A DNA stretch of 64,000 nucleotides, taken from NCBI GenBank assembly GCA_903813345.2, contig CAIIXF020000010.1, positions 20,039,181-20,103,180 on the forward strand, given 5' to 3'. The notes under the pieces were generated by a model. That model had not been told where the DNA came from and ran no database searches. It was given only the letters and a program-made list of their open reading frames with translations. The position numbers and the translations under genes are program-made. Below, piece by piece: positions 1 through 64,000 of the stretch (its first letter is position 1; every line of letters begins with the position of its first letter). Source of the DNA: Owenia fusiformis. Taxonomy: Eukaryota > Annelida > Polychaeta > Sabellida > Oweniidae.

Positions 1-3000
1 ATAATAATAGGTTATATACTAGATATAGTAATCAAAACAAATAGTAACTGTCATATTTTGCACTACATTGCTCAAAGGCAATCACTGTCTGTATACTATA
101 GAAATCTCTTTCAAAATGATGTTTTATAGTTTGTGGAAAAAAGCTAAATCTATTTAAACTAGCTTTAACTTTTACTGACCATACACTATATCAATAAGGA
201 GTTATCTTTATGTTAGTATAGTCCCTTAAAACACTTATTTTATTTTCTCTTCATCTATGATTTACTTTGCGCTTTTCACTGAACATCTGGGATCTTTTTA
301 GTTATTTTATTACTAGTATGTTTTTCAGATTTGTCCTTTCTTTTGCATTTTTGGGATCATTGTTTTTAGATCATCTACATTTTATTTTGGAAAAGTAACA
401 AATTGGTTCAATTTCTTTACAAAGAGCCACTCTTAATCTCCACTTCTACAATTGCTTCAATTCCCAATTGTACTCCACAGAGTAGCAAACAACAGAAAAT
501 GAATGGATAATGATAGCTGCATCCCAATGAACAAAGTGTGATTACCTAAATCGAGGTTTCATCACTTTCATTAATCTAAAATGAATTAGAAATTATTTTT
601 CTATTTTCAAATTTCTTCCATGTGCATGCAATAAAAATTGGTTATGTCTTAGGCCCTAAGGATCTGAAACCTGCTGGTCAAAATGGAATTACGGACCAGT
701 TGCAATGTTATTCTCCTATACCCAGTGAAAAATCAACTGGTCTGTAAGGAACCTGATAATGAACAGCGGACCGGCCCTTAGGGGCTACATTGTAATGTGC
801 TGGGAGGTTTAGGCTACAGGGTTTATACCGAGGGAAGTATGTGGGGGACCGTATTGGCATCATTGGTTTCAATGCATTGTACTTCTGCCTTAGTTTCAAA
901 GGCAATAAATTCTTTTTGAAGGGTGTCCTGAGATTCCAAAATTAAGAAATAATTGTACTTATTTGAGAAATTAATTTTAAAGTTTTATAAATTGAATTTT
1001 CTTTATTTTATTAAATAATATTCTTTGGTTTTTGAAGATTTTTTTACAAAGCAAAACATTATTTTTCATTCTAGATACAATAACATGCATATTGGCATAC
1101 TTTGTTTTAATATAAGATTGTTATAACTCCAAGTTTTGCAAGTCACATGACCAATTCTTAGAGAGTTGATTGGTTGAAACAGTTGATATCAGATATGACA
1201 ATTTGAAATTAGAAATAAGCTGTTATTCCGGTGGGAAATTGTATCTCCATTTCCATAGTTTTAAAAAAGGATCTTGTAAATTGTTTCAAGGTATGATATT
1301 TCATATAAGATATCTCTAGGGTGAGACCAGGTGACATACAAAAAATCAAGTTTCACATAGCAATACTTAGTAAGATACAGACCTCTAAACTTTCAAACCT
1401 TGATTTCTCAGTTCCGTAAAAATGTGAGATAGTACAAAGCTATTCTCATGCGACGAAATATATAAATATATTACATGCCAGCGAAGCATTTGTATTGAAG
1501 TCAATTTTAGCTGAAGGTCGGCTATATATTCCTGTATAGCCGCCAAACTTTTTACCATGACATCATGTTTCATTTCTCCCAAATTTCACTGCACACTAAG
1601 TGTGAAGTTGTTAATATACAATACCCTTGGAAATAAAGGTATGTAAGCTCTGGCTATATTGATGACAGACCTCCGGCATGTATTCAATGAAAGGGACATA
1701 ATGGCAAAATATATATAAAAATCAAAGTTAAGAAAACAATTTCGACTCAGAATTATAGAATGCTTTATAAATAAATATTTACATGTTATTTGACAACAAA
1801 AAAGGCATGATTGCTCTAAACAATAAATTGCTATGGATTCTGTGCCAAAAACCAATATGTTTTTAATCCTATATGGTTGATTTGCCAAGTTTATGTAATC
1901 TTCACTTGAATACTTGATATTATAAATGACAATGCACAGAGAGCAATACAAGATGTTTCAAGAGCACAACTTGATTTTTCAAACCAAGATCACTTGTTCA
2001 AAATGTTAACAAAGACCACCACAGAGATAAGACCGAATAGTTATTATTGATTGAATTAGACAGTTACATTTCAAGTATATAGTCTTATCAGGTTTGTTCA
2101 GGAACCATGGTCTGTTGGTTTATCTATAATTCAATTAAAACCCATTAGAACAAGTGACAAACAAGTTCTCTCCCTGTATGGTAAAGGCAAACCTACCCTT
2201 TCTCACCTATAGTCAAATTTGAAATAGTTTGAAATGCCTTTTTGATTAACAGCATAGTGTTATTTTGTAATATGGTACAAATATTTTGAAATGTTTTATA
2301 AGTTATGTTCTTGTTGGTGTAAAATGCCTACTATGTCAATTTAGGCAGGTCATCCTAACTCTTGAATATTCCATTCTGTTCCTGTGAGAAAGAACTTTGA
2401 TTTGCCCAATTTAATGAAAACTTGTTTTGTAGCTACTGGACATGGGAGGGTGGCCACATTAGAGGAAATGTTTACAAGGAAAAGTCAAATGCTATTGCTA
2501 GGGACAAGAAGAATTTTGTTTGTTGAATTTTCAATCAATGTTGTGCTTTGGTCATGTGGTTTTCAGCATTTTCACTTGATAACGTTTTCTGATAACTGAC
2601 GTTGCTCCTATCATCTAATAAAACAGAATCCCCCACTTGTCCCGTAGTTCAGAAAATGACTGTTAACAAGAAATTACCAACACTTGTCGGGAGAACATAC
2701 CCTGCGTGCAGACAGGCAGAGTTTAGTTATAAACTACCGAAGACGAAGCTCTCTTTTAGAAGCGAAGTCAAACGAATGCAAAGGGTAGGGAAAATAAAGT
2801 TAATTTAAGTTTTAGTTAGGGACGGGATAAATTATGATTTCGCTAGCCAAGAATGTTGATTTTTGAATTTTCAATTGAAAGACAGATAAATTTTAAACAA
2901 CTCAATTGACTTCGTTTTTCCACAAGAGTGTTGATGGTAAGACAGCATCCCTTTACTTCCCAAGCCTAGTCAACGTATAGACCAAGCTGGAATCAATCTT

Positions 3001-3310
3001 TCAAGAGAGTTAAAGTGATTTGATTAAGAATGGAGTGACACTCAGTTTTAATCTGAGGGAATACAGTTATGAAATGTACTGAAATAAAGTTTCTTGTGTT
3101 ACATCCATCATTTACTCATGTTTATCACCTTTTTGCATGCGCATTGTCAACTCTAAACATTTTATAACCTAGGCCTATTCTTTGGTCTCAGGGTTAAATC
3201 CGTATTGGGTATGGATGGAATGTGGGCTTTGGCACTCTCAATAATGTGAATTTATCAGTTAATGTGAAATATTAATTCTACCCTTATACCCTTTTGCCTG
3301 GAAAAAACCT
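1..3310. other. AT-rich non-coding stretch, no gene recognised
   Basis: No open frame here reads like a protein: the frames are short, rich in Phe/Leu/Ile/Tyr and lack convincing splice context. The only structure I can point to is one copy of a dispersed repeat near 2.7 kb, listed separately. The stretch is best read as intergenic or intronic DNA. Confidence 0.6.
2695..2790. repeat. dispersed ~80-bp repeat, copy A
   Basis: This segment resembles 17893-17975. Both carry a tagttataaac block, then a short hairpin-like stretch (ctcttttagaag here, cacttttaagaag there), then cgaacgaatgc or aaacgaatgc, followed by a gggtag motif. Similarity spans roughly 80 bp with scattered mismatches. It is probably a fragment of an interspersed repeat family that I do not recognise. 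Confidence 0.5.
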
Positions 3311-3314
3311 TCGT

Positions 3315-3625
3315 GTTCACTACAGAGAGGGTACAGAAGCCAGTAGGGTGTGCGTGTGGGAAGGGAGGTTGACTGGGAGGGTTTCTACTTAGAGACAGAT
3401 GTTCACTAGAGGGAGGTGTTCACTAGAGGGAGGTGTTCACTACAGAGAGGGTGATTTATATAGAAGTCAGCTGAGTATCAAAGTGTGGAGGAAAGGTGTC
3501 TACTAGAGACAGATGTTCACTACACTGGCAGAGAGGGTAATTTATTTAGAAGGCAGTAGAGTATGTGCGGAGGAAGGGTGTCCACTAGAGACATGTGTTC
3601 ACTTGAGAGAGGGGTTCACTAAAGT
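3315..3625. repeat. degenerate minisatellite with a gtgttcact motif
   Basis: The motif tgttcact followed by agag or acagaga and gaggg recurs about eight times at irregular spacing. Longer blocks containing atttatatagaag or atttatttagaag and gtgtctactagag are repeated too. The array is imperfect and purine-rich on the + strand. No coding potential is visible. Confidence 0.6.
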
Positions 3626-3711
3626 CTTGTACATACTGGCAGCAGGCGAAATACTTGAAATGGGGGCGAAAAATCCAAACTATTGAAACGCAATTTGCAG
3701 TGTAAGCTTAT

Positions 3712-4043
3712 GTATCTCATACTTGAGTGGGTTTGGGGTAGATATCACCCGGGAATATATATCGTATCTGAGGATCGGGCAGGATATATTGTATATGTCC
3801 CGCTCCAGGCCAAATGCGGGCAGATATAATATATCCATCCCGCTCCCGGGAATTTTTCAAAAGTTTAAATATCAAAAATTTTAATTTTTTAATTTTAAAA
3901 TTTAATCTTTTTAAGTGTAAATGTTACAATTTCATTGTATTGAACAAAAAGAATATTACGAAAATGTTAAATATAAATATCTTGTCATTTGAAAAAGGTG
4001 GAAAAGGTTATATCTACCCTAAACCCACTCAAGTATGAGATAC
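3712..4043. repeat. inverted repeat with 34-bp arms
   Basis: The arm at 3712-3745 and the arm at 4010-4043 are reverse complements over 34 bp with one mismatch (gtttgggg versus the complement of ccctaaac). The loop is about 265 bp and holds smaller palindromes built from cgggcagatat and atatatcc blocks. This is the left end of a 1-kb fold-back cluster. Confidence 0.8.
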
Positions 4044-4049
4044 ACCAGT

Positions 4050-4186
4050 TATGCACGGTCGGTTTGGATACATGGAATATCCCTTGGGATATACAATACA
4101 TCTTCCCTCGGTCCCTTCGGTCCCTCGGGAAGATATATTGTATATCCCTCGGGATATTCCCTGTATCCAAAACCTCCCAGTGCATA
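4050..4186. repeat. long imperfect hairpin, arms about 60 bp
   Basis: The halves 4050-4111 and 4122-4186 are near-perfect reverse complements. Each contains the order tgcac, ttggatac, gaatatccc, ggatatacaat and a ctcgg core. The short loop has a tandem ggtccctt element. GC-rich triplets (ccctcggg) alternate with AT-rich palindromes. Short frames read from both strands look alike because of the symmetry and are not genes. Confidence 0.8.
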
Positions 4187-4290
4187 ACCCCTATCTATCC
4201 CATACTTGGACGTGTTACGGGTACATAAAGCCGGTTTGTAAAAACTTATATTTTCATCAGCGGGCAGATATAGCTTTACGTCCCGCTCCG

Positions 4291-4317
4291 AGCGGGCAGA
4301 TAGTATATCTGCCCGCT
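4291..4317. repeat. perfect 12-bp hairpin
   Basis: agcgggcagata at 4291-4302 and tatctgcccgct at 4306-4317 are exact reverse complements around a 3-nt loop. It uses the same gcgggcagata word as the neighbouring palindromes. Confidence 0.8.
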
Positions 4318-4591
4318 ACGTCATAATCGCTGTTCCCGTATTGGTTCTTTTTTGTAACGTTCGCATACTGTAAACGACAATGGAGAAAAACGCAGACAAT
4401 CGCGATCTGTTTGATGCTTTAAAGAAGGGAAGGAGCAGTATGCCCCGTTAATAATCAAATATTTGAACAGGAAAATCCGGCTACGGACAAGAATACAAAA
4501 CTGCACGTGAATATTTTAAAATAATTCCACGGTTGGTTGCAAAGTTTCTGAACTTTGGCCAATTTTACAATGTGATTGGTATGGGATAAAC

Positions 4592-4735
4592 AGATCATCC
4601 TATAGTCGGTTCAGGATATTGGGATTATCCCTTTGCCAATATAGTATATCTACCCTCGGGACATACGGCCCTCGGGCAGATATATTATATTGGCCTCGGG
4701 ATAATCCCAATATCCTGAACCTCATATAGGATAAT
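4592..4735. repeat. long imperfect hairpin, arms about 65 bp
   Basis: 4592-4660 pairs with 4672-4735. The order gatcatcctata, ggttcaggatattgggat, tatcc and gccaatata returns in reverse complement as tatattggc, ggataatcccaatatcctg, aacc and tataggataatc. The centre is again ccctcggg plus an AT-rich block. It is related in composition and design to the hairpin at 4050-4186 but has different arm sequence. Confidence 0.8.
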
Positions 4736-4749
4736 CTCTATATACATGG

Positions 4750-7065
4750 CTTTTAGACAGGTTTTACTGTATATTCAACATTAATCTTTGACTGCTTAAT
4801 TGGCTTCATTACCACATGTTTTCATGCAACAAAAATCAGAAAAGAAGATCCTCTTTTGAGTAAATAGGTTCAATATTTTGAAAAAATTGTTGACATCAGA
4901 CATGGGGTCCCTATTCATAATTTTTCGAATTGTTTGAGCTATATCAAATATTCACCGTCGACTACTTTGGCTTCATTACCACATGTTTTCTCTCCAGTCG
5001 GAATCACTTAACAATCACCTAAACTGTTAAGTATTTATATTAATTAGTTTACTTTAACCAGTAACCAAAGCTGCATATTGGAGTAAAAACCATGTTGGCA
5101 TCAAGTGTTCCCAAATGGCTGGTGAAATATGAGTTGTATTTTAGCAATCATACACAGTGGGTAGCGGGAAATAAAACACCTCTCACAGATATGCTCGTAT
5201 CTTTTTGCTTCATTTGGTGTTAGATGTTTTGTTCCTTTTGGACATTTTGTCTTACTGGATGAATTTGCGTGTATTTACCGGGGTATTTAGATGTGAACTC
5301 CATTGAGGAATTCTAGTTTTTAGACCCTGTTGCCGCGCATATATCCTTTGGCTTCATACGAAGATGTTTTGTTCATTTTTCATATTTAGACAAGATGCCC
5401 CACTCACTCATTGCGGATCCGGAAGCTAACAAGGGGGGGGGGGGGGGGCTAACAAAATTGGGCCAACATTTTTGGAATCAATGTTTTGTGGGCAATATAA
5501 ACGTTCCCTGGGAATTCAGAACGGTCTGGAAAAATGTTTCAAAACGCATATGTAATTTACAACATATTTTCATTTCTTAATAAAAACGCCAGAAATGCAA
5601 AAAATTGGGAATATTTTGGTAAAAGAGCGTATTCTTAAGACTGAGTTTTCTGGAATAACTTTTCTTAACTGGACATTTTGTACAATTCAGACTTTTGTAA
5701 TTGTTATAGTCAAAGAGACGCAATGTGTACTTTTGTGTTTTTGAGGAAAATAAAGAAGTAATTTTGATCATCCGGGTAGTTTCGTTTTGTTTATGACTCA
5801 ATCTTTCATTTGAAACCAAAAACAGCAACGCTTCATATTAGAGAATGGAAAATAGGCGTTCCCGATGAAGATGAACAAAACGATTATAGAATGTGAACGT
5901 TTTTGGAAAGTTACCATCAAGTCGTCTGTACCCTTTACTACTCATTTAACGATCCATTCATACAGTTGAGAGCAGCACATCGTTGAATGGCCAACTTTTG
6001 ACGCATATAATACCATTAATTTGATCAAGTCATCTTGAAAACAACAAGTGTGCGTCATACCACCCCTAGCCAAATCTGGGGAAATTCGGGTTCAATATTC
6101 TGGGAAAATACACAAATCATTATCTTGAACAGCGATCAAGCCGAGTGCACCCGAATCATTAATTCGTGTTTCAGCTGTCAGTGAGAAGTGAAAATAATGT
6201 TTACAATTGAAAATAACATATTTGATTTTTAATCATCTCATTTGATAATTCTTTGTCTGTTGTATTAGAATTATGGGCCAATCATGGTGATATGTGTTTG
6301 GTTGTTTAATTCAATTAGCAATTCAATAATCTATTTTATTTTTTTGCCAGGAATGTAAATTGATGATGTTTTCACAGGGTCGAATGTGTATGTCCAGCTA
6401 AAATGTTGTAATTATAGTAGACTATTGGTTGTCAGCTTAATATTATCTAAATCGAAAATCTCTGTGGATTGACCTTTTTCGTGTTTGGACCGACCTTTTC
6501 TTCCACCAAATTACCTCTAAACTATCCTCTCTTATAATTTCAAAAGCAAGAAATGTTATTTTTAATTGAATTTAATCGAAAAAGTTTTCACCCAAGTACC
6601 TTTATTGAATTCAATTGATGGTTCAAGTTATCTAAGGTAATTGACGGGGTATGCTCTTCCATATTATATACCACCAAGAAAAATAGACACCCCATAGTAA
6701 ACAAACTGAGCTTTGAAGATGATGCCAAGTGGATATTGCTCATTCAACCAATAATCCAAACGTTTGTTAAACAGTGCTATATCCTTATTTGACTTTTATC
6801 CATGATTATTTACATACCTCTGAAAAGCTTTGATTATTGTTGATGATCATGATGCGCTCAAAGCTTACCGTTTGGGATTGATACTGTTATTTTGGTAGAT
6901 TTGATTCGTAATGAAACGTTCCATGTTGTCATTGACTTTAGCAGGATTAACATTCCGCTGAGAAAATATTGGGGTACACCTGATATTTTAGAACTTTTGG
7001 AAATTTTGCGTGTTTATATCTCAATCTTTTTTCTTTTTTTTCTTTCTTTATTCAAACATGACAAG
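4750..7065. other. non-coding stretch with a poly-G run
   Basis: No gene is recognised. A run of 16 G residues lies at 5433-5448. Several short frames exist, but none has a domain, a repeated motif or splice context that would support it. Confidence 0.6.
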
Positions 7066-7574
7066 TACGAGGGGTGATCCAAAAGTCTTGGACGCCCTGC
7101 TCTAATTTTGTTGGTTTTTGATCAAATTACTTAAAACTTTCCAATAATAAAGACCAACAACCTAACTACTTTGTGTATTAATTTCATGGAGAAATGATAT
7201 GTTTTATGTAGTTTTCTTGACAGTTTTTAATATGGGGACCCTGCCACCCGGAACGGTATTCACACATGACAACTTTCAGCCTTAAATGTTGCCGACATTT
7301 GACTTGTTTCGCAAGTCTTAATCACTGTCTTTCTTTGAATTGTGAATGTAAAACCATGTTAGTTTACTTCCTTTTTACTAGGCAACCATTTAATTGTGTT
7401 TTAATTATAATGTCACATATGACATTGATCATATATGTCAAACTCTAAGAAAATGACATTAGACAAGCAACCCTCATTCTGGTAAGTTTTGCTCGAAAAT
7501 GGCTGCTGAAATGCAGAACATGAAAGAAATCAAAGTGGAACAAAGAATACTACAAGATATTCTCACTATTATTG

Positions 7575-7818
7575 ACCTTTAGCAGCTACCATATGCATAA
7601 TACAGTCTAGATATGGCTCCGTATGATTTTCTTCCTTTTCTCGAAGTTGAAAGGAGGGTTGAAAGAAAATGTTTTTTTACTCATTGGATGAGGTTTAGAG
7701 TGGCACTCCAGCAGCATTTGTATCACATAAGGAATGGCGGTTTCATAATGTCTTCCATTCATTGGTAAAGCGGTATGAAAGATGGGTTCAAATTCATGGA
7801 AAATATGTTGAAAAGTAG
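7575..7818 (+). pseudogene. decayed mariner transposase, C-terminal fragment
   Basis: From 7601 the frame reads YSLDMAPYDFLPFLEVE, matching the mariner motif YSPDLAPxDFxLF that contains the third catalytic aspartate of the D,D34D triad. After one frameshift near 7735 it reads HNVFHSLVKRYERWVQIHG and ends KYVEK at a TAG (7816-7818), like the mariner C-terminus. The helix-turn-helix region and the first two catalytic residues are not seen, so this copy cannot encode an active enzyme. Family assignment rests on these motifs. Confidence 0.8.
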
Positions 7819-7934
7819 GTCTTAATATGTGAAGATGCTGATGGCAGATGACACTCAGATTGAAAATCGGAAATTCTCTCATATAATGACTGGTGCTAGG
7901 TTGAACACCCGCACCTAAAGTATTTGCCATATTA

Positions 7935-8910
7935 CAGGGTGACAAAAAAAAACTGGAACCCATAAATCATCAAATTTCTCGGAAAGTATTATACCTACAT
8001 TCTTCATTTCTTCAGGGTAGAAACTAGACTGAATGCATGACAAAATGACACAATAATGAGTACTGTAGCTTAGATATTAATCATGCCATGGACGACAGAA
8101 GAAAAGACTTATATTGTGAGAAAGTATATTGAGACAAAATCCTATAAAGAGACACAAACTGCCTATATGAGAGATCACAGGGCAAGAAGAGCCCCTTGCA
8201 AGTCACAGATCTTTAGGCTTGTACATAAGTTTGATTCAGAAGGAACTGTAAAACCAACAAAGAAGAAAAGTGATGGTAAACCAACCTATTCGGGGAGAGA
8301 GAGGTCTGTCAGAAGTCAAGACAACTCAACAGTTAACTCAGAACGTTACATCCCTAACGTTCAAAAGTTTTGGAGAGCGCTGGGTAGATGACGTGACTTG
8401 AGAAGTGACCAGCAATGGTTCCAACAAGATGGTGCCACACCCCACACCTCAAATGAGTCCATTCGATGGCTTCAGGCTCACTTTGGTGATCAATTAATCA
8501 GTCACCATACCCGCCACATCTGCCCCCCCCACTCCCGTGATTTGAACCCCCCAGATTTTTATCTGTGGAGGTATCTCAAGGATAATGTGTATACAGATAG
8601 TCCACTGACCATTGATGACCTCAAACTCAACATTGGAAGACTAATAAGAGAGATAGACAGATTTGAATGCAGTCGGGTCATTGACAATTTTGCAAGAAAA
8701 ATCCAGCTCTGCATCCAACGTTGTGGTGCACATTTGGAGCACATTATCTAATCGTGCCTCATTTGGAGACTAATTGAGCTATAATGCTAAAACTTTAACA
8801 TCATGTCATACATTCAGTTGACTATACATGTACTAAATCACTAAGCCAAATATGCATTATTGACGAAGTTATTAAGACTTAAGTGGGTTCCAGTTTTTTT
8901 TGTCACCCTG
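7935..8910 (+). mobile_element. Tc1/mariner-superfamily element with 27-bp TIRs, nested in the mariner
   Basis: The terminal inverted repeats are at 7935-7961 (cagggtgacaaaa.., then ctggaaccca) and 8884-8910 (tgggttccag.., then tgtcaccctg). TA flanks both ends (7933-7934 and 8911-8912), consistent with Tc1/mariner target duplication. It contains a truncated transposase frame on the + strand. Because it lies wholly inside the 7068-9117 element, it inserted later. Confidence 0.9.
8083..8751 (+). pseudogene. internally deleted Tc1-like transposase with a DUF4817-type HTH
   Basis: The first part (8083-8391) starts MPWTTEEKTYIVRKYIETKS and has the layout of the DUF4817 helix-turn-helix, including SQIFRLVHKFDSEGTV. 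It ends at an in-frame TGA (8389-8391). The same frame then continues with QQWFQQDGATPHT, containing the second catalytic Asp, and with DLNPPDFYLWRYLKDNVY, containing the third acidic motif, to the stop at 8749-8751. The segment that should hold the first catalytic Asp (about 100 residues in intact relatives) is missing. The product is therefore predicted inactive, and any mobility would need an enzyme supplied elsewhere. Confidence 0.85.
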
Positions 8911-9119
8911 TATAACAGTTGTGACGTGATTTGCTATATTTAAATACCGTTCCGGGTGGCAGGGACCCAGTGTTAAAAAATCTTTACCAAAACGCTAAAA
9001 TATATTATTTTCTGTGAAACTTATACACAAAGTTGTTAAGATGTTGATCTTTATTATCTGAAAGTTTCGTGCAATTATATTAGAAAATAGCAAAGTTAAA
9101 GTGGGGCGTCCCCCTCGTA

Positions 9120-12100
9120 CAATAATTAAAAAAAAACAGTTCAGGTATTTTTCCTCAATCTTGGTATCAATGATGCCATAACCTTCGACTTGTTTGGCTT
9201 TTTTCTGGACGGTGATCGGCGGTTGGTATTCGGCGTTCAGTGGTCGGCGCCTGCAACAAATGGCTGGTAGTGACATTTTTCATGTTTTTGCCTTATTTAC
9301 CCTTTTTGTCAACTTCTTTTTACGTTTTCCTCTGGAATTTCACATTTAATTTGTTTTTGTCCATCGACGTGTCATAGAAAAGACCTCTACCGCAAATATT
9401 CCAATATTAATTAATATTTCTATTAATTGATTCATGAGTGACTAAATAAGAAACCGAACAAGTTGATTTCATGTCAAGTCGAATAACCAAAAAGGAAATA
9501 AATAAATATAAGAACTCCCATGTGGAAAATTTTATTTTATTTTGTCCTTAAGGACAGTCTTACGCACGTGCCCTAGAAATTCAACATTTTGAAGCTTTTT
9601 TTTATAAACCCCATAAGTTATATATCATACGAAAAATTGTTCCTTCCTAGGCATACTAAAACACCTTTGATTAAGTAGAACAGTTTTTCCAACTTGCTTG
9701 AAATTTGAGAGCCACATTTTAAAAAAATTACCCACATAGGCCTACCCTGCTATACCTACTTTAACATCTGACGGATGCTAAGATATATTTCAATGTTATT
9801 GAATTGAAAACTTATCAAATCTTCCAGAATTTAATAAATAACAAGAATATTTGATAAGAATATGGGCCCATAAAATCGAGGATTGGCTTTGGATGTCAGT
9901 ATGAAACACCCTGTACATGGACCAATGGCTTTGAGGACGGTCAATAAATGTTTTCATGTTTTCAATTTGGTATATATTAACGTAGACATAACTTCAAAAA
10001 TATCACAAGATAAATTTCAATAATGATGATATAAAAACCCCTTTGAATCTTTAAACAGGTGAGTAAAGAAATCTAAAGAGAAAATGTGATTTTCGTTCGA
10101 CCTACTTTGGCAAATTATCTTGGAGGTTTTGCACCAGACTGTATAAAATACAAAGCTAAAACAATAACACAAGCAGATTACAAGATTCAAGTTTCATGTA
10201 CATTGCACAGTAATAACTTATTTAAGCATGTAGATCGCACTTCAGGAAGCGAGTACAAAAGGAAATGAGGAAAGTGGAAATCTAAAAACAACTTCAAAAC
10301 AGAACCATTGGAGGAAATCCTTCCTTATTTGTGGGGGATTACCACTTGGTAAATATCATTGATCAAAAGACTTTTGATCACAGTACATTAAAAATATAAC
10401 TTGATTCATGTAAGCGGGTACACCGCTGACAGATTATATATACCCAATAATTATTTTAACCGATTTAACCACAAAGGATTTCTAGTCCTCCTGAACTCAA
10501 TTGGATAGCAAGTTGCACCAAATAAAAAACAAATACGCCAAATAAAGAAATCATCAATGATAGAATAAGTGATAAAAATGAAAGCATAAAAGCGACATCA
10601 TAGGCCAGAAGCAATTTCCTGTAGCCTGTAGGAGACTAGTGGATCGGGGGAAAACAATTGCAACTTATAAGAGCTGAACAATTTGACGAATTATAGGTTT
10701 ATCACTATTAGACGATTCGTCGAGGGTGGTTGAAGAGTCTGCACAGAGGATCTCGAGTGTACTCGCTATTCAGTATTCAGAACACTAATAGGAACTACTG
10801 AGAACGGGGAGCTCTGAAATATTGTAACTTTTTAAGTGGGGTACTTAAGTTTATGAAGTGGTAGAGAAATTTTAACACAACCTATAATTCATACAACGAC
10901 CTACCGTTCGAGTACTGGAAATATTTAGACTTGGCTGCAATCGAGATAGTAACGTTGAAAAATAAGTTCCATAACAGTGGTAAGTAGCTTTTTACGTAAC
11001 GTTTATTTTTATCTGGAAACATATTTGTAATTTCAAACGATTCAACTTCAAGGATTCTTTTACTTATGGTAAATCTGCTTTGGATGTCATAGTAAGAGAA
11101 TTTAATCAAATATGATTTCGAAGACGATGAAGATGTTTCTGCAGACATTATGGTAAGTCATAAAGTTTGAGCTAAATAGATAAATCACTCACGTTTATTT
11201 TGTTTTTATTGCAAAATTACACACTTTGTGGTGGTATATTGGGCCATTGGTAAGTGTTGTTTTATTGTTCGGTCGTAAAAGTGACAGAAAGAACTAATTG
11301 CCTTATCATATGGACGAACTTATTTTTTACAAGTTGTCTTGTATATGCACATAACGCCCATGGTAACTTTCTTCGTTAACTGACTGTTCCCTAATCGTCT
11401 ATATGTGCATGTAAAGATTTCCGTTAGCCATCCTGGCTTTCCAATGATATATCAATTGAAGGTCACAAGGTGATTTGGTTGGTAAAAGATCGGCTTTATT
11501 TGGCTTATTTGCAGCAATTCGTCTAAAGAGTTGACAAATACACCTTTTTCTAAATCTATAGTTGTCATCTACAAAGAATATCTACTGGCCTCTTGGCTTT
11601 AGGGTATAAATATAGTAATGGTGAATGGCCCTAACAGATGAAAGCTTCTTCCTTTTGCCCTCCTGAATTCTTTACTATTCTAATATCACGACTGCCAATT
11701 TAAAGAAGAACAAAGAACGAAAAACCCTGGTCATATCACCTGGTCATTTCTATAATACATCTATGGCAATCAAAAAACAGTGCTAGAAATGGAAATGCGC
11801 GACTTTTCCCAATCATAATACCATGCTATATCCAACTTGCGTTGGTGCTTTCAAATGGTAGAATGAAATGTATAAAAAAGAACAATTGTTTCAAATGGGC
11901 CATTTAAAATACCAAAAATGGAACATTAAGAAAAAGTGAGTCTCCTCTTTTAAATAAATTTTGTTATTAAAAAAATATTCAAATAGACATAAAACTGATC
12001 ATGTGCCTCGAGCCTAGTAAGTTGGAGATATTGAGAGAAGTAAATCCTTTATAAAATATTGGACCCCACACCCAATATGTCATTGTCGGCGCACGTGGAA

Positions 12101-13060
12101 TCGCTAAATAAAGTACAGATAGTTAAATAGCAGATCAACTCGAGGACCTAAAATGTTAGGTTAGGCTATAAAATATTGTAATTTTTACTTCGAACAGTAA
12201 AAAATATTATATTAACACGAAGATGGATCAAAAGCTTAAAAACCTCACTTTACAAAAGCTTTTGCATGTCAACCATTCAAACGCTTTATACTTCTACATG
12301 AGAACGAGCAAACATTTTTTATGACTATGTTTACATTAAATTGAAACAACTCCAATACGTTAATATATTTTTTACGATCTATTGTAGTGGCTCTAATATG
12401 AAACGCTGATGAAACCTACCGAATTCTATACGTTTAAAAACAGTTTATTTTTCTCGGCAAATACAGAGTATTGTCCGAGTTCGACATTTCGTGATCCAAA
12501 AATATAAAAGATTCAAAACAGAATTAGAGACGATATTTTATATGTTTAATGAAGAATATCATCTATTTGAGAAACTCAATAGTCGTCTGCAATTGTGAAC
12601 TCGACAGTATCAAAATAAAGAGATTTGAGGTTTTGAGTAGAGAAAAAATATTCTGGGCCCAGTTGTTTAAAAATATTTACACGAGAGTAGTAAAGAATAA
12701 TGTCCCCCATTCAACGGTAATGGTCCTCCTTTACTAACAAGTTAAAAGAAGGCTAAAGTAACCTACTTGTGTGGAGGTGATCATGAAAATAAGCAGATAC
12801 CCGGAAGAAATATTCCCATGTAAAACAAAATCACTTTGCTAATTTACAATGACAGATATTTAAAATAAAGCCGTAGGTATCTAGCTAGACTTTCAACTAA
12901 GCCCCACTTGCAAAATATAGATAATTATATTCTAATGCATAACGGCATCATGAGATCTAAATAGTTTGGCAATTGATATGATTATAACTCATTGCCTGCT
13001 CGATTGACCTTCTCATGCATGCTTGACATAGTTGTTCAAAAGTCTTGAGTAACTGTCCTG
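9120..13060. other. no gene recognised
   Basis: This is AT-rich DNA with no frame I can assign. Several strong splice-donor-like strings occur on the + strand (about 10058, 10979, 11150 and 11248) without matching coding exons. An 88-codon minus-strand frame (10882-11148) has an ATG but no recognisable domain and is not called. Confidence 0.5.
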
Positions 13061-13064
13061 TTCG

Positions 13065-13400
13065 CATTTCAATGTTTGTCTTTTTTTGCTTTCATTTCCA
13101 ATTGAGCCATTTATTTTTTTATTTCGAATGTTGTCATATCTTTTTTTTGTTTTAATGTTGCCATTTGTGTTTTCATTTCGAATGTTGCCATTAGTGTTTT
13201 CACTTCACTTTTAATTCGATTGTTGTAAATTGTGTTTTCATTTCGAATGTTGCCGTTAGTCTAGTGTTTGTATTTCGAATGTTGCCTTTTTGTTTGCAGT
13301 TCTAATGTTGCCATTTGTGCTTACACTTCGAACGTTGCCATTTATGTCTGCAGTTCGAATGTTGCCATTTGTGTTTCCAGTTCGAAACGTTGCCAAGTAT
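13065..13400. repeat. degenerate ~30-bp minisatellite
   Basis: About eleven imperfect copies of a unit containing ttcgaatgttgccatttgtg, separated by T-rich spacers (tttcattt, tgcagt, ccagt). Spacing varies from roughly 26 to 40 bp. The right-hand copies are best preserved. No coding potential is seen. Confidence 0.75.
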
Positions 13401-13409
13401 TTTTGTAGT

Positions 13410-15580
13410 ATTTCTCACGATCTAAATAGTGCAAATCAATAAATAACATTTTGAACTTTATTACGTCTTCGACCTCGATAAATTTTCGAAGATCCTGGTA
13501 ATAATTTTGTCTGATGACATTGACTTAGCTAGATCTTCTTAAATATATCTATATGCACTAAAATAACGCGGACTAATATACCCAATTAATGAGAAAAGTC
13601 TGGGCCATAATATTCCATTTCATATTTACCGAGATATAAATGTGATATCTGATATTGAAAAAACAAAATATGAGTCTATAGGGACTGAAGAAATCAACAT
13701 ATTTGCTGACCTTCGTAAACACTCATAAATCTATGTACATTAACGTTGAAACGCTATCTTTATTAATGGTACCATTAGTAAAAAAATGATCTAATAATTC
13801 CCCGGTGTGATGATGGGGGACGATCTAACTACCATCTGTGAGTAATCTGGTTAAGTACCTAGCCATGAAAAATGGGAAAGATGCTGACATAGAAATCTTG
13901 AAATTTAAGTGCAACCCGGTGTAAAGGAGAATTGTGCACAGGGAATATAAGCCTCGTTTTTATGAATACCTTCCAAGCCAAGACTGTGTTGGACGTCACC
14001 ATGTAACTGTCGGTCCAAGACAATGGATACTTAAGATTATTCACCTGTATCAATGGCCCCTCTCTCTTGATTAATTTAATGATTTGATTACAATATTTTT
14101 GCATTAGGTTATATTCGATCAGGGTCATATAAAATGGGACCATAATCACTGAGACCAATGTCAATATCATTCTCTTTGGGCACCTTAATTTGTAAAAAAT
14201 ACCAGAAAAGACTCAAAATCCTACATTTCATTCACCTTATCCTGCACCTGGTTATTCTAAAATGTAGGGGTGGGGCAGACAGCATCGAGACACAGATCCC
14301 CAAGGTTTAGGTTTGCGGCGAAGGTGTTTAGAAAGCTAAGAACCACTAATGACATTGTTGAGAGCTATAGTGAAAAATGTGCAAATATGGAAAAGCAATC
14401 TATCAATGAAACGGGTGCATTCATAGTAGGTAGCAAGATCAATACAGAGAACCCCTGTTTGAAGAGAACCACTCAGTAGTGTGTTGAACATTGGTAGAAA
14501 CCCACATCATAAAACCTGATTAGGAATTTTGACTGATGTATTTTTAAAACGCTGGCATTTGATTATGATTGAAGTACTAGTAGTGTTTTTATGGTTTTAG
14601 GTTTAACATTGGTTTACAAAATAATCTTCACATGATACATCGCAGGTAAGTAACACTTGTTCAGGGTGGATAAAGATGCGTAAAGAACACAATCAAACTT
14701 TTTAACCGTATCCACCTGTTGTTTCTACAGTTTGGCGTATTTTCCACCGACAATAGGGAGTTTAAGAATGCATATAAAATCGAAACGCCAACCTATACGT
14801 ATGACCAAGTGGCCATACAAATGCATCGCTTAAATATTTTCCGTTCGCGTTTGAAAAACATTGCAAGCTTAACCCCCCACCTCCAAACGCGGGCGGTCCA
14901 GACAGAAAGGAATAGAATTAACTGTGTCTATTTAAGCCCTGCGTTCGGAGAATGTTTTTATTTTCCCGTATCGTCCAATTTTCATATTCATCACTGTATG
15001 TCTAGAGTTAAACTTTAAAATGTACCAGAGTGAGACGTTGCACAATTTGCAAGTGATTCACTATGTTCATAAGATAAGAACATTGAACAGTCTGCCATAT
15101 TTTTACTGGGAGATAATTGAAAGGTTTATGGTCTCACTTGACTCCCTTTTAATGAGCTAGTTCCTTCAAGATAAAATTCATCCAATATCTTTTCTATCAA
15201 GAAGCAACTTGTTCCTCAAATATCTTCAAAGGCATTTATCAAAGGATGTGCGATTGGGTCTATTAGATGGACATTTCAAATTGTCCCCGGGTGAACATGA
15301 TATTAGATCGTAGAAGAAGTTGCATCTGAAAAGTGAAACAAGAACAGTCTACTAAGAACTGTAAAATTGGGGCATTTCGTTCACGATTGAACGTAGTTTT
15401 GCATTCCCCGTTATACAAATAGGGACTCCAGAGACTCGCATCATGATAAACCATGACATCTCATTTCATCTCAGCCCTGAGATTCAGGTGAAACAGAAAG
15501 ATGTTATGAGTATCAGAATCAGAGACTCGATGCAAAACTAAACGCAAGTCTTCCATCCACAAGTTTCTTGATTTTTTGGG
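13410..15580. other. no gene recognised
   Basis: An ATG-initiated 103-codon minus-strand frame (13859-14170) and a plus-strand frame near 14719 (no ATG) are present, but neither shows a domain or consistent splice signals. I treat the stretch as non-coding. Confidence 0.45.
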
Positions 15581-15585
15581 GTCCG

Positions 15586-15705
15586 AGCATTATACCAAAA
15601 CCCATTATACCGACGCGCATTATACCGAAACCCATTATACCGACGCGCATTATATCGAAACCCATTATACCGACGAGCATTGTACCGAAAGGCGTTATAT
15701 CGAAT
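15586..15705. repeat. 15-bp minisatellite with cattatacc core
   Basis: About eight head-to-tail 15-bp units alternate between cattataccgaaacc and cattataccgacgcg, giving a 30-bp higher order. Because 15 is a multiple of three, both strands stay open over the array (IIPKP/IIPTR on +). This is a consequence of the repeat, not evidence of a gene. The right-hand units are degenerate (cattgtacc, cgttatatc). Confidence 0.85.
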
Positions 15706-15709
15706 GCCA

Positions 15710-16930
15710 TAATCACTGTTCCACAACTAGTTAATTTGACGGAACGTCAATGTAACAAAATGGATGAACTTCCTGGTTACCAATTTTTTGCTTTGTGGAT
15801 TTAAACCTACTAATAAGTCAAGTTGCAGATTATAATTTGGCCCAAAGCTAGAAAATATAGCCTAGTTTTAATAAGTTTCTTCGATTTGGAATTTGTTTTG
15901 TAAATGAAGCTGTAATTCATATACTAAGCCCCTCGCTTTTGTTACATTGACGAAAGCCTGTTATATTACCAATGTATGTTACTTTGTCCATGTTTAGCCC
16001 GACCATTTTTAGAAAACTTGAAAATCTCTAGAATTTGAATAAAGGTAAATAACAGTGCAAAAACTAAGTTGTTTTGATAGAAAATTACACACAGAATTCA
16101 AATAGAAGAAAATGTTAGTCTTTAGTGGTTAAAAATGCAGATCTCCTAAAATCTCATTAAAATTAGACCTTAGCGAGATTTTAAAGCCACTATTAGATAG
16201 ATGCGTTCACTGGGCTATTCTCTGTACTTGTGTCCGTGCCTCATTTTGAGTAGCGAGTGTAGATTCTTTTCGGAAACATGATTATGTTTTCCCCGTAATA
16301 TGAATTGGAGATATCTTACAAAATATGGATAGCCTAAAATATAAATTTTGTGTTTTTGAACATGCGGAAATATCTTGAACACTTTGACACTGAAGTACAG
16401 TTCCTTAATAGGTCGTTCAGTTTTCTTGTTTTTGTTCTACACAACACTCGTGTTTAATAGCCACGCGTAATTATTAATGAGCGTAATCAGATTATTTCAA
16501 GCGTCGAAATAGCTTATTTTCCTCGACGTATCTACACAAACCTATTCACTTACCGTTATATTGAGCGATCTAGATGCGTCAATTATAATTGTTTTCACTC
16601 ATCGACTTTAGTGACCCGCGATACCTTTTATTCATTTGAGACGCAATTGATATATTGGCAACAAATCAAATGTTCTAAATGATTCTTCTTCATTTTGGAA
16701 TGTTTCTCATACCCGATATTCAAAGATGTGTCTTAAATATTATACTTTACATTGATCACGATTCTTGTACTTTCTGTCTTTACGACTCCCGTTCACATTT
16801 GCAAGAGTCGTTGATTGCATTGCCTTGATCGTTGGTCGAACTTCGATTCCAACTAAATCAGATTAATCAATTAAGAAATGTATCATGTTTATCCAAGCAA
16901 ATAATTGTAACAACTACATTATTTTTTAGC
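15710..16930. other. no gene recognised
   Basis: AT-rich DNA with no repeat or frame that I can support. Confidence 0.5.
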
Positions 16931-17335
16931 AGTTTTGACACCTAAGCAGGGTAGCCTAGTGGCGTAGACTGAGGCTACTTTGCGGTTGAACGTCGTGGGA
17001 TACGGAGGTCCCGCGTTCGAGCCCCAGGTACGGAGTTGTTGATCATTGTCACTACGGACACCCGGTCCGAAGGTCCAACCGTTTACCGGCCCTTGGCATG
17101 GGTTGGTTCTCTGGCCGCTCTTGCCGGAGACAGATTGTGAGACTGTGGTTGGTTCCTCCACTAACGTGCTTTAGTAAACTCCGGGAGTCATATAGTATGG
17201 TAGCGGGCCCCCACCAAGGGCAGTAGTGGAACGACGCGAATCGGTCCCAGTATGGTTGCCTCGCAACTGAAGAGACTCGAGGAAATCATGCCATTCGCAG
17301 TGACCCAGAAAAGACTTTTGCTTCTTAATATGACG
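16931..17335 (+). mobile_element. tRNA-derived SINE
   Basis: Near the left end, tagcctagtggc resembles a polymerase III A box, and cgcgttcgagcccc, about 60 bp downstream, closely matches a B box (GTTCGANNCC). The spacing is that of a tRNA head, but the segment does not fold as an intact tRNA. It continues into a GC-richer unrelated body and ends near ttcttaatatgacg. The local GC content contrasts with the surrounding AT-rich DNA. The right boundary is approximate because no clear target duplication was found. Confidence 0.65.
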
Positions 17336-17383
17336 TTTTAATTCATTTATTCATATACTTTATTCATATTACTTTCCAGGCAG

Positions 17384-17699
17384 TTATGATTTTTATTGGT
17401 CAAATGAATGAACGAGACATATAGATACTATTAAATACATCTAGATAGTATCAAAACCATAATTCGATTTGTCGGACATATATAAAATAACACTTGAAAA
17501 CACAACACACATAGCTGCAATATCCGTAGCATTTGGCACAATTATGATTTTTGTTGTTCAAATGAATGAACGAGACATATAGATACTATTAAATACATCT
17601 AGATAGTATCAAAACCATAATTCGATTTGTCGGACATATATAAAATAACACTTGAAAACACAACACACATAGCTGCAATATCCGTAGCATTTGGCACAA
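17384..17699. repeat. two-copy 158-bp tandem duplication
   Basis: 17384-17541 and 17542-17699 are nearly identical. Differences are confined to the first ~20 bp (ttttattggtcaaatg versus ttttgttgttcaaatg). The high identity suggests a recent duplication or an assembly duplication. No frame runs through it. Confidence 0.9.
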
Positions 17700-17892
17700 T
17701 CGGTTCCCACGCTCTATCATTTTGTGCGGTCATCATAAGATAAGGAGGTACGGTTGACTGGACCATGGGCTTTCAACAGAGTCAAGAAATTGGCATGGAT
17801 AAGTCCATATCCGTTTCGTTTTTTATATTTTCACATGTTTGACAGGGTCAAAAAGGCCCAAGCATTGGTTCCTTCAGTGAGTGGCCATTGGT

Positions 17893-17975
17893 TAGCCTGC
17901 TCGCAGAGTCTAGTTATAAACGAATTAGACGGAGCTCACTTTTAAGAAGTGAATTCGAACGAATGCTTTGGGTAG
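17893..17975. repeat. dispersed ~80-bp repeat, copy B
   Basis: Counterpart of 2695-2790. It contains tagttataaac, a cacttttaagaagtg hairpin and gaacgaatgctttgggtag. The shared order over 80 bp indicates a common interspersed repeat source. Confidence 0.5.
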
Positions 17976-18723
17976 TCATTGGTCAGATATTTCGGATATT
18001 TTTCAGTGGTTAAATTCTTTTGATCGCGTCTGTCTCCGGATCACAAACTGAATGTCAAAGAAATCAAATCATCAATTGTGATCATAATGACTTGATTGCT
18101 CTGACCATCGTGACCTGCTGTCATTTGGTTTACCTACCGAATAGTGGACACTTAGACAAATCTATAATTCAGCAATTAGATTAACTTTGATGTCCTCGTT
18201 GATGATAGTATTCAGAAATATCAATCACATTTGGAATGATCATAACTTATTTTCTTGATTTAATTTCATTTCGTGACACTGATTTAGCCTGCTTGAAAAA
18301 TGGACCCTCCTTTGCGCGATCATTTTTTACAAACGTAATGTTAATGGTGTGCGCGATAAAAACTGCTAAAATTGATTTGAAGTATTGGTTGTTTTGAATG
18401 TCCCCATCAATGAAGATAGAGCTTGGAACGTCGTTGGGTTTTATATGGTGATGTGCGTCTTTGGAGCATGCGACACTCTAATGACATCAAACCTTTAATA
18501 GTTTTGAAAAATCGACAAACTCCAAACTAAACATCTTTTCTGAATTGCGATTTTAATGTATTTTGAATAACCGCAGGATAAGCAGTGAAACTAAAATCAG
18601 ACGACATCACTAGGATACAACAAGCACCTGGATGTTCAATGAGTCAACTAGTTTTATTTCAGGATATTACTTCAACTAGCTTGTGTAGTAGATAACAATG
18701 GTTGCGTCATTTTAATTGAATTG

Positions 18724-18774
18724 ATTTCCATGGTAACAGCTTCGCCTAGAAACTTTACCAATCACCATAGCAAC
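18724..18774. promoter_or_regulatory. pair of RFX X-box-like motifs
   Basis: atttccatggtaac at 18724-18737 and atcaccatagcaac at 18761-18774 both fit the loose RFX X-box pattern (GTNRCC, short spacer, RGYAAC) with one or two deviations. They lie about 2.1 kb upstream of the GPCR coding exon. Binding is an inference. Confidence 0.4.
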
Positions 18775-18961
18775 CTTTGATGTGGCTCTTGGAAACCTAT
18801 GAAGCACGGAATTCCGACCACGTTAATCTGCTTCACGCTTGGACTTAAGCCGACTGGGATAAAACAGGTTACCAAACCAAACCTAACTCACTTGGTAATC
18901 GGGTTTTGAACTATACTTTGATCTTTATAACAAGGATTTGGACATTCGCCTTCAATATGAA

Positions 18962-18975
18962 GTAACCATGGTAAC
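18962..18975. promoter_or_regulatory. palindromic X-box, gtaaccatggtaac
   Basis: A perfect 14-bp palindrome matching the X-box half-sites on both strands. It sits 190 bp from the 18761 site, upstream of the GPCR gene. Confidence 0.45.
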
Positions 18976-19663
18976 AGATCCATTAGTGTAGCTTGGAATT
19001 TGAAGAATCACGGTAATTAAACTATTTTTGATTGATTTTGCATTATAACCGTAATCGATTCAAGTTTTCCAATTTCATATAACAAGATTTGCTCTGTCCC
19101 TAATGGCTTCAATAATATATAATTACTTCTAGTCTACTAAATTGTACGGGGCCAAGGTCAATCGTCAGAGTAAAATAAGGTACTTCCATCTTGAATTAAC
19201 AAGGTATCAAACAGGTAAGTGTGAGGTTTTTCAGTTACAGTCTGTTCAGAACCATTGGCAACTCGATTGCTCAAATCAGTAGCTTTAACACCTGAACACG
19301 GGAGGTCTAGACCCAAATCAAATCCTTATCAAAGTTGAGATTGTGTAACGAATTCTTACATCACCGATAATCACAATAAATCGGAGTTATGCAATTAAAC
19401 GCGGCTAGGAACAATCACAATCCATGGAACAGCACAGGTTTATAGATTCAAGAATGTCATTCTCTGAATAAGACCACACCAGAATCCGGGACTATGAAGC
19501 AACAAAAGGGTTGATATTTTCTGTGATTTATGGCTTTGAAAGAGGATACAGATTGATAATACTTTCTAACTTTTACTTTTTGATATATAACATCAAAGAT
19601 TACCCAAGCCTGGAGACTGTCTAAGATACAACAAAGAAGGATCCGTGGTAAGTTTCTATTATT

Positions 19664-19690
19664 GGGTCACGTGATAGATATCTACCAATC
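19664..19690. promoter_or_regulatory. E-box plus CCAAT composite, site 1
   Basis: ggtcacgtgat followed, after exactly seven bases that include the spacer atatct, by accaatc. The same arrangement with identical 27-bp length recurs at 24836-24862 and, on the other strand, at 29972-29998. Confidence 0.45.
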
Positions 19691-20901
19691 ATCAGTTTGA
19701 AAATAAATGTTGGAGTATGGGGTGTGTATACACTCTCTTGGAATTCATCAAGGATAAAGAAACAAATTTTTGGGGCAAAACACAAGTTCAAAACGTTCTG
19801 TTCCGAGATCTAGATTTGTAAAGTTGAAAGAAGCCCAACAGGATACAATCTGCTACTAGCCTGGAACCAAATGCGATATGAAATTGATGAGGTGATTTTT
19901 AGGTTATGATACAGGCGATTTTTCATTCGAAGCATTTTTACTCTTCGTGATACATCCCATAGTGAGCCGTCTGCAGGAAAGTTGGTAAGTGTTTTTTGCA
20001 ATAATTTAGAAAAGGATGAAATATAATTCAGACGACACGATGGAAGGATGTTCTCCAACACAGATAAAGAGTAAGTTTTTTTTAAAAAATTGAATAACAT
20101 CAACTCAAAGTTATCTTCGTGATAATAGTAAATGCGGTAGTGGTAAGTTGACCTGATTTTGACCTATTTCACATTGCTCATTACCATTTAGACTTTAATG
20201 ACCGTTATTTGTTATTTGCCAAACCTTTCCATGGCCAAAGATATTTTATCATTTATTGATTAGGACCCTTATCTCTGCATTCAATCCGCGTAGGACCACA
20301 GGACACAGCTGTAGATTTGACCTGATGTACATTTTATAATGGAAGCAATTACAATGAACTTATATCCGATGGATCCATGTACCTCAGACAAAATTATATA
20401 ACCCGCTAGTAGCTAATCATAAATCAATTTGTTCTGTAACATCAAACCAATTTATATGATGATGTTTTGGCAAAGATGCAAAACAATTAATCGTAGAATT
20501 TCATCCAATCTGGATGTTTATCTTTCCAAGTGGGTTGATTTTATCTTTGTTTTCTATGATAACAACGTATAGGGGAGAAAAATAAACAAGTTATTGTAGC
20601 GATTTATTCATCGCAGGAAGTCCACACTATTTAGTTGAAGGTTTCTAAACAGTTTTCATTAGTGACACTGGTATATCAACATGTGCAAGAAATGATCAAC
20701 AAGTCTGAGATTTCGAAGAAGAGCAAATAAAATTTGAAATTACAAGTTAAGAAAGCAGGTAACATGTTTATAAAAGATAAGAATTATCAATGATATTGCC
20801 AATATTGGCCATGTATACTGAATCTGGAGATAACATTTTACATGTTATTAAATCCCCATTCTTCTTTCTTCATTCCAGGTCATCGCAAGTGGACGCTAAC
20901 A

Positions 20902-22077
20902 ATGTTCAACTTCACGGATTTGAGGCATTTTTTCGACTACAGTGATTACGAACTCATAGAGGGCAATATTACGGACTTTTCCCCCTATTATCATACGGAG
21001 CAGCCCACGGTGGACATGTCTACTAACAAGTACCTCATAGGCTTCGGCTCGGCTCTCGTCGCCTGGGTCATCATCAGCAACCTGACAGTGATCATCTCCG
21101 TACTGACGTCACGGAGATTTAGTGATCAACCAATGAAATTGTTCATCGTAAATCTCAGTCTTAGTGACGTTCTGGTCGGCTTGTTGGTGATACCGTTCGC
21201 TCTACACACACAGGTGGCCGAATCCTGGAAGCTTGGACTGGTAGCTTGCAGGGTGTGGATCTTTTTGGACTGGCTTTGTGGATGTTTGTCCATGTATGGA
21301 TTACTCATGTTGAATTTAGACAGGTTCATATTTGCCCTGCGTCCAGTCAAATACAACCATTGGATGTCGTTGAAATCGCATTGTGCAGTGGTCGTTATGT
21401 TATTGTTGCCATGGCTAACGTCTGCCATTGTGGCGATCCCCTTGACAACAGACGCTGAAAGTGCCCGGATAGATCATATCCAGTCCCTACAGGTTTGCAC
21501 CAGTGGTTCAAGCCCCGTCTTCATGATTGGTTCGTCTGCGGCGTTATTCTTCCTCCCAATGACACTCGTACTCGGAATGTCACTCGTTACCATGTTAGTA
21601 GCGTTCATATCCCATAGCAACCGCTATACAGAGAATATAGATGGCGGTATCCAGCAGAGCTTCAGAAAGGCTAAATCAACATCGGTTGCCATGTTGATAG
21701 TAAATCTGGTATACCTTGTGATGTGGTGTCCGTATTTCTCGCTACTCGTTATTCTAGGTCTGTCCGATGGTTGTTCAGAGGCATGCCCCGACCCCCTACT
21801 TTTCCACGTCATGTACTGGATAGGCTACTCTAACGCGGGTATAAACCCAATCCTTTGGTTAATGTTTGGGGATGTACGACAGTGTGTCAAGAGGGTGCTG
21901 TGTTGCAAATCATGTAAAAAGAACGATTCTAGAACTGAGCTAGTAATGGCTAATTCGCCAAAAAGTGCGATGCTAAATGACTATACTGCAATGGAAAATA
22001 GTTCCAGTACTGAAACAGTTGCCAATAATTTCAACGAGAGTCCGAAAGAAAAATTAGTAGATAAATCGAGCTATTGA
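20902..22077 (+). CDS. class A GPCR, aminergic/muscarinic-like
   Basis: This 391-residue seven-transmembrane receptor is encoded in one exon. I start at the ATG at 20902 because an upstream in-frame ATG (20842) lies within the polypyrimidine tract of a 3' splice site (cattccag, ending 20879). N-glycosylation sites NFT and NIT mark the extracellular N-terminus. Visible landmarks: N60 in TM1; NLSLSD with D89 in TM2; C116 (TM3) and C199 (ECL2) for the conserved disulfide; CRVWIFLDW with D123 at the amine-binding position 3.32; a DRF variant of DRY (140-142); WCP in TM6 (275-277); NPILW replacing NPxxY (315-319); then a CCKSCKK tail suited to palmitoylation. ICL3 is short. TM3 looks most like muscarinic and histamine H3-type receptors. 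The ligand is unknown; an acetylcholine, histamine or other monoamine receptor is possible. Confidence 0.92.
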   Translation: MFNFTDLRHFFDYSDYELIEGNITDFSPYYHTEQPTVDMSTNKYLIGFGSALVAWVIISNLTVIISVLTSRRFSDQPMKLFIVNLSLSDVLVGLLVIPFALHTQVAESWKLGLVACRVWIFLDWLCGCLSMYGLLMLNLDRFIFALRPVKYNHWMSLKSHCAVVVMLLLPWLTSAIVAIPLTTDAESARIDHIQSLQVCTSGSSPVFMIGSSAALFFLPMTLVLGMSLVTMLVAFISHSNRYTENIDGGIQQSFRKAKSTSVAMLIVNLVYLVMWCPYFSLLVILGLSDGCSEACPDPLLFHVMYWIGYSNAGINPILWLMFGDVRQCVKRVLCCKSCKKNDSRTELVMANSPKSAMLNDYTAMENSSSTETVANNFNESPKEKLVDKSSY

Positions 22078-22363
22078 TTTGTCAATTTGAAAATACCTTA
22101 ATTCAAAGGCTTTTGTCACTAACCCAATTGGACAAAGAAGAAGATTCTTACAATTTCAATCAAAATATTTTGATCTAATTCGAAATTCAACAGTTATCTA
22201 GTTTTAATACCCGCTAGATGAAGGCTAACAATAACATGGTTTTACTACTTGGCTGATGATGTTGATCGTATTCTAATTTGTAAAAAAACATTGTAAATAT
22301 AATGTAAATATATTATTTATTCAGTAAATTACATATTATGCACTGAAGTAGTAAATATGACGA

Positions 22364-22369
22364 AATAAA
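22364..22369 (+). terminator. AATAAA polyadenylation signal for the GPCR
   Basis: aataaa lies 287 bp after the GPCR stop codon, followed by a T-rich stretch (cagttttattatt). It is the first canonical signal downstream and gives a short AT-rich 3' UTR. Confidence 0.6.
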
Positions 22370-23182
22370 GCAGTTTTATTATTGAAAAATTCACTATTCC
22401 GTTACTCGTATTATATGATTACCCCGACTTTCCAGAGGATAGTGGTAGTAAGTAGGATCTCCAGAATAGGGAGGTTAGTATAACTCGTTTTAAGGGAACG
22501 TTTACGTGAGCGTATATTATTTCGATCGAGTATATAACTGTCACGCTATCAATTCACTTTTCCGGGGACAATCATTTCCCTTACACCCTTATACTCAATC
22601 GGCCAAGTAAACAGTACAAATGGGAGAACTAATCAACAGAGAACCATTCTTTCATTTTCTAGTATATTTTATTCAACTGTGAATCAATCAAATTTTAGGA
22701 TGAATTTCAATAAAAAGCTAGAAATGTATTTTAGTAAGTTCTATTTAAAGCACGAGGCTAGTCAACATTCAAAATGGCAGCAATAATCACGTGCTATATT
22801 TTTCATTTAAATTCATTATTACAGTGACCCACATATAGGGTCCCACCCCTCTCCCCTTAGATGGGCCCAGGAAGAAATTGCCGGCCCAAATATTTTGTAG
22901 GGCCTCAATTAGCGGGCCTATAAGGGCATGACTTGGCCTTTTTGAGCCTTTTTAGATCCTCCGATCACAGGGCTTCAAAATCCAGAATATATTCTTTCTT
23001 TTAAGAAGGAGGTACGGATTCTGGATACCTGCTTAGGAGGATGTTTTAGGCCAAATTGTCAAAAGCTTTCCGAGAAGCAGTCGATTTACTCAAAAGAGCC
23101 CCGGACGAAAGTCGAAAATCACACACATGCGCGATCGAGGTCATAGTGTGGAATAGGGAGGTTAAGCAACACGTTTTAGAGA

Positions 23183-23525
23183 CCCTTTGTAGTATCTACT
23201 GCCCAAATGTAGACATGATTAGCTCCCTGGAAAATCAGACCAAAAGGGGACAGTAACCATCCCTTGGGGGCCGTGGAGGCATAATATTACACGTTCACGT
23301 TCTCTTAAGACATGTAGCTTACCTACCTGTTGTGTATTCAGTCTAATACTTGGCCACCAGAAGTGTCTTAGAGAAATTCTGAATGTGTAGAATTATAGTC
23401 CTGTGGGGACTAGTTCTCCCTTTGTAGTATCTACTGCCCAAATATAGACCTGAAAAAATCAGTAGCTTAACCTACCTGTTGTGTATTCAGTCTAATACTT
23501 GGCCACCAGAAGTGTCTCAGTTCAT
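23183..23525. repeat. interleaved direct duplications
   Basis: ctttgtagtatctactgccc occurs near 23186 and again near 23417. A ~58-bp block beginning gtagctta(a)cctacc occurs near 23311 and again near 23462. The two offsets differ (about 231 and 151 bp), so at least two duplication or deletion events are needed. Confidence 0.75.
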
Positions 23526-24835
23526 AGGCGTAGCCAAGATTTTACAGAAAATAATACTTCAATAGAGAGATTTTTTCCTTGAAATTGAGATCTAGTGACA
23601 GTACCACATTGCATTTCAGTCAATTTGTGCCCCATCTATTTAAATTGTCTATTGTTAGACCTTGCGTCCATGCAGTTTTCTTAGAGTTGACCCCTTCTTC
23701 AATTATTCTGTTGACGTGATACGTTTACCATACAAAATGCTGAAGTTGCGAAAAGCCGAGCACCAATAGACAGACAGACGGACGGAGGGACGAACGAATA
23801 GATTAACGCTTTTAGAATCTTTTGCACGTTTCCTTCTTGAACTATAATTTAATGCCATCTCATCATTAAAAATAATTTTTGAAAGGGTAATAAAGGAAAG
23901 AAACGAGTTATGGGTACCTTTGAAAAAACTCTATAACCTTGTCATTTCATCCTCTGGCATGCCTATTTGTAGAAAATCAAAGCGTTCCAAATCTACTTCA
24001 TGATATGCTATAGTAAAGTCAGACGTCATTTTGCAGTTACCAAACCGATCTGAAATGAAAATATATAATTACAATTCCCTTTTCATTCAATCATATTATA
24101 TATGTATAGAAGTGGACCACTGTACAATGTTTATGCGCCATCTATATTAACTGACGAAAATCCAAAATTTTAATGACAATGTTTTCGTTCCATACTGATA
24201 CAATGCTGACATCTATTTTACAATTAAAATTGTTTTACGTTAAAAAATAGATTTAAAGAGTACTGTAAAACTAATCAATTTTACAACGTATTGGGTTTCA
24301 GGATCACGTTCCTCATTACGGTGATTTACGCCATGACTTTTAGTTTTAATTTGCTCAGGGGAAATCAGGTAGACTATGTTAAAATACCTGACCTCGTTTA
24401 TGAAAAGGGATATTTGGAGGAGGGGGTGTATGAGTGATGCTATTATACAAATAAATGATACAGTTTTCCACGAAATGCTGCATCAATTTTCCACCCGTAC
24501 CCTCGACCCTTAACGCTCAAACCTGCAAGGGTGGGAAAGTATAAGACGGGAGTTGCGTTGGTTGGGGGGGGGATAGTCTCCAGGTATCTGGATCATGTGG
24601 AACACGAATCAGAATATATCCGTGTCAGCACTCAGCAACCAAGTATTTACCTCTAATTGGTGTCAAATTTATGGAACGGGGCGGGACAGAATAAACAGCG
24701 AGCTGGAAGAGGTCCCCAAGAGGGGATTAAACTACATTTATCTTGCAAACTTCTGCCATGGTATTCATCAAATCGACATTTCTTCCTGCTGCAACTGACA
24801 TGAAACGCAAGAGATTATATGCCAAGTCCCTAGGC

Positions 24836-24862
24836 AGGTCACGTGATCAGATTTAACCAATC
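24836..24862. promoter_or_regulatory. E-box plus CCAAT composite, site 2
   Basis: aggtcacgtgat, spacer, then aaccaatc, 27 bp in all and the same layout as 19664-19690. It lies 40 bp upstream of a strong splice-donor-like gcag|gtaaga, which would suit a promoter-proximal first exon. Confidence 0.45.
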
Positions 24863-25046
24863 CCATTAGAGATTGAATGTTTTAATGGCATTGGGTGCAG
24901 GTAAGAGTCGCCTCCATTTACTTAAATGATTCTCCATAGTAAGTGACTTTTGCAAAAATAGTTTGTTTATGGGAAGTTATTTTGTGTTTATGTTTATCAT
25001 TTCTGTTTCTATATACAGAACATGGTGATTTTTGAACGTTGTTACG

Positions 25047-25109
25047 GTTACCATGGTTGCCGTAAATGATACATACAATGGTTGTTGTTACAGTTACCAT
25101 GCAGGTAAC
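25047..25109. promoter_or_regulatory. two X-box-like motifs
   Basis: gttaccatggttgc at 25047-25060 is close to the consensus X-box. gttaccatgcaggtaac at 25093-25109 has the same half-sites with wider spacing. Together with 25263 they form a second X-box cluster, downstream of the GPCR. Confidence 0.4.
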
Positions 25110-25262
25110 GATATTTCAGGCACCAAATGTTGATCTTATAAGTCATCATTCCCAGTTTTTCCAGGACTCAAATAAAACAAGGAATTTGTTTTTATGGACA
25201 CGAAAAGGCAATTAATCAAAAACAGTGATTCAGTTTCTATGACAATATTACCATTTGGTTTG

Positions 25263-25276
25263 ATTACCATAGCAAC
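25263..25276. promoter_or_regulatory. X-box-like motif, attaccatagcaac
   Basis: A good match to the RFX half-site pair, 160-215 bp from the two motifs at 25047-25109. Its role is unknown. Confidence 0.4.
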
Positions 25277-27736
25277 AGAGCACGTTATATTTCAATTAAT
25301 TAATCCCATACATACTTTTTCAAACGAACAGGACACGACTTGGCGTTGATTAAACAAGAATCGAAACACTGAGTTGACAAGTGGTGGGTGGGAAATAAGA
25401 TAAATTATTTTTATTTTTAGATTTTCAAGATTTCCCTAACTGCCCACATTTTGCACCCTGAGGATAACCCCTGACAATGACAACAATGAGTACTGTGTGA
25501 CAAACGCTTGTGTCATCATAAATTGTCATTTTCAATTTATACTTCTCAATCAAAATTATTTTCTAAAGTCATTTCAAGATAACTTGTAGATGATATCAAA
25601 TAACAGGATATATGAGATATCAATTCACTGCTACTTCACTCGTGCCATGCCCTTTTATTTCAAATAGTTTGATTTTACCTATTCACAAATTAGAAATTCA
25701 AAGATGACAACTTGGGTTATTACCGGGGGTTATTTGTAAGTGCAATCATTTTGTGCGATTCTCCTAGTCCATAAATAAAACTGAACTCGACATTCTTCAA
25801 TGACCTAGAAACGATGACTTCTCAATGTTTTGCTTCCTCATTACTAATACAATTTAAGAAACACGCACAAGAAGTTATTAATCTTATGACACAAAATCAG
25901 AGACAAACTTGTGAAATATTAACTCCAGGCTAAACAGGTGTATGTCGTAAGTCGTAAACTTGTCTCGATGTTTTTATGATGTGTTTATAGGAAGTTTGCT
26001 CATATTTTTTGTGGTGTACATAAACTTAGTTTGACTTTGAACCACGAAACATCAAGGCGTCGGAACACGGAATTCACTTTCCACAGGCATGCTTCAATAT
26101 TTGTTTTAGCATTATTGTTGGACTTGTTCTGCCTCTCACTCCATTATTTTCTATTTAACGCCATAATGCATTGTGATGACTTTAAATTGCAAAATCAACA
26201 AAGGTTTCCGTTAGCAAACTTATCGAGAGACTCTACAACCTACTTCATCTGAAACGCTCAATAAAAGTTTCGATAATGTAAATAGTAGTATAGACTCTTT
26301 TTTAAATAAAAGCCCAAGTTTTTTTGTCGCAAACAGAACACTCATAGCTCGAGTATTACTCATACTGACACTGGGGTTATATAAATCGGTAAGTCGAGTG
26401 GACTGGATTAAAAATAGCTAGAAACGGATGGATTGGGTCCTATCCTTGCCCCTGGCCATCGGACAAGCAACAGCGCTGCAACTGCCCAGAATCAGCAGAT
26501 AATTAAGTGATAAGCCATAGGTTATGGGACCTTACAGGCGTAGGCGTGTAACATAACATTAAGATTTGTGTTCGTAAGTTGGTTAGTCCATACAGACTTG
26601 ACTTTGTTAATGTTTTACTAGACGACTAAGATAACAAATTGTAATTGCAATTTTAAGGACACGTTTCAATTTTGGAGACTATTTGCTTTTGTAGTCGACA
26701 TACATGTTGTTCATCGACGGAATCTGTTATTTTTCAATTCACACCTTCCACTTTGGATCTATTATAAAAAAGTGAACAATCGATCAGAGCGAGAAGTGGG
26801 AACGCTTAGAGTAAACTGAAGCTACAGTTACTGATCGCGTCCAACTTTAGTCACGGATCGCGTCCAAAGACGGTCTACCAGCTGAAAACATCGCAACACA
26901 CCATACCGCTCAATATTTCAGGAACCATTTGAACCATGGTGATATAAACCCGAGAGAAAGCAAGAGGATGAGATTACAGACAAAATAATCAAAGTGAGAT
27001 TATAACACCGAAAGACTAATATCGACCAAAACCACAAGCGTTACATTCTACAAAACTCAAAGAGACCAATGTAGAAACTAAACATTTAACCAGAGCTCAC
27101 TTATGGAATTTACAAAATTTCTGTCTTCGAAAATGACCCATGAGAATTAGGTAAGGATTTAGATTTGCAGTTTTGAGGCCATACTTAGTGTGAATCATAT
27201 TTGCCGAATCTTGGAAGTGAGAAACAATTATTTACTTATTAACACTAAAGTCACAGCGGATATGCAATTAAAGTTTAATCATTAACTGCACCCATTTCTT
27301 ATATTGACATCTCCAATATTGATATCTGGACTTTGAGCAGTATCAAATACTGAATTGGGGATTATTCAAGAACGATTGTATGGGTACCAACATATGGTAA
27401 AAGCAGTTAACATTCAGGAATGTTTATAGTTTGTCATCGTTTCGGACTTTAAAGAGCGATAATTGATCCACAGAAGACATCTGGGCTATGTCTTATTGAA
27501 GGACAAAATAGATTAATGGGGACACATAAAGATTATGGGACAATTTTCAACAAACAAACACGTGAAAACAATCCGATACTCACTGGCATACGACTAACTC
27601 GATAAAGAAAATACTGGAAAGTATCTCTGCAAAAGTGATTCAGAAATTATTTTTGACATTTAGACCACCCGAGGTCTGCCAAAACTGGCATCTATAAACC
27701 AAAATAACTTAAATATTTAAATGGATTAATTTAGGA

Positions 27737-28696
27737 ATGGACACCTCATTCAAGATGAAACTCATATACTGGGAATTACACAATGCATGGTTAGTAACCA
27801 TAGCATCAATGCTGCTTAGCAACGGACTTGGAGTAGCAGGGGTGTCGTCTGGTTATTGCCCGTTTGTGCCCCCGGGAACAGCTGAGTATTGCATAGGTAA
27901 AGGAATTGATACTAAAGGATGTACAAATGACACTGAATGCGATGAAGGTACAAAGTGTTGTTTTGAGAGTATATACAATTGTAAAACAGTGTGTAGAACA
28001 AGCAAAAGACACCAGCCAAGACTTTTGGGAGTGAAACTTACAATCGAACTCCACCACGAGTTTTCCTTAATAGCTGACAAGCAGGAATACTTTGAGTATA
28101 GATTTCGAAAACATCTAAATAATCATTACAACCTTTCACATCGACAAGTGCTAACATTAGACACAGGGGTCGGGTGTTGCAAAAACACGGAAGTATCAAT
28201 GACAGTTGCGAAGTCAGAGGACATCACAAATGATGACTTTGAAAATAGAATAGCAACGCTAAGATTACATGTACTTCTGAAGACATTTCATTTGCATTAC
28301 GATGGTAGGCGATGGAAAGGGTTGGCGATAAGGTCAAATGACGCTTGGGGAGACGTATATTACCCAACTAGTCTCACAACGACGACGTCAACGTCTACAA
28401 CAATTACTACAACATTACCAACAACAACCCCTACAACCTCTACAATTACAACCACAACACAGAGACCAACCACCTCCAGTCCAACCACAACAAAAGCTTC
28501 AACTGAGGAGCCAGCCAAATTAACAAACAATACACAAACGGTTCTAGCTCCAGTCGTGAACAGAACCAATACTGTACAAAGCTCAACAATTAAAGTCAGG
28601 GAAACGAGACCAGATATCGCAGGTTCAGGTACACAACTGAAACTACAATTATCTACCTTGTTAATTCCAGTTTTATCCCTTTTGGTGTATTTATAG
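27737..28696 (+). CDS. secreted WAP-domain mucin-like protein, probably GPI-anchored
   Basis: A 319-residue protein in one exon. The ATG follows a 3' splice site (aatttag, ending 27734); a donor ag|gtaagg at 27151 could close a non-coding first exon. Residues ~10-36 form a signal peptide. Residues 41-86 hold eight cysteines (41, 52, 62, 68, 74, 75, 82, 86) with the CC pair and spacing of a whey acidic protein four-disulfide core, a fold found in protease inhibitors and antimicrobial proteins. Residues ~95-205 are a second region with a CC pair (147-148) that I do not recognise; its length and strand/helix texture could suit a SEA-like fold, but that is a guess. Residues 212-256 are a Thr/Ser/Pro stalk for O-glycosylation. 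The C-terminus (about 296-319) is GSG followed by a hydrophobic tail with no charged end, typical of a GPI signal. The inhibitor function is unproven. Confidence 0.88.
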   Translation: MDTSFKMKLIYWELHNAWLVTIASMLLSNGLGVAGVSSGYCPFVPPGTAEYCIGKGIDTKGCTNDTECDEGTKCCFESIYNCKTVCRTSKRHQPRLLGVKLTIELHHEFSLIADKQEYFEYRFRKHLNNHYNLSHRQVLTLDTGVGCCKNTEVSMTVAKSEDITNDDFENRIATLRLHVLLKTFHLHYDGRRWKGLAIRSNDAWGDVYYPTSLTTTTSTSTTITTTLPTTTPTTSTITTTTQRPTTSSPTTTKASTEEPAKLTNNTQTVLAPVVNRTNTVQSSTIKVRETRPDIAGSGTQLKLQLSTLLIPVLSLLVYL

Positions 28697-28699
28697 GGT

Positions 28700-30935
28700 A
28701 GATTACTGCTGTACAGAGATAGGGGGATGAGTAAACCCCTCACCTATGTACGTTTAAAAAACAAAATTCAGAGATCTTTGCACTGATATTCAAGATCCTC
28801 TCAACAGCTTGTTGTAGAAGGAAAAAGTATGTTTTGTTGGGTCTCCGATTACAAAACGGATTTTAGGAATGTTTTCATAACTATTCCTAGAATTGTGATT
28901 ATCATATTAATTATGATTGTTAAACAAAGTACGGAAGGAAAGGGCTAATTAGAAATGTGCCTTATCAGTATAAAGTCACTCGACATTCGATATCACTTGA
29001 TATTTTTTTGTCGATATATTTTAAGATCTTTTATAAGTCAACAAACAAAGCTAGACACCCAAAGAGAGTAAATGGCTGTGTAAACTTGTGACTGATGCTT
29101 CTAATATTGCCTCCGAACACAGGTTTACATTTCCACATGGGGAGGTAACATGATTTAAACTGCTGCACAGAGCAGGGAGTATATAAGAAGTTAAACATTT
29201 TATCAAAAACACGTGGTGCTAATCATATAAATCTTTAAAAGTTTTGCTATTAGATCATGATATGGGTTTGAGTAATTTAAACGATGATATCAATGTTTAC
29301 GATTCTTACAAAAATTGTGAGGTATCCGTCAGGGAAAGGTGTTTCTCTCGTAGAAAACCAGTGACAAATACATAAAGACATCATTATGGCCATAGTGGTA
29401 AGACATCAATGTCTTATTTATTTTGACTTTTACATGAGATTTTAGACACGATATATTGAGAATTCAAAATAAAATATTGAGAATTCAAAATAAGATATAA
29501 TGACTATGTCCAGCATTTGTGATATTTCACGAAATGCCTATTATACTCATGCAGATAATATTTGAGTATTTTAGCTCCTGGGGTCCTTGTATATTGGCAC
29601 CATATGAGTGGTTAACATCAAAGAGTTCTTCAGAATCTTAGAGGCTACAATTACTACAGATTTGCTTGATGTTCTAAACTCATTCTTTTCCAACGTTTGT
29701 CTCATGTGTCTATCTCCCCTAGAATATCACAAAACTATACCGTGCACATAAACAGTGAACGTTGATATTGTTTAGTTTAAAATACCCAAATATACAAGAA
29801 TGAGTACAAGCATACAGTATATGTCACATCCCTGGTCATGATCGTGATAGATAGAATTTGAACTCCAGAAATCAGAAAAAGATCAGATGAGACAAAAACA
29901 CAACATTGCAGCTACAAGAGGTACATCAACATCGATATCTTTTAGCAATCAATTCTGAAACCCCTGAAAATGATTGGTTAATACCCATCACATGACCTCC
30001 ACTTCTTCTATGAAAAATGATTTTTCTAATTCTCTCAGTCCCTCTCTATAAAAGACAAAAGACAGTTGTTCACAGTTCGGAGTTTTAACAGAACTACAAA
30101 AAATTGTCATTGAATTTATGTGAATGATTAGTAAAAAATCTGGTTAACATTTTGGATTTTCAAGCAAACATATAGAGCCACCAAAAACACATTGTTCTTC
30201 AGTAATTCAAGGGCATTGGCTTCTCATTCTAACTTAACCGTTTCCATGTTTTTTTATGAAGCAATAACAATGCGTTACACATTGAAATGATCTTATTTAA
30301 AAAACAAGTTTATCTTTCACAATTAATTCAATCCATCTATTCTAAAAGTGCTCGTAAAAGTAACAATTTGCCAAATACAATATTTCAGGAAAGATCTTAA
30401 GTCCAAAAACAATATATAAAGAGAGATTTAAATAAACTTTCTGATAGAGTCAGTGTGTAAAATACTTGGAAAGTTTTGACCACTTAGGTGTTGTGTTAAG
30501 AATCAATTTACAGGCCTAAGTGCAAAATGAAACAAGATCCATGTTAATTTGGTGGGCTATAAGACCATTGATTTATTTTCAAGTACTTGATCCAGATAAA
30601 ATTTTACAAATCTAGTATTTTAAGCTCGAGGTGCTATATGGGGATTTCCTAAAAATACCTCAAACCGCGAAGTTATTTAGTTTTATGTACCTTGGAAATT
30701 CCTTATGTGACATTAGATTTCATCAATTGATCATGAACTGGGAAATTATTTGAATTATTGGAATATTTTGCACTGGCCACCTTATATTATACCCAAATCA
30801 TCTTATCTTTGGACTGAGAGAATGGGAATAGAAGGAGGTGTAATGGAGATTGCTGCACAATGATAATGCCATATTATAAGTAATTTTCCAGGGGTCCAGG
30901 TTTCTTATAATTTGAACTTTAATGTGGTGTAAGTG
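28700..30935. other. 3' flank of the WAP gene and intergenic DNA
   Basis: No further gene is recognised. Candidate polyadenylation hexamers occur near 29468, in a short duplicated stretch reading aatattgagaattcaaaata twice. An E-box/CCAAT composite lies at 29972-29998. Confidence 0.5.
29972..29998. promoter_or_regulatory. E-box plus CCAAT composite, site 3 (inverted)
   Basis: On the minus strand this reads aggtcatgtgat, spacer, taaccaatc, 27 bp. It matches sites 1 and 2 in length and order. Confidence 0.45.
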
Positions 30936-30939
30936 GTGT

Positions 30940-31170
30940 ACTGTGCTGTACTGTACTGTACTGTACTGTACTGTACTGTACTGTACTGTACTGTACTGTA
31001 CTGTATTGTACTGTACTGTACTGCACTGTACTGCACTGCGTTGTACTGTATTTTGCTGATTTGAATTGTATTGGTGGTGTACTGTTCTGTAGATTTATTA
31101 TAATGTGTACTGTATTGGTAGTGTACTGTACTGTACTGTTCTGTACCGTACTGTATTGTACTGTATAATA
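30940..31170. repeat. ACTGT pentanucleotide microsatellite
   Basis: The part at 30940-31015 is almost pure (actgt)n. It becomes interrupted to about 31170, with variants cactg, ttgta and gtgct. The long minus-strand Tyr/Ser/Thr/Val/Gln frames across it arise from the repeat. Confidence 0.95.
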
Positions 31171-31174
31171 CAAA

Positions 31175-32865
31175 AAAATCTACACATACCATATATGGTC
31201 AACATGTGTCCGTAGTTGCTGTCTTACATTATGTGCCTTATCAGTAAAAGATTTATCACATTTCAGACATTTCAAATGTAAAAAATGAACATAAAACAGA
31301 TTTGTTGTACATTAATAATAATGTAGACTTAAGATCCTGATAAGGGTTTACCACAACATTGCTTAGTGTGACCATAAAGCAAACACAGTTTTAACATGTA
31401 TTGTAAGAATTTTTAACATGTACTGTTTGAATGAATATTTTACAATTTCTAAAATTGGTGAAAGCAATGTTTACTGTACAATATAATTAGCATAATATGT
31501 TAAGAAAACTCCAGGAAACAATAAGAGGTTAGCAATGAAATGTGAGCGCAGATTTCAGACATCAAAAATAACTAGGAGTATAGTAAATATTGAGGAGTAT
31601 AGTTGTATATTTATGATACAGCAATCTTACTGTCACATTTCTCATTCTGTGATTAGTTCGACAAAAGCCACATGCCAGAAAATATCCATAATAAAACAAA
31701 TATTTCATTCTATGTTTTTATCATTTGAGCTTCGGGAATATAATTTGTGGGTGACACACAAGTATTCTCCTGAATAGGATGAAGTATTTGTATAATAGTG
31801 CAAAATCATAGGTTAGAAGAAATGGAATGAGGTACAAAACTGCTTAATGACAATCAAATTGTGAAACAATCAGTTATTACCCATTGCATTTGTGAATAAA
31901 CTCCTTAAAAGAGAGATTCGTCAAGACTGGGGTTCAGGGTAGTCAGCTGTGTATAAAATGAACAAAAATAGGTATTCTTGGCTTTTTACTTATTGTACAG
32001 ATCAGAGAAGGTGCATGTTACTGGGATATGTGAAACTGTTGAATGAATCATTATGAATCATGTTAACCCATCTCAAATTTACAGAATCAAAGATGTAAGC
32101 TTATACTGTAAAACATGTACAATATACTTGAGGTACTGTATCCACGTTTATTATTCAAAAAATAGTTCAATTCATAAACTGTTTTACAAATCCATTATGT
32201 GTAACACACTGCTTTTATGTCAGTGCTACGATAGATCATTTCAAGATAATTAAGGAAAATGAAAAGTACTTGTTTTACAGTATCGAGCAAATACTGATAT
32301 CAACTGAATATTGTAAATTCAGTTAAAGGAAAATAAATTGATACTGTAAATCTACCTAGTTCTGTGAACTGATGAAGAATCATTGTACAATTAAAATGGC
32401 ACAATTTCGAGTAAGTTGGCAATTTTATGAATATTGCTTGTTCTGTACATATTTAATGAGCATGTCCTGCATTTACAATTAATTTATACAGATAATTTTA
32501 CAAGACGATTGTATAGATTTTATATGATAATAAAATATTTTGATACTTAATTGTTTTGTAGTTTTATTCGATCGCCTTTCACATAAGTGTCAAACTTAGT
32601 TTGGAAAATCAAAATTGGCAAAATTTAGATCTCTGAAAAATGGGAGCCTACCTGTTTACAGGCTTATACATGTTATAGGTTATGTTCTGATACATGTAAA
32701 TGTGTAAATATTTAGCAAGCTCTCCGGTAGTGATCACTTCAGGCAGGTTTTACTGTATGATTTAAGAGAAGTAAAGTAACAGAATAAGATGGTGCATATC
32801 TATTGTTTAGACATTGAATACCATAAAACAAGATGAGTCACTCTCAGACAACACTAAGAAACACC
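31175..32865. other. no gene recognised
   Basis: Very AT-rich DNA with many short stop-limited frames and no supported feature. Confidence 0.5.
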
Positions 32866-32868
32866 CAT

Positions 32869-33090
32869 GTTTTGAATTTGCTAATTATGAAATCACAAAA
32901 ATCCCTTTAAAATGTTTTGAATTTGCTAATTATGAAATCACAAAAATCCCTTTAAAATGTTTTGAATTTGCTAATTATGAAATCACAAAAATCCCTTTAA
33001 AATGTTTTGAATTTGCTAATTTTAGATCACAAAATCCCTTTAAAATGTCTTGAATTTGCTAATTATGAAATCACAAAAAAACTTTAAAAT
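32869..33090. repeat. 45-bp tandem repeat, about five copies
   Basis: Units of 45 bp contain ttttgaatttgctaattatg, aaatcacaaaaatcc and ctttaaaatg. The first three are essentially identical; the fourth and fifth carry small deletions. Since 45 is a multiple of three, an open frame repeats FEFANYEITKIPLKC, but flanking coding evidence is absent. Confidence 0.9.
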
Positions 33091-33099
33091 GATGTTTGA

Positions 33100-34120
33100 C
33101 TGAGATTAATCTCTTTCTATGTCATAACAATGAAATGATCTCACTTAGGAATTTACACGCTAATCCTGTAAATGTCTCCACATCAATTCCTTCAACACTT
33201 AAACACACAAAGGAGGATTTATTCACTTTAAACAAAATCTGGCTGTTAAACATTCATTCTTCATTCTAAAAACACCTAAAAAATGTACCTTAAAATAGTC
33301 GCCTTATATAAAATTCACCCAGAATGCCCAAAATCTAATCGGCTCTTGGCTTTCATATCAAGTATATATCAAATTAATCCATCAAGCAATTTATCTAGAA
33401 ATGTGCAGTTAAGAAAGGTGAGACACTTCCATCAAGTTGATTACAATATCATACCTCAGGTATGATAAAAATATCAAAGAAAATTTTTAAACAAATAGAA
33501 GTATATTTCAGTAATAAAATTTTCATGCAGCACTAATGCAGCGCATAAAACCATAAAATAATCTTTTATTATTAGAATTCGATAAAAATTTAGAATTTGA
33601 TACAAAATTTAAAATTCAAAACAGAGCTAAAATGAGATTGGCAAGAAACATACATAATACTACACATACTTTTCAGAACTTCACTGCAAAAGGCATTACT
33701 AAAATATTTTTTATTTTTGTCAATCTATAAAAAAATTTAAAAACTGCCTTGTTAAAATAACAGATAGGTCATTCATTAAAAAACATTCCTGAAACCACAA
33801 TTTTACCACAGAGTACACAAAGATGAATGCGCTTATCAAAAGCAGATATCATTAAACAGTTAAAGAATAAAGTAAAGAAAGGGGATCAACATACATGACA
33901 TCTATTTTACTAATCTAGCACCATTTACTACCAAGTACAAGACCTGTTATATTCAGTCATAATATATACATTTGATATCATGAGAACCCCATCTATATGT
34001 CTATATCCTAAAACATTTATTTGTTTTTCATGGTATCTTATTAAAGGTTCAGCTTATGCTGCCTTAGCTTGCGTTATATTCTACTGAATGTACATGTAGT
34101 TATAATGTAAGATAACATAC
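33100..34120. other. AT-rich flank beyond the TP53BP1-like gene
   Basis: This is downstream of the minus-strand TP53BP1-like stop codon, so some of it may be 3' UTR. No gene or certain poly(A) signal is assigned; minus-strand AATAAA complements (tttatt) are frequent because of base composition. Confidence 0.4.
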
Positions 34121-34124
34121 ATCA

Positions 34125-34245
34125 CTAAACTCTTCTTCATACATTTAGAGCTCTCCTTCATACATTTAGTGCTCTTCTTTATACATTTAGAGCTCTTCAT
34201 CATACATTTAGAGCTCTTCATCATACATTTAGAGCTCTTCTTCGT
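34125..34245. repeat. ~21-bp minisatellite in the TP53BP1-like 3' flank
   Basis: About five or six copies of atacatttagagctcttcat with small length variation, 210-330 bp downstream of the stop codon of the minus-strand gene, and so possibly transcribed in its 3' UTR. Confidence 0.8.
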
Positions 34246-34451
34246 ATAACAAGAGTCATCCCTGCCTCATATAATTAGGCCGATATATCTGTACCTCACA
34301 TATTCCATATTGTCAAATCATGGTATCATTAGGCATATGAGTAGCACATGGTGTGGTGGGTTAAGTGAGTGTCTATAATCTCTTATATACATACTACCAT
34401 ACCCATGATTTGTATTACCATAGAGCATTGAAAAATCCAAACATTGTCACT

Positions 34452-34639
34452 TCAAGTTGCATCTGTGTAATCATGTTGGAACTTAGGATGTGCATCATAT
34501 GGCATCCTCCTGCCATTAATAAGGCACTGAATGATCCATTCAGAAGACACTATAGGGATCTCCCTGTCCTTGGCCTTCTTTAGGGCACTTGCGGGGCAGC
34601 TCTCGTCAGCTACAACCACGTCAAACTGTGCAGTACCAT
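34452..34639 (-). CDS. TP53BP1: TP53BP1-like last exon (BRCT2 part 2)
   Basis: 188 nt including the TGA stop at 34452-34454, with acceptor tgttcag. It encodes [20 protein letters not shown], then [20 protein letters not shown] and ends [12 protein letters not shown]. The W-x-IQCLI core and the HPKxxHDY tail are the C-terminal signature of 53BP1. Confidence 0.93.
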
Positions 34640-37600
34640 CTGAACACAATATAAAGGATTACATGAATTATATGGATTATATGACATATAATAAGTGGTT
34701 TAAAGGAAGATTAAGAGATACAGAAAGGGGGGGAGACATGCAAAGCAACATTTTCAACTGACCTTTCGATATTTCCTTTACCATCTCAAATACATAGTCT
34801 ACCAAGAAATCTGTGGTGATTTTTCAAATTGTGATATTATTTAAGAGTCAAATAATTTTAAGAAAGTTGGATTTCATTAACTGCAAAAACCAACCACCAA
34901 CACACTTTAGTTAATGAAACATTTGGCAGTGTCAACCTACCTGGGGTGGAACTGCCAGAACTGGGAAGTTTCTGAACCAAATAAGCCCCTGAAGTGACGA
35001 GTATAGGGGCCCAGCTCTCTTTGAACAATTGATTGTTGGATGCTAACTTGATTTGCATACCAGTCAGGTCAGAATTGCCCCTCTCACTCCTTTAATACAA
35101 AAATATTCATTTATAGTAGGTACATGGAATACAGAGTGTCCATAAAGTCTCTTTACAGTCAAAATACAACGTTTATGTAAGAAATTTTTAAAGACACCCT
35201 GTGTATATTATTTTGTACTTTTTGTATCACTGCTTTGAGTTTTTATTTCTCATATATCATTTTGTGGAACACAATTATATGTGTACAATATATAACCTGC
35301 CAAGACAATACTACTTTTTTGATGATTCTCCCTACAAAACATACACATTATTAAACAAGTTGTATCAACGTATTCCTTGAAAATAAATCAATGTTGAGAT
35401 ATGCCATGATACTTATACACGTACACTACTTACCATTCAATAATTCTGTTATTTTCAAGGCTTACACCAGCAGGGAGCATGTATGATTTGAAGTCTTGGC
35501 GTTTTTTCTGAAATAAATCCACATTTAATGAATACTCAGACTTGATATTTACTCCTTCGTAACAATCATAACAAGTTTGCCTTTTTTGAAATGCCCAGTA
35601 GTTTGTTAAAACAAATCTTAGTTGAGACTAGTGTACATATATATAATATAGATAACATGTATATGATTTCAAGAAGTCTTGCATCAAATCTCTGGATCCC
35701 CTCAAACTACATCACCTAAACAGGTGAGTTGTTTACTTTAGATGGGGGGTCACAATGAAAGACTAAATTTCAAACATCCTAAGATTATCATTTAAATTAT
35801 CTAGCAAATATTCATATGAATTCACTGACTGAATACCTATACTGAACAAGACACACAGTGATAAATATCGCACTTTGAAGAGCAAACTGGCCACCATGCA
35901 ATTAACCCAGCATGGCCAAAACCTAATCAGACCTTGGCACTAGTCTGCTCTTGCATCTGTAAACATTTCAAGTTGACAAGGTAAGCGGTTTTCCTGCAAT
36001 TTTGATGACAAGAATTTATTTGTAGTCTTGAACTTTGGGAAAATTTAGATAACATTGTTTGTGACCTAATTTGATGACCTTCGACCTTGAAAATTTCACT
36101 TTTTCAGACCTCAGTAGGTGTTTTGTAATTAAGCTGACCTAAATTTAAATCCAAAATATCAATTTAGAAAATCAAATTTTTGACCTTTTCAAGGTCACTG
36201 AAGGTCAACGAAAGGTCAAATCTGAAATCTAAGGTCAGATTTGAACTTCTGAGAACTTGTAGATGTTTTAAAAAAAAAATTTGGTCAATTTGGAGCAAGT
36301 TGAAAAATTCAAAATGGCCGCCAAATTGAAAAATTCAAAATGGCCACCATGTAATTCAGCCAGCATGCCCAAAACCTAATCAGATCTTGGCAATAGTCTG
36401 CTCTTGCATCTGTAAAAATTTCAAGTTGAACGGATAAGTGGCTTTCCTGGAATTTTGATGACAAGATTTGTTGAAAAATTCAAAATGGCCGCCACGTAGT
36501 TTACCCAGCATGCCCTAAACCTAATCAGATCTTGGCACTAGTCTGCTATTGCATGTGTAAAAACTTCAAGTTGAACAGGTTAGCGGTTTTCTTGGAATTT
36601 TGATTTGTAGTCTCAAACTTTGAGAAACTTGGATAACATCATTTGTGACCTAGTTTAATGACCTTGACCTTCGACTTTGAAAATTTAACTTTTTCAGACC
36701 TCAGTAGGTGTTTTGTAATTAAGCTGACCTAAATTTAAATCCAAAATATCAATTTAGAAAATCAACTTTTTTTGACCTTTTCAAGGTCACTGAAGGTCAA
36801 TGAAAGGTCAAATCTAAAATCTAAGGTCAGATTCGAACTTCTGAGAACTTGTAGATGTTTTTTAAAAAAAAATTGGGTCAATTTGGAGCAAGTTGAAAAA
36901 TTCAAAATGGCCGCCAAATTGAAAAATTCAAAATGGCCACCATGTAATTCAGCCAGCATACCCAAAACCTAATCAGATCTTGGCAATAGTCTGCTCTTGC
37001 ATCTGTAAAGATTTCAAGTTGAACGGATAAGCGGTTTTCCTGGAATTTTGATGACAAGATTTGTTGAAAAATTCAAAATGGCCGCCACGTAGTTTACCCA
37101 GCATGCCCTTAACCTAATCAGATCTTGGTACTAGTCTGCTCTTGCATCTGTAAAAATTTCAAGTTGAACAGGTAAGCAGTTATCCTGGAAATTTGATGAC
37201 AAGATTTGGTTTATGTCCCGCCCGCCCGCCCGCACGACCGCACGCCCGCCCGCCCGCCCAACAGCACAAGACGACAACAATATAGCACTTTTTCAAAGTG
37301 CGATAAAAAGAGGCTATACCATAATGCAACAGTCTCTGATCCAGACGTGAGAGACACAAGGGATGCCTGCAGCTAAACAATGAAGGAACTTCATGGTCCG
37401 CTGGTACATATCAGATATCAGATAACAATTTCCTTTCTGCAACTGAAAACACAAGTGAATGTTAAATAGTTAGAGGTTATGTCACTATCGTTTTGATATT
37501 GATCTCTGAGAACTGAGGGCATATGTGCCATGATAGTGACATACCTATGATGATGTAGACTGGTCAGAGAGTACCATTTTCTTATAGAATTGACAAACAA

Positions 37601-38030
37601 ATGCTTTGAAAATGATTGAAATGAGTTTAGAAAATTGCTCGCGCAGGTTTATCTCGATTGATTGGTTATGACGTCAGCGCCTTGACCAATCAGAAAGTTA
37701 GCGGGCGCGGGCTTTTCAAAACTTATATTGGCCTGCTGTCTTGTGTACACTTTGCACTATACATCATCATAGGTATGTTATAATATGCTTTATGTAATCT
37801 AAACTGATCTAAACAATTTATAAGGTAATCTGATGACAAAGCATAGGTTCTAGGGCAATACAATTTACAATTTACAAACTAATAGTATTTGACTTTTCTA
37901 TTTTTCCAGACATTGTTACTGGACTATCTTGTTACCTTTGATATGTTGAATTTATGTAGTACAGTTCCCCCTCCTGCCTGGATCTGCTTTGTGAGATGTT
38001 CCTTGTCAAATGGTGGCTGATCTGTCTCTT
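34452..38030 (-). CDS. TP53BP1: TP53BP1-like gene, C-terminal tandem BRCT region (five exons)
   Basis: Exons on the minus strand, in order, are 38030-37936, 37436-37320, 35507-35434, 35089-34941 and 34639-34452 (stop). All have AG/GT borders, and phases join as 0, 0, 2, 1. The joined protein carries [51 protein letters not shown] and [12 protein letters not shown], ending [12 protein letters not shown]. This matches the order and spacing of the 53BP1 C-terminal BRCT pair, which in vertebrates binds p53 and gamma-H2AX in DNA-damage signalling. Residues upstream of PPFDKEHL (BRCT1 start, Tudor, N-terminus) should lie at higher coordinates but are not found. Instead a plus-strand gene begins near 39 kb. 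The locus may be a truncated copy, a gene with distant upstream exons, or an assembly join. Confidence 0.9.
34941..35089 (-). CDS. TP53BP1: TP53BP1-like exon (BRCT2 part 1)
   Basis: 149 nt with acceptor ttaaag and donor cag|gtaggt, phases 2 in and 1 out. It encodes [20 protein letters not shown], then [18 protein letters not shown] and a Ser/Gly-rich end, in place of the human NLKVLLVSDQ..WSEILMTGG segment. Confidence 0.88.
35130..35205. mobile_element. 76-bp mini-MITE with mariner-like ends
   Basis: The ends tacagagtgtccataaag and tttaaagacaccctgtgta are imperfect inverted repeats bounded by TA. The sequence resembles mariner/Tc1 termini (cagggtgtcc). It lies in an intron of the TP53BP1-like gene. 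Confidence 0.5.
35434..35507 (-). CDS. TP53BP1: TP53BP1-like exon (inter-BRCT linker)
   Basis: 74 nt with acceptor tttcag and donor aatg|gtaagt. It encodes [20 protein letters not shown], then RIIE and the first two bases of a Trp codon, which the next exon completes. YxLPAGxSLExxRIxxW is characteristic of 53BP1. Confidence 0.92.
35866..37305. mobile_element. 1.44-kb TIR element with internal duplicated modules
   Basis: The terminal inverted repeat tatcgcactttgaa is at 35866-35879 (left; last base differs by alignment) and its complement at 37292-37305. The interior has two to three diverged copies of a ~600-bp module containing caaaatggccgcca, cccagcatgccc, aacctaatcagatc, tcaaggtcactgaaggtca and gaacttctgagaacttg. 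A (cccg)n simple repeat sits near the right end (37217-37262). No transposase is present. It fills the intron between TP53BP1-like exons 37320 and 35507. The modules recur in elements at 43131 and 62549. Confidence 0.75.
37320..37436 (-). CDS. TP53BP1: TP53BP1-like exon (BRCT1 part 2)
   Basis: 117 nt, phase 0 at both ends, with acceptor gttgcag and donor atg|gtatag. It encodes 39 residues including [20 protein letters not shown] and [14 protein letters not shown]. The IPCVSHVW motif is the BRCT tryptophan motif. Confidence 0.92.
37478..37780. promoter_or_regulatory. promoter-like block with CRE and CCAAT boxes, in an inverted-repeat setting
   Basis: tgacgtca (a full CRE) at 37669-37676 is flanked by attgg at 37661 and ccaat at 37686. 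A gcgggcgcgggc stretch follows, and a donor-like catag|gtatgt at 37773. This could be a promoter and first exon for the plus-strand gene. Against that, 37538-37557 and 37760-37779 are inverted copies (gacatacctatgatgatgta), and 37478-37489 pairs with 37530-37542, so the block may belong to a small fold-back element. It lies in a TP53BP1-like intron. Confidence 0.4.
37936..38030 (-). CDS. TP53BP1: TP53BP1-like exon (BRCT1 part 1)
   Basis: 95 nt with acceptor attccag and donor aag|gtaaca. It enters in phase 1 (two bases complete a codon) and exits in phase 0. It encodes [20 protein letters not shown] and then [10 protein letters not shown], matching the human PPFxK..GAGxxxxxFN segment of BRCT1. 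Confidence 0.88.
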
Positions 38031-38458
38031 CTGGAATTCACAGTAAACATGATAGTTAGAAATAATCTTGATTTACATCATTAAATATTCAAAATTCAGT
38101 AAAAGTGATGTCATATTTGAAATCTACATGTAAAAGTAAGCTAGAAATATGGTTTCGAAAATTGTTTATCAACTTAAAAATATTTTTGAAATGTGACTTC
38201 TAGTTCAGGTTGATTCCTCATAGACCCTATGTTACAAAACCACAAAAAGTGAAATATCTTTTCTTGTATTGGACAGATAACATTTTATTTTACTGGGAAT
38301 ATTTTAATTTGCATAACTATTTAATACATAAGGGTTATATGAAAACTGAACCACTAAAACAGATGTAATTTAAGTAAAAGGGAACTTTCTATTTATTATA
38401 CCCGCCATGCTGTCTGACCCGAACAAGCCACTTGGTGGTGAAACTGGTAACTACTTAC

Positions 38459-38481
38459 TCGCATCTGCGTTATTAGAACAG
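38459..38481 (-). CDS. candidate 23-nt micro-exon of the TP53BP1-like gene
   Basis: On the minus strand, acatag|CTGTTC.. is followed 23 nt later by gcga|gtaagt. It would end in phase 1, exactly what the next exon (38030) needs, and would add CSNNADA before the shared Lys. The acceptor is ordinary and the length is unusual, so chance is possible. Confidence 0.25.
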
Positions 38482-38971
38482 CTATGTAGATGTTGAGAAC
38501 AAAATAAATTGGTACAATAAACACTGCCACCTTTTGCTACATGTATATCAAGGAAGCTGGGTATTTGGGAAAATTAATCATATAATAGGTTGTAGGTAGC
38601 GATGTTAATAAACAAGTTTCTCAGGAATTTTTTTTCAAAATAATTTTATTTTGAATCTTTGCTATCAATAACCTATTACATCATGAATCTAGCCGATATA
38701 TCATGTTTCTTATTGTAGTAGACAGATCCTATTAATAGAAAGGTCTACTTAGTCTAGATAAAAATATCTTAATTTTTGATTTCTTGCAAAATTAAAATTT
38801 AAGTTTTCAAAATCAACGCAACTTTCAAGCAGGGGTGAGAGAAGTGAGATCTGCAATTTCTATATAACAATATTATGTCATATGGTGGCCTTGATCACAT
38901 TTCCGCCAGACTACGGTTGATATCATCAATTGATTATGATGTCAGTTTTGTTGTTGTAGTAACCAAGACCA

Positions 38972-39180
38972 ATGGCTACATATTTAAATAATCATATCCT
39001 TTGTGGTAAATATAGATTTGTTTATTTCATATATATGTTGATAGTATTAATTATTCAAATGTTTATTTACTCAATGGATTTCATAATGAAACCTGGCAGA
39101 TTAGACACAATAAATCCAGACTTCATCGATGATGCACCTCGCATACAAGCTGTTCGTTTTGGCTTCTCTATTGTCACGGG
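38972..39180 (+). CDS. candidate upstream exon of the EGF-domain gene
   Basis: The frame starts at an ATG at 38972, twelve bases after an in-frame stop, and ends at a good donor (cacggg|gtaaga, last exon base 39180, phase 2). The second half reads LDTINPDFIDDAPRIQ and AVRFGFSIVTG, which looks like real protein. The first half (RFVYFIYMLIVLIIQMFIYS) could be a signal anchor of a type II membrane protein. It could also be AT-rich intron read in frame, with the exon starting after ctggcag at 39100. Joined through the caag acceptor at 59574 it continues TG|GFRYGVPTYD in frame. The link across the satellite intron is an inference. Confidence 0.5.
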
Positions 39181-39212
39181 GTAAGAAAACTTATCAAAAT
39201 ACTAGTATATTA

Positions 39213-39488
39213 TATTATCCTACACTTAGTGTATTAAATGTATAATAACATCAAAAAATAAATTTGATATTTATTGGCAAAATGAATAACCGGAGGATAT
39301 CGTGATGATATACTCCGGGCGGAGGATATCGTGACGATATACTCCGGAAAACCCAATATGCGGAGGATATTGTGACGATATACTCCGCCTGTTGATTTCC
39401 CGCCAAATTGACTCTATTTGGCATGAAAGTCATTTTGCAATGATATTAATTATACATTTAGTACACTCCTTGAAAGTGTAGGATAATA
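39213..39488. repeat. fold-back element with internal palindromes
   Basis: 39213-39253 and 39441-39488 are inverted copies (tattatcctacactt, taaatgtataa and tatca blocks). Between them are three copies of a palindrome of type cggaggatat-cgtgacg-atatactccg at 39290-39390. It begins about 30 bp after the donor of the candidate exon. Confidence 0.75.
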
Positions 39489-39492
39489 AGAA

Positions 39493-39614
39493 CATCCTAT
39501 GATTTTTTCAGAATATCATTTGTGATATTGATATATGCCCTCGTTCGCTTTGCTCTCTCGTGCAGATATCAATATCACCTCGTAGATAAAAATGATATTC
39601 CTCAAAATCATAGG
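39493..39614. repeat. hairpin with 40-50 bp arms
   Basis: 39493-39534 pairs with 39565-39614 (atcctatgattttt, gaatatcat, gatattgatat and their complements) around a CT-rich loop. It adjoins the fold-back element to its left. Confidence 0.75.
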
Positions 39615-39867
39615 ATATCCTATAAATATTAATAGTTATGATTGTATATTTTTAATTTTATATCAAATTCTTATTCAAAAACAGTCACTTATAAGGGATG
39701 AATTTAAATCATTCAAATAGCAAACACCTAAATATCTCAATCTTACTTATCATATGACGACACAAAAGATTTAGTTTTTATTAAGTTTTACAAGTTAAAG
39801 TTTTGGAACAACAATGTGAATTTTCATCCAAAGGACTTTTTGCCACTTGAAAATTCATTGAATAATC

Positions 39868-39930
39868 TTTGTTATAATGCTTTTCATAATAATGGTTTTC
39901 CGTATAATGGATTTCAGTATAATGCTTTTC
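39868..39930. repeat. short ~18-bp repeat at the left edge of the satellite
   Basis: Three to four imperfect copies of tataatgcttttc or tataatggttttcc directly abut the first satellite monomer. Confidence 0.6.
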
Positions 39931-42900
39931 TTGCTGCTCTTGCATTAATTTCATCAAATGATGTTTCACAGTTCCAATTGCAAGTAGATTCTGCTCTGGT
40001 GTGCCTCCTTATGACTACCCTTTGCTGCTCTTGCATTAATTTCATCAAATGATGTTTCACAGTTCCAATTGCAAGTGGATTCTGCTCTGGTGTGCCTACT
40101 TATGACTACCCTTTGCTCCTCTTGCATTAATTTTATCCAATAATGTTTGACAGTTCCAGGTGCAAGTGGATTCCACTCTGGGTGCCTACTTATGACTACC
40201 CTTTGCTGCTCTTGCATTAATTTTATCCAATAATGTTTGACAGTTCCAGTTGCAAGTGGATTCCACTCTGGTGTGCCTACTTATGACTACCCTTTGCTGC
40301 TCTTGCATTAATTTTATCCAATAATGTTTGACAGTTTCAGTTGCAAGTGGATTCCATTCTGGTGTGCCTACTTATGACTACCCTTTGCTGCTCTTGCATT
40401 AATTTTATCCAATAATATTTGACAGTTCCAGTTGCAAGTGGATTCCACTCTGGTGTGCCTACTTATGACTACCCTTTGCTGCTCTTGCATTAATTTCATC
40501 CAATAATGTTTGACAGATCCAGTTGCAAGTGGATTTCATTCTGGTGTGCCTACTTATGACTACCCTTTGCTGCTCTTGCATTAATTTCATCCAATAATAT
40601 TTGACAGATCCAGTTGCAAGTGGATTCCGCTCTGGGTGCCTACTTATGACTACCCTTTGCTGCTCTTGCATTAATTTTATCAAATAATGTTTCACAGTTC
40701 CAATTGCAAGTGGATTCCACTCTGGTGTGCCTACTTATGACTACCCTTTGCTGCACTTGGATTAATTTTATACAATAATGTTTGACAGTTCCAGTTGCAA
40801 GTGGATTCCGCTCTGGTGTGCCTACTTATGACTACCCTTTGCTGCTCTTGCATTAATTTCATCAAATAATGTTTCACAGTTCCAATTGCAAGTGGATTCC
40901 GCTCTGGGTGCCTACTTATGACTACCCTTTGCTGCTCTTGCATTAATTTCATCAAATAATGTTTCACAGTTCCAATTGCAAGTGGATTCCACTCTGGTGT
41001 GCCAACTTATGACTACCCTTTGCTGCTCTTGCATTTATTTTATCAAAACATGTTTGTTAGTTCCAGGTGCAAGTGGATTCCACTCTGGGTGCCTACTTAT
41101 AACTACCCTTTGCTGCTCTTGCATTGATTTTATCAAAACATGTTTGTTAGTTCCAGGTGCAAGTGGATTCTGCTCTGGTGTGCCTACTTATGACTACCCT
41201 TTGCTGCTCTTGCATTAATTTCATCAAATAATGTTTCACAGTTCAAATTGCAAGTGGATTCCGCTCTGGGTGCCTACTTATGACTACCCTTTGCTGCTCT
41301 TGCATTAATTTTATCAAAACATGTTTGTTAGTTCCAGGTGCAAGTGGATTCCGCTCTGGGTGCCTACTTATGACTACCCTTTGCTGCTCTTGCATTAATT
41401 TTATCAAAACATGTTTGACAGTTCCAGTTGCAAGTGGATTCTGCTCTGGTGTGCCTACTTATGACTACCCTTTGCTGCTCTTGCATTAATTTTATCAAAA
41501 CATGTTTGTTAGTTCCAGGTGCAAGTGGATTCCACTCTGGGTGCCTACTTATGACTACCCTTTGCTGCTCTTGCATTGATTTTATCCAATAATGTTTGAC
41601 AGTTCCAGGTGCAAGTGGATTCCACTCTGGTGTGCCTACTTATGACTACCCTTTGCTGCTCTTGCATTGATTTTATCCAATAATATTTGACAGTTCCAGT
41701 TGCAAGTGGATTCCACTCTGGTGTGCCTACTTATGACTACCCTTTGCTGCTCTTGCATTAATTTTATCCAATAATGTTTGACAGTTTCAGTTGCAAGTGG
41801 ATTCCATTCTGGTGTGCCTACTTATGACTACCCTTTGCTGCTCTTGCATTAATTTTATCCAATAATGTTTGACAGTTCCAGTTGCAAGTGGATTCCACTC
41901 TGGTGTGCCTACTTATGACTACCCTTTGCTGCTCTTGCATTAATTTTATCCAATAATATTTGACAGTTCCAGTTGCAAGTGGATTCCACTCTGGTGTGCC
42001 TACTTATGACTACCCTTTGCTGCTCTTGCATTAATTTCATCCAATAATGTTTGACAGATCCAGTTGCAAGTGGATTTCATTCTGGTGTGCCTACTTATGA
42101 CTACCCTTTGCTGCTCTTGCACTAATTTCATCCAATAATGTTTGACAGATCCAGTTGCAAGTGGATTTCATTCTGGTGTGCCTACTTATGACTACCCTTT
42201 GCTGCTCTTGCATTAATTTCATCCAATAATGTTTGTTAGTTCCAGGTGCAAGTGGATTCCGCTCTGGTGTACCTACTTATGACTACCCTTTGCTGCTCTT
42301 GCATTAATTTCATCCAATAATGTTTGACAGTCCCAGTTGCAAGTGGATTCTGCTATGGTGTGCCCACTTATGACTACCCTTTGCTGCTCTTGCATTAATT
42401 TCATCCAATAATGTTTGTCAGTTCCAGTTGCAAGTGGATTCCACTCTGGTGTGCCTACTTATGACTACCCTTTGCTGCTCTTGCATTAATTTTATCCAAC
42501 AATGTTTGACAGTCCCAGTTGCAAGTGGATTCTGCTATGGTGTGCCTACTTATGACTACTCTTTGCTGCTCTTGCATTAATTTCATCCAATAATGTTTGT
42601 CAGTTCCAGTTGCAAGTGGATTCCGCTCTGGTGTGCCCACTTATGACTACCCTTTGCTGCTCTTGCATTAATTTTATCAAATAATGTTTCACAGTTCCAA
42701 TTGCAAGTGGATTCCGCTATGGTGTGCCCACTTATGACTACCCTTTGCTGCTCTTGCATTAATTTTATCAAATAATGTTTGTCAGTTTCAGTTGCAAGTG
42801 GATTCCGCTCTGGTGTGCCTACTTATGACTACCCTTTGCTGCTCTTGCATTAATTTTATACAATAATGTTTGACAGTTCCAATTGCAAGTGGATTCCGCT

Positions 42901-43128
42901 CTGGGTGCCCACTTATGACTACCCTTTGCTGCTCTTGCATTAATTTTATCAAATAATGTTTCACAGTTCCAATTGCAAGTGGATTCCGCTCTGGGTGCCT
43001 ACTTATGACTACCCTTTGCTGCTCTTGCATTACTTTTATCAAATAATGTTTCACAGTTCCAATTGCAAGTGGATTCCGCTATGGTGTGCCTACTTATGAC
43101 TAACCTTTGCTGCTCTTGCATTACTTTT
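39930..43128. repeat. 90-91 bp satellite, segment 1 (about 35 monomers)
   Basis: Head-to-tail monomers contain, in order, ttgctgctcttgcattaatt, ttatc(a/c)aataatgtttgaca, gttccagttgcaag, tggattccactctggtgtgcc and tacttatgactaccc. Units with ctctgggtgcc are 90 bp and units with ctctggtgtgcc are 91 bp. The part from tggattcc to gactaccc plus ttgctg matches the first ~18 codons of the exon at 59575-59734. The part before it matches that exon's 3' splice-site region. The repeated minus-strand frames (30-residue period) are by-products of the 90-bp units. Confidence 0.95.
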
Positions 43129-43130
43129 TA

Positions 43131-44855
43131 TGTCCCCACCACATAGTGTGGGGCCATATTGTCGGCCTAGGCGCGTCCGTCCGTCCGTCTGTCTGTCTGT
43201 CCGTCTGTCCGTACATCCGGCAGTTTTCTCCAAAACCGCTACAGATATCACCTTCAAATTTTCAGGGATAACTTATGAGTGCATACAGATGTGGATGAAA
43301 AAAAATTAACTCGATACCTACTTCCTGTCGGCCATTTTGAAGTCAAATGCTAAAATCCTTGTCTGCAAACTTTAAGAAAAACGGCTTCACAGTTGCTTTT
43401 AAAACTTTAATATCTTGTTCAGCTCACTTCATTCTAGATCTGATTAGGTTTTGGACCTGTTAGCTCAGTCATGTCAGCCATTTTGAATGTTTTAAGAAAA
43501 GTTAGCGCACGATAATACATTGTATCATATTGAATGGTGTTTTTCAGTTTTCATACTTAAACTATTTCTTAGCTTTATAAATAATTTCAGGTGTACTTTG
43601 TTGTAAAAGCCTATGTTATTGTTAACAGTAGTTATATGTGATAATTTTGTAAAAAGAAATCAGCAAAAACTCATAATCACTTTTTTATTGTCGGCCATTT
43701 TGGATTTTTCCGTCCTAAAATCTTGTCTGTAAAGTCTTGTCTACGCGTTTTCAGGTCAACCGTTTGGTAGATCAATTTCAAATTTTCAGGGATGATTCTT
43801 AGTATGAAAATCTAGATCTGATTAGATTTTGGGCATTCTGGGTAAATGTCAAGGCAGCCATTTTGGATTTTCTGTCCTAAAATCTTGTCTGTAAAGTCTT
43901 GTCTACGCATTTTCAGGTGAACCGTTTGGTAGATCAATTTCAAATTTTCAGGGATGATTCTCAGTATGCAAATCTAGATCTGATTAGATTTTGGGCATTC
44001 TGGTTAAATGTCAAGGCAGCCATTTTGGATTTTCCGTCCTAAAATCTGTCTGTAAAGTCTTGTCTACGCATTTCCAGGTGAACCGTTTGGTAGATCAATT
44101 TCAAATTTTCAGGGATGATTCTCAGTATGAAAATCTAGATCTGATTAGTTTTTTGGCATTCTGGATAAATGTCAAGGCAGCCATTTTGGATTTTCCGTCT
44201 TAAAATCTATCTGATTAGATTTTGGGCATTCTGGTTAAATGTCAAGGCAGCCATTTTGGATTTTCCGTCCTAAAATCTTGTCTGTAAAGTCTTGTCTACG
44301 CATTTCCAGGTGAACTGTTTGGTAGATCATTTTCAAATTTTCAGGGATGATTCTCAGTATGAAAATCTAGATCTGATTAGTTTTTTGGCATTCTGGATAA
44401 ATGTCAAGGCAGCCATTTTGGATTTTCCGTCTTAAAATCTTGCCCGTAAAGTCTTGTCTACGCTTTTTTAGGTGAACCGTTTGGTAGATCAATTTCAAAT
44501 TTTCAGGGATGATTCTTAGTATGGAAATCTAGATCTGATTAGTTTTTGGGCATTCTGGATAAATGTCAAGGCAGCCATTTTGGATTTTCTGTCCTCAAAT
44601 CTTGTCTGTAAAGTCTTGTTTACATGTTTTCTGGTTAACTGTGTGACGGATCAATTTCAAATTTTCAGGGGTGGTTCTTAGTATGAAAATCTAGAACTGA
44701 CTAATTTCTTGGCATTCTGGGTAAATTTTAAGGTGGCCATTTTGGATTTTCCGTCCTCAAATTGTGTCAGTAAAGTCTTGTCTACTCATTTTTAGGATAA
44801 CCATTTGATGGGATCACCCATAGGTGGGGACATTTTGTACACATTTGTGTTCTTG
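43131..44855. mobile_element. 1.7-kb TIR element inserted in the satellite
   Basis: TA flanks both sides (43129-43130 and 44856-44857), and removing the insert rejoins an almost perfect monomer. The left end tgtccccacc and the right subterminal ggtggggaca (44823-44832) are inverted. A short palindrome (ccaccacatagtgtgggg) and a gtccgtctg simple repeat follow the left end. The interior has five or six diverged modules of ~170 bp containing gccattttggattttcc, cttgtctgtaaagtcttg, caaattttcagggatgat and agatctgattag. No coding sequence is seen. The modules match, inverted, those at 35866-37305. Confidence 0.8.
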
Positions 44856-45540
44856 TATCAAATAATGTTTCACAGTTCCAATTGCAAGTGGATTCCACTC
44901 TGGTGTGCCCACTTATGACTACCCTTTGCTGCTCTTGCATTAATTTTATCAAATAATGTTTGTCAGTTCCAGGTGCAAGTGGATTCTGCTCTGGTGTGCC
45001 TACTTATGACTACCCTTTGCTGCTCTTGCATTAATTTTATCAAATAATGTTTCACAGTTCCAATTGCAAGTGGATTCCGCTCTGGTGTGCCCACTTATGA
45101 CTACCCTTTGCTGCTCTTGCATTAATTTTATCAAATAATGTTTGTCAGTTTCAGTTGAAAGTGGATTCCGCTATGGTGTGCCTACTTATGACTACCCTTT
45201 GCTGCTCTTGCATTAATTTTATCAAATAATGTTTGTCAGTTCCAGTTGCGAGTAGATTCTGCTATGGTGTGCCCACTTATGACTACCCTTTGCTGCTCTT
45301 GCATTAATTTTATCAAATAATGTTTGACAGTTCCAGTTGCAAGTGGATTCCGCTATGGTGTGCCTACTTATGACTACCCTTTGCTGGTCTTGCATTAATT
45401 TTATACAATAATGTTTGACAGTTCCAGTTGCAAGTGGATTCCGCTATGGTGTGCCCACTTATGACTACCCTTTGCTGCTCTTGCATTAATTTTATCAAAT
45501 AATGTTTGTTAGTTCCAGGTGCAAGTGGATTCCACTCTGG

Positions 45541-47770
45541 TGTGCCTACTTATGACTACCCTTTGCTGGTCTTGCATTAATTTTATACAATAATGTTTGA
45601 CAGTTCCAGTTGCAAGTGGATTCCGCTATGGTGTGCCCACTTATGACTACCCTTTGCTGCTCTTGCATTAATTTTATCAAATAATGTTTGACAGTTCCAG
45701 GTGCAAGTGGATTCTGCTATGGTGTGCCCACTTATGACTACCCTTTGCTGCTCTTGCATTAATTTCATCCAATAATGTTTGACAGTTCCAGTTGCAAGTG
45801 GATTCCATTCTGGTGTGCCTACTTATGACTACCCTTTGCTGCTCTTGCATTAATTTTATCAAATAATGTTTGTCAGTTCCAGTTGCAAGTGGATTCCATT
45901 CTGGTGTGCCCACTTATGACTACCCTTTGCTGCTCTTGCATTAATCTTATCAAATAATGTTTGTCAGTTCCAGTTGCGAGTAGATTCTACTATGGTGTGC
46001 CCACTTATGACTACCCTTTGCTGCTCTTGCATTAATTTTATCAAATAATGTTTGTCAGTTCCAGTTGCAAGTGGATTCTGCTATGGTGTGCCTACTTATG
46101 ACTACCCTTTGCTGCTCTTGCATTAATTTTATCAAATAATGTTTCACAGTTCCAATTGCAAGTGGATTCTGCTATGGTGTGCCCACTTATGACTACCCTT
46201 TGCTGCTCTTGCATTTATTTCATCAAATAATGTTTGTCAGTTCCAGTTGCAAGTGGATTCTGCTCTGGTGTGCCCACTTATGACTACCCTTTGCTGCTCT
46301 TGCATTAATTTCATCAAATAATGTTTGTTAGTTCCAGGTGCAAGTGGATTCCACTCTGGGTGCCTACTTATGACTACCCTTTGCTGCTCTTGCATTAATT
46401 TTATCAAATAATGTTTGACAGTTCCAGTTGCAAGTGGATTCCACTCTGGTGTGCCTACTTATGACTACCCTTTGCTGCTCTTGCACTAATTTCATCCAAT
46501 AATGTTTGACAGTTCTAATTGCAAGTGGATTCCCCTTTGGTGTGCCTATTTATGACTACCCTTTGCTGCTCTTGCATTAATTTCATCCAATAATGTTTGA
46601 CAGTTCCAGTTGCAAGTGGATTCTGCTATGGTGTGCCTACTTATGACTACCCTTTGCTGCTCTTGCATTAATTTTATCTAATAATGTTTGTTAGTTCAAG
46701 GTGCAAGTGGATTCCGCTATGGTGTGCCTACTTATGACTACCCTTTGCTGCTCTTGCACTAATTTTATCCAATAATGTTTGTTAGTTCAAGGTGCAAGTG
46801 GATTCCGCTATGGTGTGCCTACTTATGACTACCCTTTACTGCTCTTGCATTAATTTTATCCAATAATGTTTGACAGTTCTAGTTGCAAGTGGATTCCGCT
46901 CTGGTGTGCCCACTTATGACTACCCTTTGCTGCTCTTGCATTAATTTTATCTAATAATGTTTGTTAGTTCAAGGTGCAAGTGGATTCCGCTATGGTGTGC
47001 CTACTTATGACTACCCTTTGCTGCTCTTGCATTAATTTTATCTAATAATGTTTGTTAGTTCAAGGTGCAAGTGGATTCCGCTATGGTGTGCCTACTTATG
47101 ACTACCCTTTACTGCTCTTGCATTAATTTTATCCAATAATATTTGACAGTTCCAGGTGCAAGTGGATTCCACTCTGGTGTGCCTACTTATGACTACCCTT
47201 TGCTGCTCTTGCATTAATTTTATCCAATAATGTTTGACAGTTCCAGTTGCAAGTGGATTCCACTCTGGTGTGCCTACTTATGACTACCCTTTGCTGCTCT
47301 TGCATTAATTTTATCCAATAATGTTTGACAGTTCCAGTTGCAAGTGGATTCCGCTCTGGTGTGCCTACTTATGACTACCCTTTGCTGCTCTTGCATTAAT
47401 TTCATCCAATAATGTTTGACAGTTCCAGTTGCAAGTGGATTCTGCTATGGTGTGCCTACTTATGACTACCCTTTGCTGCTCATGCATTAATTTCATCCAA
47501 TAATGTTTGACAGTTCCAGTTGCAAGTGGATTCTGCTCTGGTGTGCCTACTTATGACTACCCTTTGCTGCTCTTGCATTAATTTCATCCAATAATGTTTG
47601 ACAGTTCCAGTTGCAAGTGGATTCCACTTTGGTGTGCCTACTTATGACAACCCTTTACTGCTCTTGCACTAATTTTATCCAATAATGTCTGTTAGTTCAA
47701 GGTGCAAGTGGATTCCGCTATGGTGTGCCTACTTATGACTACCCTTTACTGCTCTTGCATTAATTTTATC
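45541..47770. repeat. satellite higher-order block, copy 1
   Basis: The ordered set of monomer variants here recurs at 51263-53860. The offset is 5722 bp for 45541-46560, 5995 bp around 46670-46900 and 6086 bp from 47139 on. The steps of 273 and 91 bp are three monomers and one monomer, so the copies differ by whole-unit gains. Confidence 0.85.
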
Positions 47771-50700
47771 TAATAAAGTTTGACAGTTCTAGTTGCAAGT
47801 GGATTCCCCTTTGGTGTGCCTATTTATGACTACCCTTTACTGCTCTTGCACTAATTTTATCCAATAATGTCTGTTAGTTCAAGGTGCAAGTGGATTCCGC
47901 TATGGTGTGCCTACTTATGACTACCCTTTACTGCTCTTGCATTAATTTTATCTAATAATGTTTGACAGTTCTAGTTGCAAGTGGATTCCCCTTTGGTGTG
48001 CCTATTTATGACTACCCTTTGCTGCTCTTGCATTAATTTTATCAAATAATGTTTGTTAGTTCCAGGTGCAAGTGGATTCCACTCTGGGTGCCTACTTATG
48101 ACTACCCTTTGCTGCTCTTGCATTAATTTCATCCAATAATGTTTCACAGTTCCAATTGCATGTGGATTCCATTCTAGTGTGCCTACTTATGACTACCCTT
48201 TGCTGCTCTTGCATTAATTTTATCTAATAAAGTTTGACAGTTCTAGTTGCAAGTGGATTCCCCTTTGGTGTGCCTATTTATGACTACCCTTTACTGCTCT
48301 TGCACTAATTTTATCCAATAATGTCTGTTAGTTCAAGGTGCAAGTGGATTCCGCTATGGTGTGCCTACTTATGACTACCCTTTACTGCTCTTGCATTAAT
48401 TTTATCTAATAATGTTTGACAGTTCTAGTTGCAAGTGGATTCCCCTTTGGTGTGCCTATTTATGACTACCCTTTGCTGCTCTTGCATTAATTTTATCCAA
48501 TAATGTTTCACAGTTCCAATTGCATGTGGATTCCACTTTGGGTGCCTACTTATGACTACCCTTTACTGCTCTTGCATTAATTTTATCTAATAAAGTTTGA
48601 CAGTTCTAGTTGCAAGTGGATTCCCCTTTGGTGTGCCTATTTATGACTACCCTTTACTGCTCTTGCACTAATTTTATCCAATAATGTCTGTTAGTTCAAG
48701 GTGCAAGTGGATTCCGCTATGGTGTGCCTACTTATGACTACCCTTTACTGCTCTTGCATTAATTTTATCTAATAATGTTTGACAGTTCTAGTTGCAAGTG
48801 GATTCCCCTTTGGTGTGCCTATTTATGACTACCCTTTGCTGCTCTTGCATTAATTTTATCCAATAATGTTTCACAGTTCCAATTGCATGTTGATTCCACT
48901 TTGGTGTGCCTACTTATGACAACCCTTTACTGCTCTTGCACTAATTTTATCAAATAATGTTTGTTAGTTCCAGGTGCAAGTGGATTCCACTCTGGGTGCC
49001 TACTTATGACTACCCTTTGCTGCTCTTGCATTAATTTCATCCAATAATGTTTGACAGTTCCAGTTGCAAGTGGATTCCACTTTGGTGTGCCTACTTATGA
49101 CAACCCTTTGCTGCTCTTGCATTAATTTTATCCAATAATGTTTCACAGTTCCAATTGCATGTTGATTCCACTTTGGTGTGCCTACTTATGACAACCCTTT
49201 ACTGCTCTTGCACTAATTTTATCAAATAATGTTTGTTAGTTCCAGGTGCAAGTGGATTCCACTCTGGGTGCCTACTTATGACTACCCTTTGCTGCTCTTG
49301 CATTAATTTCATCCAATAATGTTTGACAGTTCCAGTTGCAAGTGGATTCCACTCTGGTGTGCCTACTTATGACTACCCTTTGCTGCTCTTGCATTAATTT
49401 CATCCAATAATGTTTGACAGTTCCAGTTGCAAGTGGATTCCACTTTGGTGTGCCTACTTATGACAACCCTTTACTGCTCTTGCATTAATTTCATCCAATA
49501 ATGTTTCACAGTTCCAATTGCATGTGGATTCCACTTTGGTGTGCCTACTTATGACAACCCTTTACTGCTCTTGCATTAATTTCATCCAATAATGTTTCAC
49601 AGTTCCAATTGCATGTGGATTCCACTTTGGTGTGCCTACTTATGACAACCCTTTACTGCTCTTGCACTAATTTTATCAAATAATGTTTGTTAGTTCCAGG
49701 TGCAAGTGGATTCCACTCTGGGTGCCTACTTATGACTACCCTTTGCTGCTCTTGCATTAATTTCATCCAATAATGTTTCACAGTTCCAGTTGCAAGTGGA
49801 TTCCACTTTGGTGTGCCTACTTATGACAACCCTTTGCTGCTCTTGCATTAATTTCATCCAATAATGTTTCACAGTTCCAATTGCATGTGGATTCCACTTT
49901 GGTGTGCCTACTTATGACAACCCTTTACTGCTCTTGCACTAATTTTATCAAATAATGTTTGTTAGTTCCAGGTGCAAGTGGATTCCACTCTGGGTGCCTA
50001 CTTATGACTACCCTTTGCTGCTCTTGCATTAATTTCATCCAATAATGTTTCACAGTTCCAATTGCATGTGGATTCCACTTTGGTGTGCCTACTTATGACA
50101 ACCCTTTACTGCTCTTGCATTAATTTTATCAAATAATGTTTGTTAGTTCCAGGTGCAAGTGGATTCCACTCTGGGTGCCTACTTATGACTACCCTTTGCT
50201 GCTCTTGCATTAATTTCATCCAATAATGTTTCACAGTTCCAATTGCATGTGGATTCCACTTTGGTGTGCCTACTTATGACAACCCTTTACTGCTCTTGCA
50301 CTAATTTTATCAAATAATGTTTGTTAGTTCCAGGTGCAAGTGGATTCCACTCTGGGTGCCTACTTATGACTACCCTTTGCTGCTCTTGCATTAATTTCAT
50401 CCAATAATGTTTCACAGTTCCAGTTGCAAGTGGATTCCACTTTGGTGTGCCTACTTATGACAACCCTTTACTGCTCTTGCACTAATTTTATCCAATAATG
50501 TCTGTTAGTTCAAGGTGCAAGTGGATTCCGCTATGGTGTGCCTACTTATGACTACCCTTTACTGCTCTTGCATTAATTTTATCAAATAATGTTTGACAGT
50601 TCTAGTTGCAAGTGGATTCTGCTCTGGTGTGCCTACTTATGACTACCCTTTACTGCTCTTGCATTAATTTTATCCAATAATGTTTCACAGTTCCAATTGC

Positions 50701-51262
50701 ATGTGGATTCCACTTTGGTGTGCCTACTTATGACAACCCTTTACTGCTCTTGCATTAATTTTATCAAATAATGTTTGTTAGTTCCAGGTGCAAGTGGATT
50801 CCACTCTGGGTGCCTACTTATGACTACCCTTTGCTGCTCTTGCATTAATTTTATCAAATAATGTTTCACAGTTCCAATTGCATGTGGATTCCACTTTGGT
50901 GTGCCTACTTATGACAACCCTTTACTGCTCTTGCACTAATTTTATCAAATAATGTTTGTTAGTTCCAGGTGCAAGTGGATTCCACTCTGGGTGCCTACTT
51001 ATGACTACCCTTTGCTGCTCTTGCATTAATTTCATCCAATAATGTTTCACAGTTCCAGTTGCAAGTGGATTCCACTTTGGTGTGCCTACTTATGACAACC
51101 CTTTACTGCTCTTGCACTAATTTTATCCAATAATGTCTGTTAGTTCAAGGTGCAAGTGGATTCCGCTATGGTGTGCCTACTTATGACTACCCTTTACTGC
51201 TCTTGCACTAATTTTATCCAATAATGTTTGTTAGTTCAAGGTGCAAGTGGATTCCGCTATGG

Positions 51263-53860
51263 TGTGCCTACTTATGACTACCCTTTGCTGGTCTTGCATT
51301 AATTTTATACAATAATGTTTGACAGTTCCAGTTGCAAGTGGATTCCGCTATGGTGTGCCCACTTATGACTACCCTTTGCTGCTCTTGCATTAATTTTATC
51401 AAATAATGTTTGACAGTTCCAGGTGCAAGTGGATTCTGCTATGGTGTGCCCACTTATGACTACCCTTTGCTGCTCTTGCATTAATTTCATCCAATAATGT
51501 TTGACAGTTCCAGTTGCAAGTGGATTCCATTCTAGTGTGCCTACTTATGACTACCCTTTGCTGCTCTTGCATTAATTTTATCAAATAATGTTTGTCAGTT
51601 CCAGTTGCAAGTGGATTCCATTCTGGTGTGCCCACTTATGACTACCCTTTGCTGCTCTTGCATTAATCTTATCAAATAATGTTTGTCAGTTCCAGTTGCG
51701 AGTAGATTCTACTATGGTGTGCCCACTTATGACTACCCTTTGCTGCTCTTGCATTAATTTTATCAAATAATGTTTGTCAGTTCCAGTTGCAAGTGGATTC
51801 CGCTATGGTGTGCCTACTTATGACTACCCTTTGCTGCTCTTGCATTAATTTTATCAAATAATGTTTCACAGTTCCAATTGCAAGTGGATTCTGCTATGGT
51901 GTGCCCACTTATGACTACCCTTTGCTGCTCTTGCATTTATTTCATCAAATAATGTTTGTCAGTTCCAGTTGCAAGTGGATTCTGCTCTGGTGTGCCCACT
52001 TATGACTACCCTTTGCTGCTCTTGCATTAATTTCATCAAATAATGTTTGTTAGTTCCAGGTGCAAGTGGATTCCACTCTGGGTGCCTACTTATGACTACC
52101 CTTTGCTGCTCTTGCATTAATTTTATCAAATAATGTTTGACAGTTCCAGTTGCAAGTGGATTCCACTCTGGTGTGCCTACTTATGACTACCCTTTGCTGC
52201 TCTTGCACTAATTTCATCCAATAATGTTTGACAGTTCTAATTGCAAGTGGATTCCCCTTTGGTGTGCCTATTTATGACTACCCTTTGATGCTCTTGCATT
52301 AATTTCATCCAATAATGTTTCACAGTTCCAATTGCATGTGGATTCCACTTTGGTGTGCCTACTTATGACAACCCTTTACTGCTCTTGCACTAATTTTATC
52401 CAATAATGTTTGTTAGTTCAAGGTGCAAGTGGATTCCGCTATGGTGTGCCTACTTATGACTACCCTTTGCTGCTCTTGCATTAATTTTATCCAATAATGT
52501 TTGACAGTTCCAGGTGCAAGTGGATTCCACTATGGTGTGCCTACTTATGACTACCCTTTGCTGCTCTTGCATTAATTTCATCCAATAATGTTAGACAGTC
52601 CCAGTTGCAAGTGGATTCCGCTCTGGTGTGCCCACTTATGACTACCCTTTGCTGCTCTTGCATTAATTTTATCTAATAATGTTTGTTAGTTCAAGGTGCA
52701 AGTGGATTCCGCTATGGTGTGCCTACTTATGACTACCCTTTGCTGCTCTTGCACTAATTTTATCCAATAATGTTTGTTAGTTCAAGGTGCAAGTGGATTC
52801 CGCTATGGTGTGCCTACTTATGACTACCCTTTACTGCTCTTGCATTAATTTTATCCAATAATGTTTGACAGTTCTAGTTGCAAGTGGATTCCGCTCTGGT
52901 GTGCCCACTTATGACTACCCTTTGCTGCTCTTGCATTAATTTTATCTAATAATGTTTGTTAGTTCAAGGTGCAAGTGGATTCCGCTATGGTGTGCCTACT
53001 TATGACTACCCTTTGCTGCTCTTGCATTAATTTTATCTAATAATGTTTGTTAGTTCAAGGTGCAAGTGGATTCCGCTATGGTGTGCCTACTTATGACTAC
53101 CCTTTGCTGCTCTTGCACTAATTTTATCCAATAATGTTTGTTAGTTCAAGGTGCAAGTGGATTCCGCTATGGTGTGCCTACTTATGACTACCCTTTACTG
53201 CTCTTGCATTAATTTTATCCAATAATATTTGACAGTTCCAGGTGCAAGTGGATTCCACTCTGGTGTGCCTACTTATGACTACCCTTTGCTGCTCTTGCAT
53301 TAATTTTATCCAATAATGTTTGACAGTTCCAGTTGCAAGTGGATTCCACTCTGGTGTGCCTACTTATGACTACCCTTTGCTGCTCTTGCATTAATTTTAT
53401 CCAATAATGTTTGACAGTTCCAGTTGCAAGTGGATTCCGCTCTGGTGTGCCTACTTATGACTACCCTTTGCTGCTCTTGCATTAATTTCATCCAATAATG
53501 TTTGACAGTTCCAGTTGCAAGTGGATTCTGCTATGGTGTGCCTACTTATGACTACCCTTTGCTGCTCATGCATTAATTTCATCCAATAATGTTTGACAGT
53601 TCCAGTTGCAAGTGGATTCTGCTCTGGTGTGCCTACTTATGACTACCCTTTGCTGCTCTTGCATTAATTTCATCCAATAATGTTTGACAGTTCCAGTTGC
53701 AAGTGGATTCCACTTTGGTGTGCCTACTTATGACAACCCTTTACTGCTCTTGCACTAATTTTATCCAATAATGTCTGTTAGTTCAAGGTGCAAGTGGATT
53801 CCGCTATGGTGTGCCTACTTATGACTACCCTTTACTGCTCTTGCATTAATTTTATCTAAT
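51263..53860. repeat. satellite higher-order block, copy 2
   Basis: Partner of 45541-47770. Diagnostic shared variants include ctggtcttgcattaatttta followed by tacaataatg, gttgcgagtagattctac, and ttctaattgcaag with tcccctttgg in the same sequence order. Confidence 0.85.
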
Positions 53861-54950
53861 AATGTTTGACATTTCTAGTTGCAAGTGGATTCCCCTTTGG
53901 TGTGCCTATTTATGACTACCCTTTGCTGCTCTTGCATTAATTTCATCCAATAATGTTTCACAGTTCCAATTGCATGTGGATTCCACTTTGGTGTGCCTAC
54001 TTATGACAACCCTTTACTGCTCTTGCACTAATTTTATCAAATAATGTTTGTTAGTTCCAGGTGCAAGTGGATTCCACTCTGGGTGCCTACTTATGACTAC
54101 CCTTTGCTGCTCTTGCATTAATTTCATCCAATAATGTTTGACAGTTCCAGTTGCAAGTGGATTCCACTTTGGTGTGCCTACTTATGACAACCCTTTACTG
54201 CTCTTGCATTAATTTCATCCAATAATGTTTCACAGTTCCAATTGCATGTGGATTCCACTTTGGTGTGCCTACTTATGACAACCCTTTACTGCTCTTGCAC
54301 TAATTTTATCAAATAATGTTTGTTGGTTCCAGGTGCAAGTGGATTCCACTCTGGGTGCCTACTTATGACTACCCTTTGCTGCTCTTGCATTAATTTCATC
54401 CAATAATGTTTCACAGTTCCAATTGCATGTGGATTCCACTTTGGTGTGCCTACTTATGACAACCCTTTACTGCTCTTGCACTAATTTTATCAAATAATGT
54501 TTGTTAGTTCCAGGTGCAAGTGGATTCCACTCTGGGTGCCTACTTATGACTACCCTTTGCTGCTCTTGCATTAATTTCATCCAATAATGTTTCACAGTTC
54601 CAGTTGCAAGTGGATTCCACTTTGGTGTGCCTACTTATGACAACCCTTTACTGCTCTTGCACTAATTTTATCCAATAATGTCTGTTAGTTCAAGGTGCAA
54701 GTGGATTCCGCTATGGTGTGCCTACTTATGACTACCCTTTACTGCTCTTGCACTAATTTTATCCAATAATGTTTGTTAGTTCAAGGTGCAAGTGGATTCC
54801 GCTATGGTGTGCCTACTTATGACTACCCTTTACTGCTCTTGCATTAATTTTATCTAATAATGTTTGACAGTTCTAGTTGCAAGTGGATTCCCCTTTGGTG
54901 TGCCTACTTATGACTACCCTTTGGTGCTCTTGCATTAATTTTATCAAATA

Positions 54951-56009
54951 CAGGGTGTTCCAAAAGTACCAGGACTGGTGCTGGCATTTTGTCAATTTTG
55001 CACCGAGTGTCTTCAAATTTTCACAAATTGTACTTTGAAGTATTGCAACTAAAATTGTACAGTTTCAGAAAAAATGATGAAATGTGAGTAGAGTTGTGGT
55101 TACTATAGTAACATGACATCACAATACCCGGGGCAACTTTTTCCTGAAAATGTGATATCTAACATTTTTGTATTACTGAAAAAAGTATCTAATTCACCTA
55201 TTATAATACAACATTTCTTGTTTATTTTATTAGTTGCTTTGTTGTAAAGGTGTATGCTATACAACTCAGATTCAAGTATAATTCACAATAATAATAATAT
55301 TTATTCAATTTCCTGGAATATCACTATGAATTACAGTCTGAACAATTCACGGTTGAGTTTTTGAAAAGACCCAATTTGAAGCCAGTTATCCACCTTGATA
55401 ACGCGCCTGCCCGCAGGTCACCATTAAAGACCATGCAGCTATAGAAGAGCTAGGTCTTGAGTTCTAAAACCATGCACCATACTCTTCTGATAATGCAACA
55501 TCCAATTTTTACTTACATGGGGAATGGAATGCTAATCAGTGCTGTAAGATCTTTAAAGATGAGAATGACCTTCTCCAAGTTGTTCAATCGACCATGCGTG
55601 ACATGTCCTCAAATGGGTTCACTCATGTGTTTGAGTCATGGATACAGAGTGCTACTCTTCTACTGACAAAAGAGGAGCCTATTTTTCAAAGTAGAGGATA
55701 CATAGGAATATCAAATTATGTAAAACAAATGTCATTCCCACCAGTTGTTGCATTTCAACTTTGATATGGGATGTACAAAATGCTTAATGTCTCTTTTTGT
55801 CTTAATGTAACTTTCTGCGTGGAATGTTGCCCCGGGTATTGTGATGTCATGTTACCATAGCAACCATAACTCCCGAGTTTCATATTTTTTGTCGAAACTT
55901 TGCAGTTTTAGTAACGATACATGGAAGTACATTATGTAAAATTCTGAAGACGATTGGTGCATATTTAACAAAATGCCATCACCAGTCCTGTTACTTTTGG
56001 AACACCCTG
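54951..56009. mobile_element. 1.06-kb mariner-family element in the satellite, with ~190-bp inverted repeats
   Basis: The ends cagggtgttccaaaagta.. and ..tacttttggaacaccctg are inverted and flanked by TA (54949-54950 and 56010-56011). The outer ~190 bp of each side are inverted copies, including aacatgacatcacaatac and ccggggcaac. Excising it with one TA regenerates the monomer sequence ttatcaaataatgtttgtca exactly. A broken transposase fragment lies inside. Like the element at 7068-9117, it is short with unusually long inverted ends. Confidence 0.9.
55392..55720 (+). pseudogene. decayed mariner transposase fragment
   Basis: HLDNAPARRSP at 55392 matches the mariner motif (H)DNAPAH with the second catalytic Asp. 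After a frameshift it reads IEELGLEF, a stop, NHAPYSSDNATSNFYLH (compare HPPYSPDLAPxDFxLF, third catalytic Asp), and runs on to FESWIQSATLLL. The N-terminal half is absent. At least one frameshift and one stop make it non-functional. Confidence 0.75.
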
Positions 56010-56011
56010 TA

Positions 56012-59000
56012 ATGTTTGTCAGTTCCAGTTGCGAGTGGATTCTGCTATGGTGTGCCCACTTATGACTACCCTTTGCTGCTCTTGCATTAATTTTATCAAA
56101 TAATGTTTGTCAGTTTCAGTTGCGAGTGGATTCTGCTATGGTGTGCCTACTTATGACTACCCTTTGCTGTTCTTGCATTAATTTTATCAAATAATGTTTG
56201 TCAGTTTCAGTTACAAGTGGATTCCGCTCTGGTGTGCCTACTCATGACTACCCTTTGCTGCTCTTGCATTAATTTCATCCAATAATGTTTGTTAGTTCCA
56301 GGTGCAAGTGGATTCTGCTATGGTGTACCTACTTATGACTACCCTTTGCTGCTCTTGCATTAATTTTATCCAATAATGTTTGACAGTTTCAGTTGCAAGT
56401 GGATTCCACTCTGGTGTGCCCACTTATGACTACCCTTTACTGCTCTTGCACTAATTTCATCCAATAATGTTTGACAGTTCCAGTTGCGAGTGGATTCCGC
56501 TCTGGTGTGCCTACTTATGACTACCCTTTACTGCTCTTGCACTAATTTCATCCAATAATGTTTGACAGTTCCAGTTGCGAGTGGATTCCGCACTGGTGTG
56601 CCTACTTATGACTACCCTTTGCTGCTCTTGCATTAATTTTATCCAATAATGTTTGACAGTTTCAGTTGCAAGTGGATTCCACTCTGGTGTGCCCACTTAT
56701 GACTACCCTTTACTGCTCTTGCACTAATTTCATCCAATAATGTTTGACAGTTCCAGTTGCGAGTGGATTCCGCTCTGGTGTGCCTACTTATGACTACCCT
56801 TTGCTGCTCTTGCATTAATTTTATACAATAATGTTTCACAGTTCCAATTGCAAGTGGATTCCACTCTGGTGTGCCCACTTATGACTACCCTTTACTGCTC
56901 TTGCACTAATTTCATCCAATAATGTTTGACAGTTCTAGTTGCGAGTGGATTCCGCTCTGGTGTGCCTACTTATGACTACCCTTTGCTGCTCTTGCATTAA
57001 TTTTATCCAATAATGTTTGACAGTTCCCGTTGCAAGTGGATTCCACTCTGGTGTGCCTACTTATGACTACCCTTTGCTGCTCTTGCATTAATTTCATCCA
57101 ATAATGTTTGACAGTTCCAATTGCAAGTGGATTCCACTCTGGTGTGCCTACTTATGACTACCCTTTGCTGCTCTTGCATTAATTTTATCCAATAATGTTT
57201 GACAGTTCCAGTTGCAAGTGGATTCCATTCTGGTGTGCCCACTTATGACTACCCTTTGCTGCTCTTGCATTACTTTTATCAAATAATGTTTGACAGTTTC
57301 AGTTGCAAGTGGATTCCGCTCTGGGTGCCTACTTATGACTACCCTTTGCTGGTCTTGCATTAATTTTATCCAATAATGTTTGACAGTTTCAGTTGCAAGT
57401 GGATTCCACTCTGGGTGCCTACTTATGACTACCCTTTGCTGCTCTTGCATTAATTTCATCCAATAATGTTTGACAGTTCCAGGTGCAAGTGGATTCCATT
57501 CTGGTGTGCCCACTTATGACTACCCTTTGCTGCTCTTGCATTACTTTTATCAAATAATGTTTGACAGTTTCAGTTGCAAGTGGATTCCGCTCTGGGTGCC
57601 TACTTATGACTACCCTTTGCTGGTCTTGCATTAATTTTATCCAATAATGTTTGACAGTTTCAGTTGCAAGTGGATTCCACTCTGGGTGCCTACTTATGAC
57701 TACCCTTTGCTGCTCTTGCATTAATTTTATCCAATAATGTTTGACAGTTCCAGTTGCAAGTGGATTCCACTCTGGGAGCCTACTTATGACTACCCTTTGC
57801 TGCTCTTGCATTAATTTTATCCAATAATGTTTGACAGTTCCAGTTGCAAGTGGATTCCACTCTGGGTGCCTACTTATGACTACCCTTTGCTGCTCTTGCA
57901 TTAATTTTATCCAATAATGTTTGACAGTTTCAGTTGCAAGTGGATTCCACTCTGGTGTGCCTACTTATGACTACCCTTTGCTGCTCTTGCATTACTTTTA
58001 TCCAATAATATTTGACAGTTCCAGTTGCAAGTGGATTCCGCTCTGGTGTGCCTACTTATGACTACCCTTTGCTGCACTTGCATTACTTTTATCAAATAAT
58101 GTTTGACAGTTCCAGGTGCAAGTGGATTCCGCTATGGTGTGCCTACTTATGACTACCCTTTGCTGCTCTTGCATTACTTTTATCAAATAATGTTTGACAG
58201 TTCCAGGTGCAAGTGGATTCCACTCTGGTGTGCCTACTTATGACTACCCTTTGCTGCTCTTGCATTAATTTTATCAAATAATGTTTGTCAGTTTCAGTTG
58301 CAAGTGGATTCCACTCTGGTGTGCCTACTTATGACTACCCTTTGCTGCTCTTGCATTAATTTTATCCAATAATGTTTGACAGTTCCAGTTGCAAGTGGAT
58401 TCCACTCTGGTGTGCCTACTTATGACTACCCTTTGCTGCACTTGCATTACTTTTATCAAATAATGTTTGACAGTTCCAGTTGCGAGTGGATTCCATTCTG
58501 GGTGCCTACTTATGACTACCCTTTGCTGGTCTTGCATTAATTTTATCCAATAATGTTTGTCAGTTTCAGTTGCAAGTGGATTCCACTCTGGTGTGCCTAC
58601 TTATGACTACCCTTTGCTGCTCTTGCATTAATTTTATCCAATAATGTTTGACAGTTTCAGTTGCAAGTGGATTCCGCTCTGGTGTGCCTACTTATGACTA
58701 CCCTTTGCTGCTCTTGCATTAATTTTATCCAATAATGTTTGACAGTTTCAGTTGCAAGTGGATTCCACTCTGGTGTGCCTACTTATGACTACCCTTTGCT
58801 GCTCTTGCATTAATTTTATCCAATAATGTTTAACAGTTTCAGTTGCAAGTGGATTCCACTCTGGTGTGCCTACTTATGACTACCCTTTGCTGCTCTTGCA
58901 TTAATTTTATCCAATAATGTTTGACAGTTCCAGTAACAAGTGGATTCCGCTATGGTGTGCCTACTTATGACTACCCTTTGCTGCACTTGCATTACTTTTA

Positions 59001-59574
59001 TCAAATAATGTTTGACAGTTCCAGTAACAAGTGGATTCCGCTCTGGGTGCCTACTTATGACTACCCTTTGCTGCTCTTGCATTAATTTTATCAAATAATA
59101 TTCAACAGTTTCAGTTGCAAGTGGATTCCACTCTGGGTGCCTACTTATGACTACCCTTTGCTGCTCTTGCATTAATTTTATCCAATAATGTTTGACAGTT
59201 TCAGTTGCAAGTGGATTCCACTCTGGTGTGCCTACTTATGACTACCCTTTGCTGCACTTGCATTACTTTTATCAAATAATGTTTGACAGTTCCAGTTGCG
59301 AGTGGATTCCATTCTGGGTGCCTACTTATGACTACCCTTTACTGCTCTTGCATTAATTTTATCCAATAATGTTTGACAGTTTCAGTTGCAAGTGGATTCC
59401 ACTCTGGTGTGCCTACTTATGACTACCCTTTGCTGCTCTTGCATTAATTTTATCCAATAATGTTTGACAGTTTCAGTTGCAAGTGGATTCCATTCTGGTG
59501 TGCCTACTTATGACTACCCTTTACTGCTCTTGCATTAATTTTATCTAATAATGTTTGACAATTCCAGGTGCAAG
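56012..59574. repeat. 90-91 bp satellite, segment 3 (about 39 monomers)
   Basis: It continues segment 2 after the mariner and ends inside the functional exon. The last monomer supplies the branch-point region and acceptor of the exon at 59575. Segment 3 has many ctgggtgcc 90-bp units and tttcagttgcaag variants, giving long minus-strand frames of about 30-residue period up to 160 codons. Confidence 0.95.
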
Positions 59575-59734
59575 TGGATTCCGCTATGGTGTGCCCACTT
59601 ATGACTACCCATTGCTGTTATATGAAGGAAGTGAATGCTCTGGAATAGAGACACCTGCTAGAGAGTCCTTATACACAATGATTACAAGCATTGATGCAAA
59701 TGGAACCCTTCAAAGGCACTTTCAGTCACTGAAG
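59575..59734 (+). CDS. EGF-domain gene, exon at the end of the satellite
   Basis: This exon encodes GFRYGVPTYDYPLLLYEG followed by SECSGIETPARESLYTMITS and IDANGTLQRHFQSLK (53 full codons). The donor is aag|gtattt, phase 0. Two acceptors seven bases apart are possible: ccag ending 59567 (phase 1) and gcaag ending 59574 (phase 2). The second fits the donor at 39180. The first ~18 codons are the sequence amplified in the satellite. I do not recognise a domain in this exon. Codons beyond position 18 are absent from the array, which shows the direction: exon border amplified, not satellite exonised. Confidence 0.85.
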
Positions 59735-59811
59735 GTATTTTGGTGTTGTACACTTGTCACCTTTGTTACTGTGATCATTACTGGACTACCCCATGTCTCT
59801 ATTGTAGGCCT

Positions 59812-59990
59812 ATAGGTCTCTGCCAATTGACCATGTTTATCTTCGATGTCTCTAGAGGATTCTTGGTCTCTATCATAAAAGAATTGGAGGTCTCTTTAAA
59901 AGAATCAAGGTCTCTTTTTAAGGATTCTAGGTCTCTTTGTATTGTAAGACCCTAAGGTCCCTTGTAGAAAACCTGGGTCTCTATTCATAG
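59812..59990. repeat. degenerate ggtctct repeat
   Basis: About seven imperfect ~25-bp units, each starting ggtctct and followed by AAG/AT-rich sequence, within the intron between the 59.6 and 60.2 kb exons. Confidence 0.6.
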
Positions 59991-60245
59991 GCTGGGATTC
60001 TACATTTAGAGTGTATGACCCTAGAATGAATCTTTTGATTAGAGGGAACATATTTTCTAAAGAGTAAAAGCCATATTCAAATTATGATGTTTATTTCATT
60101 CTTCCTAAAATTTCCTGCTGATCTCCAATTAAAACTTGATTAATTTCAAATAATTTCTAACATTTAAGTGAGTCATAAATACATCCCAGGCATTTATGGA
60201 ATCATGATTGATATTTTAATTTTTTAATCTATATTTAAATTTTAG

Positions 60246-60525
60246 AGTTTTGATGGTTGTACCCTTGAATTAAAGAGGATGGACACACATGCTAGATACC
60301 TATTCAACAACACTAACAATGACTGCTATAACAAGATGACATTCTTAGCTGAAACGTCAGGTGAACCCAGTTTTGATTTTAATGAGACAGTACCGTATGC
60401 ACTGAGGGTGGTAAATGGAACAGCCAAAGATGTCACATGTTCATACAGCTGTATATATGGCAGCTGTGCCGTAGATGGAGAATGCAGCTGTGATGAGGGG
60501 TTTGATGGGGAAGCATGTACAATAG
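60246..60525 (+). CDS. EGF-domain gene, exon with first EGF-like module
   Basis: 280 nt with acceptor attttag and donor atag|gtataa, entering in phase 0 and leaving in phase 1. It encodes 93 residues. The first ~62 (SFDGCTLELKRMDTHARYLF onward, with NNT, NET and NGT glycosylation sites) are unrecognised. Residues 65-91 (CSYSCIYGSCAVDGECSCDE then GFDGEAC) have six cysteines with the C-x-C-x5-G-x2-C ending of an EGF-like domain. The protein is therefore extracellular or a membrane ectodomain. Confidence 0.9.
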
Positions 60526-60860
60526 GTATAAATGAGCTTAATTATTTGCATAATAATTTATTTGTAACATTTGCAAATAAAAAGATTTTAATGTACCCTT
60601 TCTTTAAAAAACTAATTTTATTTGTTCAAAGGAGTGGTATCGATATGGAGAACTGAATTCAACAATGTTTTTCTCTTAAACCAATCATTAAAAACATTCT
60701 GTAAAAAACACGGTATTTTATGTAATATTGACTGATTGACAACAATTTAATGCGAAAATTATTTAGAAATATTTTATATAACTGTTTTTGTTAACATTTT
60801 TTGTTTTTCTGGTGCAATTGTTTTTGCTCCTTTCTACCAATTCTTGAGAATGAAATAAAA

Positions 60861-61142
60861 TGTCTTTCCAAACCTTGTTGGAACAAAATAGCATATACAA
60901 CATGTTTTTAGACCTCTCAATATTATAGTTATACAAAGGAATTTTTGGTTGATTTTAAAAAAGTATTCAAAAAATTAAGACAAAATCCCCCCAAAATAGA
61001 TAAAAATCAAGTTAAACCTTTTATTTCATTAACAAGATACTTTTTTAAAATCAACCAAAATCCCCTTTGTACAATTACAATATTGAGAGACCTAAACATG
61101 TTGTGTTTATGTCGTTTTGTTCCAATGAGGTTCGGAAAGATG
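60861..61142. repeat. inverted repeat with 106-bp arms (MITE-like)
   Basis: 60861-60966 and 61037-61142 are reverse complements with about 85-90% identity by eye, sharing tgtctttcc, ggaacaaaa, acaacatgttt, ctctcaatatt and ttggttgattttaaaaaagt. A 70-bp A-rich loop separates them. It lies in the intron between the 60.2 and 61.3 kb exons and has no coding content. Confidence 0.85.
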
Positions 61143-61297
61143 TTTCATTTCACTCTGGAAACATGATATCAAGAACAAAACAAGTGTTTGATGCTTTTTC
61201 TAAAACAATATAGATGAAATTATATATATACTTTTTCCAATTATATTGTTACCATTCAAAAGATGACCATTAAATTGACAATGTGTAAAATTTGCAG

Positions 61298-61591
61298 AAT
61301 TTTTTGATGACTGGTTTAAGAGAAACGTGTGTTCAAAAAGTTTGCCATATCGACACCCATCTTTTCACACATCTTTTGGCTTTTGTAAATTTCTAGTTTT
61401 TAATATACATTTTGCAAACTGGAATATCCAGTATACCAAAACTATTAAAAAAAATGAAAAAATGAAAGTTGGTTATTTTGACTCTGCTTCAGTTTTACTG
61501 GATGATGATCAACGTGGTGCTGAATACCTACCCACAAATGAGATACCACTTGTGGTTTTCTTTGAACACTATTATATGCCAAATGCTGATA
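61298..61591 (+). CDS. EGF-domain gene, exon
   Basis: 294 nt with acceptor tttgcag and donor gata|gtaagc, phase 1 at both ends. It encodes FFDDWFKRNVCSKSLPYRHP onward, including KVGYFDSASVLLDDDQRGAE and IPLVVFFEHYYMPNAD, 97 full codons. No domain is recognised; the mix of aromatic and acidic residues suits a beta-rich extracellular module. The split codons at both borders close correctly (G|AA and A|TT). Confidence 0.88.
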
Positions 61592-62152
61592 GTAAGCTTT
61601 TAATTATCTCATATCTCAGTTTACAATGAGACTTGATCAATTTACAGATTGAATAATATTCGATCTAAAGCCAGAAGTATTCACAGGATTATTTGTTTAC
61701 GTAGATATTTGGCAATATTTTTGTAATTGATTTTTGTATGAACTGAGTAGAAATAGCAGCTGTGGTATGCACAGAGAAATGAATATATGCAATATAGAAT
61801 AAAATTCTAAACAGTTTGCCAAAATTACAAAATGATTTTACTTGAGCACAACATTGTTTCCTTTAATATATTTATTAATATAAACACCGGAAAAAAAGTT
61901 GGCTATTTTGTATTGCTTCACCTTATTATGGAAAAATATTTTTAACAGTTAGCCAAAATTAGAAAATTATTTTCCTAAAGCATAACATTATATCACAGTG
62001 TTTCTTATGATATATTAACTGTTACATTCTCAACTAAATAACCTAACATATCTTGTTGTGTGTACCAATAGATTTGGATGTTAAAAGCTTTTGCACATAT
62101 ACATATATAACATACCATGCTGTAGAGAACTGAAACAGATTTACTTTATTAG

Positions 62153-62293
62153 TTGAACTGCCACAAAGAATCCAGCCAGGGTTTCCAGTAAAGTTTGCAT
62201 CTTATGACATAGTGACGGCACAGCTAACCACTTACTTCAACTCCTTTAAGATTTATGGACACTCAGCTCTCATGTTTTATAGCATGGATGAAG
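62153..62293 (+). CDS. EGF-domain gene, exon
   Basis: 141 nt with acceptor ttattag and donor gaag|gtaggg, phase 1 at both ends. It encodes ELPQRIQPGFPVKFASYDIV, TAQLTTYFNSFKIYGHSALM and FYSMDE. No domain is recognised. It probably belongs to the same module as the preceding and following exons. Confidence 0.88.
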
Positions 62294-62548
62294 GTAGGGT
62301 AGGACATTGTAGTTTCACTACTTATGGGCTAAAGTAAAATCTGTCTTATTGAACACCTGTCTCTAGTTGACATTTTCCTACACAATCTCTCTAGTGACCA
62401 TCTACCGAACAACACTGAACATTTTTTCTCGGCAAAAATGTTAAACATACACAGATTTTATTGTATTTTTAGAAAAAATAGACCAAATATTGAAAAGAAA
62501 TCAGAATACTAGTAACCTTTTACTTTGATCATCATTAGGCTTTTATTT

Positions 62549-63424
62549 GTCACCACCAAAAGTGGTGACATATTGTTATGGTCTCCGTTTTTTTTGCGAC
62601 GGCGGTTGGTGGTTGGCGGTTGGTGGTTGGCGGTTGGTGGTTGGAGGTTGGCGTCCGGCGTCTGTAACAATTTCTTACAACTTCCTATAACTTAACAAAT
62701 ACTGTTTAGATTGACTTCAATTTTTTTCTAAATCATCTACATGTTCTCAGAAGTTCAAATCTGACTTTAGATTTGACATTTGACCTTCAATGACCTTCTC
62801 AAGGTCAAAAAAGGTCAAAAAGGTCTTTTTTCAACTTGCTTTAAATTGACTAATTTTTTTTTCAAAATCATCTACATGTTCTTGGAAATTCAAATCTGAC
62901 TTTAGATTTGACATTTGACCTTTAATGACCTTCTCAAGGTCAAAAAAGGTCAAAAAGGTCTGTTTTCAACTTGCTTCAAATTGACCAAATTTTTTTTTCA
63001 AAATCATCTACATCTTTTCAGAAGTTCAAATTTGACTTTACAAGTTCTCAGAAGTTCAAATCTGACTTTAGATTTGACCTTTGACCTTCAATGACCTTCT
63101 CAAGGTCAAAAAGGTCTTTTTTCAACTTGCTTCAAATTGACTAATTTTTTTTCTAAATCATCTACATGTTCTCAGAAGTTCAAATCTGACTTTAGATTTG
63201 ACATTTGACCTTCAATGACCTTTTCAAGGTCAAAAAGGTCTTTTTTCAACTTGCTTCAAATTTACTTAATTTTTTTTTCAAAATCATCTACATGTTCTCA
63301 GAAGTTCAAATCTGACTTTACATTTGACATTTGACCTTCAATGACCTTCTCAATGTCAAAAAAAAGTCAAAGAGGTATTTTTTCAACTTGCTTTTAATTG
63401 ACCAAATTGTTTTAAGTGGTGACA
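62549..63424. mobile_element. ~0.88-kb TIR element with shared modules
   Basis: The left end tgtcaccac (62549-62557) and the right end gtggtgaca (63416-63424) are inverted. After the left end come a palindrome (caccaccaaaagtggtgaca) and a gcggttggtggttg simple repeat. Inside are five copies of a ~130-bp module with ctacatgttctcagaagttc, aaatctgactttagatttga, catttgacctt, tctcaaggtcaaaaa and ttttcaacttgcttcaa. The same module, inverted, occurs at 36160-36310 and 36770-36900. It lies in an intron of the EGF-domain gene. Confidence 0.75.
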
Positions 63425-63729
63425 TTTTGTCATGTTAATGCCTTGTAAAAACTTTCTTTCGTGTAAATGTCATGAATTAATTGAATCTAACAAATTAATG
63501 AGTTTATGTTGTAAATTGCAGATTTTAACAAAGTTTAAAAATGGTGGGGTCTTTTAGAGCCAGAACCCTTGTATCGATGTTGGCTGGATTAAGATTTAAG
63601 ATAACTATAACAATAAACATGCTGCGCTGAATTCCTCAAAATAATAAGAAAACGGGACAATCAATACATTGAACAAATCATTTTCCATTTAAATAAACCT
63701 AATTTTACTCTATATGTGCAATTTTACAG

Positions 63730-63987
63730 ATGGAAGTATGAATTTTCGAATGGTTGAAAATATTGGGAATGTGGTTAATATCCATATGTTTTTAATGGCC
63801 AATGAAGATGTTGCAAAAGCTATACATTACAATGATGATTATGAACACACATCTTCTATAGACTTTTACGTGATATATCTAGTACAGCCTCAGTGTTCTG
63901 TATGTAATGACCCAGTTGGAGGACAATGCTACAGGACATCAGAATGCGTCTGCCACACTGGATACACAGGAACAAACTGTTATAATG
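63730..63987 (+). CDS. EGF-domain gene, exon with second EGF-like module (gene continues beyond the window)
   Basis: 258 nt with acceptor attttacag and donor aatg|gtaagt, phase 1 at both ends. It encodes GSMNFRMVENIGNVVNIHMF, then DVAKAIHYNDDYEHTSSIDF, and near its end CSVCNDPVGGQCYRTSECVC with HTGYTGTNC, a compact EGF-like domain. The pattern of ~170-240 unknown residues followed by an EGF repeats that of the exons at 59.6-60.5 kb, so the protein may be built of repeated [unknown module + EGF] units. The end of the gene is outside the window. Confidence 0.9.
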
Positions 63988-64000
63988 GTAAGTTTATTGA

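What the first reader, a model, noticed from the sequence alone, without database searches (positions are those of the whole stretch)
39930..59734. Intronic satellite whose monomer is a copy of the downstream 3' splice site and exon start
About 185 monomers of 90-91 bp fill the intron before the exon at 59575-59734. Each monomer holds a branch-point-like cattaat or cactaat, a pyrimidine-containing stretch, an acceptor (ttccag and/or gcaag) and then the exon's own first ~18 codons; read in the exon's frame it gives GF(R/H/C)SGVPTYDYPLLLL and then stops. The functional exon is the final unit and alone continues into unique coding sequence. So an exon-intron border has been amplified into a ~20-kb tandem array of decoy acceptors. 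The spliceosome must choose the last of them, or the array is used for regulated or cryptic splicing. I know of no standard feature class for this.
Basis: partly seen in the sequence, partly recalled or inferred. Interest (0 to 1): 0.9.

Follow-up and report, generated by a model that had tools for sequence, protein, structure and literature searches.

The report
Giant satellite copied from exon border
In this animal genome the start of one exon, with the splice signal before it, has been copied head to tail about 186 times and fills the gene's first intron; smaller cases of the same kind, called 'mirages', are known from amphioxus.

Summary
A tandem array at 39931-59617 holds 183 full 90-91-bp units, 2 units split by insertions, and a final unit that is the intron 1/exon 2 border; similarity continues 50 nt into coding sequence. 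No other locus was found in the 498-Mb genome. One correction: the likely acceptor is ttccag at 59567, not gcaag at 59574; it joins in phase 1 to a signal-peptide-like exon at 39129-39180. Both array edges lie at a shared 6-bp TTGCTG, as expected if one 91-bp tandem duplication founded the array. The host gene (EGF-like modules, Thr-rich tail) lies antisense inside what looks like a TP53BP1-like gene. Acceptor strength alone cannot explain why the last unit would be chosen: 24 of 150 decoys score as well. The class already exists: 'mirages', border-spanning minisatellites of amphioxus, with 3 and 6 units in the globin case I read, and suggested there not to disturb splicing. This is a much longer member; its host lineage is unresolved. 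Most likely it is a by-product of unequal exchange that splicing ignores. RNA and orthologues could not be tested.

The parts
39129..39180 (+). Exon 1 coding part: MMHLAYKLFVLASLLSR + 1 nt, signal-peptide-like, phase 1, donor GGG|gtaaga
   Evidence: hydrophobic core LFVLASLL (mean 2.90). No signal-peptide program was available. A second frame (phase 2, ATG at 38972) is also open and also holds a hydrophobic stretch (MLIVLIIQ, 2.96)
39181..59567 (+). Intron 1 of the host gene, 20,387 bp, mostly filled by the array
   Evidence: gene model by reading
39931..59520 (+). Tandem array: 183 full 90-91-bp decoy units and 2 interrupted ones
39931..39936 (+). TTGCTG at the left array edge: one half of the 6-bp direct repeat of the proposed founding duplication
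43129..44852 (+). Insertion inside the array (1,724 bp, 162-bp tandem repeats inside, 11-bp inverted ATGTCCCCACC near its ends, 4-column overlap of the split unit)
54951..56009 (+). Insertion inside the array (1,059 bp, inverted ends alike over about 117 of the 120-121 bp compared, 2-column TA overlap; mariner-like by reading)
59521..59617 (+). Final unit = real border: CTAAT branch-site-like, ttccag acceptor, 50 nt of exon 2, ends in TTGCTG
59568..59734 (+). Exon 2 (GASGFRYGVPTYDYPLLLYEGSECSG...), 167 nt; its first 50 nt are the part shared with the units
60246..60525 (+). Exon 3, first EGF-like module (below Pfam cut-offs)
61298..61591 (+). Exon 4
62153..62293 (+). Exon 5
63730..63987 (+). 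Exon 6, second EGF-like module (weak; by Cys pattern and module alignment); an open Thr-rich stretch follows beyond the window
34455..38040 (-). BRCT-side exons of a TP53BP1-like gene; a Tudor exon on the same strand lies about 29 kb past the window's right end, so the array probably also lies antisense in a TP53BP1-like intron
   Evidence: for 34455-34658 and the Tudor exon; the stretch up to 38040 is my reading

Best explanation
This is a giant 'mirage': a satellite grown from the 3' end of intron 1 plus the first 50 nt of exon 2. One tandem duplication between two 6-bp TTGCTG copies, one in the intron and one in the exon, made the first extra 91-bp unit (inferred from the edges). Unequal exchange then expanded it to 186 units (inferred; a duplicated block inside the array is seen). 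Every upstream unit ended up inside the intron because its reading frame soon stops in most units, so transcripts joining exon 1 to the last acceptor are the ones that make the protein. Splicing probably ignores the decoys because only the last acceptor is followed by the full exon and its donor 167 nt on (inferred, not shown). The array is most likely neutral for the gene.
For: Array edges coincide with TTGCTG on both sides. Only this locus was found. The final unit is in register and continues into an open exon of a six-exon, 397-codon model without stops; its acceptor score 2.72 lies within the range of the model's other acceptors, -0.68 to 3.70. One 11-unit run recurs 63 units later with <=1 difference per unit, and two 7-unit runs recur at other shifts. 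34 of 183 units carry a frameshift deletion. Heterozygosity is 0.049/0.078/0.078 at codon positions 1/2/3, so position 3 is not freer than position 2. The final unit differs from the array at two fixed or nearly fixed columns, 41 (A, against G 182 and T 1) and 91 (A, against T 183), like the published exclusion of cluster edges from homogenisation. The published mirages are suggested not to interfere with regular splicing.
Against: No RNA data. Decoy acceptors are not clearly weaker: 24 of 150 ttccag decoys score at or above the real one. Exon 2's own donor is weak (1.4), below the ctg|GTGTGC inside many units (2.25), so 'only the last unit has a donor' is not clean. The exonic part of the units varies less than the intronic part (heterozygosity 0.074 against 0.098; pairwise 7.1% against 9.5%; significance not tested), which pure neutrality does not predict. 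Exon-first is not proven: the contribution of the exon's first 17 residues to the similarity with a second module of the same protein is matched by 8.3% of shuffles and 3.3% of intron-derived peptides (BLOSUM45), by 16% with a higher gap cost, 54% with PAM250, and is nil with BLOSUM62. The exon 1 frame rests on the acceptor score; the other frame is open too.
Confidence: 0.7

Rival explanations
1. Array first: the satellite grew from unique intron sequence, and exon 2 was later extended leftwards into the last unit by use of its ttccag, so the first 50 coding nt are a converted satellite unit.
For: An in-phase AG with a modest score lies 10 nt past the array edge (59627/59628, score 1.3). The exon's first 17 residues have no significant relative on their own.
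Against: Needs a second event. Whole-module similarity (score 103, best of 200 shuffles 74) begins at GFRYGVPT with BLOSUM45, which weakly favours an old exon start.
Confidence: 0.17
2. Functional decoy array: the acceptors bind splicing factors without productive splicing and slow or regulate removal of intron 1, or yield a short secreted peptide (signal peptide plus about 20 residues, then stop).
For: 181, 150 and 168 of 183 units keep AG1, AG2 and AG3. Joining exon 1 to AG2 gives a 37-residue product in 113 of the 150 units that have AG2. The exonic part varies less than the intronic part.
Against: No third-position bias relative to position 2, and frameshifts in 34 of 183 units. AG2 is lost in 33 units and AG3 in 15 of 183.
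Confidence: 0.07
3. Micro-exon chain: each unit is a 21-nt phase-1/phase-1 micro-exon (AG2 to GTGTGC) separated by about 70-nt introns, adding seven residues such as VASGFHS or GASGFRY per unit.
For: 121 of 183 units have both AG2 and the GT, none of them with a stop, longest run 17. The potato RdRp gene gained an intron from a duplication across the same kind of border.
Against: The GTGTGC donors score 2.25 at most, although exon 2's own donor scores no better. 21-nt exons are normally skipped (general knowledge). No positive sign of coding constraint.
Confidence: 0.04
4. Assembly artefact that inflated a small repeat.
For: Copy number cannot be checked without reads.
Against: 111 distinct unit sequences among 183, and two different insertions inside the array.
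Confidence: 0.02

Closest known systems
Mirages of amphioxus (Adh3; globins BflGb6 and BflGb9), PMC3087553: abstract passage and section 16 read
   Same: Minisatellite-like tandem duplications spanning an intron-exon border. BflGb6 repeats the 3' end of an intron plus the 5' part of exon 2. Many units carry splice signals. Cluster edges escape homogenisation.
   Different: There 6 and 3 units of 150-160 bp in two haplotypes of BflGb6, and 10-72-bp units in Adh3 (copy number not seen by me); here 186 units of 90-91 bp over 19.7 kb with transposon-like insertions. Host lineage here unresolved.
[quoted passage not shown] review PMC3443670 (passages)
   Same: Duplication across the intron 1/exon 2 border, with branch site, pyrimidine tract and 3' splice site inherited.
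   Different: Two copies and a newly spliced intron supported by RNA-seq; here about 185 extra copies and no evidence that a new intron is spliced.
Variable internal tandem repeats in human segmental duplications, PMC2812944 (passages)
   Same: Minisatellite expansion that, at exon-intron boundaries, may form novel introns.
   Different: On average 30-bp units repeated 4 times.
Satellite-containing gigantic introns of Drosophila Y genes, PMC6508621 (passages)
   Same: Satellite DNA fills introns of a gene.
   Different: Simple satellites such as (AATAT)n, megabase scale, not copied from the gene's own exon border.

Membership tests
Mirages (border-spanning minisatellites) | Tandem units span an intron-exon boundary and include coding sequence | tested here: met
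   the boundary itself is a gene model by reading
Mirages (border-spanning minisatellites) | Units carry splice signals | tested here: met
   all 183 full units keep at least one of the three AGs
Mirages (border-spanning minisatellites) | Edge unit escapes homogenisation | tested here: met
   two columns fixed or nearly fixed against the final unit
Mirages (border-spanning minisatellites) | Regular splicing unaffected | not testable with these tools
   no RNA data
Mirages (border-spanning minisatellites) | Length instability between alleles | not testable with these tools
   one assembled sequence
Mirages (border-spanning minisatellites) | Reported host lineage (cephalochordates) | tested here: inconclusive
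   no GFP-family match, with no positive control; 3 matches over cut-off to the erythrocruorin linker family, one with an internal stop; no hemerythrin match, although 7 of 14 controls matched. What these families say about lineage is recalled
[quoted passage not shown]
   121 of 183 units have AG2 and GT, weak donors only; no RNA
Dispersed satellite DNA | Arrays at several loci | tested here: not met
   only this locus found (2 of 3 candidates scored)

The most novel reading that the evidence does not exclude
The array is spliced internally: 21-nt in-phase micro-exons from the units are joined in variable number, giving the mature secreted protein a variable N-terminal heptad repeat (GASGFRY/VASGFHS)n, a combinatorial protein-length generator born from an amplified splice border.
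Probability: 0.04. Interest if true: 0.9.

Novelty: new member of a known kind. Interest (0 to 1): 0.5.

Why it matters
It gives a traceable origin for a satellite: a coding border, with a 6-bp seed duplication still visible at both edges. It also sets a natural test of splice-site choice, with about 185 near-identical acceptors upstream of the real one. If the genome proves not to be a cephalochordate's, border-derived repeats are not special to amphioxus and can reach satellite size.

Tried and rejected
It would fit the alternative phase-2 frame of the same exon, which is also open (ATG at 38972) and also begins with a hydrophobic stretch, so the choice rests mainly on the acceptor score. 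Splice scores use human-like matrices recalled from memory; only relative values matter.

Exon definition by donor scarcity alone: weakened, since donors inside units (2.25) score above exon 2's donor (1.4).

Proof of exon-first from intragenic module similarity: significant for the whole module, not for the first 17 residues.

Paralogues in the genome: none found for exons 2 and 3. The 103 rows are all this locus, so weak paralogues could be hidden. PDB search of the protein: best E 0.5, nothing convincing. A TP53BP1 reading of the frame at 66725-66949 (extended coordinates) got no Pfam or PDB support. A scan for other first exons with donor score >=5 gave one poor candidate (33283-33417) and by its threshold could not see the exon 1 donor, 3.65. 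A second scan of 38041-39930 with six donor types gave four candidates, two of them the two frames of exon 1.

Literature searches: searches returned nothing; one search returned one unrelated paper; some searches returned the papers cited or ones I judged unrelated from the listing. 'Mirage' was reached through. The Adh3 mirage paper is not held.

One search contained a one-base error in the exon 1 start, corrected; its exon 1 translations are not used, while its codon-position, feature, module and insertion results do not depend on it.

Full report
What is there. The window holds a tandem array at 39931-59617. Unit by unit there are 183 complete copies, two copies split by insertions, and a last copy starting at 59521. 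A whole-unit search also found only this locus, scoring 2 of 3 candidates. Units are 91 bp, or 90 bp where one T is lost (34 of 183). Mean pairwise difference is 8.5%, with 111 distinct sequences among 183.

The border. Most units contain TTAAT or CTAAT at columns 15-19 (168 of 183), up to three AGs, and the first codons of exon 2. The last unit alone continues into the unique open sequence. It has CTAAT at columns 25-29 (14 of 183 others do), lacks the first AG (2 of 183 others do) and has G after ttccag (52 of 183 others do). No other full unit combines all of these with an intact ttccag, 0 of 183. Two columns are fixed or nearly fixed against it: column 41 (182 G, 1 T) and column 91 (183 T).

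The gene. Reading both sides gives six exons: 39129-39180, 59568-59734, 60246-60525, 61298-61591, 62153-62293 and 63730-63987, encoding 397 residues without a stop, followed beyond the window by a Thr-rich open stretch. The boundaries are my reading, not a gene predictor's. The first exon reads MMHLAYKLFVLASLLSR|G, like a signal peptide (hydrophobic core LFVLASLL; no dedicated predictor was run). This phase needs the ttccag acceptor, which scores 2.7 against -5.2 for gcaag and lies among the scores of the model's other acceptors, -0.68 to 3.70. A second frame of exon 1 is open too and would fit gcaag, so the 7-nt correction is probable, not certain. Pfam gives EGF (teneurin-type) similarity below the curated cut-offs. 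On the other strand, BRCT sequence at 34455-34658 and Tudor sequence at C10:20132157-20132345 match TP53BP1. If these are one gene, the EGF gene and its array lie inside it.

Origin. The left edge reads ...cttttc|TTGCTGCTCTTGC and the right edge ...ctaccca|TTGCTG|ttatatg. A single duplication between two TTGCTG copies 91 bp apart would create the unit and this register. One run of 11 units recurs 63 units away with at most one difference per unit, and two runs of 7 recur at other shifts. Two insertions, one with long inverted ends and a TA overlap, interrupt the array.

Function. Joining exon 1 to ttccag of a decoy gives mostly a 37-residue product (113 of 150 units with that AG), so decoy use would be unproductive. 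Decoy acceptors are not reliably weaker: 24 of 150 score at or above the real one. No GT in the array outside the insertions exceeds 2.25 (0 of 1104 reach 4), but exon 2's own donor scores only 1.4. What makes the last unit win is therefore not settled by these scores. Codon position 3 is not more variable than position 2, though position 1 is lower (0.049/0.078/0.078). The exonic part of the units varies less than the intronic part (0.074 against 0.098; pairwise 7.1% against 9.5%); I did not test this difference and it is not explained. The simplest view remains a tolerated by-product.

What is known. Ebner et al. 2010 (PMC3087553; section 16 read) describe 'mirages' in amphioxus: minisatellite-like duplications of intron-exon borders in Adh3 and globin genes, with 6 and 3 units in two haplotypes of BflGb6, edge units escaping homogenisation, and RT-PCR and Adh3 data that suggest no interference with regular splicing. 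The Adh3 paper they cite was not held. Ma et al. 2016 (PMC4974935; abstract and section 5 read) describe a two-copy duplication across an intron 1/exon 2 border that made a new intron. The present array is the same kind of thing at much greater length than the cases whose copy number I saw. Lineage: the genome gives three above-cut-off matches to the erythrocruorin linker C-terminal family, one with an internal stop, none to the GFP family (no positive control) and none to hemerythrin. From recalled family distributions the first two hint at an annelid-like animal rather than amphioxus, while the third does not help an annelid reading. The lineage stays open.

Open points. Orthologues and RNA were out of reach. 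An in-phase AG with a modest score at 59627 keeps the array-first reading alive. The micro-exon reading (121 of 183 units have both signals, none of them with a stop) is not excluded but has no positive support.

Noticed in passing
window 34455-38040 (-) and C10:20132157-20132345 (-): A TP53BP1-like gene appears to enclose the EGF gene and the array on the opposite strand; intermediate exons were not established.
   Followed up: partly
window 39873-39930 and 15584-15704: A 15-bp repeat (TATAATGCTTTTCAG) abuts the array's left edge; compared by hand it matches, with one mismatch, the reverse complement of a 15-bp repeat 24 kb away (units).
   Followed up: no
window 39931-59617, columns 48-91 and 1-6 of the units against columns 7-47: The exon-derived part of the units is less variable than the intron-derived part; untested and unexplained.
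   Followed up: partly
window 57148-57964 and 58870-59235 (-): The antisense strand of the array has open frames up to 181 aa made of repeats of about 30 residues.
   Followed up: no
window 8074-8751: Two adjacent + frames look like a broken mariner-type transposase (by reading).
   Followed up: no
window 20794-22077: Long open frame that looks like a neuropeptide-type seven-helix receptor (by reading).
   Followed up: no
window 27713-28696: Open frame with a Cys-rich start, Thr-rich stalk and hydrophobic end, possibly a WAP-like anchored protein (by reading).
   Followed up: no
L016, after the window end (extended coordinates 64130-65535 and 69072-69719): Thr-rich mucin-like open frame that probably continues the host gene, then a separate open frame with a chitin-binding-like end (by reading).
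   Followed up: no
G000:C6:27033687-27048438: Cluster of three erythrocruorin linker-like matches, one with an internal stop; a hint at lineage only.
   Followed up: partly
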